NCBI RefSeq assembly: GCF_011799805.1
Contig: NZ_WXUB01000002.1
Location: forward strand, 186,001-250,000
Direction of reading: 5' to 3'
Length of the DNA: 64,000 nucleotides
Source of the DNA: Maribellus sediminis
GTDB lineage: Bacteria > Bacteroidota > Bacteroidia > Bacteroidales > Prolixibacteraceae
Made by a program: the position numbers and the translations under genes
Part shown: positions 1 through 64,000 of the stretch, in pieces
How positions within the stretch are numbered: the first letter of the stretch is position 1
Layout: each line of letters starts with the position of its first letter
Notes under the pieces: model-generated
What the model was told of the DNA's origin: nothing
Seen by the model: the letters and a program-made list of their open reading frames with translations, nothing else
The model's database searches: none

Positions 1-3000
1 CGGTTTTTACCATCGATTTTAATACTACTGTTGTGCCCGCCAGTTCGTGGACCCAGGTAAATGATTCAACCGTTGAGTTTGATATGAAAAAAGCTCGTAC
101 AGGTAGAGGTATTGCAGCGTGGGTTTATGCATCAGATACTGCCGGTGCTCCAACATTGAATCCGAACGAAGATTTTAAAGTAAGAGCTTCAGGACGGTTT
201 CGTAGCAATGAAAATCCCAACCACGTAGCGAGTGTCGATTCTTTGCAGGCAATTCTTGCGAAGTGGGAAGAAGTTTATGCCGGAACTGATAAGGCTGGTG
301 ATAACACACTCAATAACTATTCTGCCTGTGTTTTTGATGTAGATGGCGACCCAAACAACCAGGCATACGGTGTGCACCCCGGTATTTACAAAAAACTGGA
401 TAACGAGTTTGTTTTCAGATGGGCAGGTCAGGTACTGACATCTGATTTCGAGTTTGATATGTGGACTTACGATCCGGGAAATACGGATTCAACTGCAACT
501 TATTATTTGCGTGTTGATTTTAGTGATATCGATACAACTATTGAGAATATCTATACTACAGGAAGTGGCCTGAAACATATTAAACTTGCCGAACTAACCG
601 GCCTTGAACTTTCTGATTTTAGCAATCAAAGCGAGGTTCATATTTTTATTGGAACCGAAGGTACGAATACAGAAATTGCAGAAGGTGTTTATGATCCTGT
701 AGTTGTATTTGATAACATGACTGTTTCTTTTGCTGCTCCTGCATGGATTGAACCCGCAGGTGGTCAGGACGGAGGAACTTTCGGAAATGCTGATGCACCA
801 TTTGAAGGTGTTATTGGAGAAAATACTATGGTTTCTATTCCTCTTAAATTGAAAGGTCGTGTTGCTCCGATGACAATAACCGATAAACTTTATAAAAATA
901 ATACAGGTGATAAAATGAACAAAGTGCTAACTTTTCCTGACACTTTGGGTATAATGGCCAATGACGGTAGTGGTAACTATACGGTTGAGGTTCCTTATAC
1001 ATTTACACCTGCAGCTTTTGACATGGGAACTCAGACATGGTCAGAGCAGAAAATTACCATTGCTGCTCCTGAAATGGCTGAGGATTTTGATGTAATGTTT
1101 TCGTTTGAGGTGCTTCCGCAATCTAAAAGTTATTTTTCAAACATTGAGATAGAATCTACTGTTCGTGTTACCTATCAGGCTCATGTAGTTGGTAATGGTT
1201 CTACTATTATTGATTTAACTGGTGTTGAGGACGGGTATAGTCTTGCAGATACTCTTTCGGGGGTACCAGATAGTGCACAGGTGCTGCTCGCTCCGGGGAA
1301 AACCTATAATGTTGGCGGATATTCTTTCGATAAGTCAATGGTAATTACAAGCAGCAATCCTGATGCAGCCGATATGCCTCATATCTTTAGTGATTCAAAC
1401 TTTGATATGGTAGAAAATGCGTCTGTTGGGTATTTAGTTTTCAGAAACTTACACGTAACTGGTGAATTTGACAGTGATTATCTGATCAACATTAGTAAAC
1501 AAAGTAATATTGGTGACTTTGTAATCGAATCATGTAAAATAAAAGCTTTGCGTGGTATTGCGCGAATAAAAGATAATCCATCAACTATCGAAAATTTCAT
1601 GGTGTCGGACTGCGTAATGGACAGTATAAATAATTATGGTCTGTTAACCATGGATAAGGATGGTGGTGCAGTGAATAACATCATGATTACGAACTCAACA
1701 TTCTCGCGTTTTGTTTATTTTATTGTAAGCAGAAACAATTCTAATTCATTGGTTATTGATCACTGTACTTTATTTGAAGTTCCGGAGAAAGGTCGTCAAC
1801 TATTAAGATATAGAGGAGGAGATGGGAAAAATAATATTTTTGGAGGATTGTCAATTCAAAAATCTATCCTTGGTCACGGCTGGAACCTGAGCGGTGAAGA
1901 TGATTATGGTATTAAAGGAAAAGAAGGTCTTGTGTCGACACCCATATCCCTTAAAGACGTGTATGCAACAAGTGATTTTGCATATTCAGGAGATACTATT
2001 CCAGGTGTGCCGACACATACATTTGATGTAACTTCAATGGATCTTTGGATAGCTCCGACAGCTGGTAACTTCAATTTCTCAGATATGGATATCGCTAACA
2101 AAAAATTGGGCGATCCACGTTGGGTATATGAAGATACTACTGTTTATCTGTTATATGCCGGTGCCGGTACTCCTGAAGCAATGGAGCCAAGTGATTCACT
2201 CGCTGTTGATTACCTGACAGGTGCAGGATACAATGTAATGTATGTTGATGATAACGATCTGGTTGCCGGTTACGATTATTCTTCGTACCAGGCACTTGTG
2301 ATTGGTGAATCTTGTAGCTCGAGCAGAGTAGTTCCTTTTGGAAAAGACGATAATTATCCAATTCCATTAGTTTCAATGGAAGGATTTGGTGTTAGAGATG
2401 ACAAGTGGGGATGGATTAGTACAAGAGATTATTTCCAGGAAAGCAGAGCTGCTGTTCAGAATATGGATATGAAAATCCTCAACAATTCGCATTACATTAC
2501 TGAGGAACTTGCAATGGATCAGGTTGTATCCTTATCAACTGCCGATCCAAGTGGCAATATTTATGCCTGGGGTCTTGCCCTGGCCACAGATGTTCCGGGA
2601 GCGATCGCATTAGGACAAAATACCAATTCGGAAATCACAGCTCCAATGATGTGGGCTGTTCCAAGAGGAACATTGCTTGGTGCTTCAGGACAGGTTAATA
2701 TGAATCGTATAGTGATTTTTGCCGCAAACGCCAAGGGATTGGATGCATCAACCAGCGACTTCTTTATGTTGCTCGACCGTTCTATTCAGTGGGTACTGGG
2801 AGCCGGAACAACTGTTGGTATTAAGCCAGAAATTGAATTCGCCAGCGATGTAGTATTCTATCCCAACCCAGCAAGAGAAATGGCAACTTTACGTTTCTCA
2901 ATGGACAGAATGGATGATGTGAACCTGTCGGTTTACAACCTAGTTGGACAGAAAATGAGAGTTGAAACCCCATCATTCCTACCCGAAGGCCAGCATGAAA

Positions 3001-3098
3001 TTCAAATTCGTACCGGCGAGATGAATGACGGAATGTACATTTACGTTCTTCAGATTGGTGACGAAGTGCACAAAGGAAAATTCAATGTTATGAAATAA
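1..3098 (+). CDS. Secreted beta-helix protein (DUF4957/DUF5123-like) with T9SS sorting domain, 5' truncated
   Basis: The reading frame is open from base 3 with no stop upstream of the GTG at 33, so the true start lies left of the window. Counting from base 33, residues about 1-390 are beta-rich and unassigned. Residues about 391-693 are a parallel beta-helix segment closely resembling the DUF4957/DUF5123 half of the lipoprotein at 44984-46615, sharing IDLTG, GKTY..GGY and ALRGI/TLRGI motifs. Residues about 700-930 form a separate unassigned domain. Residues about 940-1021 are a type A T9SS sorting domain (FYPNPA, YNLVGQ, GMYIYVL, final basic residues), so the protein should be exported across the outer membrane. 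The DUF4957/DUF5123 families are typical of pectin loci and their role is unproven; binding or cutting of pectin is inference. Confidence 0.8.
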   Translation, partial: VFTIDFNTTVVPASSWTQVNDSTVEFDMKKARTGRGIAAWVYASDTAGAPTLNPNEDFKVRASGRFRSNENPNHVASVDSLQAILAKWEEVYAGTDKAGDNTLNNYSACVFDVDGDPNNQAYGVHPGIYKKLDNEFVFRWAGQVLTSDFEFDMWTYDPGNTDSTATYYLRVDFSDIDTTIENIYTTGSGLKHIKLAELTGLELSDFSNQSEVHIFIGTEGTNTEIAEGVYDPVVVFDNMTVSFAAPAWIEPAGGQDGGTFGNADAPFEGVIGENTMVSIPLKLKGRVAPMTITDKLYKNNTGDKMNKVLTFPDTLGIMANDGSGNYTVEVPYTFTPAAFDMGTQTWSEQKITIAAPEMAEDFDVMFSFEVLPQSKSYFSNIEIESTVRVTYQAHVVGNGSTIIDLTGVEDGYSLADTLSGVPDSAQVLLAPGKTYNVGGYSFDKSMVITSSNPDAADMPHIFSDSNFDMVENASVGYLVFRNLHVTGEFDSDYLINISKQSNIGDFVIESCKIKALRGIARIKDNPSTIENFMVSDCVMDSINNYGLLTMDKDGGAVNNIMITNSTFSRFVYFIVSRNNSNSLVIDHCTLFEVPEKGRQLLRYRGGDGKNNIFGGLSIQKSILGHGWNLSGEDDYGIKGKEGLVSTPISLKDVYATSDFAYSGDTIPGVPTHTFDVTSMDLWIAPTAGNFNFSDMDIANKKLGDPRWVYEDTTVYLLYAGAGTPEAMEPSDSLAVDYLTGAGYNVMYVDDNDLVAGYDYSSYQALVIGESCSSSRVVPFGKDDNYPIPLVSMEGFGVRDDKWGWISTRDYFQESRAAVQNMDMKILNNSHYITEELAMDQVVSLSTADPSGNIYAWGLALATDVPGAIALGQNTNSEITAPMMWAVPRGTLLGASGQVNMNRIVIFAANAKGLDASTSDFFMLLDRSIQWVLGAGTTVGIKPEIEFASDVVFYPNPAREMATLRFSMDRMDDVNLSVYNLVGQKMRVETPSFLPEGQHEIQIRTGEMNDGMYIYVLQIGDEVHKGKFNVMK

Positions 3099-3120
3099 GA
3101 ACAAGTTGTAATCCTAATAT

Positions 3121-3149
3121 AAGGTGGGGCTTTGCTCCACCTTTTTTTT
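3121..3149 (+). terminator. Rho-independent terminator
   Basis: A 10-bp stem (AAGGTGGGGC at 3121-3130, GCTCCACCTT at 3134-3143, one G-T pair) with a TTT loop is followed by an unbroken T run to 3149. It lies 23 bp after the stop of the beta-helix gene and separates it from the operon starting at 3370. Confidence 0.9.
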
Positions 3150-3283
3150 GTCTCTTTTTGTCAGGTTTAAAGGCTTGATGCGGCTTTTATGATAAAGGTG
3201 TATTATTCTCAGTGCTATATAGAAAAACGTTTACACCGAAGTTCATATTTGGTAATTTAAATACTTTGTTAATAGCGAAAATA

Positions 3284-3307
3284 AATAATGTAATCGTTTA
3301 CATTATT
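3284..3307. promoter_or_regulatory. LacI-family-type operator palindrome
   Basis: Perfect 10-bp inverted arms AATAATGTAA (3284-3293) and TTACATTATT (3298-3307) flank a central TCGT. The core TGTAA-T-CG-T-TTACA has the central CG typical of LacI-family operators. It sits 62 bp before the start of the alcohol dehydrogenase gene, the first gene of the catabolic operon. No LacI-family gene lies in the window, so the regulator is unknown. No convincing TAnnTTTG promoter box was found nearby, only shortened variants. Confidence 0.6.
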
Positions 3308-3369
3308 TTGCACTTTTTTTTCTATTTTTACAGTCTGATATATAAAACTAATTTGTTCGAACTTTACTT

Positions 3370-4518
3370 ATGGGGCCTATCATATCGATATATAATCCAT
3401 CAAAGCTGGTTTTTGGGGCTGATAGCTTCTCTTCCTTTGTTGCCGATATTATTACATCGGGTGCAAAACGCATTTTTATTTTAACCGTTTCCGAAATCCT
3501 GGAGCAGGTTGAATCGGGTTTTGCACAAATTCGTAATTCAGGTTGCGAAGTTGCAGTCAATACCGATATCAGACAAGAACCTTCGTTCGACGATTATAAA
3601 AAACTGTTGGCAAAAGTCGATCAGTTTAATCCGGATGCGGTTGTTGGAATAGGAGGAGGAAGTGTGCTTGATGCTGCAAAGCTGATTGCTGCGACTACCG
3701 GAAACGAAGTAAAAATTGAAGAGTTTTTAAAGGGAAATAAGAAACTAAACCGGAATACGCAACTGATATGCCTTCCTACTACTTCTGGTACCGGAAGCGA
3801 AGTTTCGCCAAATGCCATTTTTTTCGATCCTGAAACCGGAGGCAAGGTTGGAGTTATCGATCCGCAACTTGTTCCCGATGCAGCATACATCGATCCGATG
3901 TTGACCATTAGTGTGCCGCCTGCCGTTACAGCTTCTACCGGTCTCGATGCTTTAACGCATTGCATTGAAGCTTATGCGAACCGTTTAGCAAATCCGATTA
4001 ACGATTTGCTGGCTTTTGAAGGCATAAGGCTGATCGGACAAAACTTAAAAACAGCTTTCGAAAACGGTAACGATGTAAAAGCACGCGAGAAGGTAGCCCT
4101 GGGAAGTATGTATGGAGGAATGTGTCTGGGGCCGGTAAATACAGGAGCCGTGCATGCCTTGGCCTACCCACTCGGAAGCAACTATAAGATTGCACATGGT
4201 GTGTCGAATGCCATGTTGCTGCCTTTTGTGTTGGAATATAACCTGGAAGCTGCGGAAGAGAAATATGCCAATGTAGCCTTAGCATTGGGTGTTGACGACG
4301 AAGGCAACGATAAAGAAACGGCTTTGGCGGGAATTCAGTTGATTCGTGAAATGATTCGGGATTTTAAAATTCCAGGAAGTTTGTCCGACTTGAATATTGG
4401 CGAAAATGAAATTGAGGAAATGGCGCATTCGGCACTAAAAATTCAGCGCTTACTAAAAAACAACGTACGCGAGGTGAAACTGCAGGATGCCATTGATATT
4501 TATACGAAAGCAAAGTGA
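3370..4518 (+). CDS. Iron-containing alcohol dehydrogenase
   Basis: A 382-residue group III (iron-dependent) alcohol dehydrogenase, the usual family length. The NAD-binding GIGGGSVLDAAK motif is at about 94-104. The metal-ligand pattern is intact: D193 and H197 (GLDALTHC), H262 (GAVHALAYPLG) and H276 (IAHGVSNA). No signal peptide, so cytoplasmic. It overlaps the next gene by one base (TGATG) and is the first of five tightly coupled genes, so it should act on an intermediate of the same pathway. I infer reduction of a four-carbon aldehyde acid to a threonate-type acid. The family alone does not fix the substrate; a fructuronate- or lactaldehyde-type reductase is also possible. Confidence 0.93.
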   Translation: MGPIISIYNPSKLVFGADSFSSFVADIITSGAKRIFILTVSEILEQVESGFAQIRNSGCEVAVNTDIRQEPSFDDYKKLLAKVDQFNPDAVVGIGGGSVLDAAKLIAATTGNEVKIEEFLKGNKKLNRNTQLICLPTTSGTGSEVSPNAIFFDPETGGKVGVIDPQLVPDAAYIDPMLTISVPPAVTASTGLDALTHCIEAYANRLANPINDLLAFEGIRLIGQNLKTAFENGNDVKAREKVALGSMYGGMCLGPVNTGAVHALAYPLGSNYKIAHGVSNAMLLPFVLEYNLEAAEEKYANVALALGVDDEGNDKETALAGIQLIREMIRDFKIPGSLSDLNIGENEIEEMAHSALKIQRLLKNNVREVKLQDAIDIYTKAK

Positions 4519-5432
4519 TGAAGAGCGATTTGAAAAAATATGAAGGTGTAATTGTGCCTATGGTAACACCGGTTAATGCTGATTATTCCATCGATAAAAA
4601 AGCGGTAGGAAAAATCATCAATTCATTTATTGATGCCAAAGTGCTGCCATTTGTTTTGGGTACAACCGGGGAGGTAGCGTCGCTTTCACCCAGTCAGAAA
4701 ACTACGCTGGTTAAGGAAGCAGTTGATGCAGTGGATGGGAGAGCACCTTTATTTGCAGGTCTGGCCGGTAACTCCATTCTGCAAACCATCGACGAAGCAA
4801 AACGATATACCGATATGGGAGTTAATGCACTTGTTGCTCTGGCTCCCAACTATTATCCCATCGAAGCGAAACATGCTCTGAAGTGGTTCGAAAAACTGGC
4901 TGACAGTGTAACCTTGCCTTTGTTTTTATACAACATCCCGGCAACTACACATCATTCTATCTCGCTTGATGTGGTGGAAACGATGAGCCATCATCCGAAT
5001 ATAGTCGGTATTAAGGATTCGGAAAACAACCAGACCCGCTTGGAAGAATCGCTGGAAAGATGGGCTTCGCGCGAGGACTTTTTATTTTTGGTAGGTTGGG
5101 CGGCTATGTCGGCTTTCGGATTAAAACGTGGAGCCAATGGAATCGTCCCGAGTGCGGCCAACCTCATTCCTGAATTGTATGCGGGATTATATGAAGCTGC
5201 AAAAAATAACGATTTTGTTGAAGCTGAAAGAATTCAGGGACTCACCGACAAAGTTTCGGCTTACAACCAAAGTGGCCGAACTGTAACAGAAGCCATTCCT
5301 GCACTTAAAGCACTGATGTCGTTAAAAGGATTGTGCGGAACGCAGGTAATGCCGCCAATGTTACAAATGGAAGAAGCAGAATTGAAAGCTTACCTGGATG
5401 AAATGGAAAATAAAATACTGAACCTGGCTTAA
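4518..5432 (+). CDS. DapA/NanA-family aldolase (dihydrodipicolinate synthase family)
   Basis: A 304-residue class I aldolase of the DapA/N-acetylneuraminate lyase superfamily with a TIM-barrel fold. The GTTGE loop is at 48-52, the catalytic Tyr is in YNIP (Y138) and the Schiff-base Lys is in GIKDS (K166). An in-frame GTG at 4515 exists, but the ATG at 4518 overlapping the upstream stop is the better start. Family members form or cleave bonds to pyruvate, or dehydrate keto-deoxy sugar acids. The neighbouring PdxA and DUF1537 genes argue against lysine biosynthesis and for retro-aldol cleavage of a 2-keto-3-deoxy sugar acid to pyruvate plus an aldehyde. The substrate proposed here, Dha from RG-II, is inference. 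Confidence 0.9.
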   Translation: MKSDLKKYEGVIVPMVTPVNADYSIDKKAVGKIINSFIDAKVLPFVLGTTGEVASLSPSQKTTLVKEAVDAVDGRAPLFAGLAGNSILQTIDEAKRYTDMGVNALVALAPNYYPIEAKHALKWFEKLADSVTLPLFLYNIPATTHHSISLDVVETMSHHPNIVGIKDSENNQTRLEESLERWASREDFLFLVGWAAMSAFGLKRGANGIVPSAANLIPELYAGLYEAAKNNDFVEAERIQGLTDKVSAYNQSGRTVTEAIPALKALMSLKGLCGTQVMPPMLQMEEAELKAYLDEMENKILNLA

Positions 5433-5443
5433 CAGGAAAATAT

Positions 5444-6475
5444 ATGAACGGTACTAAACCAATTTTAGCAATCACGATGGGAGATCCGGCCGGTATCGGT
5501 CCGGAAATCGCCATAAAAACATTCGAAAATCCTGAACTTCATAACTTGTGTCGCCCGATACTTGTGGGCAATACGGCCATTATGGAGCAGGCACTTCAGT
5601 TTTCAGAAAACGCTTTGCTGGTTAAAAAGATTGAAAGCGTTAAAACTGCCACTTTCGAACCGGGAGTAATGGAGGTTTTGGATATTGATCTGGAACCTGG
5701 ACAACCCATTCATTTTGGTGAAATTTCAGCGACTGCCGGCAATCTTGCTTTTCACTCGGTTGTAAAAGCTATCGAACTGGCAAAAAGTGGCGAAGTTGAC
5801 GGGACGGTTACAAATCCTATTCATAAAAAAGCTATTAACGAGGCAGGTCATCATTTTTCGGGACACACCGAAATTTATGCCGAATACACGAATACGCCAA
5901 AATATGCCATGTTGCTTGCCGACGATGCTATTAAAGTAATTCACGTGAGCACACATGTTTCGTTGCGCAAAGCTTGCGACCTGGTAAAAAAAGCGCGTGT
6001 GCTTGAAGTGATTGAGATCATGAATGCAGGTCTGAAACGACTTGGAATTTTGAATCCGAGAATTGGTGTAGCCGGATTAAATCCGCATGCAGGCGACGAA
6101 GGATTGTTTGGCGACGAGGAGATCAACGAAATAAGTCCGGCCATTAAAGAAGCCCGTAGCAAAAGGATTGATGTAACAGGGCCGGTACCACCCGATACTT
6201 TATTTGCACTAGCCAGCGGTGGCCGGTTCGACGGGTGTGTGGCCATGTATCACGACCAGGGGCATATTCCGTTTAAACTGACCGGTTTTCACTGGGACCA
6301 GGAAAAAGGGAAAATGAAAAGCGTGAACGGTGTGAACATCACTTTGGGGCTCCCGATCATCCGCACATCGGTTGATCATGGAACCGCTTTCGAAATAGCC
6401 GGAAAAGGAATAGCCAGTCCCGATGCATTGTTGAACGCAGTTCAATATGCAGTAAAACTGACAAGGAACAAATAA
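5444..6475 (+). CDS. PdxA-family 4-phospho-acid sugar dehydrogenase (PdxA2-type)
   Basis: A 343-residue protein of the 4-hydroxythreonine-4-phosphate dehydrogenase family. It has the N-terminal GDPAGIGPE motif at 13-21, GHTE at 140-143, and the three metal-ligand histidines H171 (VSTHVS), H215 (LNPHAG) and H270 (YHDQGH). PdxA proper serves vitamin B6 synthesis. PdxA2 members encoded beside DUF1537 kinases are known to oxidise 4-phospho-threonate or erythronate, with decarboxylation to dihydroxyacetone phosphate. The DUF1537 kinase is the next gene (21-bp gap), so the catabolic role is favoured. Cytoplasmic and NAD-dependent by family. Confidence 0.9.
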   Translation: MNGTKPILAITMGDPAGIGPEIAIKTFENPELHNLCRPILVGNTAIMEQALQFSENALLVKKIESVKTATFEPGVMEVLDIDLEPGQPIHFGEISATAGNLAFHSVVKAIELAKSGEVDGTVTNPIHKKAINEAGHHFSGHTEIYAEYTNTPKYAMLLADDAIKVIHVSTHVSLRKACDLVKKARVLEVIEIMNAGLKRLGILNPRIGVAGLNPHAGDEGLFGDEEINEISPAIKEARSKRIDVTGPVPPDTLFALASGGRFDGCVAMYHDQGHIPFKLTGFHWDQEKGKMKSVNGVNITLGLPIIRTSVDHGTAFEIAGKGIASPDALLNAVQYAVKLTRNK

Positions 6476-6496
6476 TATAAAAAGAAGAATTGCTAA

Positions 6497-7678
6497 ATGA
6501 TTGCAATAATTGCAGATGATTTTACAGGAGCCGCCGAGATTGGAGGGGTTGGATTAAAGTACGGGCTCAATGTGGTCATCGAAACTAAGTTTGAAAACAA
6601 CGTTTCGGTTGATCTTTGGATTATTGCTGCAGATACCCGCTCACTTTCTGCGAAAGAAGCCTCAAAAGAAATCGAAAAGATTACCACCCAGTTACAGGTA
6701 AAAAATCCAAAATACATATTTAAAAAGCTGGATTCGGTTTTGCGGGGCAATATTGCTATCGAGATCGAAGCACAATTAAAGGCAATGGGTAAGAGTCGGG
6801 CTATTTTAATAGCAGGAAATCCTTCATTCGGAAGAACAATAGAAAATGGCAAGTACCTCGTGGATAATATTCTACTTGAAAATACTTCATTCTCTGAGGA
6901 TCCAGATTTTCCATTACAATCTTCCAATGTTTTAGATATTGTCAAGTCGACCGATATAAGCGTTTACTCCATACCTGTGAATTCAGAATTACCTGAGAAA
7001 GGCATAATTATTGGTGATGTAAAGAACCAGGAAGAAATGGAATATTGGGCGGATCAACTCGATGAAAATACAATGGTGGCAGGCGGGGCCGGTTTTTTCG
7101 ATGTTTTATTGAGTAAAAATCACCACGAAAATATAAGTGATTGTCGGGGCTGTCTCGAACTTGGCAATAAAACACTGTTCATTTTTGGTAGCAAATTTCC
7201 CAAAGATCAAAACCTGCCGATGGGGATTAAGAAAGAAGAAACCGTGAGGCTGAACATGCCCGATGAAATATACGGAAACCGGGATTTTAGTCCGGAGCTT
7301 ATACTGGTTTGGGCCAATCAGATTGTTGCTGAGCTCGAAGGCGGAAAGAAGGTGATAGTTACTATTGAGCAGGATTATAGTAATGAAGATCGTCTGTCGG
7401 CCAGAATTCGTAAAAATATTGCCGAGATGGTAAAAACAGTTGCTGAAACTACCGAACTTACCGATTTGCTTATGGAAGGAGGGGCAACTACTTCGGAAAT
7501 TTTGAGGACACTTGAAATTGTAAAGCTTTTCCCTACGAAATTATTATACCCGGGAATCATACAGCTTTCAACCAGCAAGTATCCGGGGCTTACGATCACC
7601 ACAAAACCCGGGAGTTACCCCTGGCCCGATAATGTAATGCTAAATTTAACCGATAACGAAGAACTTGAACAAACCTGA
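6497..7678 (+). CDS. Four-carbon acid sugar kinase (DUF1537; DtnK/OtnK family)
   Basis: A 393-residue two-domain acid-sugar kinase. The N-terminal sugar-binding domain begins with IADDFTGA at 4-11 and contains KKLDSVLRGN at about 75-84. The C-terminal nucleotide-binding domain has EGGATTSEI and ends in TTKPGSYPWPDN. Characterised relatives phosphorylate D-threonate, L-threonate or D-erythronate on O4 with ATP, feeding PdxA2 or OtnI/OtnC pathways. Pairing with the adjacent PdxA gene indicates the threonate/erythronate to dihydroxyacetone phosphate route. The stop codon shares one base with the start of the symporter gene (TGATG), implying translational coupling. Which C4 acid is used cannot be read from sequence. 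Confidence 0.9.
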   Translation: MIAIIADDFTGAAEIGGVGLKYGLNVVIETKFENNVSVDLWIIAADTRSLSAKEASKEIEKITTQLQVKNPKYIFKKLDSVLRGNIAIEIEAQLKAMGKSRAILIAGNPSFGRTIENGKYLVDNILLENTSFSEDPDFPLQSSNVLDIVKSTDISVYSIPVNSELPEKGIIIGDVKNQEEMEYWADQLDENTMVAGGAGFFDVLLSKNHHENISDCRGCLELGNKTLFIFGSKFPKDQNLPMGIKKEETVRLNMPDEIYGNRDFSPELILVWANQIVAELEGGKKVIVTIEQDYSNEDRLSARIRKNIAEMVKTVAETTELTDLLMEGGATTSEILRTLEIVKLFPTKLLYPGIIQLSTSKYPGLTITTKPGSYPWPDNVMLNLTDNEELEQT

Positions 7679-9246
7679 TGAACAATACATCAATACATAT
7701 CATCGACTGGATCATTATCATTGCCACTTTTGTCCTCACAATAGGAGTAGGATTATACTTTTCGAAACGGCAAAAAGATACTGGCAATTATTTTAAGGCG
7801 GGTGGAAAAATTCCATCGTGGGCGATTGGAATGTCAATTTTAGCAACATTGATCAGCGCCGTTACTTTTCTGGCTTATCCGGGTGAAGGTTATTCATCTA
7901 ATTGGATTCGTTTAGTTCAGGGACTGATGGTACCGCTTGTGCTGGTGTTTATTGTTGGTATTATTGTGCCTCTTTTCCGAAAAGTGATCCGATTGAGTGC
8001 CTATGAATATTTCGAACGACGATTTGGATTTTTTGCCCGTTTGTACGCTTCACTTGGATTTGTCCTCAATCATTTTGCAAAAATGGGGACGGTTTTTTAT
8101 CTGGTTGCAGTTACTTTGAACGGGATGACCGGTATAAATACGGTTGTTATAATATTGGTGATTGGAGTAATTGTGGTACTCATCACCATGATAGGAGGAA
8201 TGGAGGCTGTTATATGGCTCGACGTGATACAGGGATTTTTATTGATAGTTGGAGGTTTAATCTCGCTTGGGATTTTGCTTTTCTCTGTTGACGGAGGACC
8301 ATCGGCAATTTGGAATGTAGCTATGGAAAACGGGCGAATCGGATTTGGTCCGTTCGACTTTGAATTTGTGCGGCTGACATTCTGGGTAATGGCACTTAAC
8401 GGAATCTTTTATGCCATCCAAAAATACGGAACCGACCAAACAATTGTTCAGCGCTACCTTGCTGCAAAAAACGATAAGGAAGCAGTAAAAGCTTCGTTGA
8501 TTGGCGTGTTGTTGAGTGTTCCGGTTTGGGCTTTATTCATGTTTATTGGTACGGCGCTATTTAGTTATTATAAAATTATGGGTGGCTTACCCGACGATAT
8601 TATCGGCGATCAGGTCTTTCCGCATTTTATTATGTCGAATCTACCAGTTGGAGTAGTAGGATTGATCTTGTCAGCGCTTATCGCGGCTGCATTTTCCAGT
8701 CTCGATTCCGATCTTAACTGTCTGTCAGCAATTTGTCTCGAGGATTATTACCTGAGATGGAAACCGGAGACTCCGGAAGCGAAACAATTAGTATTAAGTC
8801 GCTTATTTACCTTGTTTGCTGGTGTTGGTGCCATTGCTGTTGCCCTGTTCTATGTGGCTGCCGGAGGACAAGGAGTGCTGGGAATCATTTTTACCCTGTA
8901 CGCCATTTTCTCGGGCGGAATTGCAGGTATGTTTCTCCTCGGCATTTTTAGTAGAAAAGCCGGGAAGAAAGGTATTTATGCGGGAATCGCAGCCAGTATA
9001 TTATTTACACTTTATGCCTTGTTATCATCAACACCAATGGGTCTTGGCGAAAATAAAATTTTGTTGCTCGACCTCGGTAGGCTAAATTTTCATCAACATA
9101 AATATATGATTGGAGTTTACAGTCATATTGTACTGATGATAGTAGGGATTGTTACAAGTTACCTTGTTAACGAAAAGCCGGTGGATGACAGCCTTACGTA
9201 TTATGGCTGGTTAAAGTTAAAACGGGCAGATAAGAGAACTGAATAG
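7678..9246 (+). CDS. Sodium:solute symporter (SSS family)
   Basis: A 522-residue polytopic inner-membrane protein with about 13 hydrophobic segments, the usual size for sodium:solute symporters. Typical SSS features are an early SGGIAGMFLL-like helix, the GGMEAVIWLDVIQG segment and an AAFSSLDSDLNCLSAI helix resembling the conserved sodium-site region. It is translationally coupled to the kinase gene, so it probably imports the acid sugar degraded by the four preceding enzymes. The substrate is inferred from context; uronates and keto-deoxy acids are both plausible. Confidence 0.9.
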   Translation: MNNTSIHIIDWIIIIATFVLTIGVGLYFSKRQKDTGNYFKAGGKIPSWAIGMSILATLISAVTFLAYPGEGYSSNWIRLVQGLMVPLVLVFIVGIIVPLFRKVIRLSAYEYFERRFGFFARLYASLGFVLNHFAKMGTVFYLVAVTLNGMTGINTVVIILVIGVIVVLITMIGGMEAVIWLDVIQGFLLIVGGLISLGILLFSVDGGPSAIWNVAMENGRIGFGPFDFEFVRLTFWVMALNGIFYAIQKYGTDQTIVQRYLAAKNDKEAVKASLIGVLLSVPVWALFMFIGTALFSYYKIMGGLPDDIIGDQVFPHFIMSNLPVGVVGLILSALIAAAFSSLDSDLNCLSAICLEDYYLRWKPETPEAKQLVLSRLFTLFAGVGAIAVALFYVAAGGQGVLGIIFTLYAIFSGGIAGMFLLGIFSRKAGKKGIYAGIAASILFTLYALLSSTPMGLGENKILLLDLGRLNFHQHKYMIGVYSHIVLMIVGIVTSYLVNEKPVDDSLTYYGWLKLKRADKRTE

Positions 9247-9294
9247 AAAAAAACGCGTAGATAAACAATCAATAACTAATTAAAATATAAGACT

Positions 9295-10317
9295 ATGAAA
9301 GAAAAGATTTTTACTTTAATTATCGCTTTAGTTGTTGGTATTGGTATTTCAGCCAATGCTCAGCTCAATATGGGTACCGGAGTTCCTTGGGGAAGTCTGG
9401 GGGCAGGAGAACCACTTGTTTTGAACGAAGACTTTAGCGGATTCACCTTTTATCATTCGGATAGTACTACCGATATGGGAAACAGTAATAACTATTACGA
9501 TACTGATGGTACAACCGTTATATACGGTTATAAAAATGACACAACGGAGACACCCATTCTCGGTTCTACATCCGGTAAGATTAAATACTATTTCGACCAG
9601 TGTGCTTTTGCACCAGAATGGAAGACTGCCTGGGCTTTTAAAGATGGTGGCGGCCAAACAGCTAACGTTAGCAATGGTTTTGTTGAGATAAGCAGGGATT
9701 ACGGTGCATCGGGTGAATACCTGCCAACAGTGCGTGGTAGCTTTGTTGTTGATTTGAGAGAATTGGAATTTGTTGAAGTAATTCAATGGACGCATTCGAG
9801 TTGTGGAGGAAACAAGCGTGGCGTAATGCTCGAATTCTCGTTGGATGACGGAAACTCGTGGGATACCTTGAGGTATCAACCTGCAGGGGGACTTTGGGGA
9901 TATAGTTTTACCAAAGATGTAATGACGCTTGAAAAAACTTCCAACGGTTATAACTGCCAGCCGTCTGCCTATGGAATGACGTGGGAAGATGGCATCTATG
10001 CTGAGAATGTGATGCTGCGTTTTGGTGAGGCTGGAGGTCAGGTTCCTCGTATTCACGACTTAAAAGTATATGGTACGTACACACCACCTACATCAGTTAA
10101 TGTAGTAGATAAAGAGGAGTTGAAAATCTATAGCTTCAACAAAAAAATTCGAATTTCAGAACCTGCTGATGTACGTGTTTATTCCATTATGGGAAATTTG
10201 ATTAAACACGCTGTTAACACCAATTCCATCCAAATGAATGATGTGCCCAATGGTATCTACCTGGTAAAGGCAAAAAATCTTAATAGTGAGGCCGTTTCGA
10301 AAGTATTAATACGATAA
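9295..10317 (+). CDS. T9SS-exported protein of unknown function (paralogue 1)
   Basis: A 340-residue secreted protein with a signal peptide (cleavage near NAQ, residue 23) and a type A T9SS C-terminal sorting domain from about 265 (VRVYSIMGNL, GIYLVKA, basic end). The central domain is beta-rich and shares NEDFSGF, CAFAPEW, QWTHSS.GGNKRGVM and DTLRYQPAG motifs with the next gene, so the two are tandem duplicates. No catalytic signature was recognised; the fold looks like a beta-sandwich. Position directly before susC suggests a surface pectin-binding or processing role, which is inference. Confidence 0.8.
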   Translation: MKEKIFTLIIALVVGIGISANAQLNMGTGVPWGSLGAGEPLVLNEDFSGFTFYHSDSTTDMGNSNNYYDTDGTTVIYGYKNDTTETPILGSTSGKIKYYFDQCAFAPEWKTAWAFKDGGGQTANVSNGFVEISRDYGASGEYLPTVRGSFVVDLRELEFVEVIQWTHSSCGGNKRGVMLEFSLDDGNSWDTLRYQPAGGLWGYSFTKDVMTLEKTSNGYNCQPSAYGMTWEDGIYAENVMLRFGEAGGQVPRIHDLKVYGTYTPPTSVNVVDKEELKIYSFNKKIRISEPADVRVYSIMGNLIKHAVNTNSIQMNDVPNGIYLVKAKNLNSEAVSKVLIR

Positions 10318-10326
10318 ATAGAAAAT

Positions 10327-11367
10327 ATGAAAGCAAAGATTTTTACGTTAATGATTGCTTTAATAACTGGAATTGGTTTTTCAGCTAATGCACAGAATTT
10401 TGGGACTGGTGTTCCATGGGGGACAAACGGATTGGGAGGAAGTCCGCTGGTATTAAATGAGGATTTTAGTGGCTTCCCATTTTTTCATACCGATGAAAAT
10501 CCAGGCCAGGGGAACAGTGAAAACAGCCTTGATGGTGAGACTGTAATTTATGGGTATAAAGATACAACTTCAGAAGTCCCCATATTAGGATCTGCTTCAG
10601 GGAAGATAAGCTACACATTTCGTCAATGCGCTTTTGCACCCGAATGGACAGTTTCTGCAGTACCTGAAACAGGTGGTTCGCAAACTCTAAATGTTAGTAA
10701 CGGTTTTGTTGAAATAAGCCGTTTCGATACAGTTTACTCCGAGGTACCTACTGCCGAAGGATATTTCATTGTGGATTTACGTCAACTGGAATTTGTGGAA
10801 GGTATTCAGTGGACCCATTCAAGTACCGGAGGAAATAAACGTGGAGTAATGTGTGAAATTAGTTTTGATGACGGGACAACATGGGATACCTTGCGATACC
10901 AACCAGCTGGAAATTTATGGGGCTACAGTTTTACCAAAGATTTTTCAATGGGAGATCCGGCACCAAAAACATACAATACCTTCAATTGCCAGCCTTCAGC
11001 TAATGGGATGACTTGGGAAGAACTTATTCTTGCAGAGAATGTAATGCTGCGTTTTATTGATGCCAGGCCCCTGGAAGGTTTAAGTGGAACCATTCAAACT
11101 GCCCGTATTCACGATTTGAAAGTTTATGCCGATTTGCCTACTTCAGCGAACATTATCGAACAGGATGAATTGAAAATTTACACGGCAAATAAAACTATTC
11201 ATATTTCCGAACAGGCAAAAGTAGCAGTATACAATATTTCAGGAGCCCTGGTACGCCAAGCTAATTTCACCAACACAGTTTCGATGAACGACATGCCAAA
11301 CGGAATTTATTTGGTAAAAGCCCAGACCGAAAAATTAATCAGAACTGCAAAAGTTATCGTACACTAA
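10327..11367 (+). CDS. T9SS-exported protein of unknown function (paralogue 2)
   Basis: A 346-residue tandem paralogue of the preceding gene, separated by 9 bp. It has a matching signal peptide (MKAKIFTLMIALITGIGFSA), the same VPWG...LVLNEDFSGF opening, conserved Cys in QCAFAPEW and NCQPSA, and a T9SS sorting domain from about 270. The pair differ mainly in loop insertions, for example an extra segment around 270-275 here. No enzyme motif was found. It should be co-exported with its partner to the cell surface or medium. Confidence 0.8.
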   Translation: MKAKIFTLMIALITGIGFSANAQNFGTGVPWGTNGLGGSPLVLNEDFSGFPFFHTDENPGQGNSENSLDGETVIYGYKDTTSEVPILGSASGKISYTFRQCAFAPEWTVSAVPETGGSQTLNVSNGFVEISRFDTVYSEVPTAEGYFIVDLRQLEFVEGIQWTHSSTGGNKRGVMCEISFDDGTTWDTLRYQPAGNLWGYSFTKDFSMGDPAPKTYNTFNCQPSANGMTWEELILAENVMLRFIDARPLEGLSGTIQTARIHDLKVYADLPTSANIIEQDELKIYTANKTIHISEQAKVAVYNISGALVRQANFTNTVSMNDMPNGIYLVKAQTEKLIRTAKVIVH

Positions 11368-11389
11368 TCAGCTATAAATATTGCTGATT
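11366..11389 (+). repeat. Inverted repeat before susC
   Basis: AATCAGC (11366-11372) and GCTGATT (11383-11389) form a 7-bp perfect stem with a 10-nt AT-rich loop. It overlaps the stop codon of the second paralogue and lies 34 bp before susC. There is no T tract, so an mRNA-processing or stability hairpin is more likely than a terminator. Confidence 0.4.
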
Positions 11390-11423
11390 GATATAAACCA
11401 ATAACATGATAAATCTATAGGCA

Positions 11424-14400
11424 ATGAGTAAAAACAGAACGAATCAAATCACGAAACAAATTTCGGGAACAATTCCCCAAAGGGTCATTGTCCTGATAGC
11501 TTTTATTGTGCAGTTGTTTGCCGTTTCAGTGGCGTTCGGGCAGAACCAAATTATGGTTAGCGGTAAGGTTACCGACAATAATGGCGAACCAATGGTGGGT
11601 GTAAACATCATTGTAAAAAACACGCTAAAAGGAACAGTAAGCGATATTGATGGAAACTACACTTTGTCGGTTGCTTCAACCGATACCTTGCAGGTTTCCT
11701 TTATTGGTTTCGTTCAGCAGTTTGTACCTGTAAAAGGGCGAACCTCAATAGATATTGCGCTGGAAGAGGCAACAACTGACCTCGATGAAGTTGTTGTAGT
11801 GGGGTATGGCGAAGTTAAACGGGCCAACCTGTTAGGATCTATCTCCAGTATTTCTGCTGATGAAATCGAGGATATTCCTGCTGTGAGTATGACCAACCTT
11901 TTAGAAGGACGAATGGCAGGTGTATCTGTTTCTCCAGCGCAACCAACTGGTAACCCGGGTGCTTCAACAAGGGTAACCATTCGAACTGAGACAACTTTTG
12001 GTAACTCGGGAGAAGGAGCAAAAGATCCTTCTCCGCTATATATCGTTGACGGTTTCGAGGTTTCACAGGAAGAATTTGATATTCTAGACCCTTCTGAGAT
12101 TGAAAGTTATTCGGTGCTGAAAGATGCTTCGGCCTCGGTCTATGGTAGTAAAGGAGCCAATGGTGTAATCCTTGTTAAAACAAAGCGTGGAAAAGAAGGT
12201 AAACTTCGTGTAAGTTATTCAGGGAGTGTGGGAGTCAGCGATGCAACCACTCAAACCGAAATGTTAAGTGCTTACGATCACGCGCGTATGATCAATGCAC
12301 GCTATCGCGACGATACTACAGCACTAATCAGTTCTGCGGAAATGGCTGATATGAAGAATCAGAATTTTCAGTGGTTGGATGAAGCCTGGCAAAAATCCAT
12401 GGTTACACGTCATACCGTTAATATTTCAGGGGGTAGCAAAGCTGTAAAATATTTTGCCGGAGGTACCTACATGTACACCGAAGGTAACTTTCCCGAAATG
12501 GGAGTTGGTAAATTTTCTTATCGTCTTGGAATTGACGCCAATATTACCGATCAATTAAAGGCTTCGGCAACTATTTCAATCGATAGCCGCGATTTCAAGC
12601 GTCCGTACATTTCCGGTGTTGGGTCAAATACCCTCGAAGACCTGTTTCAGCAGTTGTTGCAGGCACCAAAATGGACTCCGGCGTACATCGACGGTTACCC
12701 GGTTTCTAACAACCTTGACTTTAATCCTCTGTACTTGTTTGAGACCAACAGTTACAAACAGTCAGTTGATAAAGGACATACACTTAATTTAAATTTATCG
12801 TACGATTTCGAAAGGGTAAAAGGCTTAAGAGCTTCAGTTAGGTATAGCCGAAGAGAGGGACACAGTTATGCAAAAGATTACCTCGTTCCCTATACACTTT
12901 ATCAATTCAAACCACTTGGAAACGGGTATAAATATATATTGAGTAATGAAATTGAAGAGGTAGTTACCATACAAAACAATAACCGGATATCGGAAACATA
13001 CGGATACAACGAAAATTACCAGTTGAATGCCAGCTTAAATTATACCCGTACTTTTGGAAAGCACGATGTGGCTGCATTTTTTACGTACGAGCAGTCTGAA
13101 GGCAGGTCAAACGATTTTAGGGCAGTTGGTGAAAATATTGAAGTCTTTGGTCTGGAAAATCAAAATGCTTTTCAAACCAAAACTACTAGTGGTGGAATGT
13201 ACGAAAGTGGAGATATTGGAGCTGTATTTCGTTTGAATTATTCGTACGCTAACAAATACCTGTTCGAATCAGCCACGCGTTACGAAACCACAACCAAATT
13301 TGCGCCCGGAGAAAGGGAAGGAATTTTCCCGTCCGGATCAGTGGGTTGGGTGATCTCTGAAGAAAATTTTATGAAAGATAATGTTAGTGCCATCAACTTT
13401 ATGAAATTAAGATTCTCCATAGGTTTGACTGGCTATGCTTCGGTTTCTCCGTACGAATATGAATTGCAATATGCATTGAAAACCAGCAACGATCGTTACC
13501 TGTTCGGAGGTGATTCACCGGTTGGAGGTATTGGCATTGGAGGAAAAACCGATGTGGTAAGTTCCGGTGTAAGTTGGGAGAAATCATTGATGCACAACCT
13601 TGGGCTCGACATGAAATTCTTTAACAATAAGCTAGGACTCTCATTCGATGCCTACTATACTTATCAGTACGATATCCTTGACAAACGTACGGTAGAATTC
13701 CCCGAGACTGCCGGATTAGGTGTGATGCCGGGGGAAAACCTTGGCCGTCTCGAAGCCTGGGGGTACGACATGTCGATCAATTACCACGGAAGGATTACAG
13801 ATGACATTTATTTTGATATAACCGGAATTTTCAACTATGGTACAAACCGTATTATCGAACGTCCAACTGAGTATATTCCCGATGATTTCAGGTATCCGAT
13901 CGGTCAAAGTACAATGGCGGCTGGACGTGAAGAAGGATTTATTTCTAACGGAATCATTCGCACCCAGGAACAACTTGATGCTTTAAATGCACAATGGCAG
14001 CAATTGTGGGGTCACGATTACATGATTGAGGGTCGACCTGTAAGTTTGGGAGCCCTGATTTTTGAAGATATTGGTCGTCCGGGTAACACCGGCGCCGGTG
14101 AGCCAAGAACCGTTTTCGAACCAGATGGTGTAATTAACGAATACGACAAAAAATATGTTGAACGTGTGGGCGATGAATTAAGCTGGAAACACATGCTGCC
14201 AACCAGCATCAATATTGGTGGAGGATGGAAAGATCTGAAAATTACAACGCTGTGGACCATGGAATACGGTATTCGCAACCAGGCCGTCGATAAACTGGCA
14301 AGGACAGTACCTACAACCAGTGAAAACTCGCCGGCTTTCTGGAGCGATTTTTGGACTCCGGAAACTCCCAATGCAGCTTACCCAAGTCCATATTATGCAA

Positions 14401-14654
14401 GTTCCGACCAATGGGTGTCAACTTTCTGGATGAAAGATGTTTACCAGTTAAGGTTGAGGACCTTGAACATTTCTTACAGCATTCCAAAAGAACTGTCGAA
14501 AAAATGGGGTGTTCCCGAATTGCGCGTCTACTTTGTAGGAACCAACTTATGGTCACCCATTCAGACGTTTGATTATAAGGAAGATGCGATCGCAAGGTAC
14601 AACACCTATCCTCTGCTTAAAACTTTTAGTTTTGGCTTAAGCTTTAAAATATAG
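11424..14654 (+). CDS. susC: SusC/RagA-type TonB-dependent outer-membrane transporter (first pair)
   Basis: A 1076-residue SusC-family receptor. Order: signal peptide ending near FGQ (residue 39), carboxypeptidase-regulatory-like domain (VSGKVTDNNGEPMVGVN, about 44-125), a TonB-box-like DEVVVVGYGEVKR, a plug domain (PLYIVDGFEV, ASVYGSKGANGVILV) and a 22-strand barrel ending in an aromatic-rich FGLSFKI. It works with the SusD lipoprotein encoded 45 bp downstream to import oligosaccharides across the outer membrane, powered by TonB. The surrounding lyases and GH140 indicate a pectin-derived ligand, possibly RG-II fragments. Confidence 0.97.
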   Translation: MSKNRTNQITKQISGTIPQRVIVLIAFIVQLFAVSVAFGQNQIMVSGKVTDNNGEPMVGVNIIVKNTLKGTVSDIDGNYTLSVASTDTLQVSFIGFVQQFVPVKGRTSIDIALEEATTDLDEVVVVGYGEVKRANLLGSISSISADEIEDIPAVSMTNLLEGRMAGVSVSPAQPTGNPGASTRVTIRTETTFGNSGEGAKDPSPLYIVDGFEVSQEEFDILDPSEIESYSVLKDASASVYGSKGANGVILVKTKRGKEGKLRVSYSGSVGVSDATTQTEMLSAYDHARMINARYRDDTTALISSAEMADMKNQNFQWLDEAWQKSMVTRHTVNISGGSKAVKYFAGGTYMYTEGNFPEMGVGKFSYRLGIDANITDQLKASATISIDSRDFKRPYISGVGSNTLEDLFQQLLQAPKWTPAYIDGYPVSNNLDFNPLYLFETNSYKQSVDKGHTLNLNLSYDFERVKGLRASVRYSRREGHSYAKDYLVPYTLYQFKPLGNGYKYILSNEIEEVVTIQNNNRISETYGYNENYQLNASLNYTRTFGKHDVAAFFTYEQSEGRSNDFRAVGENIEVFGLENQNAFQTKTTSGGMYESGDIGAVFRLNYSYANKYLFESATRYETTTKFAPGEREGIFPSGSVGWVISEENFMKDNVSAINFMKLRFSIGLTGYASVSPYEYELQYALKTSNDRYLFGGDSPVGGIGIGGKTDVVSSGVSWEKSLMHNLGLDMKFFNNKLGLSFDAYYTYQYDILDKRTVEFPETAGLGVMPGENLGRLEAWGYDMSINYHGRITDDIYFDITGIFNYGTNRIIERPTEYIPDDFRYPIGQSTMAAGREEGFISNGIIRTQEQLDALNAQWQQLWGHDYMIEGRPVSLGALIFEDIGRPGNTGAGEPRTVFEPDGVINEYDKKYVERVGDELSWKHMLPTSINIGGGWKDLKITTLWTMEYGIRNQAVDKLARTVPTTSENSPAFWSDFWTPETPNAAYPSPYYASSDQWVSTFWMKDVYQLRLRTLNISYSIPKELSKKWGVPELRVYFVGTNLWSPIQTFDYKEDAIARYNTYPLLKTFSFGLSFKI

Positions 14655-14699
14655 AAAGTAAAAGGAAAGTAATTAAAGAACATTTTAAAATTGAAAAAG

Positions 14700-16544
14700 A
14701 TGAAAATCAAAATACAACATACGAATTCACTTCCTTTGGCTTTAGTTATTCTGGTTTTAATGCTGGTATTTCCGTCATGTCAGGATGTGTTAGATAAAAG
14801 AGACCTTAACGTTCTAAGCGAGGAGATTTGGAACGACGAGGATCAGGCAACATTGTACGTTAATAACTTGTATAACGATAACATGCCAAAAACTTATTTT
14901 GGCACCAACAGTCAATTAAGCGACGAAACCTATTCAGCTGATCTTCAATATGGTGACTTGTTATACGGATTCAAAACTCCAAGTGATATCAACTCAGTTA
15001 CCGTAATGCACAAAGATAAATATGCGCTGATTCGCAGAATCAATATTGCACTAGAAGGTTTGGATGGATCGAACCTCAGTACTGAGGTGAAAGCACCTCT
15101 TCGCGGTCAGGCTTTGTTTTTCAGAGCATGGCGAAACTGGGAAATGGTACGTTTATATGGCGGCATTCCAATTATTAATACAGTTCAGGATCCTTATACC
15201 GAGGATTTGAACGTAGCAAGGAGCACAACTGCTGCTTCAATTGATGCTATTGTTGCTGATTTAGACGAAGCAATAACTTTGTTGCCCACCGACTGGACTT
15301 TCGATAACGATAAAGGCCGGATTACCCGTGGTGCAGCTGCAGCCTTTAAAGGCCGGATTCTGCTGAACTGGGCAAGTCCGTTATTCAATAGAAATAACGT
15401 TCAGAGTCGCTGGCAAAGAGCTTATAATGCCAACCTGGAGGCTCTGAGTATTTTAGCTCAACAGAATATTCCAGGTGCATTGTACCCCGATTATTCCGGA
15501 ATTTTTACTTCTGATGTTACCTCAAATCCTGAGGCGATTATTTACCGTCGTTTTAGTTTGAGTGCAGGAACGGCTTACACGCAAGGGTGGGAAAACAGTG
15601 TGCGTCCTCCTTCAGGTGGTGGAAATGGCGGATACACCCCAACCTGGCAGTTGATTGAAGCTTTCCCGATGGCGAACGGTAAACTCACCCACGAAGAAGG
15701 TTCAGGATACGATTCGACATATTTCTGGCAAAATCGTGATCCACGCTTATATGCTACCATCGCTTATAATGGAGACCAATGGGAAATGAGTGGCCGCGAC
15801 CAGGTAAATGTATGGACATTCAGAAACACCAAAGAACTAAACCGTGTACCAAGTTCGGGCTTTTACAATAAGAAGGCGACTGATCCAACAATCGCTCGCG
15901 AAGATATCAATCAGACCAGCACATCCTGGATTGAACTGAGATATGCCGAAGTGTTACTGAATTTTGCCGAATGTGCCAACGAATTGGGAAAAACAGCCGA
16001 GGCGCTCGAAAAAGTAAGAGCTATTCGAGAGCGCGCTGGCATCGAAGCCGCTGACGGAAGTTACGGTATCGATAATTCAGTTTCAAAAGAGGTGCTAAGG
16101 CAAATTATTATGATAGAAAGACAAGTGGAATTTGCTTTCGAAAATAAACGCTACTGGGATATTCGCCGTAGATTGATGTTCCGTGAGGACCTTGGCGAGT
16201 ATGTGAAAAAGCTTAACGGTACAATGAGAACGGGATTTACCTATCGTACCATTGGTGCCTGGGGTCGTGAAATAACCGACGAATCGTCGCCTTATTACGG
16301 ACAGTTACGTATTGATGAGGCATTGGCCAAAGGTGATCTCAATCTGGATGATATTGAAAGTTCGGGTAAGTATTTTTCACAAACCGAGAAAGTGCTTGAC
16401 GTTTACTTGGGAAGCAATCAAACCATAAATTACCTGGAACTCTACGACTTTTTTGCCATACCGACATCCATGATAGAAAAAAGTCCTGCCGTAGAACAGA
16501 CAGCAGGATGGCTGAACGGTACATTTGATCCGCTGGCTGAATAA
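14700..16544 (+). CDS. susD: SusD/RagB-type surface glycan-binding lipoprotein (first pair)
   Basis: A 614-residue SusD family lipoprotein. The signal peptide ends in a lipobox (LVFPSC, Cys at about 27 from the ATG). The ATG at 14700 is preferred over an in-frame TTG at 14691. Typical SusD features: an early EEIWNDEDQATLYVNNLY segment, the TPR-like RGQALFFRAW...MVRLYGGIP helix region, ELRYAEVLLNFAECANELG, and FAFENKRYWDIRRR near the C-terminus. It caps the SusC barrel of the preceding gene and binds the glycan on the cell surface. Confidence 0.96.
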   Translation: MKIKIQHTNSLPLALVILVLMLVFPSCQDVLDKRDLNVLSEEIWNDEDQATLYVNNLYNDNMPKTYFGTNSQLSDETYSADLQYGDLLYGFKTPSDINSVTVMHKDKYALIRRINIALEGLDGSNLSTEVKAPLRGQALFFRAWRNWEMVRLYGGIPIINTVQDPYTEDLNVARSTTAASIDAIVADLDEAITLLPTDWTFDNDKGRITRGAAAAFKGRILLNWASPLFNRNNVQSRWQRAYNANLEALSILAQQNIPGALYPDYSGIFTSDVTSNPEAIIYRRFSLSAGTAYTQGWENSVRPPSGGGNGGYTPTWQLIEAFPMANGKLTHEEGSGYDSTYFWQNRDPRLYATIAYNGDQWEMSGRDQVNVWTFRNTKELNRVPSSGFYNKKATDPTIAREDINQTSTSWIELRYAEVLLNFAECANELGKTAEALEKVRAIRERAGIEAADGSYGIDNSVSKEVLRQIIMIERQVEFAFENKRYWDIRRRLMFREDLGEYVKKLNGTMRTGFTYRTIGAWGREITDESSPYYGQLRIDEALAKGDLNLDDIESSGKYFSQTEKVLDVYLGSNQTINYLELYDFFAIPTSMIEKSPAVEQTAGWLNGTFDPLAE

Positions 16545-16570
16545 ATATTTATTTAAAAGATAGTAAAGCA

Positions 16571-18364
16571 ATGAATTGGATGTATCGGTTTTTGGGAGCA
16601 AGTTTATTATTGGTTACCGTCTTGTTTACTTCGGCTCAGCAAGTCGCTTTCCCGGGCGCCGAAGGATATGGACGTTTTGCATCCGGAGGCCGTGGAAATG
16701 GCTCCACCGGCCGCGTTGTTGAAGTAACCAATCTTGAGGATGATCTCACTAATCCACCGGAAGGAAGTTTAAGGTGGGCTTTTAAACAGGCAATAGAAAT
16801 AGTGCAGAATCCGATATTGGGGCCAATTGAAACTCCAATGCCGCTTACAATTGTATTTCGGGTTGGGGGTGTTATCAATTTGAAAGGAGAATTACGCGTA
16901 CAACGAAACAATATGACCATTGCGGGACAAACAGCTCCGAGCGATGGGATTTGTATACGTGGAGCGACGGTTAATTTTTCGGGCTCAAAAAATGTAATTG
17001 TCCGATATATGCGTTTTCGCCCTGGCGACGAACTGGGAGAAGAAACATCTGCTTTCAGAATCGAAAACGGTGAAAATTTCATTATTGATCATTGCTCAAT
17101 GAGTTGGGCAATTGAAGAAACTACGCACTTTTCGAGTAATAAAAACACAAGTGTTCAGTGGTGTATCATCAGCGAATCGCTTTACAATTCCGTCCATAAA
17201 AAGGGAGAACGGGGTTATGCCACACAGTGGGGAGGAGAATATGCCAGTTATCATCATAACCTGTTAGCACATCATAATTCACGCATGCCACGCATCAATG
17301 GTTCAAATAAAAACGATATAGAAGCACTGGTAGATTACCGCAACAATGTGAATTACAACTGGGGCAGTACGGGCGCTTTTTATGGCGGCGAATGGGAGGA
17401 AACAAACGGTCAGGGATTTTGCCATACCAATGTAGTGAACAACTACTTCATTCCCGGACCGGCTACACCTTCGTCACCAATTTTTGCTCGCCCTTCTTAT
17501 AAACGTTCCGCCACGCAGGTGGATGGTTATGCAGCCTGGTATTTCAACGGAAACGTGATGGAAGGAAACAGCAATATGACAAGTGATAACTGGCTTGGTG
17601 TTGATGGCTCAAACATTCCGGGAGGAAAAGACAGTATACACAGCGAATTTGAATTCGTAAAATCCGATGGCGTGTTGGAAGATTATGAGGCGTACACCGA
17701 ATCAGCCGAAAATGCACTGGAATCGGTGTTGAAATCGGTTGGTGCCATTCTTCCTCAGCGCGATACCATCGATGCCCGGGTTATTGCCGAATTAAAAGGC
17801 GAAATTCCGGTGGTGAGGTATAAACACATCACTGACGATAATCAGATCACACCTAAAAAAGGTACTTCATCGGGCATAATCGATACACAAGCAAATCTGG
17901 TACCTGAAGATCAGCAAGACTCGGTAAGTGCCTGGGATGTCTATTCCGAATCATCCGATGCTCCTGTAGATACCGATCACGATGGAATGCCGGATATATG
18001 GGAAATGGAAAATGGACTAAATCCTGAAGACATTACGGATGGAAGGTTAATTGCCGAGAACGGATATAGTAATCTGGAGAATTATTTGAATGGTCTGACC
18101 TTGACAGTCGAGATAAATGATATTTATGAAAATTCAGGCTTAATAATCTTCCCCAATCCCGCGGCGGACGTCATTCAATTGAGCTCTGACAAAATCATTC
18201 AAAAGATCGAGATTTACGCTTTGAATGGCAGCTTGATAAAGTTGGTTGACCAAAGCAGCGGTATTACTGAGATTAATGTACAAGCTATTCCTGCCGGGAT
18301 GTATGTTTTAAAAGCGAAAACAACCAATAAACAGGAATACATTCGGAAACTGATAAGAAAGTAA
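16571..18364 (+). CDS. PL1-type pectate lyase with T9SS sorting domain
   Basis: A 597-residue right-handed parallel beta-helix lyase of the Bacteroidota PL1 type. A signal peptide ending near AQQ is followed by AFPGAEGYGRFASGGRG, then TIAGQTAPSDGICIRG, DHCSMSWAIEE (likely calcium site) and HHNSRMPRINGS, which carries the probable catalytic Arg of the RxP motif. A calcium-loop motif DTDHDGMPDIWE lies near residue 470. Residues about 520-597 are a type A T9SS domain (IIFPNPA, IYALNGS, GMYVLKA). It should cut de-esterified homogalacturonan by beta-elimination outside the cell. The gene follows susD by 26 bp. Confidence 0.9.
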   Translation: MNWMYRFLGASLLLVTVLFTSAQQVAFPGAEGYGRFASGGRGNGSTGRVVEVTNLEDDLTNPPEGSLRWAFKQAIEIVQNPILGPIETPMPLTIVFRVGGVINLKGELRVQRNNMTIAGQTAPSDGICIRGATVNFSGSKNVIVRYMRFRPGDELGEETSAFRIENGENFIIDHCSMSWAIEETTHFSSNKNTSVQWCIISESLYNSVHKKGERGYATQWGGEYASYHHNLLAHHNSRMPRINGSNKNDIEALVDYRNNVNYNWGSTGAFYGGEWEETNGQGFCHTNVVNNYFIPGPATPSSPIFARPSYKRSATQVDGYAAWYFNGNVMEGNSNMTSDNWLGVDGSNIPGGKDSIHSEFEFVKSDGVLEDYEAYTESAENALESVLKSVGAILPQRDTIDARVIAELKGEIPVVRYKHITDDNQITPKKGTSSGIIDTQANLVPEDQQDSVSAWDVYSESSDAPVDTDHDGMPDIWEMENGLNPEDITDGRLIAENGYSNLENYLNGLTLTVEINDIYENSGLIIFPNPAADVIQLSSDKIIQKIEIYALNGSLIKLVDQSSGITEINVQAIPAGMYVLKAKTTNKQEYIRKLIRK

Positions 18365-18470
18365 TTAGAGTTAAAAAATTTGATCTGGCTTGATTCAGAT
18401 TGAACACAGTTGAGGAAACAAATTTAGTGAGAACAGAGATATTTGGCTTAATAGAGAAGAAGATAGTATT

Positions 18471-20156
18471 ATGAAGGTATTAAGATTAATTGCAACAATC
18501 GCAATCGTAAGTTTAACAACACAAGTAACATTTGCACAGTATCCGAACATTCCGGATTCGGTGAAACACGCAGAAGCCGAATTGATGCAAAAAGCGGAGG
18601 CACATTCCAACATGATGTGGGAAAAAGCGATTCCGGCCATCGAAAAGGAAGCCGCCGAGGGCAAACCTTATGTGCCATGGGCCAAACGTCCGACTGATTT
18701 ACCTCAGGCCAGTATTCCGGCTTTCCCCGGAGCTGAAGGCGGAGGTATGTATACCTTTGGTGGTCGTGGCGGACAGGTAATTACCGTTACCAATCTTAAT
18801 GATGACGGCCCCGGAAGTTTTCGCGAAGCCTGCGAAACAGGAGGTTCCAGAATCATTGTTTTCAATGTTTCAGGTATTATTCGTCTGAAATCGCCGCTGA
18901 TTATACGTGCACCATACGTAACCATTGCAGGGCAAACTGCACCAGGAAACGGTGTCTGTATTGCCGGCGAAACTGTTTGGATCAACACCCACGATGTAAT
19001 TATTCGCCATATGCGTTTCCGTAGAGGGGAAACCTGGGTAGGCCGTCGCGACGATGCAATTGGTGGCAACCCAATCGGTAATATCATGCTCGATCACATT
19101 TCAGCCAGCTGGGGACTCGATGAAAACATGTCGATCTATCGTCATATGTATTTAACCGATCCGCGAAAACCAGAAGAAAAACTGGGTACCGTAAATATTA
19201 CCATTCAGAATTCAATTTTTTCGGAAGGTCTTGATACCTGGAACCACGCTTTCGGAAGTACCATCGGTGGCGAAAACTGTTCGTTTATGCGTAACCTGTG
19301 GGCCAATAATACCGGACGAAATCCTTCTATTGGCTGGAACGGCGTTTTCAATTTTGCCAATAACGTAATGTTTAACTGGGTACACCGCTCGGTTGACGGT
19401 GGCGATCAGACTGCGCGTTACAACATCATAAACAATTATTATAAACCTGGCCCGCTTACACCGAAAGACAGTCCGGTGGGACATCGAATACTGAAACCTG
19501 AATCGCGTTTTACAATGAACGGCCGCAAAGTGTACGGTTTGGTTTATGTGAACGGAAACGTAGTTGAAGGCAACGAAAAAGTGACCAAAAACAATTGGGA
19601 TGGCGGTGTTCAGATTGAAGACATGGAAGATGCCGGTGAGTTTACTCCTTATATCAAGTGGGATAAACCACACCCAATGCCTTACATGACCATTACTTCT
19701 GCAAAGGATGCTTTCGATTTTGTGCTGAAAAATGCAGGAGCAACATTTCCGCAACGCGATGCTGTCGATCAGCGAATTACCCGTGTGGTTAAAACCGGAA
19801 AACCAGAATACGTTGAAAATGTAGATCTCTCGGATGTTCCAAAATTCAAGTATAGAAGATTACCCGAAGATTCCTACAAAAATGGTATCATCACCGATAT
19901 CCGTCAGGTTGGTGGTTATCCTGAATACAAGGGAACTCCTTATATTGATATCGATAAGGACGGAATGCCCGATGAGTGGGAAAAGAAATATGGGCTGAAT
20001 CCAAACGATGCTTCCGATGCCAATGGCGACCTTAGTGGTGACGGATACACCAACATCGAAAAATACATCAATGGTATTGATCCTACTAAAAAAGTGGACT
20101 GGACCGATTTGAAAAACAATACGGATACTTTGGCCAAAAAGGGAGGAGTTCGATAG
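18471..20156 (+). CDS. PL1-type pectate lyase-like protein, Sec-exported without T9SS domain
   Basis: A 561-residue beta-helix protein with a signal peptide ending near FAQ (residue 23), an Ala/Glu-rich helical stretch (about 30-70), then AFPGAEGGGMYTFGGRGG and TIAGQTAPGNGVCIAGE. The DHISASWGLDEN motif replaces DHCSMSW, and the RxP region reads GRNPSIG rather than SRNPRFC. The catalytic-position Arg is kept but the following Arg is lost, so specificity may differ. A calcium loop DIDKDGMPDEWE is at about 500. There is no T9SS domain, so a periplasmic location is likely, unlike the preceding lyase. Confidence 0.85.
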   Translation: MKVLRLIATIAIVSLTTQVTFAQYPNIPDSVKHAEAELMQKAEAHSNMMWEKAIPAIEKEAAEGKPYVPWAKRPTDLPQASIPAFPGAEGGGMYTFGGRGGQVITVTNLNDDGPGSFREACETGGSRIIVFNVSGIIRLKSPLIIRAPYVTIAGQTAPGNGVCIAGETVWINTHDVIIRHMRFRRGETWVGRRDDAIGGNPIGNIMLDHISASWGLDENMSIYRHMYLTDPRKPEEKLGTVNITIQNSIFSEGLDTWNHAFGSTIGGENCSFMRNLWANNTGRNPSIGWNGVFNFANNVMFNWVHRSVDGGDQTARYNIINNYYKPGPLTPKDSPVGHRILKPESRFTMNGRKVYGLVYVNGNVVEGNEKVTKNNWDGGVQIEDMEDAGEFTPYIKWDKPHPMPYMTITSAKDAFDFVLKNAGATFPQRDAVDQRITRVVKTGKPEYVENVDLSDVPKFKYRRLPEDSYKNGIITDIRQVGGYPEYKGTPYIDIDKDGMPDEWEKKYGLNPNDASDANGDLSGDGYTNIEKYINGIDPTKKVDWTDLKNNTDTLAKKGGVR

Positions 20157-20191
20157 ATTGACACGAGATTGTTAGACTTGGTATTGAGGCA

Positions 20192-20197
20192 AGGAGG
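20192..20197 (+). promoter_or_regulatory. Shine-Dalgarno-like AGGAGG for the DUF3826 gene
   Basis: A full AGGAGG-type sequence is 8 bases before the ATG at 20206. Strong Shine-Dalgarno sequences are uncommon in Bacteroidota. It supports the ATG over the in-frame TTG at 20200, which would be too close. Confidence 0.5.
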
Positions 20198-20205
20198 ATT
20201 TGAAT

Positions 20206-20871
20206 ATGAAGATTAAACATACAATACTGTTTTTAGGAATTCTGCTGACAAGTTTTTCCCTTTCAGCACAACAAGAAGTTGAATCACCGCAGGATGAGTA
20301 TACCAAGGTGATCACTGGTCGTGCCGACAAAATCGTCGACGGAATGGAGTTTGCAGATCAGGCTGTTAAAATCCAGGTGCGCGATATCATTGTTGAACAC
20401 TATCGTTTTCTGAATGATGCTGAAGAAGCACGGAATGCCGATGTTGCTAAAATCCGCGAAGAATACGCCGATCAAAAAGAATTGCGCGACGCAAAAATCG
20501 ATCTTCGGAAAGCTGAGCAGGAGCTCAAAATCAGAGATCATCATTTTTCATTTTGTTCGCAACTTAAAAATCTTATTTCCGAAGAGCAGATTGATCAGGT
20601 AAAAGACGGATTGACCTACAACGTTTTAAATGTAACTTACGCAGCCACATTGGATATGATTCCCACTTTAACGGATGAGGAGAAAGCGCAGATAAAAGTC
20701 TGGCTCACCGAAGCCCGCGAACATGCCATCGACGGTGGTTCTTCGAAAGAAAAACACGGGTGGTTTGGTAAATACAAAGGACGAATTAACAACTACCTCT
20801 CGGCAAGAGGTTACGATTTACAGGCCGAGCGAAAAGCCTGGGAAGAACGTTTGAAAGAAGAGAAAAAGTGA
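20206..20871 (+). CDS. DUF3826 domain protein, secreted
   Basis: A 221-residue exported protein: signal peptide to about SAQ (residue 22), then a charged, mainly alpha-helical body (DEYTKVITGRADKIVDGMEF, KEEKK at the C-terminus) matching the DUF3826 family as I recall it. The function is unknown. DUF3826 genes are frequent companions of pectin lyases in Bacteroidota loci. The high charge and helical content suggest a periplasmic accessory protein rather than an enzyme. The last bases overlap the GTG start proposed for the next gene (GTGA). Confidence 0.8.
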   Translation: MKIKHTILFLGILLTSFSLSAQQEVESPQDEYTKVITGRADKIVDGMEFADQAVKIQVRDIIVEHYRFLNDAEEARNADVAKIREEYADQKELRDAKIDLRKAEQELKIRDHHFSFCSQLKNLISEEQIDQVKDGLTYNVLNVTYAATLDMIPTLTDEEKAQIKVWLTEAREHAIDGGSSKEKHGWFGKYKGRINNYLSARGYDLQAERKAWEERLKEEKK

Positions 20872-23800
20872 CAGGTCACATTTATAAAGAAGGTAAAGTA
20901 AAGCGGCAGCACATGATTCATGTGTTGCTCGCTTTTATTATGTTTGTTTCCTTTTTATCGAATGCACAAGAAGCACAACTTCCATTATTGCGCTGGGAAA
21001 AAGGACAACTTGCATACCGTGCCGACAGTCTGGGCAATCAAATTCCTGATTATTCCTGGTGCGGTTACCGTGCTTCTAACGAGGCCATTCCAACAGTTCC
21101 GGTCAAAGTTGTAATTCCGGCAACTTCCGGCGATGTAACTTCCGATCTCCAAAAAGCTATCGATTATGTTTCAGCTTTGCCGCTTGATAAGAACGGTTTT
21201 CGTGGTGCCATACTTTTGGAAAAAGGCACCTTTAAAGTCAGCGGTCGTTTTACGCTCACCACTTCAGGAATTGTAATTCGGGGTAGTGGTGCTGAAACGG
21301 TTATAAAAGCCACTGGCACCGATCGGTCAACCTTATTGCGCGTGGCCGGACAAAACAATATTCAACTTGAAAATACGGTTGCAATAGTTGCTGATTATAT
21401 TCCTGTTGGTTCAACCGAAATTTCGGTCGAAAATGTTTCAGCATTTAAAGCAGGACAGAATATAATCATTGAGCGGCCTTGTACCCAGGAATGGATCGAC
21501 GAATTGGGGATGAAAGATTATGGTGGCGAAACCGGTTGGTTAGGCTGGAAACCCGGTCAGCGTGTAGTTCGCTGGGAGCGTACCATTGAGAATATACAGG
21601 GAAATAAGCTAATTATTGATGCCCCACTGACTACAGCCATCGATAAGAAATTTGGTGGGGGAGAAGTCCACGCATTTTCGTGGCTTGGAAGAATTTCCAA
21701 CATTGGTATTGAAAACTTATCACTTGAATCGGAATTCAATGCCGAAAATCTGAAGGATGAAAACCATTGCTGGTTTGCAGTAACCATGGAAAACGTTGAA
21801 AATGCATGGGTGCGACAGGTTCAGTTTAAACATTTTGCGGGTTCGGCAGTGGCACTTTACGAAACAGCCGGGAAAATTACGGTGGAAGATTGTATTGCTA
21901 CCGAACCGGTTTCTGAGATTGCAGGCTGGCGCCGAAATACTTTCTTTACAATGGGACAGCAAACGCTTTTCCTGCGTTGTTATTCCGAAAATGGCCGGCA
22001 CGATTTTACCACCGGTTTTATGGCTGCAGGTCCAAATGCATTTGTTCAATGCGAGGCCATGAATCCGTACGGTTTAAGCGGCGGACTAGATAGCTGGGCG
22101 TCAGGAACGCTGTTCGACATCGTGAGCATCGACGGACAAACGCTAAGTTTTAAAAATCGTGGTCAGGATGATCACGGTGTTGGCTGGTCGGCAGCCAATT
22201 CCATGTTTTGGCAGTGTTCGGCTGCCCGCATCGAATGTTTTGCTCCACCAACTGCTCAAAATTGGGCTTATGGTGCGTGGTCGCAATTTGCCGGCAACGG
22301 ACTGTGGTACGAAGCCAACAGCCACATCAATCCGCGCAGTTTGTTTTTTGCACAACTTGCAGCCCGACAAAAAAAGAATTTAAAAGAATTTCACGAGGAG
22401 GTACTACCTTTTGAGGGTGAATCAACCTCAAGTCCTACCATTGAACAGGCAACTGTTTTCACTGCTCAATCAACAGCACCTCCGGTTCAGTTAAAAGATT
22501 ATATTTTGAGTGCTGCAAAGAGAAATCCGATCTCGCTTGAAATGGTTGGTGCCGTAAAAGTGAAAACTATCGCTTCAATAACGATGGAGAAATCACTTCC
22601 GGGCAATCCTATAATTTTTAAAAATGGCTGGTTGACATACAATAACCATGTTGTATTCGGAAGAAGATTGAATGTACCGTGGTGGCGCGGCGATGCACGA
22701 CCTTACGAGGTTCCAAAATCTCAACCGGCGATCACGCGGTTTGTCCCCGGCAGAGTTGGCCTTGGTTACACCGATGATCTCCAACAGGTGGTTGATACCT
22801 TGGATCAGTTTGGAGTGGTGGCTGTCGATCATAATTACGGCTTGTGGTACGATCGCCGACGCGATGATCATGAACGCGTAAAACGCCTCGACGGAGAAGT
22901 TTGGGCACCGTTTTACGAGCAACCATTTTCGCGCAGCGGACAGGGAGAAGCCTGGGATCGACTCAGCAAATACGACCTGACCAAACCCGATCCGTTTTAT
23001 TGGGGCCGATTGCGGCAGTTTGCCGATCTGGCGGCACAACAAGGAAAAATGTTGATCCATCAGAATTATTTTCAGCACAATATTTTGGAAGCAGGAGCAC
23101 ACTGGGCTGACTCACCCTGGCGTCCTGCCAACAACATCAACAACACCGGTTTCCCCGAACCGCCGCCATATGCTGGAGACAAACGAATTTACCTGGCCGA
23201 ACAATTCTACGATATCAATTATCCGGTTCGCCGCGAATTGCACCGGCAGTTTATTCGCCAGTGTCTCGACAATTTTAAAGGACAGTCGAATGTTATCCAG
23301 AGCATCAGTGCCGAATTTACCGGCCCGCTACATTTTGTTGAATTCTGGCTCGACGTAATTGCCGAATGGGAAAAGGAAACAGGTGAGCAGCAGTTGATAG
23401 CTTTGAGCACTACAAAAGATGTTCAGGATGCTATTTTGGCCGATCCGGTACGTTCAAAACTTATCGATATTATCGACATCCGTTACTGGGCTTATCGGCC
23501 CGATGGAACAGTGTATGCACCGCCGGGTGGGGCAAATCTCGCACCCCGTCAACATGCCCGACAGGTAAAACCGGGGAAACGGTCATTTGAAAGTGTTTAT
23601 CGTGCCGTTGCCGAATACCGGACGAAATTTCCTGAAAAAGCAGTCATTTACTCCGAAGGAAATTACACCGATTTTGGCTGGGCAATTTTGATGGGAGGCG
23701 GGTCGATGCCGGTCTTGTCGCCACAAACAAATAAGGAACTGTTAGAAGCCGCAGTAACCATGCTTCCGTTCGACACTGGAAATGAATATAGCTATGGACT

Positions 23801-24014
23801 GCAAAATCATGAAATGGGAATGATTCTCTACAGTAAGGCTGGGGAGAATGTTTCGGTTGACCTAAGTGATTTCAAAGGAAAATATACCGTTCGTTTTGTT
23901 CAGCCTGAAAATGGTAATGAACTTGGACAAACACAAGAACTAAAAGGAGGTTCGAAACAACAGATCGAATTACCCGAAAATAAAAAACAAATAATCTGGA
24001 TTCAAAAGAAATAG
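20868..24014 (+). CDS. Two-domain protein: pectate-lyase-like beta-helix plus TIM-barrel-like putative glycosidase (DUF6298/DUF4955-like)
   Basis: A 1048-residue exported protein. The GTG at 20868 overlaps the upstream stop and supplies the basic n-region (KVKRQH) missing if the ATG at 20913 is used. Residues about 70-500 form a pectate-lyase-superfamily beta-helix (DLQKAIDYV, GAILLEKGTF, GIVIRGSG). Residues about 590-1000 look like a glycosidase barrel with possible acidic catalytic residues in ISAEFTGP and IYSEGNY and an Asn/Trp-rich substrate region. The N-terminal NQIPDYSWCGY motif is typical of this group. I assign the DUF names from memory with moderate certainty. Activity on a pectin side chain is inference from neighbours. 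Confidence 0.7.
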   Translation: MTGHIYKEGKVKRQHMIHVLLAFIMFVSFLSNAQEAQLPLLRWEKGQLAYRADSLGNQIPDYSWCGYRASNEAIPTVPVKVVIPATSGDVTSDLQKAIDYVSALPLDKNGFRGAILLEKGTFKVSGRFTLTTSGIVIRGSGAETVIKATGTDRSTLLRVAGQNNIQLENTVAIVADYIPVGSTEISVENVSAFKAGQNIIIERPCTQEWIDELGMKDYGGETGWLGWKPGQRVVRWERTIENIQGNKLIIDAPLTTAIDKKFGGGEVHAFSWLGRISNIGIENLSLESEFNAENLKDENHCWFAVTMENVENAWVRQVQFKHFAGSAVALYETAGKITVEDCIATEPVSEIAGWRRNTFFTMGQQTLFLRCYSENGRHDFTTGFMAAGPNAFVQCEAMNPYGLSGGLDSWASGTLFDIVSIDGQTLSFKNRGQDDHGVGWSAANSMFWQCSAARIECFAPPTAQNWAYGAWSQFAGNGLWYEANSHINPRSLFFAQLAARQKKNLKEFHEEVLPFEGESTSSPTIEQATVFTAQSTAPPVQLKDYILSAAKRNPISLEMVGAVKVKTIASITMEKSLPGNPIIFKNGWLTYNNHVVFGRRLNVPWWRGDARPYEVPKSQPAITRFVPGRVGLGYTDDLQQVVDTLDQFGVVAVDHNYGLWYDRRRDDHERVKRLDGEVWAPFYEQPFSRSGQGEAWDRLSKYDLTKPDPFYWGRLRQFADLAAQQGKMLIHQNYFQHNILEAGAHWADSPWRPANNINNTGFPEPPPYAGDKRIYLAEQFYDINYPVRRELHRQFIRQCLDNFKGQSNVIQSISAEFTGPLHFVEFWLDVIAEWEKETGEQQLIALSTTKDVQDAILADPVRSKLIDIIDIRYWAYRPDGTVYAPPGGANLAPRQHARQVKPGKRSFESVYRAVAEYRTKFPEKAVIYSEGNYTDFGWAILMGGGSMPVLSPQTNKELLEAAVTMLPFDTGNEYSYGLQNHEMGMILYSKAGENVSVDLSDFKGKYTVRFVQPENGNELGQTQELKGGSKQQIELPENKKQIIWIQKK

Positions 24015-24016
24015 AC

Positions 24017-25417
24017 ATGAAACAAGTTCTGGCAATACTGGGATTGATAATTGTTTTTGCATGTACGCCAACAGAAAAGAAACAGCATGAAGAACCGGCA
24101 GGTTTACCCTTGTTGAAAGTATCGGAAAATGGCCGTTTTCTCGAAACCGAAGATGGCGATCCCTTCTTTTGGCTGGGCGATACAGGCTGGCTACTGTTCT
24201 CGAAACTTACTCGCGAGGAAGCGGAAAAGTACCTTGACAATCGTGTGGAAAAAGGTTTTAATGTAATTCAGGTGATGGTCGTTCACAGCATAAGTGTTTG
24301 TAATATTTACGGCGATTCGGCATTGGTAAACGGGAATGTGGCACAACCTAACACTACGCCTGGAAGTGATTTCAACGATCCTGAAGCTTACGATTTTTGG
24401 GATAATATGGACTATGTTATCAATCTGGCAGAAAAAAAGGGACTGTACATGGCACTGGTACCGGTTTGGGGAACCAATGTAAAAGAAGGTGGAGTAAGCC
24501 GCGAACAGGCTGATGTTTATTCCACATGGCTGGCCAAGCGATATGCCGGTAAATCGAACATCATCTGGCTGAACGGTGGCGATACACACGGAAATGATTC
24601 TACTTCTACCTGGAATATTATCGGGGAGAACATTCATAAATACGCTCCTAATCATTTGGAAACTTTCCATCCTTTTGGGAGAACGCAGTCGTCGCTGTGG
24701 TTTCATAATGCCGACTGGCTCGATTTTAACATGTTCCAGAGCGGACATCGCCGTTACGATCAGGATGATACTGAAAAAGCTTACGGACAGGATAATTACA
24801 AATACGTTCGCGACAATTATGCCATGGTTCCGCCAAAACCAACGATTGATGGAGAACCATCTTACGAAGGTATTCCGCAGGGATTACACGATCCGGCCGA
24901 GCCATTTTGGAACGACGCCGACTTGCGCCGCTATGCTTACTGGTCGGTATTTGCAGGTGGATTTGGTTTTACTTACGGAAACAGTGCCGTAATGCAGTTT
25001 TACAAACCAAGCGACGAAACACCGGCTTACGGAGCGCGTGAATACTGGACCGAAGCTATTGATATGCCCGGAGCCGGACAGATGCAGTACCTGAAAACGC
25101 TGATGCTCTCAAAACCTTATTTCGAACGGGTACCTGATCAGAGTTTAATTGCCGGCGTACAGGGAGAAAAATACGATTATCTGGCGGCAACACGAGGCGA
25201 AAATTATGCAATGATCTACACTTACAATGGAAGAAACTTGGACATTGCTATGGGCAAAATTGCCGGTGAAAGAGTAAATGCCTGGTGGTTCAATCCACGA
25301 AACGGCGAATTAACAACGATCGGTTCTTTTGAAAATACGGGAGAACATCTTTTCGATCCTCCGGGTGAAGTGGTAGATGGAAATGATTGGGTACTGGTTT
25401 TAAATTCTGTTGAATAA
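24017..25417 (+). CDS. GH140-family apiosidase-like lipoprotein (DUF4038)
   Basis: A 466-residue lipoprotein (lipobox IIVFAC, Cys16). The glycosidase domain opens with DGDPFFWLGDTGWLLF, the hallmark of the DUF4038/GH140 family. Probable catalytic residues are D189 (WLNGGDTHG) and E280 (TIDGEPSYE). The C-terminal 90 residues form a beta domain (MIYTYNGRNLDIAMG, WWFNPRNG) like the collagenase-binding-like domain usually attached. Characterised GH140 cleaves the apiosyl-galacturonate link that attaches RG-II side chains A and B to the backbone. This is the clearest RG-II marker in the window. It overlaps the next gene by one base (TAATG). Confidence 0.88.
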   Translation: MKQVLAILGLIIVFACTPTEKKQHEEPAGLPLLKVSENGRFLETEDGDPFFWLGDTGWLLFSKLTREEAEKYLDNRVEKGFNVIQVMVVHSISVCNIYGDSALVNGNVAQPNTTPGSDFNDPEAYDFWDNMDYVINLAEKKGLYMALVPVWGTNVKEGGVSREQADVYSTWLAKRYAGKSNIIWLNGGDTHGNDSTSTWNIIGENIHKYAPNHLETFHPFGRTQSSLWFHNADWLDFNMFQSGHRRYDQDDTEKAYGQDNYKYVRDNYAMVPPKPTIDGEPSYEGIPQGLHDPAEPFWNDADLRRYAYWSVFAGGFGFTYGNSAVMQFYKPSDETPAYGAREYWTEAIDMPGAGQMQYLKTLMLSKPYFERVPDQSLIAGVQGEKYDYLAATRGENYAMIYTYNGRNLDIAMGKIAGERVNAWWFNPRNGELTTIGSFENTGEHLFDPPGEVVDGNDWVLVLNSVE

Positions 25418-26364
25418 TGAGAATTCTAAGAAATATTATTCCGCTTGTGTTGATCATTTTGTTTTTCGGATGTAAAAATGAAAAACAGGTATACCTGTTC
25501 AGCACTTTCCGCGAACCGGCCGACAAAGGTTTGTACCTGGCTTACAGTTACGATGGTTACACCTGGAACGATCTTGGCGGCGCATGGTTGGCTCCCGAAG
25601 TTGGACAACAAAAAGTAATGCGCGATCCATCGGTGGTAAAAGGTCCCGATGGAACTTTTCATATGGTCTGGACTTCCTCATGGAGAGGTGATCTGGGTTT
25701 TGGTTATGCGAGCTCAAAAGACCTCGTGAATTGGTCAGAAGAGCAATTTATTCCGGTGATGGCCTACGATACATCAACGGTGAATGTGTGGGCACCCGAA
25801 CTTTTTTACGACGACGAAAAGGATGAATACATCATTATCTGGGCCTCAACAATTCCGTTCAAATTCGAGAAAGGACAGGAGGAAGAGCGCAACAATCATC
25901 GGATGTACTACACAATCACTAAAGATTTTAAGGCATTTTCGGACACAAAGTTGTACCTCGATCCGGGTTTCAGTGTGATCGATTGCGTGATCGTAAAGCG
26001 TGGCAAAGGAGATTATGTCCTGGTTTTGAAAGATAATACCCGCCCGGAACGAAATATTAAAGTGGCTTTTGGAAATACTCCGCTTGGTCCCTGGAAAAAT
26101 ATCTCGGAGCCATTCACCGATAACTTTACGGAAGGGCCAACAGTCTTGCGTTTGGGCGATAAATATCTGATTTACTACGATTCGTATCGCGATAAGACCT
26201 ATTCAACTCAACTTACCACCGATTTTGAAATTTTTACCGACATTTCGGATGAAGTAAGTTTCCCTGAAGGACACAAACACGGAACGGTTTTTCAGGCCGA
26301 TGAAAAGATTTTGAATAATCTGATCAAAATATCAGAAGAGAAAAAGGAAGAAGGAAATGAGTAA
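25417..26364 (+). CDS. GH43-like five-bladed propeller glycosidase, lipoprotein
   Basis: A 315-residue lipoprotein (lipobox ILFFGC, Cys19). The GH43-type propeller shows an Asp in VMRDPSVV (D70), an acidic residue in VWAPELFYDD (E128) and a later FTEGPTV Glu; the spacing fits the Asp/Asp/Glu triad of GH43-like enzymes. The YLFSTFREPADKGLYLAYS opening is typical of short single-domain members in pectin loci. The likely substrate is an arabinofuranosyl or galactosyl side chain, unproven. Overlaps: one base with the GH140 gene before it and eight bases with the gene after it. Confidence 0.8.
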   Translation: MRILRNIIPLVLIILFFGCKNEKQVYLFSTFREPADKGLYLAYSYDGYTWNDLGGAWLAPEVGQQKVMRDPSVVKGPDGTFHMVWTSSWRGDLGFGYASSKDLVNWSEEQFIPVMAYDTSTVNVWAPELFYDDEKDEYIIIWASTIPFKFEKGQEEERNNHRMYYTITKDFKAFSDTKLYLDPGFSVIDCVIVKRGKGDYVLVLKDNTRPERNIKVAFGNTPLGPWKNISEPFTDNFTEGPTVLRLGDKYLIYYDSYRDKTYSTQLTTDFEIFTDISDEVSFPEGHKHGTVFQADEKILNNLIKISEEKKEEGNE

Positions 26365-29300
26365 GTGGATTCGAAATAGCATTCTTATATTTTTAACGGT
26401 AAGCGTATTCGGAGCGAATGCGCAGGATACGGTGCATTACGTTGGCGAAACTTTGGTGAACATCGATTACCACCACGGACAATTGAGTCCGGCACTTGGT
26501 GTGCACAATATTCAGGTAATGCGCGCCAATCGCGAGCAACCACAGTACGCCGACGATTTGGGCTGGACATACAACCACGCACCTAACCTGGCCTACTGGA
26601 ACAACACTTTTTACTATCATTACCTGAACGATCCGGTGGGCGAGCACATTCCACCCGGTCGCACTATGTTGCAGACTTCAAAAGATGGCTACAACTGGAC
26701 GAAACCAGTAACGCTTTTCCCTGAATACAAAGTGCCAAACGGATTTACAAAAGAAGGCGTGGAAGGCAGAGCCAAAAACCTGGTTGCTGTGATGCACCAG
26801 CGGATGGGCTTTTTTGTTTCTTCCGATAATCGCCTGCTGACGTTGGCTTTCTATGGAATTTCGCTGAATGAAAAAGACAGCCCCAACGACGGCAACGGCA
26901 TTGGCCGCGCTGTTCGCGAGATAAATGAAGACGGCAGTTTTGGTCCCATATATTTTATCCGATACAATCACGGATGGAGCGAAGAAAACACAGATTTTCC
27001 CTTTTACAAAAGTTGCGACGACAAAGGTTTTGTTGACGCCTGCGACGAGATGCTCGCCGATCCGCTGCAAATGCAACAGTGGGTGGAAGAAGCCGACCGC
27101 GACGATCCATTGATCCCGATTCAGAAAGAATACAAGGCATTCAATTTTTACCACGTTCCTGATGGAACAGTTGTAGGACTTTGGAAACATGCTCTTACTG
27201 CCACCAGTACTGATGAAGGAAAAACATGGACGGTGCCGCTGCGGGCTCCCGGTTTTGTAAATGCCAATGCCAAAATCTGGGGACAACGTACTTCGGATGG
27301 TAAATACCTCACCGTGTACAATCCTTCAGAATTTCGCTGGCCATTGGCACTTTCGGTAAGTAATGATGGCTTCGAATACGATAAATTACTTTTGGTGAAT
27401 GGCGAAATTTCTACCATGCGTTATGGCGGAAACTATAAATCGTATGGCCCGCAATATGTTCGTGGAATCCAGGAAGGAAATGGAACTCCGCCCGACGGAA
27501 ATGCCTGGGTGGCCTATAGCATGAACAAGGAAGACATGTGGATTTCGCGGATAAAAGTGCCGGTACTCGATCGTGAAGCGCAGGAGGTGAACGAAGTTTT
27601 TTCTGAAATTAAGGAAGGAACTGAACTCGACCGTTGGAACATTTACAGTCCGGTGTGGGCTCCAGTGAAAATAGAAAAAATAATCGACGAACGTGTTCTT
27701 TCCTTAAAAGACAAAGATGAATTCGACTTCGCCAAAGCTACCCGTTTATTTCCATCTACCAAGCAAGCAGATGTTGAATTCACCATAAAAACCGGGCAAA
27801 ACAATACGGGGAAACTTGACATAGAATTGCAGGATGCTAAAAACACTCCTGCCATTCGCCTAACATTTGACAACGACGGCTATTTAAAATACAAGGCCGG
27901 TTACCGGGTGAACAACCTGCGGGAATACGAAGCAGGCAAAGAATACATAATCCGCATTGTGGCAACCACGGAAGATCGTTTTTATAATGTTTATATTAAC
28001 GGAGAACAAGTGCTTCGACGCTTGTTTTTTGCGCCTGTTCATGAGTTAAACAAAATTGTTTTCAGAACCGGCGATGTGCGTCGTTTCCCTAATGCTGATA
28101 CACCAACCGATCAGGATTATGACGTGAAACAAAACGGGAAGCCGCTTTCTGAAGCTGCTTTCTACATCAAAAGTTTGAAAACACAGAATGCTGAAAGTGC
28201 TGCAATTCTAAAAGCGGATGACTACAAACATTACGTCGACTATTTCAACGGAATGGAAGATGAGAATATCATTCAGATGATCCCGAACTCGGAGTCGTGG
28301 AAATGGATGAAAAAAAATATTCCGCTGTTTGAATGTCCGCAGGAAAATTTCGAAGAGCTGTTTTACTATCGCTGGTGGAATTTGCGAAAACACATTAAAG
28401 AAACGCCTGTCGGCCTAGCAATGACCGAATTTTTGGTTGAAAGAAGCTATTCCGATAAATACAATCTGATTGCCTGTGCTATTGGCCATCATACTTACGA
28501 ATCGCGCTGGCTCCACAATCCTGAGTACGTAAAGCAGAATTTGAAAGTTTGGTATCGAGGAAATGAAGGGGGACCGATGAACAAATTACACAAGTTCAGC
28601 AGCTGGACACCCGATGCTGTTTACAATTATTACCTGCTCACCAGAGACACCGATTTTGTAGTTGATTTGCTTCCTGATTTGGAGGCCGATTACAGAAAAT
28701 GGGAACAGGAAAGAAGAAAACCGAGAGGAATGTTCTGGCAAGAAGATGTTAAAGACGGTATGGAAGAGCAGATATCGGGGGGAAGACGCGTGAAAAACGA
28801 GCGACCAACCATAAACAGCTACATGTTTGGAAATGCCGTAGCAATCTCGAAAATGGCTGCTTTGGCCGGAAAACCGGAATGGGAAAAACTATATGCCGCT
28901 AAAGCCGACACGATGAAACAACTGGTGGAACAAAACCTGTGGAATCCTGAAAGCAACTTTTTTGAAACGGTAAAAGAAGAGGGTGGTTTTGCTGAGGTTA
29001 GGGAAGCCATTGGTTACATTCCATGGTATTTTAACCTGCCTGAAAAAGGTTACGAAAAGGCATGGGAGCAAGTGAAAAATCCAGCAGGATTTCTGGCACC
29101 GTTTGGTTTGACGACAGCTGAGCAACGACACCCTGAATTCCGAACGCACGGTTGCTGCAAATGTGAATGGGACGGTGCTGTGTGGCCTTTTGCCACCTCG
29201 CAAACGCTTACCGGAATGGCAAATCTGCTGAATAACTATAATCAAAATGTGGTGAACGATTCGGTGTATTTCGATCTGTTGGAAACTTACGTGGAATCAC

Positions 29301-29662
29301 AATATTACCGCGGGCGCCCATACATCGGTGAGTACCTCGATGAAACCACCGGCTACTGGCTGAAAGGCGACCAGGAACGAAGCCGGTATTACAACCACTC
29401 AACGTTTAACGATTTACTGATTACCGGACTGGTTGGATTACGTCCGCGTGCTGATGAGAAAGTAGAAGTAAATCCACTGATCCCTGAAAACAAATGGAAC
29501 TGGTTCTGCCTTGACAATGTGTTGTACCACGGAAAAACCGTGACCATTGTCTGGGATAAAAACGGTGATAAATACGAGCTTGGAAAAGGGCTATTTGTAT
29601 TGATAGATGGAAAAGTAGCCGGACATTCTGAAAACATTGGACGCATAATTTGCGACCTCTAA
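26357..29662 (+). CDS. Multidomain glycosidase: sialidase-like propeller, lectin-like domain and (alpha/alpha)6 barrel (BT1020-like candidate)
   Basis: An 1101-residue exported protein (signal to about NAQ, residue 22). Residues about 30-420 form a beta-propeller (TSKDGYNW, TSTDEGKTW, SNDGFEYD blades). Residues about 430-600 are a lectin/LamG-like sandwich (ADVEFTIKTGQ, IRLTFDNDGYL). Residues about 640-1080 are an (alpha/alpha)6 domain of the six-hairpin or MGH1-like type (RGMFWQEDVKDGMEEQ, CEWDGAVWPFA, EYLDETTGYWLKGD). The architecture recalls the B. thetaiotaomicron RG-II enzyme BT1020, which pairs a GH33-type Dha hydrolase with a GH142 beta-L-arabinofuranosidase. That homology is from memory and needs a search. 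A role in removing side chain D of RG-II is inferred. Confidence 0.7.
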   Translation: MSKWIRNSILIFLTVSVFGANAQDTVHYVGETLVNIDYHHGQLSPALGVHNIQVMRANREQPQYADDLGWTYNHAPNLAYWNNTFYYHYLNDPVGEHIPPGRTMLQTSKDGYNWTKPVTLFPEYKVPNGFTKEGVEGRAKNLVAVMHQRMGFFVSSDNRLLTLAFYGISLNEKDSPNDGNGIGRAVREINEDGSFGPIYFIRYNHGWSEENTDFPFYKSCDDKGFVDACDEMLADPLQMQQWVEEADRDDPLIPIQKEYKAFNFYHVPDGTVVGLWKHALTATSTDEGKTWTVPLRAPGFVNANAKIWGQRTSDGKYLTVYNPSEFRWPLALSVSNDGFEYDKLLLVNGEISTMRYGGNYKSYGPQYVRGIQEGNGTPPDGNAWVAYSMNKEDMWISRIKVPVLDREAQEVNEVFSEIKEGTELDRWNIYSPVWAPVKIEKIIDERVLSLKDKDEFDFAKATRLFPSTKQADVEFTIKTGQNNTGKLDIELQDAKNTPAIRLTFDNDGYLKYKAGYRVNNLREYEAGKEYIIRIVATTEDRFYNVYINGEQVLRRLFFAPVHELNKIVFRTGDVRRFPNADTPTDQDYDVKQNGKPLSEAAFYIKSLKTQNAESAAILKADDYKHYVDYFNGMEDENIIQMIPNSESWKWMKKNIPLFECPQENFEELFYYRWWNLRKHIKETPVGLAMTEFLVERSYSDKYNLIACAIGHHTYESRWLHNPEYVKQNLKVWYRGNEGGPMNKLHKFSSWTPDAVYNYYLLTRDTDFVVDLLPDLEADYRKWEQERRKPRGMFWQEDVKDGMEEQISGGRRVKNERPTINSYMFGNAVAISKMAALAGKPEWEKLYAAKADTMKQLVEQNLWNPESNFFETVKEEGGFAEVREAIGYIPWYFNLPEKGYEKAWEQVKNPAGFLAPFGLTTAEQRHPEFRTHGCCKCEWDGAVWPFATSQTLTGMANLLNNYNQNVVNDSVYFDLLETYVESQYYRGRPYIGEYLDETTGYWLKGDQERSRYYNHSTFNDLLITGLVGLRPRADEKVEVNPLIPENKWNWFCLDNVLYHGKTVTIVWDKNGDKYELGKGLFVLIDGKVAGHSENIGRIICDL

Positions 29663-29681
29663 CATTTGAAAATTTAGATTG

Positions 29682-30770
29682 ATGAAAAAATACACAGCTA
29701 TTTTAGGTTTGATTCTGATTGTATTATTGTTTGCACAATGTTCGCAACAAGTCGATTTCAAAAGCGGCATTTTGGTAGAAGAATTCATATACACCGAAGC
29801 GCCTTATCCATCTTGCCATGCTTCAACCATTGCAGAAACACCTAATGGATTGGTGGCTGCCTGGTTTGGCGGCGAGTATGAACGACATCCGAACGTAGGG
29901 ATTTGGGTGAGCCGACATGTAGACGGCGAATGGATGCCCTCCGTGGAAGTGGCTAATGGTGTGCAGAATGATACTTTGCGTTACCCGACCTGGAATCCCG
30001 TCTTGTTTCAGGTGCCGGATGGAGATTTGTTGCTGTTTTACAAAATCGGACCAAGTCCATCGACATGGTGGGGAATGATGATGCGTTCATCGGACAGTGG
30101 CGTAAGTTGGTCGGATCCGGAAAAATTACCGGAAGGAATTATTGGTCCGGTAAAAAATAAACCGGTTCTGCTTGAAGATGGGACATTGCTGTGCCCAACC
30201 AGCACGGAAGGAGACGGTTGGCGTGTTCATTTCGAAATGACCAAGGATTGGGGAAAGACCTGGGAGAAAACCAACGCCATCAATGAACCTAAGATATACA
30301 ACATTATTCAACCGAGTATTCTTTTTCATAAAGATGGTCGACTGCAAATGCTTTGTCGCAGCCGAAACAGTGTGCTGGCTTCAGCGTGGTCGGATGACAA
30401 TGGCAAAAGTTGGTCACTGGTTCAGGATTCCGGGCTGCCAAACAACAACTCGGGAACCGATGCTGTGACGCTTAAAGACGGCCGGCAACTGGTGGTTTAT
30501 AATCACGTGAAAACACCGATAGGTGCAAGCAAAGGACATCGCACTCCTTTGAATGTTGCCGTGTCTGAAGACGGTAAGCACTGGGAAGCCGCGTTGGTAC
30601 TCGAAGATTCAGAGATCAGTCAGTATTCCTATCCGGCTGTTATTCAAACTTCGGATGAAATGGTGCATGTGGTTTATACCTGGCGACGCGAGCGGATCAA
30701 ACACGTTGTAATCGATCCTGCAAAATTGAAATCCCTGCCAATCGTTTATGAGCAATGGCCTGAAAATTAA
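29682..30770 (+). CDS. BNR-repeat (sialidase-superfamily) lipoprotein
   Basis: A 362-residue lipoprotein (lipobox LFAQC). The body is a six-bladed propeller of the BNR_2 class: NGLVAAWFGGEYERHPNVGI near the start and Asp-box-like repeats SSDSGVSWSDPE, KDWGKTWEKT, SDDNGKSWS and SEDGKHWEA. The ATG at 29682 is preferred over an in-frame TTG at 29679. True sialidase activity is unlikely in a pectin locus. Members of this group often act on acidic sugars, so a Kdo-, Dha- or glucuronate-linked substrate of RG-II is possible, but nothing in the sequence fixes it. Confidence 0.75.
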   Translation: MKKYTAILGLILIVLLFAQCSQQVDFKSGILVEEFIYTEAPYPSCHASTIAETPNGLVAAWFGGEYERHPNVGIWVSRHVDGEWMPSVEVANGVQNDTLRYPTWNPVLFQVPDGDLLLFYKIGPSPSTWWGMMMRSSDSGVSWSDPEKLPEGIIGPVKNKPVLLEDGTLLCPTSTEGDGWRVHFEMTKDWGKTWEKTNAINEPKIYNIIQPSILFHKDGRLQMLCRSRNSVLASAWSDDNGKSWSLVQDSGLPNNNSGTDAVTLKDGRQLVVYNHVKTPIGASKGHRTPLNVAVSEDGKHWEAALVLEDSEISQYSYPAVIQTSDEMVHVVYTWRRERIKHVVIDPAKLKSLPIVYEQWPEN

Positions 30771-30775
30771 GCTTT

Positions 30776-32980
30776 ATGTCTGCTAAAAAAATCATAGGAC
30801 TTTTCACCCTGAACTTGCTTGTATTATTCGTTCTGGCACAAACTTCCGATACAAAATATGCCCGTCCTTTAACTGATGTTCTAAAGGATATTGAACAAAG
30901 TTATGATGTAAAATTGCGTATTTCCGGCGATCCTATCGATGGTTTGATACTGGACTATGCCAACTGGCGGTTTCGTCCCGATGTGGAAAAAACACTGACC
31001 AATGTATTGACTCCTTTCGATTTGATTTTCATCCCCGATGGGGCTCCAAATAAATTCAAGATTCAGGGTTATCGTTATCATCAGCGTTCGGTGGAAGATG
31101 CCGGGGAAACGCTGAATTACCTGGCCTCGCTTTACAGCAATAAAAGCGAATGGGAAAAGCGTCGTGACGAGCTTAAAAAGTGTATCATGGAAGCAATCCG
31201 CCTGGATAAAATGCCGGCTAAACCAGCTACTAAGCCGCTACTTTCGGATATAAGAAAAATGGATGGTTATACAGTGCAAAATATCGGGTTGGAAGTATTG
31301 CCCGGTTTTTATGTGGCAGGTTCCATTTACCGTCCTTCGAAAATAGAGGGAAAGATTCCGGTCGTTCTATGTCCGAATGGTCATTTCCCGGATGGAAGAT
31401 ATCATGAACAGATTCAAAAAAGGTGTGCAGGTCTGGCCCGAATGGGTGCCGTTGCCGTAAACTACGATCTGTTTGGTTGGGGAGAATCAGCTTTACAGGT
31501 GGGCTACGAATCGCATCGAACCAGTATGGCCAATACCACTCAGGCACTGAACAGTTTCAGGATGTTGGATTATTTGTTGGCGCTGGATTATGCCGATCCT
31601 GACCGTGTTGGGATTACCGGTGGTTCGGGTGGTGGAAGCCATACAATTCTTATGTCGGCCATCGACGACCGCATTGACGTGTGTGTTCCAACGGTGATGA
31701 TGTCGGCTATTCATTACGGTGGCTGTCCCTGCGAAAGTGGGAATCCGATTCATTTCTGCGGCAGCGGAACAAATAATGTTGAACTGGGTGGCATGTTTGC
31801 ACCAAAACCACAATTGGTAATTTCCGATGGTGGCGACTGGACAGCGAATGTTCCTGACCTGGAATTTCCTTTTCTGAAACGCATTTATGGTTTTTATGAG
31901 GGAGCTGTTGTTGAAAATGCACATTTCCCGAAAGAGAATCATGATTATGGCCCTTCGAAACGAACAGCCATGTATCACTTCATGGCGAAACAATTGGAAC
32001 TGGATGAATCAAAAGTATTTGATAAAAAAGGCAATCTGGATGAATCTGCCATCACAGTTGAATCGGCAGACGACATGAAAATATTTGGCAAAGAAGGTGA
32101 TAAGCTTCCTGAAAATGCAATTAGGAGTTTTGATAAACTGGTGCAGGTGTTCAATCAGCAAACCGGTCGGAAACCAAAGTCGGGTGTATATAAAATTGCG
32201 GTTTGCGACTGGATGATCCTTAAGCGCCAGAAGCTTGGCGTATTCGAACGTACTGCAGAAATAGGCGCCGACGGAATTGAACTCGATATGGGCGGCCTTG
32301 GAAACCGTCCAACTTGGGATAATAAAATGCTGGATCCGGTTGAACGTAAGATCTTCCTCGATAAACTGAAAGATTACAAGCTTGAATTTTCATCGGTGGC
32401 AATGTCGGGCTTTTATTCACAGCCCTTTCCTACACGCGACGGAATTGAGCGCCTGATTGACGACTGCATCAACACCATGAACCTGATCGGGGTAGAAGTG
32501 GCTTTTCTTCCGCTCGGAGTGGAAGGCGATCTGACGAAATATCCTGAAAGACGGGAAGCCATTATTGAACGTTTGAAGATGGCCGGAAAGAAAGCAGAAG
32601 CTGCCGGTGTGGTAATCGGAATTGAGACTTCGCTGGATGCCAAAGGCGAAATTGAGCTACTCAATGAAATTGGATCGCCGGCCATCAAAATCTACTTTAA
32701 TTTCCAAAACCCGCTGGAAGCCGGTCGTGATTTGTACAGCGAATTAAAAACACTTGGTAAGGATCGCATCTGTCAGATTCACTGCACCGATACCGATGGC
32801 GTTTTGCTGGAGAATAATACGCGGCTCGATATGCACAAGGTGAAAGCAACATTGGATGAGATGGGTTGGTCGGGCTGGCTGGTGATAGAACGCTCGCGCG
32901 ATGCGAATGACGTAGGAAATGTGGTGGGGAATTTTGGGGCCAATACAAGATATTTAAAGTCCATATTCCAGAATAAATAG
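30776..32980 (+). CDS. Fusion: STN-like N-terminal segment, alpha/beta-hydrolase esterase, and sugar isomerase-like TIM barrel
   Basis: A 734-residue exported protein. After a signal peptide (to about 22), residues 30-100 resemble an STN/DUF4974-type small domain (PLTDVLKDIEQSYDVKLRIS). Residues about 150-410 form an alpha/beta-hydrolase with nucleophile S284 in TGGSGGGSH, an acidic candidate in ISDGGDW (about 351-354) and catalytic His H389 in KENHDYGP. Residues about 470-734 are a xylose-isomerase-like TIM barrel (ERTAEIGADGIELDMGG, VVIGIETSL, ICQIHCTDTDG). Secreted esterases with an attached isomerase barrel are unusual. The esterase may remove methyl or acetyl groups from RG-II, as BT1017 does in Bacteroides, but that relation is inference. 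Confidence 0.8.
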   Translation: MSAKKIIGLFTLNLLVLFVLAQTSDTKYARPLTDVLKDIEQSYDVKLRISGDPIDGLILDYANWRFRPDVEKTLTNVLTPFDLIFIPDGAPNKFKIQGYRYHQRSVEDAGETLNYLASLYSNKSEWEKRRDELKKCIMEAIRLDKMPAKPATKPLLSDIRKMDGYTVQNIGLEVLPGFYVAGSIYRPSKIEGKIPVVLCPNGHFPDGRYHEQIQKRCAGLARMGAVAVNYDLFGWGESALQVGYESHRTSMANTTQALNSFRMLDYLLALDYADPDRVGITGGSGGGSHTILMSAIDDRIDVCVPTVMMSAIHYGGCPCESGNPIHFCGSGTNNVELGGMFAPKPQLVISDGGDWTANVPDLEFPFLKRIYGFYEGAVVENAHFPKENHDYGPSKRTAMYHFMAKQLELDESKVFDKKGNLDESAITVESADDMKIFGKEGDKLPENAIRSFDKLVQVFNQQTGRKPKSGVYKIAVCDWMILKRQKLGVFERTAEIGADGIELDMGGLGNRPTWDNKMLDPVERKIFLDKLKDYKLEFSSVAMSGFYSQPFPTRDGIERLIDDCINTMNLIGVEVAFLPLGVEGDLTKYPERREAIIERLKMAGKKAEAAGVVIGIETSLDAKGEIELLNEIGSPAIKIYFNFQNPLEAGRDLYSELKTLGKDRICQIHCTDTDGVLLENNTRLDMHKVKATLDEMGWSGWLVIERSRDANDVGNVVGNFGANTRYLKSIFQNK

Positions 32981-33058
32981 CCTCTCGCAAAGACGCAGAG
33001 TCGCAAAGAAATAATCTTGTAGACTTTGTGTATTAGCGAGATTAAAACCAATAAAACT

Positions 33059-34933
33059 ATGAAATACCTGATCTTTTTAATTCTTACAACGCTGTTTTTA
33101 CAATTAAATGGCCACGAAATATGGGTGTCAAAGTCGGGGAACGATAAAAATCCCGGTACAAAAGAGCAACCTATGGCAACTCTGCTCAAAGCACAACGAA
33201 AAGCAAGGGAATTACGACGCTTAAACGATCCTTCAATAAAAGAAGGCATTCGAATCATTCTAAAAGGAGGTACGTACTTTTTAGATGAAACCTTGTTTTT
33301 TCGCCCTGAAGACTCGGGTAATATTCACAGCCCAACAATAATAATAAGTGCTGATAATGAAAATGCTGTTTTAAGCGGAGGTGTAAAAGTAAGCAGCTGG
33401 CAAAAAGCTGGCCCAATAAAAGGTTTACCCAAAGAAGCGCGCGGGAAGGTGTGGGAGGCAAATGTTCCCAAAGTTGGAGGCCGTGCAATTGAGTTTAGGC
33501 AAATGTGGGTGAATGGCGAAAAAGCTACGCGTGCATCGACATTGGGCGATGGAGTTTTACCACGTATTTTGTCTGTTGATAATGAGAATGAAACTTTTGG
33601 AATACCAGTTCCAGATTTTGAAGTTGATAATGTTAAACAACTCGAATTTGTCATTCACCAATGGTGGGCAATTGCTAATTTGCGTGTGAAAGATTTGGTT
33701 AACTCGGGAGACAGCACAATCATTTCATTTCATCAGCCTGAAAGCAGGATTGAATTTGAACACCCATGGCCTGCGCCATTTCTCGATGTTGAAAAAAATC
33801 AAAATGGTAATTCAGCTTTTTATTTTGTCGGTGCAATAGAATTACTTAACCAACCAGGCGAGTGGTACGAGGATTTGGACGCAGGAAAAGTTTATTACTG
33901 GCCAAGAGAAAGCGAGAATTTAACCATGGCTGAAGTAATTGTTCCAAATCTTGAAACACTTGTAAGAGTTAAAGGAACACTTGAAAGTCCGGTGTCTAAT
34001 ATTATTTTCGAAAACATTGGTTTTGAACATACAAGTTGGCTACGACCTTCACAAAGTGGACATGTTCCGTTACAGGCTGGATTTTATTTGTTAGACGCCT
34101 ACAAACTGAAAGTTCCAGGAACTCCGGATAAGGCAGGATTAGAGAACCAGGCGTGGGTTGGAAGACAGCCTGGAGCCGTTGAAGTTCTAAATTCGACTAA
34201 TATAATTTTTGAAGGTTGTAATTTTCAACATTTTGCAGCAACCGGCTTAGATTTTATTGCTGGTGCCAGTCATTCTCAAGTTGAGGGTTGTGTTTTCAGT
34301 GACATTGGCGGAACCGGAATTCAGGGTGGCTTTTTTGGAGACGATGCGTTTGAAGCTCACCTGCCATATAATCCAAGCGATGAACGAGAAATATGTCACC
34401 ATATTAAAATATCAAATAACTTAATAACAGATTGTACCAATGAAGATTGGGGTTGCGTGGGAATAAGCTTTGGTTTTGCTTCGGATATAAACATCGAACA
34501 TAACGAAGTGAGTCATCTAAATTATTCCGGTATTTGCACCGGGTGGGGGTGGACATCTACTGTTTCATGTCAGAAAAATAACAGGGTACATGCCAATTAT
34601 ATTCACCACTTTGCAAAAATGATGTACGATGTTGGCGGAATCTATAATCTTTCGGTTCAGCCTAAAATGGAAATTAGCAATAATCGAATAGAAGATCTGC
34701 TAAAGGCGCCGTATGCACATATTCCTGAACATTACCAGTATATTTATTTGGATGAGAATTCAGCCTACGTTAAAATCATTAATAACTGGACTGAAAAAGA
34801 TAAGTTCTTTTCGAATTCACCCGGTCCCGGTAATGAGTGGGAAAATAATGGCCCTCAGGTTTTGGATGAAATAAAAAATGCTGCGGGAATTCAACCTGAA
34901 TACAAGCATATTTTGAATTCAATAGCAAAATAG
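33059..34933 (+). CDS. Secreted right-handed parallel beta-helix protein
   Basis: A 624-residue exported protein; the ATG at 33059 gives a clean signal peptide (MKYLIFLILTTLFLQL) and is preferred over an in-frame TTG at 33026. The N-terminus has the DUF1565-like VSKSGNDKNPGTKEQPMATL motif. The beta-helix core continues through GGTYFLDETLFF, IIFENIGFEHT, VEGCVFSDIGGTGI and HIKISNNLI. A central insertion (about 110-310) includes WWAIANLRV and a GEWYEDLDAGKVYYWPR motif common in beta-helix glycosidases of the GH110/GH120-like group. The family could not be fixed. Last gene of the long operon. Confidence 0.8.
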   Translation: MKYLIFLILTTLFLQLNGHEIWVSKSGNDKNPGTKEQPMATLLKAQRKARELRRLNDPSIKEGIRIILKGGTYFLDETLFFRPEDSGNIHSPTIIISADNENAVLSGGVKVSSWQKAGPIKGLPKEARGKVWEANVPKVGGRAIEFRQMWVNGEKATRASTLGDGVLPRILSVDNENETFGIPVPDFEVDNVKQLEFVIHQWWAIANLRVKDLVNSGDSTIISFHQPESRIEFEHPWPAPFLDVEKNQNGNSAFYFVGAIELLNQPGEWYEDLDAGKVYYWPRESENLTMAEVIVPNLETLVRVKGTLESPVSNIIFENIGFEHTSWLRPSQSGHVPLQAGFYLLDAYKLKVPGTPDKAGLENQAWVGRQPGAVEVLNSTNIIFEGCNFQHFAATGLDFIAGASHSQVEGCVFSDIGGTGIQGGFFGDDAFEAHLPYNPSDEREICHHIKISNNLITDCTNEDWGCVGISFGFASDINIEHNEVSHLNYSGICTGWGWTSTVSCQKNNRVHANYIHHFAKMMYDVGGIYNLSVQPKMEISNNRIEDLLKAPYAHIPEHYQYIYLDENSAYVKIINNWTEKDKFFSNSPGPGNEWENNGPQVLDEIKNAAGIQPEYKHILNSIAK

Positions 34934-35363
34934 TAACTACTCTTAGAGATCATCTACAATAGATTTAAGAGAACATTTAAACAGTTTTTATAGTTATTGA
35001 ATTTGAAACTAATATTGCTTCCGAGTAATCATACTCAACCAGCTTAACCGCCTAATACCGATTTGTAATTGAAAGTCAATAAATTCAATCCGTTCTTTGT
35101 TAACTTTCATCGGCATTATACCACAATTACCAGGTAAATTGAGTCCTAAAAATGCTATATGTGAAATATATCAGTCTTTTTTAAAATAGATTCTAATGTA
35201 TACAAAAATAATACTTGGTCGCTTTCTTTTAACATCTTTAGTGACAGAGATCGGGTATTATTTCCCATATTTAAACAAATGAGAATGTAGGTTTTGAATG
35301 TTTTATTTAAAACTCGTTATTTTAAAATACTGAATTGTATTCCATTATAGAATAGACTATGAA
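34934..35363 (+). other. Intergenic region before the hybrid regulator gene
   Basis: This 430-bp AT-rich stretch has no convincing gene. A weak hairpin (CTCTTAGA 34940-34947 with TTTAAGAG 34964-34971) could close the upstream operon, but it has no T tract. TTTCCCATA at 35261-35269 is the reverse complement of TATGGGAAA, the first box in front of the second susC (39501-39509). A 28-codon reading frame at 35196-35282 is probably chance. The promoter of the regulator gene must lie here, but no clear TAnnTTTG box was found. Confidence 0.5.
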
Positions 35364-38300
35364 ATGAAAAGTAAATTAAATTTATTGCCATTTACTATAT
35401 TGGTATTTCTATTTTTATTGAAATACCAAAAAGCTGTTTCAGAAACAAACGAATTTAGTTTCGATATTTTTACCCAAGAGAACGGTTTGCCCAACAATCA
35501 GATACAAAGCCTTTTTCAGGACCGCAAAGGTTGGATGTGGATTGGGACCAGTCAGGGATTAAGTCGTTTCGACGGTTACGACTTTGTGAACTTCTTCCCT
35601 AATGATGCAGATGAGAACGGTTTACACGGAACACTTGTAAGGGTTATTAAAGAAGATCGGGCAGGCAATCTGCTGGTTGGAACCGAAACTGGTGGATTAA
35701 ATATTTTCGATCGCGAAAAAGAAACTTTTAGTCATCCGCTGAAAGATGTGGAGGGCTTTCAGTACCGTGAAATTTCGGTGAATGATGTTATTGAGGATGA
35801 GGAGAGGAATTTGTGGCTGGCCACCGATTTTAATGTTCTTATCTTAGATTCAGCGCAACATATAACTCCGCTTACACCTTCAAATTCGGAAATTTCGTTA
35901 GATGGTATTTATGTCAGAAACCTTGTTGCTGATTTGAGTGGAAAACTTTGGATTGGAACTGATAATGGATTGTTTACTTACAACAAATCAACAGAACGTC
36001 TTGTCTATTTTGAATTGCCTTTTGAGGATAGTGATAATCACGAAATCTGGGAGATCTACCTGGATGACGACGGTATTTTGTGGGTTGGAACATATGCTGC
36101 CGGTTTATTCCAGATCGATCCGGACGAAAATTCCTATAAAAGGGTATTGCTGGAGCCGGTTGCACCTCGTACAGAAACGGTAAAAGCAATTTCGAAAGGG
36201 ATTTTTGGCGAATACTGGATTGGTACGCGTGGTGGTTTATTCAAATATTCAAAAGAGAAAGGTGTTACCGGTTTTTTCAGACATAGTGTCCAGGAACCAA
36301 GGAGTTTATCGAATAATTCAATACTTTCGATATATCACGATTCAAAAGGTGAATTATGGATTGGTACCCGTGGAGGTTTGAATGTTCTGGCAAAAAGCAA
36401 ACAGGTATTTCATAATTTTACAGCGCTCCCGGGCGACAACAAATACCTTAACAGCGGCATTGTTTATGCTATCTGGATCGATGACCAGGGAAAAATATGG
36501 TTGGGGACCGAAGACGGTGGAATAAATATTTACAATCCTAAAACGCAAACCTATCGCTACCTTACAGCCGATAAAAATCAGCCAAATCCTCTTTCTCAGA
36601 ATTGTATAAAAGCGTTTGTCGATGATGGTAGAGGAAATCTTTGGGTGGCTACTTACATGGGAGGTATTGATGTAATTGACCGGAACAACGGAAATGTTAA
36701 GAACTACCAATACGATCCGGAAGTTAAGGGGAGTATTTCTGATAACCGCGTTTGGGATTTGTGTTTGGACAAACAGGGACAGATCTGGGCCGTTACCAAC
36801 AGAGGTGTTGACAGGTTTGACAACCAAACCGGAACTTTTATTCATTATCCCCAGCTTAATGGTTACGAGGCGGTGAACTGGATTGAATGCGACCTGAACG
36901 GGAATTTATGGATGGGAAGTAGCGATGAAGTTATGATTTTCAATCCCCGGAGGAATACAATAAAACGATATTTTGAGCATTCGCGTGCCATGTTCGAAGA
37001 CAAGCAAGGACGGCTGTGGGTGACGACCAACGATAAAGGCATAGCTCTGTATTCAATTGGTTCAGGACCATTAAAGTATTATACCGAAGACGAAGGACTG
37101 GCCAATAACCAGGCCTTATGTATTTTACAGGATAATAATGACAACCTTTGGATAAGTACAACGAATGGTTTATCGAAATTTGATCCGGTAAGCGAATTTT
37201 TTCAGAATTTCACCAGCAGCGACGGACTCGGTAACAACCAGTTTTGTTATGGAGCTGCCTGTAAATCAAAATCAGGCGATCTGCTGTTTGGTAACGTAGA
37301 AGGTTTTAACAGGTTTAATCCCGACGAAATTCTTCAGGTTGATATGGATGTGCCGCTTGTTTTTACGAATCTAAAAATCTTCAATAAAATCGTAGGAATC
37401 AGCGATGATAAAAATGCGGTATTGCATAAAAGCATTTCCGAAACCGACCGTTTGGTTTTTAATCATACCCAAGATGTGTTTACTATAGAATTTGCGGCGT
37501 TGAATTATGTGAACAGCCAAAACAACCTCTATTCTTACAAACTGGAAGGATTTAACCGCGAATGGATTGGCCCCTCAAAAGACCGCAGTGCACCCTTTAC
37601 CAACTTGAATCCGGGAGATTATACCTTACGTGTAAAAAGGGTAGTTCCGGGAAGCAGGCAGGAGAGTTCAGAATTGCAAATGGCCATTACCGTTCTTCCT
37701 CCATTCTGGAAAACAAATTGGTTTATTTCAATAATACTAGCCCTGATTCTTACACTTGGTTACCTGATTATACGTTTCCTGCTTAATCGCGAAAAAATTA
37801 AAAACCAGTTAGTGCTCGAGCGGGTAAATGCCCGAAAGCTTCACGAATTAGACATGATGAAGCTTAAATTCTTCACCAATATTTCACACGAAATTCGAAC
37901 GCCGCTGACACTTATCCTGGGACCGCTCGAGAAACTCACCAAAAAAACGGATGTTGATGCCGAGGTAAAAGAAAATTTGCACATGATGCAGCGCAACGCG
38001 CAGAACCTGAACAGGTTGATCAATCAGTTACTTGACTTCCGAAAACTTCAAAGTGGCAATCTGAAACTGAATTTGACCGAAGCCGACCTGGTTTCTTTTA
38101 TTCGAAACATAGTAAACTCGTTTACCGATTATGCCATTGAGAAAGATATTAAGCTTACGTTTAAAACATTAAAGAAAAGGTTGTTTGTGTCGTTCGACCC
38201 TGATAAGATCGAGAAAATTATGAATAACCTTTTGTCGAATGCCTTTAAGTTTACCGAAGCCAAAGGATCGATCTCGGTGAATCTTTCTCTGATTTTTGAT

Positions 38301-39413
38301 GCCGACAGTGATGAGTTTTCAGAAGAAGGAGGCGAAAAGCAATATGTAGAGATCAGTGTAAAAGATACTGGCAAGGGCATTTCAAATAGAAATGTAGAAA
38401 AAATATTTATGCGCTTTTTCCAGTCGGATGAAAGCGATAAAGACGCCGGAGCGGGAATTGGATTGGCGCTGGTTAAAGAACTGGTACAACTGCATAAAGG
38501 AAAAATATTTGTCACAAGTAAACCTGGGAAGGGATCGAAATTTACCATTCGCTTTCCTTATGCCATGGCTCACGAAACCGAAGTTGCAACCGAGGTTGAA
38601 GAACTTGAAACACAGGAACAGAAAATAGTTGAGCAACCTGAGAACATGAATGCCCGTGTGATGCTAATAGTTGAAGATAATGCGGACGTAAGGCAATTCA
38701 TTCGAAATCATTTTAGCCCGTTTTACAAAATTTACGAGGCAACTAACGGTGACGAAGGTTGGAAAATGGCACTAGAAACAATACCTGATATTGTGCTTAG
38801 CGATATTATTATGCCAAAGTTGGATGGATACGAACTTACCAAACATCTGAAAAACGATGAACGAACTTCGCACATTCCGATTCTGCTGTTAACTGCCATG
38901 CACTCCAAAGATCACGAATTAAAAGGTTTATCTTCGGGAGCCGACGATTATATTACAAAACCGTTCGATCTGTCGGTACTACAAGCCAAAGTGGAGAATA
39001 TGCTTTCGATGCACGAGCTACTAAGGGACAAATACACGGCCACCATGGTACTCGAACCATCAAATGTGGTGTTAGCTTCTCCCGACGAGCGTTTTCTGCA
39101 AAAAGTGATCAGCGTGGTAGAAGAAAATATTGCCGACAGCGAACTGGATATCGAGCAGTTTGCGACCCTGGTGGGAGTTAGCCGTATGCAACTCTATCGG
39201 AAACTGAACGCGCTTACCAACATGACGGTGAAAGAATTTATCCGTCACATTCGTTTAAAGCGGGCTACGCAATTACTCGAGCAGCAAAAACTCAACATTT
39301 CAGAAATTGCATATGCTGTAGGGTTTAAAGATCTTTCGCATTTCCGAAAGTGCTTCAAACGCGAATACGGCATGAGTGCCACCGAATTTCTTAGTCGAAA
39401 GGCTGATAATTAG
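35364..39413 (+). CDS. Hybrid two-component system sensor/regulator (HTCS)
   Basis: A 1349-residue one-protein two-component system. A signal peptide is followed by a periplasmic double propeller of about 14 short repeats (LWIGT, GLPNNQIQSLFQDRKG; about 30-660), a Y_Y_Y domain (about 700-778), one transmembrane helix (about 786-806), a HisKA domain with phospho-acceptor H842 (NISHEIRTP), an ATPase domain (NLLSNAFKFT, DTGKGIS, GAGIGLAL), a receiver with D1147 (LSDIIMPKLDG) and K1199, and an AraC-type DNA-binding domain (about 1245-1345). It senses a pectin oligosaccharide in the periplasm and should activate the divergent-free, downstream susCD operon. It lies between the two large operons. 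Confidence 0.97.
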   Translation: MKSKLNLLPFTILVFLFLLKYQKAVSETNEFSFDIFTQENGLPNNQIQSLFQDRKGWMWIGTSQGLSRFDGYDFVNFFPNDADENGLHGTLVRVIKEDRAGNLLVGTETGGLNIFDREKETFSHPLKDVEGFQYREISVNDVIEDEERNLWLATDFNVLILDSAQHITPLTPSNSEISLDGIYVRNLVADLSGKLWIGTDNGLFTYNKSTERLVYFELPFEDSDNHEIWEIYLDDDGILWVGTYAAGLFQIDPDENSYKRVLLEPVAPRTETVKAISKGIFGEYWIGTRGGLFKYSKEKGVTGFFRHSVQEPRSLSNNSILSIYHDSKGELWIGTRGGLNVLAKSKQVFHNFTALPGDNKYLNSGIVYAIWIDDQGKIWLGTEDGGINIYNPKTQTYRYLTADKNQPNPLSQNCIKAFVDDGRGNLWVATYMGGIDVIDRNNGNVKNYQYDPEVKGSISDNRVWDLCLDKQGQIWAVTNRGVDRFDNQTGTFIHYPQLNGYEAVNWIECDLNGNLWMGSSDEVMIFNPRRNTIKRYFEHSRAMFEDKQGRLWVTTNDKGIALYSIGSGPLKYYTEDEGLANNQALCILQDNNDNLWISTTNGLSKFDPVSEFFQNFTSSDGLGNNQFCYGAACKSKSGDLLFGNVEGFNRFNPDEILQVDMDVPLVFTNLKIFNKIVGISDDKNAVLHKSISETDRLVFNHTQDVFTIEFAALNYVNSQNNLYSYKLEGFNREWIGPSKDRSAPFTNLNPGDYTLRVKRVVPGSRQESSELQMAITVLPPFWKTNWFISIILALILTLGYLIIRFLLNREKIKNQLVLERVNARKLHELDMMKLKFFTNISHEIRTPLTLILGPLEKLTKKTDVDAEVKENLHMMQRNAQNLNRLINQLLDFRKLQSGNLKLNLTEADLVSFIRNIVNSFTDYAIEKDIKLTFKTLKKRLFVSFDPDKIEKIMNNLLSNAFKFTEAKGSISVNLSLIFDADSDEFSEEGGEKQYVEISVKDTGKGISNRNVEKIFMRFFQSDESDKDAGAGIGLALVKELVQLHKGKIFVTSKPGKGSKFTIRFPYAMAHETEVATEVEELETQEQKIVEQPENMNARVMLIVEDNADVRQFIRNHFSPFYKIYEATNGDEGWKMALETIPDIVLSDIIMPKLDGYELTKHLKNDERTSHIPILLLTAMHSKDHELKGLSSGADDYITKPFDLSVLQAKVENMLSMHELLRDKYTATMVLEPSNVVLASPDERFLQKVISVVEENIADSELDIEQFATLVGVSRMQLYRKLNALTNMTVKEFIRHIRLKRATQLLEQQKLNISEIAYAVGFKDLSHFRKCFKREYGMSATEFLSRKADN

Positions 39414-39637
39414 CTCTCTTTTTTTTACTTTTTTAACATCCTGTGTTGGCTGCTGAAAATCAGTTAGTAATGTGATTTTTGGGGCCAAATTGACCCATTC
39501 TATGGGAAAAATATCCCGCTATTTGGGAAAATTTTCATCGAACGGGAAGTCTGCCACTAGGTTTTGGGAAAATTTTAAGCCGGCTATCCGGCAGTTGCAA
39601 TTAACTTGCACACCTACCTAAGTGAGAACTAAAGCGA
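39414..39637 (+). other. Leader/promoter region of the second susCD operon
   Basis: A gap between the HTCS gene and a small membrane-peptide gene. Besides the phased GGGAA boxes it holds a GC hairpin GCCGG-CTAT-CCGGC at 39579-39592. No protein gene is seen in it. A promoter is expected between the boxes and 39638, but no clean consensus was identified. Confidence 0.5.
39501..39576 (+). promoter_or_regulatory. Four helically phased GGGAA boxes, candidate HTCS-binding region
   Basis: GGGAA occurs at 39504, 39525, 39544 and 39566, with spacings of 21, 19 and 22 bp, close to two helical turns. The second and fourth boxes extend to an identical 14-mer TTTGGGAAAATTTT (39522-39535 and 39563-39576) exactly 41 bp apart. 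Direct repeats in phase with the helix are what an AraC-type output domain would use, and the HTCS gene ends only 88 bp upstream. Binding is inferred. Confidence 0.6.
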
Positions 39638-39745
39638 ATGGGACAAATGCAACAAAACCTAAAAAAAACCAATTGGATAATTATTATTTCAATTGCGGTG
39701 CTTGTGGTTCTGTTAATTGTTTTGCTCAATCTCGTATTAAAATAG
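39638..39745 (+). CDS. Putative 35-residue single-span membrane peptide
   Basis: ATG at 39638 to TAG at 39745 encodes 35 residues. A short polar, basic N-terminus (MGQMQQNLKKTN) is followed by an uninterrupted hydrophobic stretch from residue 13 to 34 (WIIIISIAVLVV, then LLIVLLNLVL) and a final Lys. This fits one transmembrane helix with the Lys pair before it. An internal ATG at 39647 is an alternative start. It lies 47 bp before susC and after the putative regulator sites, so it would be on the susCD transcript. No family was recognised. Confidence 0.55.
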   Translation: MGQMQQNLKKTNWIIIISIAVLVVLLIVLLNLVLK

Positions 39746-39792
39746 GTATTAGGCTAAACGAATATTATTTAATTAAATCTAAATGGTAAACT

Positions 39793-42700
39793 ATGGTAAA
39801 TTCTGAAAAGAAACGTCATGCTCTGTCTCGGAACGGTCTGTTCCGTAGCCTAGGAGTTATGATTCTCATCCAGCTATGTTTTGCATTTACAATCTACGCG
39901 CAAAACATTACAGTTACGGGTAAAGTTACCGACGCAAGTTCGGGAGAAGAACTGCCTGGTGTAAATGTAATCCTGAAAGGAACAACAAAGGGAACAATTA
40001 CGATGGCAGATGGTACGTATACGTTAGAAGTGCCAGCAACCAATGCAGTTCTGCAATTTTCATTTATTGGTTACACGTTAAAGGAAGTGCCGGTGAATGG
40101 AAACACAACTGTTAATGCGGCACTTGAAACCGAAACTACTCAATTAGATGAAGTAATTGCGGTAGGTTATGGTACAGCCCGAAGACGCGATCTTACCGGA
40201 TCGGTATCAACGGTAAACAGTGAAACTTTAAAAAAGATCCCGGTTGCTAACGCTGCTGAAGCCATCAAGGGACGACTCCCCGGAGTAAACATCATTACAA
40301 CCGATGGTTCGCCCGATGCTGAGATCGTAATCCGCGTGCGTGGTGGTGGTTCTGTAACTCAGGACAATTCACCCTTGTATGTTGTTGACGGTTTTATTAC
40401 CAGCAGCATCCGAGGCATTCCGCCTAATGACATTGCCAACATCACCGTATTAAAAGATGCTGCAGCTACAGCAATATATGGTGCACAGGCTGCAAACGGA
40501 GTAATTCTTATTACCACCAAAAGTCCAACCGAAGGAAGAACAACGGTAAGTTATAATGGGTATGTTAAAATTAGTACGCTCCCTCAGGAACGTAAATACG
40601 ATGTACTTGATCCGTATGAATTTGTGATGATGCAGTATGAATATGCTGCTCTTCGCTCAGATGCAGATTTAAGAAACTTTGAACGTTATTATGGGAAATA
40701 TGATGATCTTGAGTTGTACCAAAAAAAACCATATACCGATTGGCAGGATGAACTCTTTGGAGATCCGGTAATTTCACAATCGCATAACGTTAGCATTAGC
40801 GGGGGAACGGCAAAAACCAAAATGAGTTTAAGCTTAACTTCTGATAATGAAGAAGGTATTATGATTGGTAACGGATATAAAAGAAATGTAATCAATTTCA
40901 AATTAAACCACGATATATCCAATAAACTGAAACTGGAAGCTCAGACAAGGATTACCGATACCAAAGTGGATGGAGCCGGAACTTCGGGAAGTTCGCAGTT
41001 ACGTGTCAAGAATGTAATTACTGCTCGCCCGTTGAATGGTATTGCCGACGAACTCGATATTGATCTTACAACGGTTGATTCTGATGATGATTATCAGTCT
41101 TTCCTATTAAGCCTGATCAATCCGGTTGAATTGGCGAAACAAGATTGGAGACAGCGAAATACAACTACTTATGTCTTGCAGGGAGGACTTACCTGGGAAG
41201 CCATGGAAGGACTTACGCTGAAGTCAACCATCTCGAGCAGTCAGAGTTACGAAGAGCGCCTTAGGTATTATGGCCCACTTACCAGTACTGCACAACAACA
41301 AGGAAACAGCCTTCCATTGGGAGACATTAACAATCGCAAAAATACTTCCATTCGCTGGTTGAATACAGCTCAGTATGTATTCCAGGATTTGGGTGAACAC
41401 AACCTGGATATTATGTTGGGGCACGAAGTTTATTCAAACGGTGGTAAATCAGACGATGTTAGGGCGATAAACTTCAGAGAATCAATGCAACCCGACGAGA
41501 TGTTTGCAAATATGGCGCTGGGTACTGTAGTGTCTTATTCTACATCTCAGAGTACGGATCAGAACCGACTTTCATTCTTTGGTCGTGCCAATTATCAGTT
41601 TAAGAATAAATACCTGTTAACGGCTACATTGCGTTCCGACGCCTCGAGTAAATTCTCAAAAGACAACCGGGTAGGTATTTTCCCGGCAGTTGCTCTGGGT
41701 TGGAAAATCAATGAAGAAGCATTTATGGCAAATGCCAACAATATTGATGAACTGAAACTAAGACTTAGTTATGGTGAAACCGGTAACGACCGTATACCGG
41801 CAAATGCTACCAAATTCCTCTTTAGTGCTGATACAAATAATGGCCCTGGCATGGGTACCAATGCATACAACGCCTATTATTCACCTGACGGATCAACCCT
41901 ATATAATCCGAATATTCTCTGGGAAACTACAGTGAACCAGAATATTGGTCTCGATTTTATGTTCTTCGGGGGTCGACTGAGCGGTAGTTTAGATGCTTAC
42001 AACAACAAAACCAAAGACCTCTTGCTCGCATCGGCTATTTCCCCGATTTCGGGTTTTAGTACACAGTGGAACAACATTGGTAGCACTTCCAACAAAGGTT
42101 TTGAAATGATGTTAAATGCCACCCTGATTGAAACTGGAGATTTTCAGTTTCGTACGAACTTCAACTTTGGTATCAACAAATCCAGGATAGAAGAATTGGA
42201 TGGCACTGATGAGCGATTTATCCAATCGAACTGGGCGAGTACCGACCTGAAAGACCGCGACGATTACTACCTGGCAGTTGGCGAAACCATAGGTTTAATC
42301 TACGGCTATGTAAACGATGGCATGTATACAGTGGACGATTTCAGCGGCTACAACGAGGTTTCTGGAACTTATACCTTAAAAGATGGTGTTCCCGACAATA
42401 AAAATACGCTGGGAGTATCAAGTCTCCGTCCTGGATACATGAAACTTAAAGATATTTCTGGCCCTGACGGAAAGCCGGATGGTGTAATCAACAGCATGGA
42501 CCGCAAAGTGATAGGCAGCGCATTGCCCGATGCATTTGGAGGTTTCAGTTTCGAAGCAACCTGGAAAGGTTTCGACGCTTCCGTTCTGTTTAACTGGATG
42601 GTTGGTAACGACGTGTATAACTCAGGAAAAATCGATTACAACCAGCTTTACAGAACCAGATATGGTAATATGCTGGCTGATATGAGTTCTGACAAACGAT

Positions 42701-43098
42701 TTACATACATTAATGTAGCAGATGGTTCGGTAATTACCGACCTCGAAGAATTGCGCCAACTTAATCAGGATAAAACCATTTGGAGCGGTAGCAACTCTTT
42801 CGGACAGGCAACTGCTGTTGTTAACGATTGGGCAGTAGAGGATGGTTCCTTCCTGCGCTTGAGTACACTAACACTGGGATATACCATCCCAACAAACATT
42901 AGCTCTAAAGTTGGAATTTCACAATTCCGCTTATATGCAACAGGTTATAACCTGTGGTTGTGGACGAAGTATTCAGGATACGATCCTGAAGTAAGTACTT
43001 CGAGAAGCAGCAACTATGGATCTCTGATCCAGGGACTCGATTATTCATCGTACCCACGAAGCCGATCGTTTACCTTTGGTGTTAATGTAACCTTCTAA
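39793..43098 (+). CDS. susC: SusC/RagA-type TonB-dependent outer-membrane transporter (second pair)
   Basis: An 1101-residue SusC-family receptor. A long n-region precedes a signal segment ending near IYAQ (about 37). Then come a carboxypeptidase-regulatory-like domain (VTGKVTDASSGEELPGVN), a DEVIAVGYGTARRRDLTGSV region, a plug (PLYVVDGFI, DAAATAIYGAQAANGVILI) and the barrel, ending FTFGVNVTF. It pairs with the SusD protein encoded 17 bp downstream. The candidate HTCS operator region lies upstream, so it is probably induced by pectin oligosaccharides. Downstream homogalacturonan and RG-I enzymes suggest its ligand. Confidence 0.97.
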   Translation: MVNSEKKRHALSRNGLFRSLGVMILIQLCFAFTIYAQNITVTGKVTDASSGEELPGVNVILKGTTKGTITMADGTYTLEVPATNAVLQFSFIGYTLKEVPVNGNTTVNAALETETTQLDEVIAVGYGTARRRDLTGSVSTVNSETLKKIPVANAAEAIKGRLPGVNIITTDGSPDAEIVIRVRGGGSVTQDNSPLYVVDGFITSSIRGIPPNDIANITVLKDAAATAIYGAQAANGVILITTKSPTEGRTTVSYNGYVKISTLPQERKYDVLDPYEFVMMQYEYAALRSDADLRNFERYYGKYDDLELYQKKPYTDWQDELFGDPVISQSHNVSISGGTAKTKMSLSLTSDNEEGIMIGNGYKRNVINFKLNHDISNKLKLEAQTRITDTKVDGAGTSGSSQLRVKNVITARPLNGIADELDIDLTTVDSDDDYQSFLLSLINPVELAKQDWRQRNTTTYVLQGGLTWEAMEGLTLKSTISSSQSYEERLRYYGPLTSTAQQQGNSLPLGDINNRKNTSIRWLNTAQYVFQDLGEHNLDIMLGHEVYSNGGKSDDVRAINFRESMQPDEMFANMALGTVVSYSTSQSTDQNRLSFFGRANYQFKNKYLLTATLRSDASSKFSKDNRVGIFPAVALGWKINEEAFMANANNIDELKLRLSYGETGNDRIPANATKFLFSADTNNGPGMGTNAYNAYYSPDGSTLYNPNILWETTVNQNIGLDFMFFGGRLSGSLDAYNNKTKDLLLASAISPISGFSTQWNNIGSTSNKGFEMMLNATLIETGDFQFRTNFNFGINKSRIEELDGTDERFIQSNWASTDLKDRDDYYLAVGETIGLIYGYVNDGMYTVDDFSGYNEVSGTYTLKDGVPDNKNTLGVSSLRPGYMKLKDISGPDGKPDGVINSMDRKVIGSALPDAFGGFSFEATWKGFDASVLFNWMVGNDVYNSGKIDYNQLYRTRYGNMLADMSSDKRFTYINVADGSVITDLEELRQLNQDKTIWSGSNSFGQATAVVNDWAVEDGSFLRLSTLTLGYTIPTNISSKVGISQFRLYATGYNLWLWTKYSGYDPEVSTSRSSNYGSLIQGLDYSSYPRSRSFTFGVNVTF

Positions 43099-43115
43099 TC
43101 TAAAATGAATATAAG

Positions 43116-44951
43116 ATGAAAGAGATGAAAATTAAACATTTATTATATGCGCTGGTGGTATTCTTTTCGGTTACTGCCTGCCAGGATTTCTTAGAGCCGG
43201 AATCACTTTCGACCTTCGACTCTAAATACATCTTTTCGAATGCTGAAGATGCAAGGAAAGCGGTTAACGCCATGTATGTTCACTTCAGTCACGACGGTTT
43301 CCGCTCGCGTTTGTCGAACAACATGACCGGAAATACCGATATTGAACACGCCGGTGGTACGAGCGATGGAGCCCGTTACCAGATTTGGAGACTCGATGCC
43401 CAGGAAAACAATGGTGACTTGGGTTATGTATGGGATATTGGTTATAAGGCCATTCGCGATGCCAATATTGCCATCGAAGGTATTTTGGCCAGCGATGCTT
43501 TAAATTCAGAAGATGTAACACTTTCAAAAAATATGTACCATCTTTTAGGAGAAGCATACACCATGCGTGCCTACTGGTACAGTATGCTGATCTACTATTT
43601 CGGAGATGTGCCATTCTCAACCAATGCTCCTTCGGTGGATGTTGAATTTAACTTGCCAAAAGAAGACCGCAATGTTATCCTGTCTACCGTGATACAGGAT
43701 ATGATTGATATCGAAGAGAAAATGATGTGGGCTGACGAGTTACAGTTTGGTATAGAACAGATCAACCGCGAATATACACTGGGAATGATTGCACGCTTAG
43801 CCCTTCAGCGTGGAGGTTACTACCTCACGCCTGAATTAACCATGGAGCGCGAGAGCGACTATCTGGATTATTATACCATTGCGAGAGATTATACTAAAAA
43901 GCTGATGACGCTGAAAGACCGCGATCTTCCTTCTGATTTCCGTCAGATCTTTATGAATCAATGTAAGTTTATTTCGCCAAGTAACGACGATATTCTTTTT
44001 GAAGTTCCTTTTGCAGTAGGCGAAGGCGACGTGGGCTGGAACATTGGTATCCGGGTTGATGCAGGAAGCCATCCTTACGGTAGCGGATCGAACTACATGG
44101 CCATGCCACCTACTTATTACTATTCTTTCGACCAGGAAGATAAACGTCTTCCGGTAACCTGTGGACTTTATATGATTAACGGCGATTTTGTGCAGGAACT
44201 GATAAGTACAAGCAGCATGAACATTTCTCAGGGTAAATGGAGTAGGGCATACCTGGATAATCCTCCCGGCCCTTCGACCAATAAAGGAACAGGTATAAAC
44301 TGGCCAATGTTGCGTTACGCCGATGTACTATTAATGTTCGCCGAAGCCGAAAACGAATTGAACGGACCAACAGCTGCCGCACAGGAAGCTTTCAAAAGGG
44401 TACGTCAACGTGCATTCGACGAAGCCGCATGGGATACTAAAGTCGATCAGTATATTGCCGGAATCTCGGGTAGTAAGGAAGCTTTCTTCAATGCTATTGT
44501 TGATGAGCGTGCCTGGGAATTCGGTGGTGAAATGATTCGTAAATACGAACTTATTCGATGGAACCTGTATTCAGAAAAGGTAACTGAAACAGTAGAAGGC
44601 TGTAAAAAAATGGCCGACGATGCGGTTGCAGGTACCGGAACATTACCTGATTACGTGTATACCAAACTGGATGAAAAGGGTGACCTGGTTATTTTAAATA
44701 CTCACGAAAAAGTAGTTTCAAATCCTGATGAAGATGTTTGGGAGCGTCAATCCTGGTTGATTTCTCTATCAAGCGAAACAACAGCAGATGGATACGCCGA
44801 ATGGATCAGCCGAGATTGGGATAACTACATCAATCCAGGGAATATTGGAGTGCCGGATGGTATAGTCCGTTACATCTTCCCAATCCCGGTACTTGGAATT
44901 GATAATAGTAAAGGATTATTGAAGAACGATGGATACAACTTCGGATTCTAA
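43116..44951 (+). CDS. susD: SusD/RagB-type surface glycan-binding lipoprotein (second pair)
   Basis: A 611-residue SusD family lipoprotein with lipobox SVTAC (Cys at about 22) followed by QDFLEPESLSTF, the usual start of the mature family. SusD features: AEDARKAVNAMYVHF, MRAYWYSMLIYYFGDVPF, MLRYADVLLMFAEAENELNG and DERAWEFGGEMIRKYELIRW. It forms the surface lid of the preceding SusC. It diverges from the SusD at 14700-16544, consistent with different ligands for the two pairs. Confidence 0.96.
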   Translation: MKEMKIKHLLYALVVFFSVTACQDFLEPESLSTFDSKYIFSNAEDARKAVNAMYVHFSHDGFRSRLSNNMTGNTDIEHAGGTSDGARYQIWRLDAQENNGDLGYVWDIGYKAIRDANIAIEGILASDALNSEDVTLSKNMYHLLGEAYTMRAYWYSMLIYYFGDVPFSTNAPSVDVEFNLPKEDRNVILSTVIQDMIDIEEKMMWADELQFGIEQINREYTLGMIARLALQRGGYYLTPELTMERESDYLDYYTIARDYTKKLMTLKDRDLPSDFRQIFMNQCKFISPSNDDILFEVPFAVGEGDVGWNIGIRVDAGSHPYGSGSNYMAMPPTYYYSFDQEDKRLPVTCGLYMINGDFVQELISTSSMNISQGKWSRAYLDNPPGPSTNKGTGINWPMLRYADVLLMFAEAENELNGPTAAAQEAFKRVRQRAFDEAAWDTKVDQYIAGISGSKEAFFNAIVDERAWEFGGEMIRKYELIRWNLYSEKVTETVEGCKKMADDAVAGTGTLPDYVYTKLDEKGDLVILNTHEKVVSNPDEDVWERQSWLISLSSETTADGYAEWISRDWDNYINPGNIGVPDGIVRYIFPIPVLGIDNSKGLLKNDGYNFGF

Positions 44952-44983
44952 GTTCAATCAATTAAAATTAAAAGTTGATAATT

Positions 44984-46615
44984 ATGAAAATAAATATTAA
45001 AAGTTTAGTTTATATCATGCTTGCCGGGCTTTTGGGAATTATAGCCTGCAATAATGATGATGAAGTCTTTGAAAGAACGAGGTTATTTCAACCTGTTCTG
45101 AATGAAGATTTGTATTCGGAAGATAACACCATTATCGTGAATCTTGGCAACATGAAGCAGGCGGAGAATTATTTTATTGAAGTAAGCCGTGATTCCGGAG
45201 TTACGATCGATTATTCCTTTACGGTGGATACCAACTATTTTATTATTGACGAGAATTTGGTTGGTGAAGAACTGTTATGGTATACACTATACCAGGTTCA
45301 GGCAACAGCTAACGCCGATGAATCACAATACAACAGTTTGCCATCATTTCTGGGAAGTGTTCGTACACAGAAATTTCCTTCGAACATGGGTACACCTACC
45401 TATTTCGATATTCTCGACAACCGTGCTAAAGTATTCTGGACACCATCAGGTTCATCAATCACTACTATAAAAGTGTTTGCTGCCGACGATGCCCGACTGA
45501 CAAATCCTTTGTCGGTAAAAGAGCTGACGGAAGAAGAAATGTCAGCCAGTGAAGCCGTTGTTGGGGGGCTTTCTCCTGCAACGGAATACCAGATTGCCAT
45601 ATTCAGTGGAGAAACCATTCGTGGCTGGGAAGTGTACCAAACACGTGAAGCACTTGAGTTGGGTGATAATGTGATTGATCTGACAGGAATTGATACTATG
45701 GTTAACTTTGCAACGGCGTTGGCCGATGCTACCGAAGGAGCCGTGGTAGTGCTCGAAGGAGGTAAAACTTACGAAGCCGGTGGGTATGAATTCAACGTTT
45801 CATTAGCCTTTGTTTCAGGTTACAGTTTTGTTGCTGCACTGCCGGTTATCGATTGTAATTCGAACTTTAACCTGCTCGATGGCGCTACTGTTGGAACCAT
45901 TTCATTTAAAGATATCAAACTTACTGCTTCCGATGGTGGCTTTGGTGGCCGGTATGTATTCAATATCGACAAATCCGGAACCATCGATGAGATTAAGTTC
46001 GATGGATGTGTTATCCGTACGCTTCGCGGTATTGGCCGTATGAAAGGCGGAGAAGGTGTATTAAATAATTATACCATCAACAATTGTCAAATCGACAGCA
46101 TCAACGGATATGGCGTGATCAGTGTAGATAAGAATACCTGGGCGTGTAATAATATAACTTTAAAGAATTCGTCTATTTCAAAATGTCAGTATTTCCTTGT
46201 TAGCCGTAATAACACAAACTCGCTGACCATCTCTGATTGCACAATAAACGAAGCTCCTGAAAAAGGACGTCAGCTATTGCGTTGGAGAGAAGCGGGACAG
46301 GACGAAGTTACCAACGTTAGTATTACCAATACAATAATTGGTCACGGTTGGAATATGACCGGTGAAGAGGATTACGCCATTGACGGATTTGATGGAATGG
46401 CCAGTACAAACTGGAATGTCGTTAATTGTTACACCACAGGAGATTTTAGTTATGGTGAAGGCAAAGACGAAATTCCCGGATTACCGATAGGAAACTATAC
46501 AGGTTCGGTTAACGACCTGTGGACCGATCCTGGCAATGCGATCTTCGAAATAAAAGACAACGGATTTGCCGGTAAAAACGACTCGGGTGATCCACGATGG
46601 AGACCCGGATTGTAA
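44984..46615 (+). CDS. Surface lipoprotein with DUF4957/DUF5123-type beta-helix
   Basis: A 543-residue lipoprotein; the ATG at 44984 is preferred over an in-frame TTG at 44975. The lipobox LGIIAC is followed by NNDDE, matching the acidic surface-export signal of Bacteroidota lipoproteins. Residues about 30-225 look like two fibronectin III-like modules. Residues about 230-370 match DUF4957 (NVIDLTGIDTMVNFATAL, GKTYEAGGYEF) and the remainder DUF5123 (KGRQLLRWRE, IIGHGWNMTGEEDYAID). Its position after susD is that of SusE/F-like glycan-binding proteins. The beta-helix half is related to the gene at 1-3098. Confidence 0.85.
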   Translation: MKINIKSLVYIMLAGLLGIIACNNDDEVFERTRLFQPVLNEDLYSEDNTIIVNLGNMKQAENYFIEVSRDSGVTIDYSFTVDTNYFIIDENLVGEELLWYTLYQVQATANADESQYNSLPSFLGSVRTQKFPSNMGTPTYFDILDNRAKVFWTPSGSSITTIKVFAADDARLTNPLSVKELTEEEMSASEAVVGGLSPATEYQIAIFSGETIRGWEVYQTREALELGDNVIDLTGIDTMVNFATALADATEGAVVVLEGGKTYEAGGYEFNVSLAFVSGYSFVAALPVIDCNSNFNLLDGATVGTISFKDIKLTASDGGFGGRYVFNIDKSGTIDEIKFDGCVIRTLRGIGRMKGGEGVLNNYTINNCQIDSINGYGVISVDKNTWACNNITLKNSSISKCQYFLVSRNNTNSLTISDCTINEAPEKGRQLLRWREAGQDEVTNVSITNTIIGHGWNMTGEEDYAIDGFDGMASTNWNVVNCYTTGDFSYGEGKDEIPGLPIGNYTGSVNDLWTDPGNAIFEIKDNGFAGKNDSGDPRWRPGL

Positions 46616-46645
46616 CTGTATTACACTTAAAGTTCATAAGTAACA

Positions 46646-46672
46646 TAGTTAGTTAGTTAGTTAGTTAGTTAG
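46646..46672 (+). repeat. TAGT tetranucleotide tandem repeat
   Basis: Six full TAGT units and a partial seventh lie between the lipoprotein gene and a terminator-like hairpin. It is non-coding. Such a tract could vary in length by slippage. Confidence 0.9.
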
Positions 46673-46675
46673 AAA

Positions 46676-46720
46676 CCGGGGTGCATGTTGATGTACCCCG
46701 GCTTTAACTTTCTTTTCTGG
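46676..46720 (+). terminator. Hairpin terminator or attenuator after the susCD operon
   Basis: An 11-bp stem, CCGGGGTGCAT (46676-46686) with ATGTACCCCGG (46691-46701) containing one G-T pair and a GTTG loop, is followed by T-rich CTTTAACTTTCTTTT. Only about 15 bp separate it from the next gene, leaving little room for a new promoter. It may therefore attenuate rather than fully stop transcription. Confidence 0.75.
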
Positions 46721-46735
46721 AAAAGGTATTTTGCA

Positions 46736-48109
46736 ATGAGATTTTTACTGGCTTTCCTTTTGGTTATTGCAGCCCATTTTACACAGGCTCAAACGCCTGC
46801 TTTCCCCGGAGCCGAAGGTGGTGGCAAATATGTTACCGGCGGGCGTGGCGGAAAAGTACTGTTCGTTGATAATCTCAACGATAAAGGAAATGGAAGTTTC
46901 AGAAAAGCCATCGAAACTGAAGGCCCGCGAACCATTATTTTTAGGGTTTCAGGAACCATTGAACTCAAAAAAACTTTACATATTAGAAACAACGATTTAA
47001 CTATTGCAGGACAAACTGCTCCCGGAGACGGGATATGCCTGAAAAATTATGGCATTCGTGTCGATGCTGACAATGTGATTATCCGATATATTCGTGTTCG
47101 TCCCGGCGATGAGGCACAGGAAGAAAATGACGCCATTTACGGACTTCGCCGAAGAAACGTGATCATCGATCATTGTAGTTTTAGCTGGGCCGACGATGAA
47201 GTGGCTTCGTTTTACGACAACGAAAATTTCACGCTACAGTGGTGTATTCTTAGCGAAAGCATGTACCATTCTTTTCATCACAAAGGGAACCATGGCTATG
47301 GTGGAATCTGGGGCGGTTTAAATGCCTCCTTCCACCATAATTTGATTTCCGATCACACCAGCCGAAATCCACGGTTTTGCGGATCGCGTTACAGCAACGA
47401 TCCCGAAAGCGAAAAAACCGATTTCAGAAACAATGTGATTTATAACTGGGGATTTAACAGTGCTTACGGTGGCGAGGAAGGTTATTATAATATGGTAAAT
47501 AATTACTACAAACCTGGCTCGGCAACCAGAAAAGATGTCCGTGACCGGATACTGAACCTTACGCAGGAATTTTTTAATGCCAGTTACAATACTGATACAC
47601 TTGGTGCAGGTTGGTTTTACATCAATGGAAATGTGGTGGAAGGCCATCCCGAAATTTCGTCTGATAACTGGAACGGCGGAGTTCAGGGAAAAGGGGTGAA
47701 TGAAACCACTTTGAAAAAGTCGAGATTATCAGAACCCGTTGAACATGCACCTGTCACAACCACCGATGCAGAAACGGCTTACAAACAGGTACTTCAATCG
47801 GTTGGCGCCAGTTTGGCTCGCGATGCTGTTGACAAAAGAGTAATTGAAGAAGCCAGAACAGGAAACGAAAAATACGGAAAAACATTTGGCGGAGGAGGTG
47901 TAGGTATCATCGATTCGCCTGCCGAAGTGGGAGGTTGGCCCGAGTTAAAATCGCTTGAACCACCGCTGGATTCGGATAAAGACGGGATGCCCGATGACTG
48001 GGAAAAGAAATACGAACTTGATCCAACGAAAGCAGACAATAATTTGTATACGATCGATAAAGCATACACCAACCTTGAGGTATACATTAATTCATTGGTA
48101 ACAAAATAG
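46736..48109 (+). CDS. PL1-type pectate lyase, Sec-exported
   Basis: A 457-residue lyase; the ATG at 46736 gives a clean signal peptide (MRFLLAFLLVIAAHFTQA). An upstream in-frame ATG at 46685 lies inside the hairpin stem and is rejected. The mature protein starts AFPGAEGGGKYVTGGRGG, with TIAGQTAPGDGICLKN, DHCSFSWADDE (calcium-site region), HTSRNPRFCGSRYSN with the catalytic-type Arg, and a C-terminal calcium loop DSDKDGMPDDWE. No T9SS domain, so probably periplasmic. It begins the second enzyme operon and should cut homogalacturonan. Confidence 0.92.
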   Translation: MRFLLAFLLVIAAHFTQAQTPAFPGAEGGGKYVTGGRGGKVLFVDNLNDKGNGSFRKAIETEGPRTIIFRVSGTIELKKTLHIRNNDLTIAGQTAPGDGICLKNYGIRVDADNVIIRYIRVRPGDEAQEENDAIYGLRRRNVIIDHCSFSWADDEVASFYDNENFTLQWCILSESMYHSFHHKGNHGYGGIWGGLNASFHHNLISDHTSRNPRFCGSRYSNDPESEKTDFRNNVIYNWGFNSAYGGEEGYYNMVNNYYKPGSATRKDVRDRILNLTQEFFNASYNTDTLGAGWFYINGNVVEGHPEISSDNWNGGVQGKGVNETTLKKSRLSEPVEHAPVTTTDAETAYKQVLQSVGASLARDAVDKRVIEEARTGNEKYGKTFGGGGVGIIDSPAEVGGWPELKSLEPPLDSDKDGMPDDWEKKYELDPTKADNNLYTIDKAYTNLEVYINSLVTK

Positions 48110-48124
48110 AACTAGTACAAACAG

Positions 48125-49756
48125 ATGAAAAACAGACATTCATATAAAATATACCTGGTGCTTTTGGCTGGAATATTTATTTCTGTTCAGTCCATGGCAC
48201 AGAATGATATCTCGAAAGTTTGGGTGGCCGACAATGGCGACGGAACCTACAAAAATCCGATTCTCCATGCCGATTATTCCGATCCTGATGTGGTGCGCGT
48301 TGGAGCCGATTACTACATGACAGCTTCGTCGTTTAACTGTGTTCCGGGATTGCCGATTTTACATTCAAACGACTTGGTAAATTGGAGGCTTATCGTTTAT
48401 GCACTCGACAAACAAGTGCCGGAGGAGGTATTTAATACGCCGCAACACGGAAATGGTGTATGGGCACCCTGCATTCGTTATCACAACAATGAATTTTACA
48501 TTTATTACCCCGATCCTGATTTTGGAATTTATATGATTAAGGCCGAAAAAGCTGAGGGACCCTGGTCGAAACCTGTTTTGGTAAAAGGGGGTAAAGGTTT
48601 GATCGATCCTTCGCCGCTTTGGGATGACGATGGTAAAGTATACATGGTTCATGCATTTGCAGGAAGCCGGGCACGAATAAAAAGTGTAATAGTGGTAAAT
48701 GAGCTGAATGCTGAAGGTACCGAAGTGATTGGAGAAAATGTAATGGTATTTGACGGTCATGACGGTCATTCAACCATTGAGGGCCCCAAATTCTACAAAG
48801 CAAACGGTTACTATTACATTTTTGCTCCGGCCGGAGGTGTTTCAACAGGTTGGCAAACAGTGCTGCGTTCAAAAAATGTTTACGGGCCCTACGAAATAAA
48901 AACGGTAATGGCACAAGGCCATACTGATATTAACGGACCGCATCAGGGAGCTTGGATCAACTCTTCCACAGGTGAAGACTGGTTCATCCATTTTCAGGAT
49001 AAAGAAGCTTATGGACGGATTGTTCATCTGAATCCGATGAAATGGGAAAATGACTGGCCGGTAATTGGTATTGATGAAGATGGTGACGGAATAGGTGAAC
49101 CTGTGTTGACCTATAAAAAACCCAATGTAGGGCAAACTTACCCGCTTGCAACTCCACCGGAAAGTGATGAGTTTAACGGCAATAGTTCGGGAGTTCAATG
49201 GCAGTGGCATGCCAATCCACATATTTCTTTTGGTTTTCCATCTGGAAACCTGGGTTTTTACCGACTGAACTGTATTGTTCGTCCAGGAGGCAGCGAAGGA
49301 CTTTGGGAAGTTCCCAACATTCTCGCACAAAAATTTCCTGCTGAAGAATTTACGGCTACTACCAAACTCGATTTTACTGCCAGAACTGCCAGTGAAGAAA
49401 CCGGTTTTGTGGTGATGGGTGAAGATTATCAATACATCTCGCTGCGCAACCTGGAAGATAAAATGGTGTTGCGTGTTGTGCGATGCAAAAATGCGCGGAC
49501 TGGTGGAAAGGAAGAAGAACTGCATGTTGAAGATTTCGATGGAACTGAGATCTACTTCCGTGTAAAAGTGCAAAAAGGAGCCATGTGTAGTTTTAGCTAC
49601 AGCACCGATGGAAAGAAATTTAAGGAAGTGGCAAATGGTTTCGAAGCCAGACCCGGACGCTGGATTGGGGCTAAAATAGGATACTTTGCTTTGCGCGATG
49701 ACATAACAAACGATTCGGGAACAGCTGATATCGACTGGTTCAGAATTACAAAATAG
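48125..49756 (+). CDS. GH43-family glycosidase with C-terminal beta-sandwich
   Basis: A 543-residue enzyme with signal peptide (to SMAQ, about 26). The five-bladed propeller holds the GH43 triad in expected contexts: D53 in DYSDPDVVR, an Asp in GLIDPSPLWDDDG and a Glu in STIEGPKFY. Residues about 340-543 form the GH43 C2-type sandwich (FNGNSSGVQWQWHANP, TGFVVMGEDYQYISL, IDWFRITK). Family members of this two-domain type are beta-xylosidases, alpha-L-arabinofuranosidases or galactan-active enzymes. In this locus an arabinan or galactan side chain of RG-I is the likeliest substrate. Confidence 0.92.
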   Translation: MKNRHSYKIYLVLLAGIFISVQSMAQNDISKVWVADNGDGTYKNPILHADYSDPDVVRVGADYYMTASSFNCVPGLPILHSNDLVNWRLIVYALDKQVPEEVFNTPQHGNGVWAPCIRYHNNEFYIYYPDPDFGIYMIKAEKAEGPWSKPVLVKGGKGLIDPSPLWDDDGKVYMVHAFAGSRARIKSVIVVNELNAEGTEVIGENVMVFDGHDGHSTIEGPKFYKANGYYYIFAPAGGVSTGWQTVLRSKNVYGPYEIKTVMAQGHTDINGPHQGAWINSSTGEDWFIHFQDKEAYGRIVHLNPMKWENDWPVIGIDEDGDGIGEPVLTYKKPNVGQTYPLATPPESDEFNGNSSGVQWQWHANPHISFGFPSGNLGFYRLNCIVRPGGSEGLWEVPNILAQKFPAEEFTATTKLDFTARTASEETGFVVMGEDYQYISLRNLEDKMVLRVVRCKNARTGGKEEELHVEDFDGTEIYFRVKVQKGAMCSFSYSTDGKKFKEVANGFEARPGRWIGAKIGYFALRDDITNDSGTADIDWFRITK

Positions 49757-49759
49757 TAC

Positions 49760-50593
49760 ATGACGAGATTTCAAAAATATATATTGATTGTCGCTCTTCT
49801 GGCTTTTTTCGCTTGTACTCCATCCGAAAAAAGTGAGGAAAAGAAATCCATTACCGTTTGGTTAATTGGAGACTCAACGGTTGCCAATTATGCTGATAAT
49901 TATGATCCGGTCGGCGATTATATGAAAGACAGATATCCGGTAACCGGTTGGGGGCAGGTTTTTCAGCCTTTTGTTTCGGGAGAAAACCTGAAGCAACTCT
50001 ATCCGCTGCTGCAAGCCGATAGCGCAGCAGTTGACGACCGTGCACGTGGTGGCCGAAGCACCCGTACCTTTTTCCAGGAAGGAAGATGGCGTACAGTTTA
50101 TGAATCTCTTCAATCCGACGATTTTGTGTTGATGCAATTCGGACCTAACGATGCTTCGGAAAGTAAACCGGAACGCTACGTAAACGAAGAAGGTTATAAG
50201 GAATTTTTGCGTTTGTTTATTCAGCAAACACGCGAGAAAAAAGCCACCCCGATCTTGTTAACGCCTGTTGCCCGTAATTACCCGTGGGAAGACGGTCGTC
50301 TGATAAATGTACACGGCGGCTACCCGGCGGCTGCAAAAGAAGTTGCAACCGAAACCAACACCATGTTGATTGATTTAAATGAAATGTCGATCGAGTTTTT
50401 TTCGGAGAAAGGCCGCGACTTTGTTTCGCAGAATTATTTCATGAATCTGCCTGCTGGCAAATACGAAGCTTATCCCGAGGGTCAAAACGACAATACCCAT
50501 TTTCAGCCCGAAGGTGCAAAAGCGATAGCCGGATTGGTGTTTCAGGGATTGAAAGAGCTGGCCAACAAAAAGGAGTTAAAAGATGCCAATTAA
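49760..50593 (+). CDS. Rhamnogalacturonan acetylesterase (CE12, SGNH hydrolase), lipoprotein
   Basis: A 277-residue lipoprotein (lipobox AFFAC). SGNH blocks are clear: nucleophile Ser in IGDSTVANY, the Gly block in RARGGRSTRTFFQEGRW, Asn in FGPNDAS, and the catalytic Asp/His in DNTHFQPEGA. These match CE12 rhamnogalacturonan acetylesterases, which remove acetyl groups from RG-I or homogalacturonan galacturonate. It starts 4 bp after the GH43 stop, and its 3' end overlaps the pectinesterase start by 11 bases. Confidence 0.93.
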   Translation: MTRFQKYILIVALLAFFACTPSEKSEEKKSITVWLIGDSTVANYADNYDPVGDYMKDRYPVTGWGQVFQPFVSGENLKQLYPLLQADSAAVDDRARGGRSTRTFFQEGRWRTVYESLQSDDFVLMQFGPNDASESKPERYVNEEGYKEFLRLFIQQTREKKATPILLTPVARNYPWEDGRLINVHGGYPAAAKEVATETNTMLIDLNEMSIEFFSEKGRDFVSQNYFMNLPAGKYEAYPEGQNDNTHFQPEGAKAIAGLVFQGLKELANKKELKDAN

Positions 50594-51551
50594 GTACCTG
50601 ATCATATCACTTTTGTTCTTATGTTGGGTAGTTCCAACATCGGCTTTCGATTTTGTTGTGGCAAAAGATGGCAGCGGTGATTTTTCCACTGTTCAGGAAG
50701 CCATCGATGCGGTACCCGATTTCAGAAAAAACAGGACAACAATATTTATTAAAGCTGGTGTTTACAAAGAAAAGTTGGTACTTGCAGCAAGTAAAACCAA
50801 TGTCACTTTTATTGGGGAAGATCTTGAAAAAACGATTTTAACTTACGATGATTTCGCATCCAAAAAGAATCGTTTTGGCGAAGAAATGGGAACAACCGGT
50901 TCAACATCGTTTTACATTTTTGGCGATGGTTTTATTGCCGAGAACATCACCTTCGAAAATGCCGCAGGTCGGATTGGGCAAGCCGTTGCTGTTCGCATCG
51001 ATGGAGACCAGGTGGCTTTCCGAAATTGCCGTTTTCTCGGAAATCAGGATACGCTGTACCCACACGGAGACCGCAGTCATCAATATTTTAGGAATTGCTA
51101 CATCGAAGGAACCGTAGATTTCATTTTTGGCTGGTCTATCGCCCTGTTCGACGGGTGTACGATCTTTTGCAAAGATCAAGGTTACGTAACAGCTCCTTCA
51201 ACTTTGGAAGAAACGGAATTCGGATTTGTATTTCTGAATTGTGTCATCACCGGCGATGCTCAAAAAGGCTCGTTCTATCTTGGACGTCCGTGGCGGCCAT
51301 ACGGAAAATCGGTTTTTATTCAGTGTGAATTGGGAAATCATATCAAACCCGAAGGCTGGCACAACTGGGGTGATCTGAACAAAGAAAAGACTGCCTTTTT
51401 TGCCGAATACAAAAACACCGGTCCCGGAGCCGATATTAGCGAACGCGTAAAATGGTCGCATCAACTTAGCGAAGAAGAGGCTCAAAATTATACCCCGCTG
51501 GTTGTTCTTGGAGAATGGATTGAGAAAATTGAATGGTTTGAAAATAAATAA
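50583..51551 (+). CDS. Pectinesterase (CE8)
   Basis: A 322-residue single-domain pectin methylesterase with signal peptide (to about TSA, residue 21). CE8 motifs are all present: VAKDGSGDFSTVQEAID, GNQDTLYP (catalytic Asp and oxyanion Gln), EGTVDFIFGWS (nucleophile Asp) and YLGRPWRPYG (Arg). It demethylates homogalacturonan, preparing it for the pectate lyases and GH28 encoded around it. No lipobox or T9SS domain, so periplasmic location is expected. Confidence 0.95.
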   Translation: MPIKYLIISLLFLCWVVPTSAFDFVVAKDGSGDFSTVQEAIDAVPDFRKNRTTIFIKAGVYKEKLVLAASKTNVTFIGEDLEKTILTYDDFASKKNRFGEEMGTTGSTSFYIFGDGFIAENITFENAAGRIGQAVAVRIDGDQVAFRNCRFLGNQDTLYPHGDRSHQYFRNCYIEGTVDFIFGWSIALFDGCTIFCKDQGYVTAPSTLEETEFGFVFLNCVITGDAQKGSFYLGRPWRPYGKSVFIQCELGNHIKPEGWHNWGDLNKEKTAFFAEYKNTGPGADISERVKWSHQLSEEEAQNYTPLVVLGEWIEKIEWFENK

Positions 51552-51561
51552 ATGATAAAAG

Positions 51562-53256
51562 ATGATAAAGCTACCTTTTTTAAAACTGATTGTACTGCTT
51601 CTGGTAATAGGTACTTCATGCAGTGTTGACAGCACAAATAAGGAGGAAAATAATACCATTTCTTTTGAAGGAATTGAATTTGATATGCCCGCGATATCCG
51701 AACCGATAATTCCTGATTATTCGGTTTCCATAACCGATTTTGGGGCAGTTAACGGTGGAAAGGTTCTAAATACGCAGGCCTTTTCCGACGCTATTGATGC
51801 TGTTACTGAAAAGGGAGGTGGCAAGGTAGTTATTCCTCCTGGTGTGTGGCTCACAGGTCCAATAATACTGAAAAGCAACCTGGAGTTACATGCCGAAGCA
51901 GGTGCGTTAATTATATTTTCCAAAGATAAAGACCTGTACCCCTTGGTACATACCAGTTTCGAAGGATTGAATACCTGGCGGTGTATTTCGCCTATTTACG
52001 GTGTTAACCTCGAAAATATTGCCTTTACCGGCAAAGGAGTTTGGGACGGTTCGGGCGATGCATGGCGCTTCGTTAAGAAAAGCAAGGTAACCGAATCGCA
52101 CTGGAAAAAACTTGTAAAATCGGGAGGTATTGTGAATGAAGATGGCGACGAATGGTATCCGTCGGAACAATACCTGGAAGCTGCCTCAGGGCCTGCCGAT
52201 CAGAATGTTCGATCAGATCTGAAAACCAAAGAGGATTTTATGGCCATCCGCGACTTTTTGCGCCCGGTGATGCTAAGTATCCAAAACAGTAAAAGAGTAA
52301 TGCTCGACGGACCCACATTTCAGAATTCGCCCGCATGGTGCCTGCACCCACTTATTGTTGAAGATCTGATCGTCCGGAACGTTACCGTACGCAATCCCTG
52401 GTATTCGCAAAACGGCGATGGCCTGGATGTGGAATCGTGTAAAAATGTACTGGTTGAAAACTGCAGTTTCGATGTTGGCGACGATGCCATCTGCATCAAA
52501 TCAGGTAAAGACGAACATGGCCGCGAACGTGGTGTTCCCTGCGAAAACCTGGTCATCAGAAATAACATTGTATATCATGGTCACGGCGGAGTTACCGTTG
52601 GAAGCGAAATGTCGGGTGGCGTAAAAAATATGCACGTTTCAAACTGTACTTTCATTGGTACCGATGTTGGTTTACGCTTTAAAAGTAACCGTGGTCGTGG
52701 CGGAGTTGTCGAAGGCATTTACATTTCAGGCGTTCAAATGAAAAATATCCCAACTTTTGCCATTTCGTTCAACTTGTATTACGGTGGAAAATCAGCTTCC
52801 GAAATGCTTGAAGAAGGAGGTGCAGATAAAAAGTCGGGAGAAGAGCCGGTCACCGAGAAAACGCCGCAGTTCAAGGATATTGAAATTTCTGACATTGTAG
52901 TTGATGGGGCCAACCAGGCTGTTTTGTTGCAAGGTCTTCCCGAAATGAACCTCGAAAATGTGAAATTAAGCGACATGATACTTTCTGCCGATATGGGAAT
53001 TACGATAGCTGATGCCACAGGTATTGAAATGAAGAACGTTCAACTCGAAACCAAAGACGGTAAGGCGATTGCCATGTACAACGTGAAAGACGTGGATGTC
53101 GAAAATATTAGATTCGATTTCGATGCAGCCGATAATGTTATTATCATGGGAAATAAATCAGCAGAAGTTTCAATAAAAAGTGCCGAAACAGGTGATTTAA
53201 CAACTTTTGTTACCGTTGGAGCTGAAGTTAATAAAGCAAGCATCAAATTAAAATAA
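51562..53256 (+). CDS. Polygalacturonase (GH28), lipoprotein
   Basis: A 564-residue lipoprotein (lipobox VIGTSC, Cys20). The beta-helix GH28 domain begins ITDFGAVNGGKVLNTQAF. Catalytic motifs: NGDGLD (D286, D289; the usual NTDG reads NGDG), GDD (D307, D308), GHGG (H341) and RFKSN (about 373). The C-terminal 150 residues add further beta-helix turns. By family it hydrolyses galacturonate linkages of homogalacturonan or RG-I. Most of the upstream gap is 10 bp, consistent with one operon. Confidence 0.94.
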   Translation: MIKLPFLKLIVLLLVIGTSCSVDSTNKEENNTISFEGIEFDMPAISEPIIPDYSVSITDFGAVNGGKVLNTQAFSDAIDAVTEKGGGKVVIPPGVWLTGPIILKSNLELHAEAGALIIFSKDKDLYPLVHTSFEGLNTWRCISPIYGVNLENIAFTGKGVWDGSGDAWRFVKKSKVTESHWKKLVKSGGIVNEDGDEWYPSEQYLEAASGPADQNVRSDLKTKEDFMAIRDFLRPVMLSIQNSKRVMLDGPTFQNSPAWCLHPLIVEDLIVRNVTVRNPWYSQNGDGLDVESCKNVLVENCSFDVGDDAICIKSGKDEHGRERGVPCENLVIRNNIVYHGHGGVTVGSEMSGGVKNMHVSNCTFIGTDVGLRFKSNRGRGGVVEGIYISGVQMKNIPTFAISFNLYYGGKSASEMLEEGGADKKSGEEPVTEKTPQFKDIEISDIVVDGANQAVLLQGLPEMNLENVKLSDMILSADMGITIADATGIEMKNVQLETKDGKAIAMYNVKDVDVENIRFDFDAADNVIIMGNKSAEVSIKSAETGDLTTFVTVGAEVNKASIKLK

Positions 53257-53261
53257 CGGAG

Positions 53262-54017
53262 ATGCGTAATTTTCTGAAATACCGTTTACTGGTTTTGTTA
53301 ACAGGAATTATTCTTTTAAGTGCGTGTAAGCAAGAACAGGCAATGAATATTTTTTGCATTGGCGATTCAACAATGGCCAACAAAAAAGCTGAGGTCTATC
53401 CCGAAACAGGATGGTGCCAGGTAGTTGGCGATTATTTCGATGAATCGGTAACCATCCATAACCATGCAGTAAATGGCAGAAGTTCAAAAAGTTTTATCGA
53501 CGAGGGCCGCTGGCAGGTGGTGCTTGATAGCATGAAAGAAGGCGATGTGCTTTTCATTCAGTTTGGACACAACGACGAGAAATATTATGACTCCACACGA
53601 TATACAACTCCCTGGGGAACCTACACCGAAAATCTTGAACGATTTGTAACTGAAGCCCGTAAAAAGGGTGCCGAACCTGTTTTGTTTACTTCCATTGTAC
53701 GCCGTAAGTTTGGCGATGATGGCAAGCTGATCGATACCCATGGCGATTATCCACCCGCAACAAGAAAGGTGGCCGAAAAATTAGAAGTTCCGCTGATCGA
53801 CCTGCAGAAACTTACAGAAGATTGGGTTAACGGAATAGGCGATGAACCTTCGAAAGCCATGTTTTTATGGACCGAACCGACCGACCGCTATCCGAATGGT
53901 AGGCAGGACGATACGCATTTACAGGTTGAAGGAGCAAAAAACGTGGCACGGCTTGCAATGGAAGAATGCCATCGTCAGGATTTGGATTTTTCGGGCAGAA
54001 TAAAATTGAATAACTAG
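53262..54017 (+). CDS. Rhamnogalacturonan acetylesterase-like SGNH hydrolase (CE12), lipoprotein
   Basis: A 251-residue lipoprotein (lipobox LLSAC). It carries CE12 blocks IGDSTMANK, AVNGRSSKSFIDEGRW, QFGHNDE and DDTHLQVEGA. It is shorter than, and clearly diverged from, the CE12 at 49760-50593, for example lacking the insertion after block I. Two CE12 enzymes in one operon may divide acetyl positions (O2 versus O3) or substrates (RG-I versus homogalacturonan); that is inference. Confidence 0.92.
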   Translation: MRNFLKYRLLVLLTGIILLSACKQEQAMNIFCIGDSTMANKKAEVYPETGWCQVVGDYFDESVTIHNHAVNGRSSKSFIDEGRWQVVLDSMKEGDVLFIQFGHNDEKYYDSTRYTTPWGTYTENLERFVTEARKKGAEPVLFTSIVRRKFGDDGKLIDTHGDYPPATRKVAEKLEVPLIDLQKLTEDWVNGIGDEPSKAMFLWTEPTDRYPNGRQDDTHLQVEGAKNVARLAMEECHRQDLDFSGRIKLNN

Positions 54018-54085
54018 ATTTTAAAACACAAGACCATTTACGACGGTTTTTGTGAGAAACACAGATCAATAAACGAATTACGAAG

Positions 54086-57000
54086 ATGAAAAGAATTTTA
54101 CAACTGGCAATTTTAACCCTGGTATACTTTGCATTTCTGCCGCTTGTTTCGGCGCAGAATCCGCAGGATGCCGACATGGTAGTAGCCGCCGATGGCAGTG
54201 GCGATTTTACGACGCTCCAGGCAGCCATCGATGCAACACCATCAAACAGCAACAAACGCACGGTAATTTATATAAAGCGTGGCGTTTACGATACAGAAAA
54301 ACTGATCGTACCAGCCGATAAAATTAACCTCACGCTAATTGGTGAGAGCCGTGAAGAGACAATTATCAGCTATCATATTTACGATTGCGGCACAGCTGCA
54401 TTGGGGAAGTGTCCGGAAGAGGATGCTACAAAATGGACCGGCGATAACATACGTACCTCGGCTACACTTACAATTATGGCGGATGGCTTTAGAGCCGAAA
54501 ACATGACCATCCGAAATACTGCCGGACCGGTTGGTCAGGCTCAGGCCATTACCGTAAGAAGCGATAAATGTATTTTTATCAATGTTGATTTTTACGGTTA
54601 CCAGGATACCATGTATTTCTGGAGCGATAAAAAACGTAGCTATTTTGAAGGCTGTCTGGTGGTTGGTCGTACAGATTATATTTATGGTTCGGGAACCGTA
54701 TTTTTTCAGTCGTGCGAAATTCGTACCTGGGGCGGAGGTTATATTACTGCGCCTTCAACCTACAAAGATCAACCCTACGGATTTGTGTTCAACGAGTGCG
54801 ACATTACTTACGGAACAAACAGCCCACGTGGAGGCGACGATGGTCAGATGATCCGGATGGGGCGTCCATGGCACGAGTATCCAAAAGTCGCCTGGTTGCG
54901 CTGCAACATTACAGAAATGATGAATCCACTTGGATGGGGTGACAAATGGAACATGGATTATGCCGATACCAGCGAAGACCTGCATTTGTACGAATATCAG
55001 AATACAGGCCCCGGTGCCGATATGAGTGGTCGCGCAAACTGGGCCGGAATAAAAGAACTTACAACTGAAGAAGCCGCTGATTATACGGTTCAAAAAGTAA
55101 TGGCAGGTAACGATGGTTGGGATCCAACCGCTGAGGCACCACTGGTTACTACCTACAAATGGGTAGGAGCTGCAAGTGGCACAGGCTGGAAAGAAGCTGA
55201 AAACTGGAATCCTGCAGGAATACCTGCAACAGGCGAACTGGCAACCGTAGACAGTGCATTTACACTAACTTCAGGAAACGATACTTTTCAGGCTGACCTG
55301 GCGCTAAAAAATTATGCCCAACTCGAGGTTGCAGGCAACAGTGTTGCCACTTATATTTCTGCAGCCAATGCGGTTTTATCTGCCTCAGGCGATGCTGTGT
55401 TAGATGGAAAAATAGCTACAAAAGATTCCTTACATTTTGATGTAGATGGAACACTTACTGTGAATGCAGATTTACAAGGTATACATGCTCTTACTAAAAC
55501 GGGTGAAGGGACAGTGATTCTTGCTGCGGATAACTCCAATTTCTCGGGAGATGTTCTGGTGAAAGAAGGAACTTTGGAGGCAACAAACAGCGGATCGCTT
55601 GGGAAGAGCTCCGTAACAGTCGGAGTTGGCGGGACTTTGTCGGTTTCAAATGATAATGCCTTTTATGCAAAAGCACAACTTTCAGTGGTTACGGGTTCGA
55701 AGCTAATTCTTAACTCTACCGTAACTCTTAGCCAGTTTTATGTAAATGGCGTAATGCAGCCGGTAGGAGAATACAATGCAACGTTTGAACCTGTTTCTAT
55801 TAGTGGTCCGGGTAAAATAGTCATCGGTAGGCCCGATACACTAACCTTCCACCGGTCGGGCAACGGAAACTGGGATGAAGCTGCTAATTTTATACCTGCA
55901 CTGATTCCTCAAACTGGTGAAACAGTTATCGTGCAAGAGGAAATGGAAACGACCTCAACCGTTTTTGAGGCAGACATCCTTTTGCAAAGTCCCGGAAATA
56001 TTAGGATGCGCGGTGCTCACAAAAGCACCGGAACTTTATACATGGGCGATGGCACTAACTTTAAATACAACACCGGAGGTACTGGAATGTCACTCGAAGC
56101 ACCCATCGTTATTCAGGGCGATGTGCAGATGATCATGGAAAGTGGCAACACTGCCGGAAGTACTCTGGGCTTATCAGGTCCAATTTCAGGAAAATATTCT
56201 CTTCAGGCTTTAAACAATGGAAAAGGAACCGTAAATAATGGTAAACTTTTATTGAGCGGTGATAATTCAGGATTCTCCGGAACCTGGGATTTAACAGCGT
56301 ATAGTAGGAAATATCCTGGTGTAAATGGATACAATACATTAATAGAAGGAGAAAGCGAAAATGCTTTTGGACATGGTACGATCATTGCCGGACATGAAAA
56401 TCAGGTAATTTTCAGCCATGCAAAAGTTGCAGGTGATTCCTTAAGACTAACGTTAAATGAATCAGCAACTGCGGTTTTAAATGCCAATGTTGAGGTTAAA
56501 TATTTTCTTTTCAATGGCGAAGAAATGGCTGAAGGAGAATATGATGCCACAACTCATCCGGATTTATTAACTGGTGGCGGAAAAATTATAGTAGGCAATG
56601 GTGGCGGTGGACCGCTAGAAGAACTGGCAGCATTTCCGGGAGCCGAAGGCCATGGAAGATATGCAACCGGAGGTCGTGGTGGCCAGGTGATTTACGTTAC
56701 CAATCTCGAGGATAATAATAATCCCGGATCTTTGCGTTGGGCAGTCAATCAATCCGGACCAAGGATCATTCTTTTTAAAGTGTCTGGTACCATTGACCTT
56801 AAGTCAAAATTGAGCATCAAAAATGATAACATTACTATTGCCGGACAAACTGCGCCCGGCGACGGAATTACTTTGCGAAATTATTCTGTTAATGTTGACG
56901 CCGATAATGTAATCATACGTTTTATGCGTTTTAGAATGGGAGATACAGCTCAACAGGAAGACGATGCACTGGGTGGGCGTTTTCATAAAAATATAATTGT

Positions 57001-58255
57001 CGATCACTGTTCCATGAGCTGGTCAACCGATGAATGCGTATCATTTTATGTAAATGAGAACTTTACTTTGCAGTGGAGTATCGTTTCTGAAAGCTTAAGA
57101 AATTCTGTTCATGATAAAGGGGCTCATGGATATGGTGGTATTTGGGGCGGAAAGAATGCTTCATTCCATCACAACCTGCTGGCGCATCATGATAGCCGCA
57201 ATCCACGTCTGGGTGAATCGGCCGGAACGACCTATGCACTAACCGATTTGGTTGATTTACGAAATAACGTTATCTACAACTGGGGTGGAAACAGCTGTTA
57301 TGGTGGCGAAGGAATGAATGTAAATATTGTGAATTGCTATTATAAACCGGGTCCGGCAACTTCTAAAATCGAAAGGATTGTTTCCATCGATAAAAACAAA
57401 ACTGAAGGAACACCTATATATGGAATTTGGGGGAAATTCTATATTGATGGAAATGTGCTCACTGAATCTGCCCGGGCAACCAACGATAACTGGACTTATG
57501 GAGTCTACAACCAGTTTCATAGTAGCAATGGTACGGTAACCCAGGAAGAACGGGATGCAATGAGGATATCACAACCACACGATCCGGGCAAAGTAACCAC
57601 ACACACCGCCGAAATGGCTTACGAAAGAATCCTGGAATATTGTGGTGCCAGTTTGGCGACAGATTCTGTCGACTTGCGTATCATTCACGACGTTTCTACG
57701 GGAACGGCTACCTACATGGATGGTGGAAACGGAAGTAAAAACGGGATTATTGATACACAAGGTGCAGTGGGAGGCTGGCCGGTATTAAAATCGGAACCGG
57801 CCCCGACCGATACCGACGACGATGGCATGCCGGATGATTGGGAAACTGCTAATAGTCTGAATCCAAACGATCCATCGGATGCTCAACTCAAATCGGTAGA
57901 TGGTGTTTATCCGAATATCGAAGTTTACATCAACAGTCTGGTATCGCATATTGTTGAAGCACAAAACGAAGGCGGAGAATGGACCGATGCAGGAGAAATC
58001 CGCTTGGACGATAACGGAGATCAGCAAACGATTAAAGCATATATCGATCATTCAGCGGCTAAACTGGTTATTTCACATAAGGAAAAAATCAGTGATGTGA
58101 AAATTTACTCCATAACCGGTCAGTTACTGATCAACCGCGAATTCAACGAAAGAGATGTTCGCATAGATGTATCTGCTTTAAAAAACGGACTGTACATCAT
58201 TTCGGTTAGAGATGAAAACAATCGGGTTTATTCCGAAAAAATAATGACATTTTAA
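54086..58255 (+). CDS. CE8 pectinesterase - PATR-like repeats - PL1 pectate lyase - T9SS fusion
   Basis: A 1389-residue multidomain secreted enzyme. A signal peptide (to VSAQ) is followed by a CE8 domain (about 28-345; GYQDTMYF, VGRTDYIYG, MGRPWHEYP). Two beta-rich modules with autotransporter PATR-like repeats follow (about 350-595 and 595-860; LTKTGEGTVILAADNSNFSG, LLLSGDNSGFSGTW). A PL1 lyase follows at about 865-1300 (AFPGAEGHGRYATGGRGG, DHCSMSWSTDE, HDSRNPRLGES) with calcium loop DTDDDGMPDDWE. A T9SS domain ends it (about 1315-1389). It couples demethylation with lyase cutting in one extracellular polypeptide. The stop overlaps the next start by one base (TAATG). Confidence 0.92.
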   Translation: MKRILQLAILTLVYFAFLPLVSAQNPQDADMVVAADGSGDFTTLQAAIDATPSNSNKRTVIYIKRGVYDTEKLIVPADKINLTLIGESREETIISYHIYDCGTAALGKCPEEDATKWTGDNIRTSATLTIMADGFRAENMTIRNTAGPVGQAQAITVRSDKCIFINVDFYGYQDTMYFWSDKKRSYFEGCLVVGRTDYIYGSGTVFFQSCEIRTWGGGYITAPSTYKDQPYGFVFNECDITYGTNSPRGGDDGQMIRMGRPWHEYPKVAWLRCNITEMMNPLGWGDKWNMDYADTSEDLHLYEYQNTGPGADMSGRANWAGIKELTTEEAADYTVQKVMAGNDGWDPTAEAPLVTTYKWVGAASGTGWKEAENWNPAGIPATGELATVDSAFTLTSGNDTFQADLALKNYAQLEVAGNSVATYISAANAVLSASGDAVLDGKIATKDSLHFDVDGTLTVNADLQGIHALTKTGEGTVILAADNSNFSGDVLVKEGTLEATNSGSLGKSSVTVGVGGTLSVSNDNAFYAKAQLSVVTGSKLILNSTVTLSQFYVNGVMQPVGEYNATFEPVSISGPGKIVIGRPDTLTFHRSGNGNWDEAANFIPALIPQTGETVIVQEEMETTSTVFEADILLQSPGNIRMRGAHKSTGTLYMGDGTNFKYNTGGTGMSLEAPIVIQGDVQMIMESGNTAGSTLGLSGPISGKYSLQALNNGKGTVNNGKLLLSGDNSGFSGTWDLTAYSRKYPGVNGYNTLIEGESENAFGHGTIIAGHENQVIFSHAKVAGDSLRLTLNESATAVLNANVEVKYFLFNGEEMAEGEYDATTHPDLLTGGGKIIVGNGGGGPLEELAAFPGAEGHGRYATGGRGGQVIYVTNLEDNNNPGSLRWAVNQSGPRIILFKVSGTIDLKSKLSIKNDNITIAGQTAPGDGITLRNYSVNVDADNVIIRFMRFRMGDTAQQEDDALGGRFHKNIIVDHCSMSWSTDECVSFYVNENFTLQWSIVSESLRNSVHDKGAHGYGGIWGGKNASFHHNLLAHHDSRNPRLGESAGTTYALTDLVDLRNNVIYNWGGNSCYGGEGMNVNIVNCYYKPGPATSKIERIVSIDKNKTEGTPIYGIWGKFYIDGNVLTESARATNDNWTYGVYNQFHSSNGTVTQEERDAMRISQPHDPGKVTTHTAEMAYERILEYCGASLATDSVDLRIIHDVSTGTATYMDGGNGSKNGIIDTQGAVGGWPVLKSEPAPTDTDDDGMPDDWETANSLNPNDPSDAQLKSVDGVYPNIEVYINSLVSHIVEAQNEGGEWTDAGEIRLDDNGDQQTIKAYIDHSAAKLVISHKEKISDVKIYSITGQLLINREFNERDVRIDVSALKNGLYIISVRDENNRVYSEKIMTF

Positions 58256-59205
58256 TGAAGAATATTTTGTTCAGCCTTTTGTTCGTAGCCAGTGTTCTTC
58301 AGCTAATGGCGCAAAATGGCGTTCAATATGAAATAACGGTGGCGCAGGATGGATCGGGTGATTTTACCACGATCCAGGCTGCCATTGATGCTACCAAGGC
58401 GTTCCCCGATAAACGAATTACTATTTATATTAAAAATGGTGCTTACAAGGAGAAGGTTTTAGTTCCCTCTTGGAATAACAAATTATCGCTGATCGGCGAA
58501 GATGCCACAAAAACAATAATTTCCTGGGACGATTATTTCAAAAAGATTGACCGCGGGCGAAACAGTACGTTTTTTACATATACCTTAAAAGTTGAAGCAG
58601 ATGATTTTTATGCCGAAAACCTGACCGTAGTAAATGCTGCAGGTCCGGTAGGACAGGCGGTAGCTCTGCATGTTGAGGGCAATCGTTGTATGTTCAAAAA
58701 CTGCAAAATTTTGGGGAACCAGGATACGATGTATCTGACGGGAGAAAACAGCAAACAATATTTTAAAAACTGTACCATCGAAGGCACCACCGATTTTATT
58801 TTTGGCTCGGCAACTGCTGTTTTTTCGGAATGCACCATTATCAGCCTTGCTGATTCGTACATTACGGCAGCCAGTACGAACGAGGGAAAAGCATTCGGTT
58901 TTGTTTTTGTGAAGTGCAAGTTACAAGCCCGAAAAGGCGTATCAAAAGTTTATCTCGGACGCCCCTGGCGACCTTATGCTAAAACAGTTTTTATGAATTG
59001 TGAAATGGGCGAGCATATTGCTCCTGAAGGTTGGAAACAATGGAGCAATGCAGACCAGTTGAATACCACTTTTTATGCTGAATACAAAAATACCGGTTTC
59101 GGTTCTTCTATAGAAAACCGGGTGAAATGGTCGCATCAATTAAATAATAGATCCGCTAAAAAATATAATAAAGAAAACATTCTGGGAAACTGGATTTCAA
59201 AATGA
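58255..59205 (+). CDS. Pectinesterase (CE8)
   Basis: A 316-residue single-domain CE8 enzyme with a signal peptide (to LMAQ, about 19). Motifs: VAQDGSGDFTTIQAAID, GNQDTMYLTG, EGTTDFIFGSA and YLGRPWRPYA. It closely follows the fusion gene and precedes a PL1 gene, repeating the CE8 then PL1 order of the fusion. Probably periplasmic, acting on imported methylated oligogalacturonides. Confidence 0.95.
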   Translation: MKNILFSLLFVASVLQLMAQNGVQYEITVAQDGSGDFTTIQAAIDATKAFPDKRITIYIKNGAYKEKVLVPSWNNKLSLIGEDATKTIISWDDYFKKIDRGRNSTFFTYTLKVEADDFYAENLTVVNAAGPVGQAVALHVEGNRCMFKNCKILGNQDTMYLTGENSKQYFKNCTIEGTTDFIFGSATAVFSECTIISLADSYITAASTNEGKAFGFVFVKCKLQARKGVSKVYLGRPWRPYAKTVFMNCEMGEHIAPEGWKQWSNADQLNTTFYAEYKNTGFGSSIENRVKWSHQLNNRSAKKYNKENILGNWISK

Positions 59206-59225
59206 AAATAGAGGGAGGATAAGTG

Positions 59226-60911
59226 ATGAGGAAATTAGTTGGAGGCATTTTGTTAATGCTATTTGGAATTTTTAGTGGTGTTGCTCAAAGCAACGAGGTG
59301 CCGGCTTTCCCGGGTGCCGAAGGTTTTGGAAAATACACCACTGGCGGACGCGGGGGAAATGTTTATTATGTAACTACCCTCGAAGACAATGATAGTGCAG
59401 GCAGTTTGCGTTATGCTGTCAGCAAGTCAGGGCCCCGGATCATCCTTTTTAAAGTGGCCGGTACAATAAAGTTGAAAAAGAGTCTGAGCATCAGTCATGG
59501 TGATGTAACTATTGCAGGGCAAACTGCTCCCGGTGACGGAATTACCTTGCGCGACTATCCGGTAAGCGTCAGTGCCGACAATGTGATCATTCGTTTTATT
59601 CGCTTCCGAATGGGGGATGTTACCATCCAGGAAGCCGATGCGTTGGGAGGCAGACGGCATAAAAGAATTATTGTTGATCATTGCTCCATGAGCTGGTCGA
59701 CAGATGAGTGCGCCTCCTTTTACGACAACGAGGAATTCACACTTCAATGGAGTATTCTATCTGAAAGTCTGCGAATTTCAGTACACGAAAAAGGTAAACA
59801 TGGATATGGCGGAATCTGGGGCGGGCGAGGAGCTTCTTTTCATCATAACCTGCTGGCACATCACGATAGTCGTAATCCTCGCTTTTGTGGAAGTCGTTAT
59901 TCCAACCGTCCTAAAGATGAGTTGGTGGATTTTAGGAATAATGTGATTTATAATTGGGGTGGAAACAGCGGTTATGCCGGAGAAGGAGGTCGCTACAACA
60001 TGGTCAATAATTACTACAAAGCCGGACCGGCTTCTTCAAATAAATCCAGGATTTTTCAACCTTATCCGGATAATGGATCAAATAGTCAACCTGCCGGAGT
60101 TTATGGTACTTTTTTCGTTGATGGCAACTATATGACGGCCAGTTCGCAAGTTACAAATGACAACTGGTTGGGAATAAACATGCATTCCTCATTTTCGACT
60201 TATGCTCCCGGAGTTACACTGGAAGATATAAAATCGGATGCTGAATATGATGCTGGAGAAGTGACTACTCACTCTGCTGAACTGGCATTCGAACGGGTAC
60301 TTGATTTTGTAGGTGCCAGCCTGGCACGGGATTCTGTGGATATTAGAATTACCCACGAGGCTTCAACGGGCACGGTAACTTATCCCAACGGTGGCAATGG
60401 TAGTTCGAATGGATTAATCGATACACAGGATGCTGTTGGAGGCTGGCCGGTTTTGCAAACGGGTAATGCACCTGCAGATTCCGATGGCGACGGAATGCCT
60501 GACGATTGGGAAACAGCAAACGGATTATTACCAAACGATCCGAGTGATGCACAGTTGAAGTCGGTAGATGGTGTTTATCCAAACGTTGAAGTGTATATAA
60601 ATTCATTGGTAGCCACAATTGTTGACAACCAAAATCAGGGTGGAATACCAACTTCCGCCCCAACCATCTCCGCACCACGTTCATTTATAAATGCATACTA
60701 TAACGGGGCAGTAAATGAAGTGGTTATTAAGCATACAGTAGCACTACAAAATGTTGATATTTACGATATCTCAGGCAAGTTGCTCATTCAGAAAAATGTA
60801 GATGGAACAATTGTGAATGTTCCGGCACATGAACTTAAGAAAGGAATTTATATTCTACGGGTACAAGATGCAGAACAACAGATTTTTGCAAAAAAAATAG
60901 TTGTGTTCTAA
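59226..60911 (+). CDS. PL1-type pectate lyase with T9SS sorting domain
   Basis: A 561-residue secreted lyase; the ATG at 59226 is preferred over the GTG at 59223, and a GGGAGG element lies just upstream. Domain order: signal peptide (to about VAQ), PL1 beta-helix (AFPGAEGFGKYTTGGRGG, TIAGQTAPGDGITLRD, DHCSMSWSTDE, HDSRNPRFCGSRYSN), calcium loop DSDGDGMPDDWE, and type A T9SS domain (about 490-561; IYDISGKLL, GIYILRV). Its lyase half is very similar to that of the fusion at 54086-58255, indicating duplication. Last gene of the operon. Confidence 0.94.
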   Translation: MRKLVGGILLMLFGIFSGVAQSNEVPAFPGAEGFGKYTTGGRGGNVYYVTTLEDNDSAGSLRYAVSKSGPRIILFKVAGTIKLKKSLSISHGDVTIAGQTAPGDGITLRDYPVSVSADNVIIRFIRFRMGDVTIQEADALGGRRHKRIIVDHCSMSWSTDECASFYDNEEFTLQWSILSESLRISVHEKGKHGYGGIWGGRGASFHHNLLAHHDSRNPRFCGSRYSNRPKDELVDFRNNVIYNWGGNSGYAGEGGRYNMVNNYYKAGPASSNKSRIFQPYPDNGSNSQPAGVYGTFFVDGNYMTASSQVTNDNWLGINMHSSFSTYAPGVTLEDIKSDAEYDAGEVTTHSAELAFERVLDFVGASLARDSVDIRITHEASTGTVTYPNGGNGSSNGLIDTQDAVGGWPVLQTGNAPADSDGDGMPDDWETANGLLPNDPSDAQLKSVDGVYPNVEVYINSLVATIVDNQNQGGIPTSAPTISAPRSFINAYYNGAVNEVVIKHTVALQNVDIYDISGKLLIQKNVDGTIVNVPAHELKKGIYILRVQDAEQQIFAKKIVVF

Positions 60912-60930
60912 GTCACATTTCCAAAAAGAA

Positions 60931-60970
60931 AAAAATGAGCTGTGAAGTCATTTTATAGCTCATTTTTTTT
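60931..60970. terminator. Bidirectional terminator between convergent operons
   Basis: AAAAATGAGCT (60931-60941) and AGCTCATTTTT (60957-60967) form an 11-bp stem with a 15-nt loop, flanked by an A run on the left and a T run on the right. It can serve both the + strand lyase operon and the - strand gene ending at 61043. Confidence 0.85.
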
Positions 60971-61042
60971 AAAAAACTATAACCGAAACAAATAGTTGTT
61001 TTTCCTGAATTTGAGAAAGAAAACCATTGCCGAAAGAGTGAT

Positions 61043-63322
61043 TTATTTCTTGACGATTTTTTTAGTAATGGTTCCTTCTTTCGTTAAAATCCGGAGTAAA
61101 TAACTTCCTGATTTCAGCTCACCCACATCAATGTTTTTGATATTGCCTTCTGACTTTTTAACCAATCCACCATTCAAATTATAGATTCCCACGCTGGTTA
61201 TTATTTGGGAGGATTTTATGGTCAGTTGATCATTCACCGGATTTGGAAATACAATCAGACCGGATAATTCATTATCACGAATTCCTGTTGCCAGGTCGAG
61301 GTTGATCAGGTAAAGGTTGGCCACATCGGTTTTTGTAATCTGATGGGAGCCTGCCGGGATGGTTAGTGTTATAATTCCGTTTGTTGCCGAGTAATTGGTT
61401 CCATCCACTTTAATTCTTCCAGAGTAATTGTCATTAAATACTAAAGTAAGAACTGCTTCTTCAGTAGTTGTAAATTCGATAAGGGTAGTCGACTCAATCT
61501 TCAAACACTGTGTTAATGTCAGTCCGCCATATACCACTGTTCCTTTCGAATCAGAAAGATTTCCGGTAATGCTGAAATAGTCGCTGGTCAGACCCGATTT
61601 GGTAAAATTATGAACGATATCGCCGCTTATTTCACTACCTCCAGTTCCGCCGCCACCTCCTGTTGTATCTTCTACTGTAACCGTGTCGCCCATAACTGCG
61701 ATCAGGCTGGTCTGGTAATCGACAAGTGCAGTCTTTAAAGCAGAGTTTGCGGAATACGAAGCATCATCTACCGAATTATTGAAAGTCCACTGAAAGTCGC
61801 CTCCGTTCATACGGCCCGCATATTGCATCACTTTTTCTTTGGCTGCCTCCGGTTCGTCGGGAGTATACGTATACATCACCGCTTCGTTGGTATCGAAGTT
61901 GTTGTAAGTGTTACTTCCATATGCTGATTTTATAGAACTGTCAATCTTTTCGTCCCTGCTGTCGGCCACGTAGGCGTCAAAATCAACCGTTGAATTCGGA
62001 TATGCAGCATCGCCGTAAGGCACAAACCGACGTTGTCCGCTCATGCAGTTGTTCCAGGCTTTAATGGTTCCGCCATCTTCTTTCGAGAAAGTAGGCATAT
62101 CGGAATAGTCGTTCGACTGGGTGTTCTCATCAAACACATCGGAACCCTGCATCGAAGTCAGCATCGGATACCTGCAATTGCGGAAATAATTCGCCTCCAC
62201 AAATACTGACGACCCCATAGTTGAACCTACGCCATACTTTGCAATTCCATCGTAATAATTATTGTAAACGTGTGCCGAATAAAAACGAACACGTGGGTGG
62301 CGCGAATCGGAATGATCGTACCAGTTGTGGTGGTATGTTATAAAAAGTCCTTCGGTAGTATCTTCGTTAAGGCCTAAAAGGTTGCTTTTGCCGGTGTCCC
62401 AAAAGTGGTTGTACGATAAAGTTACATAGGTCGACCGTTTACAATCCATGGCGCCATCGCCTTTTGCTTGGTCGGCATCGCCACCGGCATCGCCATAAAA
62501 AAGATCGCAATGATGTACCCAAATGTATTCATTCTCTTGTTGCAGACCAATATCGTCGCCTTCATCGCTGTTGGTATTCATCAACCCAATATTCCGGATC
62601 TCAACATTAGAGGCATTTTTTACCCGGATTCCCCAGCCATCGGCAACTGCGTCGTTACCCACACCTTCGAAGGTAATGTAACCTGATTGATTGTTGTTGT
62701 TTTCAATTACAATATCGCCTTTGTCCATATATTCCAGGTCGGTAATTTGTCCGATTAAACGAACAATCAGCGGCCTGTTGTCTTTACCTTTCTTGAAGCC
62801 TTCAAGAATCGTTTGCAAACCCACGCAGGGATTGGCATTTGCTCCTGTTACATCAAGCGAAATGGTATTTTTTGTGTTCTGGGTGATGTACAAAATCACA
62901 GCATTGTCTTTGGGTGTTCCATTGGCTTTGTAGGCGCCCGGAACTTTCTCGTTTGCAAAAGCGAAACCAGTTCGGTCGTGGGCAGTTATGATTAATGAAC
63001 CGGTTTCAGTGCTTTCACCTGCAGTGCCGGCAATCACCGGTATTATTTTCAAGGTATAAGTTCCCGGTGCCAGCCCCAGTGCATCGGCGCGAAAATAAGC
63101 CCCGTAATCACGAACGAGCTGTCCGTCGATTTGTTGATTGGTAATGCCTTCTCCGCTTACATATACGTTGTAGCTTTCAGCTCCTTCTACAGCGTGCCAT
63201 TTTACCCAGACCGATTCAAGCCACCCCCCGGCATCTTCAATCGTTACCGGTTGTGACCAGGCAGCCGGGTTGGCCAAACAGAGAGTCAAGAACAGGAGAA
63301 ATATTTTAATTCGATGTTTCAT
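61043..63322 (-). CDS. Classical PL1 pectate lyase with fibronectin-like N-terminal and T9SS C-terminal domains
   Basis: A 759-residue secreted enzyme on the - strand; the ATG at 63322 is preferred over an in-frame TTG at 63331. Signal peptide to about WSQ. A fibronectin III-like domain (SVWVKWHAVEGAESYNVYVS) precedes a classical pectate lyase beta-helix (DIVIENNNNQSGYITFEG, WVHHCDLFYGDAGGDADQAK with calcium-binding Asp, and HSDSRHPRVRF with the catalytic Arg). A Gly/Thr linker leads to a beta-sandwich (about 590-680), possibly carbohydrate-binding, and a T9SS domain (IVFPNPV, GSYLLRI). It differs from the + strand PL1 group in having vWiDH-type and RHPR motifs. Confidence 0.94.
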   Translation of the reverse strand: MKHRIKIFLLFLTLCLANPAAWSQPVTIEDAGGWLESVWVKWHAVEGAESYNVYVSGEGITNQQIDGQLVRDYGAYFRADALGLAPGTYTLKIIPVIAGTAGESTETGSLIITAHDRTGFAFANEKVPGAYKANGTPKDNAVILYITQNTKNTISLDVTGANANPCVGLQTILEGFKKGKDNRPLIVRLIGQITDLEYMDKGDIVIENNNNQSGYITFEGVGNDAVADGWGIRVKNASNVEIRNIGLMNTNSDEGDDIGLQQENEYIWVHHCDLFYGDAGGDADQAKGDGAMDCKRSTYVTLSYNHFWDTGKSNLLGLNEDTTEGLFITYHHNWYDHSDSRHPRVRFYSAHVYNNYYDGIAKYGVGSTMGSSVFVEANYFRNCRYPMLTSMQGSDVFDENTQSNDYSDMPTFSKEDGGTIKAWNNCMSGQRRFVPYGDAAYPNSTVDFDAYVADSRDEKIDSSIKSAYGSNTYNNFDTNEAVMYTYTPDEPEAAKEKVMQYAGRMNGGDFQWTFNNSVDDASYSANSALKTALVDYQTSLIAVMGDTVTVEDTTGGGGGTGGSEISGDIVHNFTKSGLTSDYFSITGNLSDSKGTVVYGGLTLTQCLKIESTTLIEFTTTEEAVLTLVFNDNYSGRIKVDGTNYSATNGIITLTIPAGSHQITKTDVANLYLINLDLATGIRDNELSGLIVFPNPVNDQLTIKSSQIITSVGIYNLNGGLVKKSEGNIKNIDVGELKSGSYLLRILTKEGTITKKIVKK

Positions 63323-63368
63323 TTGTATCAATTGGTTATGGCATTTTTACTACCGTTCATAGCAACGA

Positions 63369-64000
63369 TTATTCTTCTTTAAAAACGTAATCCAGGAAAT
63401 TCACCACTTTGGGCCAGGTTTCGTCGAACCAGGGATAAAACAGCCAGAACGGATGCGGTGTTTTTGGAATGTTATGTACTTCGTTATAGGTTCCGTAGCT
63501 GTCGAGCACTTTTAAAAAATCGCCTCGCCCGGCATGAAAACGGGCATTCTTGCTATTTATGAAAATTGTTGCTGGTGTTTCTGCATCCACGTAATTAACG
63601 GCAGAAGCTTCCTTCCAAAGCTCCGGTTTTTGTTTATAGGTGGCACCAAACCAACGTGCACCTGCTGAAGGTTTTGCCGGATCTTCGTCTTTTGCACTTT
63701 CCGATGGAGTAGTAAAATCAGGTACACCGTCGATGTTTACCAACGCTTGCACACGATCACCCGCATTCCCTTCCGCTTTGTGCGAAGGGTAAACAGCTTT
63801 ACCGCCGGTTGTGGCCAGCAAACTGGCCAATGTAGCACCTGCCGACGTGCCGAGCACAGCAATAAGCGAACTGTCGCATCCAAAGCCCGAGGCATTAATT
63901 TTCAGCCATTTTACTGCAGTCTTCAAATCGATTACTGCAGCCGGGTATAGTGCTTCGGGCGACAGACGGTATTCAACACAGGTAGCTACATAACCATGTT
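63369..64000 (-). CDS. Alpha/beta-hydrolase esterase (BD-FAE/HSL-like), 5' truncated
   Basis: The - strand frame stays open to the right edge, so the start lies outside the window; the 63926 TTG is not the real start. The visible 210 residues begin HGYVATCVEYRLSPEA, a hallmark of the BD-FAE/hormone-sensitive-lipase-like esterases. The nucleophile Ser is in LGTSAGATL and the likely catalytic His is in TPHPFWLF near the C-terminus. Context suggests a pectin acetyl- or methylesterase, but feruloyl or other ester substrates are also possible. It lies upstream of the - strand pectate lyase (47-bp gap), so the two probably form an operon. Confidence 0.85.
   Translation of the reverse strand, partial: HGYVATCVEYRLSPEALYPAAVIDLKTAVKWLKINASGFGCDSSLIAVLGTSAGATLASLLATTGGKAVYPSHKAEGNAGDRVQALVNIDGVPDFTTPSESAKDEDPAKPSAGARWFGATYKQKPELWKEASAVNYVDAETPATIFINSKNARFHAGRGDFLKVLDSYGTYNEVHNIPKTPHPFWLFYPWFDETWPKVVNFLDYVFKEE

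Follow-up and report, generated by a model that had tools for sequence, protein, structure and literature searches.

A candidate gene set for the breakdown of the RG-II sugar Dha through D-threonate in Maribellus sediminis

Results

Five-gene set and the gene run that it opens

The window analyzed here is a stretch of 64,000 nucleotides from Maribellus sediminis (contig NZ_WXUB01000002.1, positions 186,001 to 250,000). At 3370–9246, five genes lie on the + strand; they encode an iron-containing alcohol dehydrogenase (3370–4518, 382 aa), a DapA/N-acetylneuraminate-lyase family aldolase (4515–5432, 305 aa), a PdxA paralogue (5444–6475, 343 aa), a DUF1537 four-carbon acid sugar kinase (6497–7678, 393 aa), and an SSS-family symporter (7678–9246, 522 aa). 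The aldolase gene overlaps the dehydrogenase gene by 4 bp, gaps of 11 and 21 bp follow the aldolase and PdxA genes, respectively, and the symporter gene overlaps the kinase gene by 1 bp. The Pfam domains of all five proteins (Fe-ADH and ADH_Fe_C; DHDPS, PF00701; PdxA, PF04166; SBD_N and NBD_C; SSF) scored above the curated cut-offs, as did the symporter against the sss superfamily model. Coordinates, spacing, and domains all agree with the first-pass annotation, which described five tightly coupled genes of these families. Its further claim that they open an operon fits the predicted gene run, in which a 271-bp gap 5' of 3370 is followed by 19 + strand genes (3370–34933) with intergenic gaps of at most 106 bp. 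The - strand ORFs listed in this range overlap the + strand genes.

The same run carries, also on the + strand, an SusC/SusD-type outer-membrane uptake pair (11424–16544; Plug and CarboxypepD_reg domains, SusD), the order of which is kept in three relatives (G003, G007, and G009), and two RG-II markers, a GH140-type apiosidase (24017–25417; PF13204 at 8.3e-113) and a GH141-type enzyme (33026–34933; PF21231), the last gene of the run. The product of 26357–29662 (+ strand) combines a sialidase-like propeller with an (alpha/alpha)6 domain (PF24067, Sialidase-like_CBM, BNR_2, and MGH1-like) and aligned full-length to PDB 5mqr (residues 22–1100, 1580.7 bits), which the PDB names beta-L-arabinobiosidase. 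BT1020, which reportedly releases Dha from RG-II (Ndeh et al., 2017), represents a type that we take to be the Dha-releasing GH33-GH142 RG-II enzyme. The 26357–29662 product is a BT1020 orthologue, and we propose it as the Dha-releasing enzyme for RG-II chain D. The gene downstream (29679–30770, + strand) encodes a stand-alone BNR_2 sialidase-family protein (PF13088 at 1.8e-91) with sialidases among its PDB matches; it may be a ketosidase for Dha or Kdo. In four relatives, the symporter is fused to a domain that is also present in the RG-II run. The first-pass annotation correctly recognized GH140 and a propeller/(alpha/alpha)6 glycosidase as RG-II-type enzymes, but missed the identity of the latter with BT1020 and understated the RG-II content, which includes GH141 and the BNR_2 protein. 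Since this glycosidase is the BT1020 orthologue itself, the case for Dha is strengthened.

Residues and subfamily scores

The dehydrogenase residues D193, H197, H262, and H276, which we take to be the metal-ligand positions, were kept in 69/69 aligned homologues and, with the Pfam domains, place the protein among iron-containing alcohol dehydrogenases. Several of the named models that it matched are aldehyde reductases (lactaldehyde and sulfoacetaldehyde).

In the aldolase, Lys167 and Tyr139 (presumably the Schiff base and the proton relay) were kept in 76/76 homologues, and these residues and PF00701 assign it to the DapA/N-acetylneuraminate lyase superfamily. The best Foldseek match of its AlphaFold model (pLDDT 94.1) was the N-acetylneuraminate lyase 5c54 (TM 0.89), and matches were at the family level only. 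For DHDPS of lysine biosynthesis, it scored 160.3 bits against a TIGR00674 cut-off of 206.15 and ranked last among the five proteins of the M. sediminis genome that matched the DHDPS profile. Five residues after the tyrosine, where Aquifex DHDPS (2ehh) has Arg at what is presumably a functional position of DHDPS, no Arg was seen among the 76 proteins (T in 72, M in 2, S in 1, and 1 unread). Against the HpaI-type model for the DapA family, the score was 105.2 (cut-off 396.7).

The PdxA paralogue, in which H171, H215, and H270 were kept in 79/79 proteins, belongs to the PdxA family (TIGR00557, 355.8 bits; cut-off 290.35) and scored 346.4 bits against the 583 of the D-threonate 4-phosphate dehydrogenase model PRK03371. 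It is a second copy, with the housekeeping PdxA encoded elsewhere in the genome; the two are split in the tree at 100/100, and the paralogue adjoins a DUF1537 gene, as a PdxA2 does. The kinase is a DUF1537 member (SBD_N, 122.6 bits, cut-off 25; NBD_C, 31.0 bits, cut-off 28.3). Its best NCBIfam model was D-threonate kinase NF047819; however, 122.8 bits is far under the cut-off of 450, and we therefore did not class it as DtnK.

Conservation and co-occurrence

The kinase was sought in 84,980 species genomes, and of the 146 loci obtained, the best 80 were examined. All five genes were present at 70 of these 80, in identical order and on the same strand at 67, and at 61 of the 65 loci of at least 20 kb. 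This conservation indicates that the arrangement is not due to chance. The best 80 of 146 loci included no named Bacteroides species, only the MAG Bacteroides sp. SM23_62_1. The borderline DUF1537 protein of G322 (E 2.7e-56) and six weaker matches were left out of the kinase clade.

Among 41 relatives, the kinase (E < 1e-100) and the BT1020 type (PF24067, E < 1e-115) occurred in the same five (Fisher p 1.3e-6, a value that ignores kinship). In G003, G007, and G009, both lie in a single locus that is mostly conserved. A second PdxA copy was restricted, among the relatives, to these five and G020, which has a different DUF1537/PdxA pair. In the kinase clade, 74/79 genomes carried PF24067, the BT1020 propeller family (69 at E < 1e-115), on the kinase's own contig in 55 and within 50 kb in 52. 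Of the five weaker matches (G069, G077, G085, G089, and G115), four scored within or close to the range of a more distant relative that is also found in kinase-negative genomes. PF24067 was not found in the MAGs L042, L053, L061, and L062 or in the isolate Dyadobacter bucti (L059). The BNR_2 protein was present in 73/79 genomes at E <= 1e-40. Thus, the association with RG-II enzymes that the first-pass annotation had suggested looking for was found with the BT1020 family and also with GH140, which occurred in 74/79 genomes as well. Being no more specific than PF24067, GH140 was dropped as a discriminator, and co-occurrence by itself cannot single out Dha among RG-II sugars.

Across the phylum sample, the association was weak: 3 of 5 kinase genomes had PF24067 versus 19 of 387 others (p 0.0014, with only five positives and many genomes with four candidates scored). 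One of the two kinase-clade genomes without PF24067 is that of L062, and of the 22 genomes in which PF24067 reached E < 1e-90, 19 lacked the kinase. Neighboring genes were read in 10 of these 19 genomes (20 kb each; 60 kb in seven), and none of the 10 showed a five-gene replacement set. Another DapA-family gene lies near BT1020 in the kinase-negative genomes G269, G199, and G285. In 22 of the 78 genomes searched (19 kinase-clade and 3 kinase-negative), a second, different DapA-family aldolase was encoded within 50 kb of BT1020, which leaves another enzyme for Kdo.

Plasmids from other phyla carry diverged versions. Of the 16 loci sampled, 14 had an iron dehydrogenase, a DapA-family gene, and PdxA within 7–10 kb of a BNR_2 "exo-alpha-sialidase", and the kinase was found at ten. 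Where BLAST aligned them, these proteins were 23–55% identical to those of the window; for the DUF1537 kinases, identity over most of the length was at most 28% among the matches listed. No kinase gene was seen around the three Pantoea sets examined, and the 19 kb read around the Niallia set (L167) contained no BNR_2 gene. The Enterococcus and Subdoligranulum versions include a citrate/dicarboxylate-type transporter, and those of Enterococcus and Pantoea a YhcH-family protein, both of which fit a dicarboxylic ulosonic acid.

Discussion

We consider it probable that the five-gene set, together with BT1020-type release, breaks down Dha via D-threonate to pyruvate and dihydroxyacetone phosphate (DHAP). 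From the enzyme families, the intact residues, the gene linkage, and the co-occurrence with GH33-like enzymes, we infer each substrate and product as follows. Outside the cytoplasm, the BT1020-type enzyme, perhaps with the BNR_2 protein, would detach Dha from chain D of RG-II, and the symporter, presumably working in the import direction, would take it up. The aldolase would cut Dha at C3–C4 into pyruvate and D-threuronate (2,3-dihydroxy-succinic semialdehyde), the aldehyde of which the iron dehydrogenase would reduce to give D-threonate. The DUF1537 protein, as a D-threonate 4-kinase, would form D-threonate 4-phosphate, and the PdxA paralogue, as a PdxA2-type D-threonate-4-phosphate dehydrogenase, would convert this by oxidation and decarboxylation to DHAP and CO2. 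The NAD(P)H used by the iron dehydrogenase would be regained at the PdxA step, and the net reaction would be Dha + ATP to pyruvate + DHAP + CO2 + ADP.

The stereochemical argument of the first-pass annotation held when re-derived: the hydroxyls at C4, C5, and C6 of Dha stand left, left, and right, a C3–C4 cut leaves the C4 aldehyde acid with left and right (D-threuronate), and reduction yields D-threonate. To our knowledge, Dha is the only ulosonic acid that gives a four-carbon acid upon this type of cleavage. Genome comparisons also favor the Dha reading, with the kinase accompanying BT1020 and the plasmid sets lying next to sialidase-family genes. On these sequence-based grounds, the Dha route appears to be a well-supported new pathway built from known enzyme families.

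Kdo is also present in RG-II (PMC12282258), and the aldolase, a member of the N-acetylneuraminate lyase superfamily, may cleave Kdo (or Kdo and Dha) from chain C while the kinase, PdxA, and dehydrogenase act on other compounds. At E <= 1e-60, the M. sediminis genome gave no match to the second aldolase type of RG-II loci, and one enzyme may therefore serve both sugars. However, Kdo cleavage yields D-arabinose, which has no use for the other three enzymes, yet these accompany the aldolase across several phyla. The second aldolase near BT1020 is a better Kdo candidate, and the dicarboxylate-type transporter of the Bacillota versions also points away from Kdo. We regard this explanation as unlikely and ranked Kdo as the sole substrate low. 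A role of the set in breaking down apiose or apionate freed by GH140 is extremely improbable. In favor of this reading, the run includes GH140, which is frequent in the clade and present in two genomes with the kinase and no PF24067 (G072 and G074), and a DUF1537 enzyme is the kinase of a known apionate route. Nevertheless, a 2-keto-3-deoxy acid aldolase accepts neither compound, and a PdxA-type dehydrogenase cannot oxidize the tertiary alcohol at C3 of apionate. Moreover, G069 and G085 lack GH140 but carry all five genes with a weaker PF24067 protein (E about 1e-95) within 10 kb, and the plasmid versions adjoin sialidase-family genes.

Another reading is a four-carbon module that handles D-threonate (or a similar acid) taken up as such, or that salvages vitamin B6, with the aldolase as the DapA of lysine synthesis. 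In its favor, DUF1537/PdxA pairs that lack an adjacent aldolase exist in G020, G322, and Rhizobium L164, and DUF1537 can also salvage 4-hydroxythreonine (PMC10971088). We find this very unlikely: the housekeeping PdxA is encoded elsewhere, the aldolase falls short of DHDPS in score, rank, and the Arg position, and the dehydrogenase and aldolase stay with the kinase at 70 of the best 80 loci. Dha may also be the substrate of a variant in which the C4 aldehyde acid is oxidized to D-tartrate, or in which the dehydrogenase uses another intermediate; the direction of an iron dehydrogenase cannot be read from its sequence. This variant is still less probable because only passage through the reduced acid gives the kinase and PdxA a full route, which also balances redox, and aldehyde reductases are among the models matched by the dehydrogenase.

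The route via D-threonate would let a pectin-eating bacterium such as this one use Dha, an uncommon acidic sugar of plant cell walls. According to a 2025 review (PMC12168206), Dha in plants is known only from RG-II, as one of two such ulosonic acids, and its nucleotide form in plants is undefined; PMC12282258 places Dha in chain D beneath Araf. The mostly open-access literature searched yielded no bacterial Dha catabolic route. These enzyme types are also found grouped in unrelated bacteria, next to sialidase-like enzymes. We give about an even chance to a general Dha module beyond Bacteroidota, consisting of the aldolase, a threuronate reductase, a threonate kinase, PdxA2, and usually a GH33-like ketosidase, and spread over at least Bacteroidota, Ignavibacteriota, Pseudomonadota, and Bacillota. 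It would be common on rhizobial megaplasmids, the "exo-alpha-sialidases" of which would be Dha (RG-II) hydrolases, and plant-wall Dha would be a rhizosphere nutrient.

The proposed route has parts in common with several known systems. Zhang et al. (2016) reportedly established that DtnK and PdxA2 catabolize D-threonate. PMC10971088 and PMC9997740 describe this pair, and the former places DtnK in DUF1537. Both systems have an adjacent DUF1537 kinase and PdxA paralogue with DHAP as the (here proposed) end product, whereas here D-threonate would be made inside the cell by the aldolase and iron dehydrogenase rather than imported, and the window kinase belongs to a distant clade. Sialic acid catabolism similarly involves GH33-like release, SSS uptake, and a DapA-superfamily aldolase that yields pyruvate, and a YhcH-family gene is shared by the Enterococcus and Pantoea versions and a Ligilactobacillus sialic acid cluster; however, the second product is handled there by an epimerase and an amino-sugar kinase, and here would pass to the dehydrogenase, DUF1537 kinase, and PdxA. 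In the HpaI route, 4-hydroxy-2-ketoheptanedioate is cleaved to pyruvate and succinic semialdehyde. The C7 dicarboxylic 2-keto skeleton, the cut, and the ensuing semialdehyde are alike, whereas Dha has two additional hydroxyls and the aldolase is far under the HpaI-type cut-off. The RG-II degradation loci of Bacteroides thetaiotaomicron include BT1020, GH140, and GH141, and these glycosidase types match those of the present locus; in contrast to those loci, the putative intracellular Dha genes are located here inside the gene run.

Gene run and enzyme families

The five genes lie on the + strand where the first-pass annotation placed them (window 3370-9246); two neighbouring pairs overlap (by 4 and 1 bp), and two are separated by short gaps (11 and 21 bp). 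The families it assigned were also borne out by Pfam, each above the cut-off (Fe-ADH, DHDPS, PdxA, SBD_N/NBD_C [DUF1537], and SSF). The set opens a run of nineteen consecutive + strand genes (3370-34933; largest gap, 106 bp) in a genome of 5.6 Mb. Pfam searches revealed that the run also encodes SusC/SusD, a pectate-lyase-like protein, GH140, a GH43-like protein, GH141, proteins bearing a Por secretion tail, a protein that ends in an AP_endonuc_2 domain, a BT1020-type protein (26357-29662), and a stand-alone BNR_2 protein (29679-30770). PDB 5mqr aligned to the BT1020-type protein over nearly its full length (1580.7 bits). We take BT1020 to be an RG-II enzyme, the N-terminal GH33-like part of which frees Dha (3-deoxy-D-lyxo-2-heptulosaric acid, a chain D sugar), while the GH142 part takes off the capping arabinofuranose. 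Since the BT1020-type protein and the five-gene set belong to a single run, the candidate release and candidate catabolism of Dha are encoded together.

The run also contains a protein without a Pfam family (18471-20156), a DUF3826 protein (20200-20871), and a DUF6298 protein (20868-24014), all on the + strand; distant genomes also have these three (18471-24014) in their RG-II-type loci. At 39793-60911 lies a second pectin locus, with SusC/SusD-type genes, GH28, GH43, three pectinesterase genes, and GDSL esterases.

Putative catalytic residues were invariant among the aligned homologues of each enzyme: Lys167 and Tyr139 of the aldolase (76/76), D193, H197, H262, and H276 of the dehydrogenase (69/69), H171, H215, and H270 of PdxA (79/79), and K77, D79, S80, R83, and G84 of the kinase (81/81). 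Arg175 and Arg186 of the aldolase were likewise invariant (76/76). The top Foldseek matches of the AlphaFold model of the aldolase (pLDDT 94.1) were an N-acetylneuraminate lyase and a DapA-family protein from B. thetaiotaomicron. A role in lysine synthesis (DHDPS) is unlikely because the aldolase scored below the DHDPS cut-off, Arg was absent at Tyr+5 in the 75 homologues with a readable motif, and the protein ranked last by DHDPS-profile score among five such genes in the genome. The NCBIfam models for D-threonate kinase and D-threonate-4-phosphate dehydrogenase were both matched far under their cut-offs, which does not settle the substrates of the kinase and PdxA.

Co-occurrence with RG-II enzymes

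Among 41 relatives, a strong kinase match (E < 1e-100) was obtained in five genomes (G000, G003, G007, G009, and G030) and a weak match in G020. PF24067, the BT1020 propeller family, was present at E < 1e-115 in exactly the same five. A more distant and shorter version of about 620 aa (E from 1e-85 to 1e-105) was the sole version in G001 and G020 and a second copy in G003 and G007, and also occurs in kinase-negative genomes; matches in G032 and G038 were weak and partial. Fisher tests, which ignore kinship, gave p = 1.3e-6 at the strict threshold and p = 2.8e-5 with all seven genomes in which PF24067 reached E < 1e-80. The locus is largely kept in G003, G007, and G009, with some genes split, doubled, or not seen in the portion read. 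In G030, the locus is divided between two contigs, and BT1020 is two genes. The iron dehydrogenase ORF of G007 (L021 12712-13683) is only 323 aa, below its relatives, and is truncated or contains a sequencing error.

A second PdxA copy was detected only in the five kinase genomes and G020, the latter having a different DUF1537/PdxA pair in a different gene context. A phylogeny of 29 PdxA proteins separated the 8 housekeeping proteins from the 16 five-set proteins with 100/100 support, and the remaining five (next to other DUF1537 genes or plasmid-borne) grouped on the five-set side; both results carry a long-branch warning from the program.

A kinase-alignment scan of 84,980 species genomes yielded 146 relatives. 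The complete set was present in 70 of the best 80 of these 146 loci, and 67 of the 70 agree in gene order and strand. The first-pass annotation had proposed an examination of co-occurrence with GH33/GH142 and GH140 genes; among the 79 searchable genomes of these best 80 loci (L075 was left out), PF24067 and GH140 were each found in 74, and the stand-alone BNR_2 protein (E <= 1e-40) in 73. PF24067 reached E < 1e-115 in 69; G069, G085, G089, and G115 have the more distant version described above, the G077 match is weak (34 positions), and none was found in G055, G066, G072, G074, or G075. PF24067 and the kinase share a contig in 55 of the 79 genomes and are <=50 kb apart in 52. Of the 80 loci, 36 had one or more homologues of eight selected genes of the run within the stretches read around the kinase.

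The link from PF24067 to the kinase is loose. PF24067 was found at E < 1e-90 in 22 of 392 genomes sampled evenly across the phylum Bacteroidota, and only 3 of the 22 have the kinase clade; therefore, many RG-II degraders seem not to use the five-gene route. PF24067 was missing from 2/5 kinase-clade genomes in this sample. Two Melioribacteraceae loci, L120 and L062, carry five or four genes of the set without a PF24067 protein; the former set adjoins a GntP permease, a sulfatase, and a BNR_2 protein, and the latter a GH127-type gene. These sets perhaps act on Dha from algal walls. Some green algae also contain Dha, in their scales and thecae (PMC10762512). In the planctomycetotal L103, the kinase, PdxA, and SSS were present, and the dehydrogenase and aldolase were not found in the 21 kb read.

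Symporter fusions, regulators, and a second aldolase

SSS ORFs of 873-997 aa, in which the symporter is fused to a domain homologous to the N-terminal part of 30776-32980 in the window, occur in two Spirosoma loci (L076 and L099), in L088 (Arsenicibacter), and in L104 (a Chitinophagaceae MAG). This gene fusion links the transporter to the RG-II run. The N-terminal half of 30776-32980 is alpha/beta hydrolase-like by motif, with no Pfam match. A LacI-type regulator lies immediately upstream of the set in Flavobacterium L065 and Dyadobacter L059.

RG-II-type loci also contain a second DapA-family aldolase type (L104 301-1275; L147 17383-18360 in G269; C26:62519 of G118 in L106), which shares 67-72% identity with the G269 copy and about 26-27% with the window aldolase. 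An SSS gene adjoins it in G269 and L106. It was present in 45/78 genomes searched and <=50 kb from BT1020 in 22, of which 19 carry the kinase clade and three (G269, G199, and G285) are kinase-negative. This type is a candidate for the branch that handles Kdo, the ulosonic acid of chain C. It was not found in the window genome at E <= 1e-60, and, thus, the five-gene aldolase there might also accept Kdo. A third, NanA-like aldolase type occurs with SSS in L072 (14271-15236).

Plasmid-borne versions outside the phylum

The top-ranked PdxA matches among 72,556 plasmid records were from Enterococcus raffinosus and Subdoligranulum variabile, in which diverged kinase, dehydrogenase, and aldolase homologues are grouped with PdxA and a BNR_2 protein. 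Both loci have a citrate/dicarboxylate-type transporter and a PrpR-type regulator, and the Enterococcus locus a YhcH-family protein. A search with the BNR_2 protein from these loci matched 317 plasmid records, chiefly Rhizobium (128), Sinorhizobium (78), and Pantoea (27). We hand-chose 16 loci from a 40-row even spread; the stretch read on either side was 7 kb at five of them and 10 kb at the other eleven. The dehydrogenase, DapA-family gene, and PdxA were near BNR_2 in 14/16, and the kinase was found at 10 of these 14; an annotated kinase lies at the edge of the stretch read in L169, and none was seen within the 7-10 kb read at L168, L172, or L173 (Pantoea). Of the two loci without the module, one is on an archaeal plasmid and the other is a sialic acid cluster of Ligilactobacillus. 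Not included in the 16 are Niallia L167, which has the four enzymes and in which no BNR_2 gene was found in the 19 kb read, and Pantoea L165 and L166, in which the kinase was not found. Some module ORFs in L178 and L180 are short or merged (kinases of 191 and 242 aa; PdxA and dehydrogenase within one 846 aa frame in L180).

Gene orders, transporters, and regulators vary, which makes a simple carry-over of one operon an unlikely origin of the shared set. By eye, the plasmid BNR_2 proteins have no obvious signal peptide, whereas the window BNR_2 and BT1020-type proteins have a signal-peptide-like start.

Proposed route

The hydroxyls of Dha at C4, C5, and C6 point left, left, and right. Based on this stereochemistry, cleavage between C3 and C4 would release pyruvate and D-threuronate (dihydroxy-succinic semialdehyde). 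D-threuronate would be reduced to D-threonate, which would be phosphorylated to D-threonate 4-phosphate and converted to DHAP by PdxA-type oxidation and decarboxylation. The reductant would be regained, at a cost of one ATP.

No description of Dha catabolism was found in the literature searched, which consisted mostly of open-access papers, and an earlier report may exist. As far as sequence comparisons indicate, a GH33-like enzyme, pyruvate aldolase, iron dehydrogenase, four-carbon acid kinase, and PdxA paralogue are linked at low identity across several phyla. This conserved linkage is hard to explain with a substrate other than a seven-carbon 3-deoxy-2-keto aldaric acid. Among acids of this type, Dha is the one known to occur in plants. 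We consider it highly probable that the five-gene set is a catabolic pathway for Dha. To our knowledge, the same cleavage of the other known ulosonic acids (sialic acids, Kdn, and Kdo) yields neutral or amino sugars.
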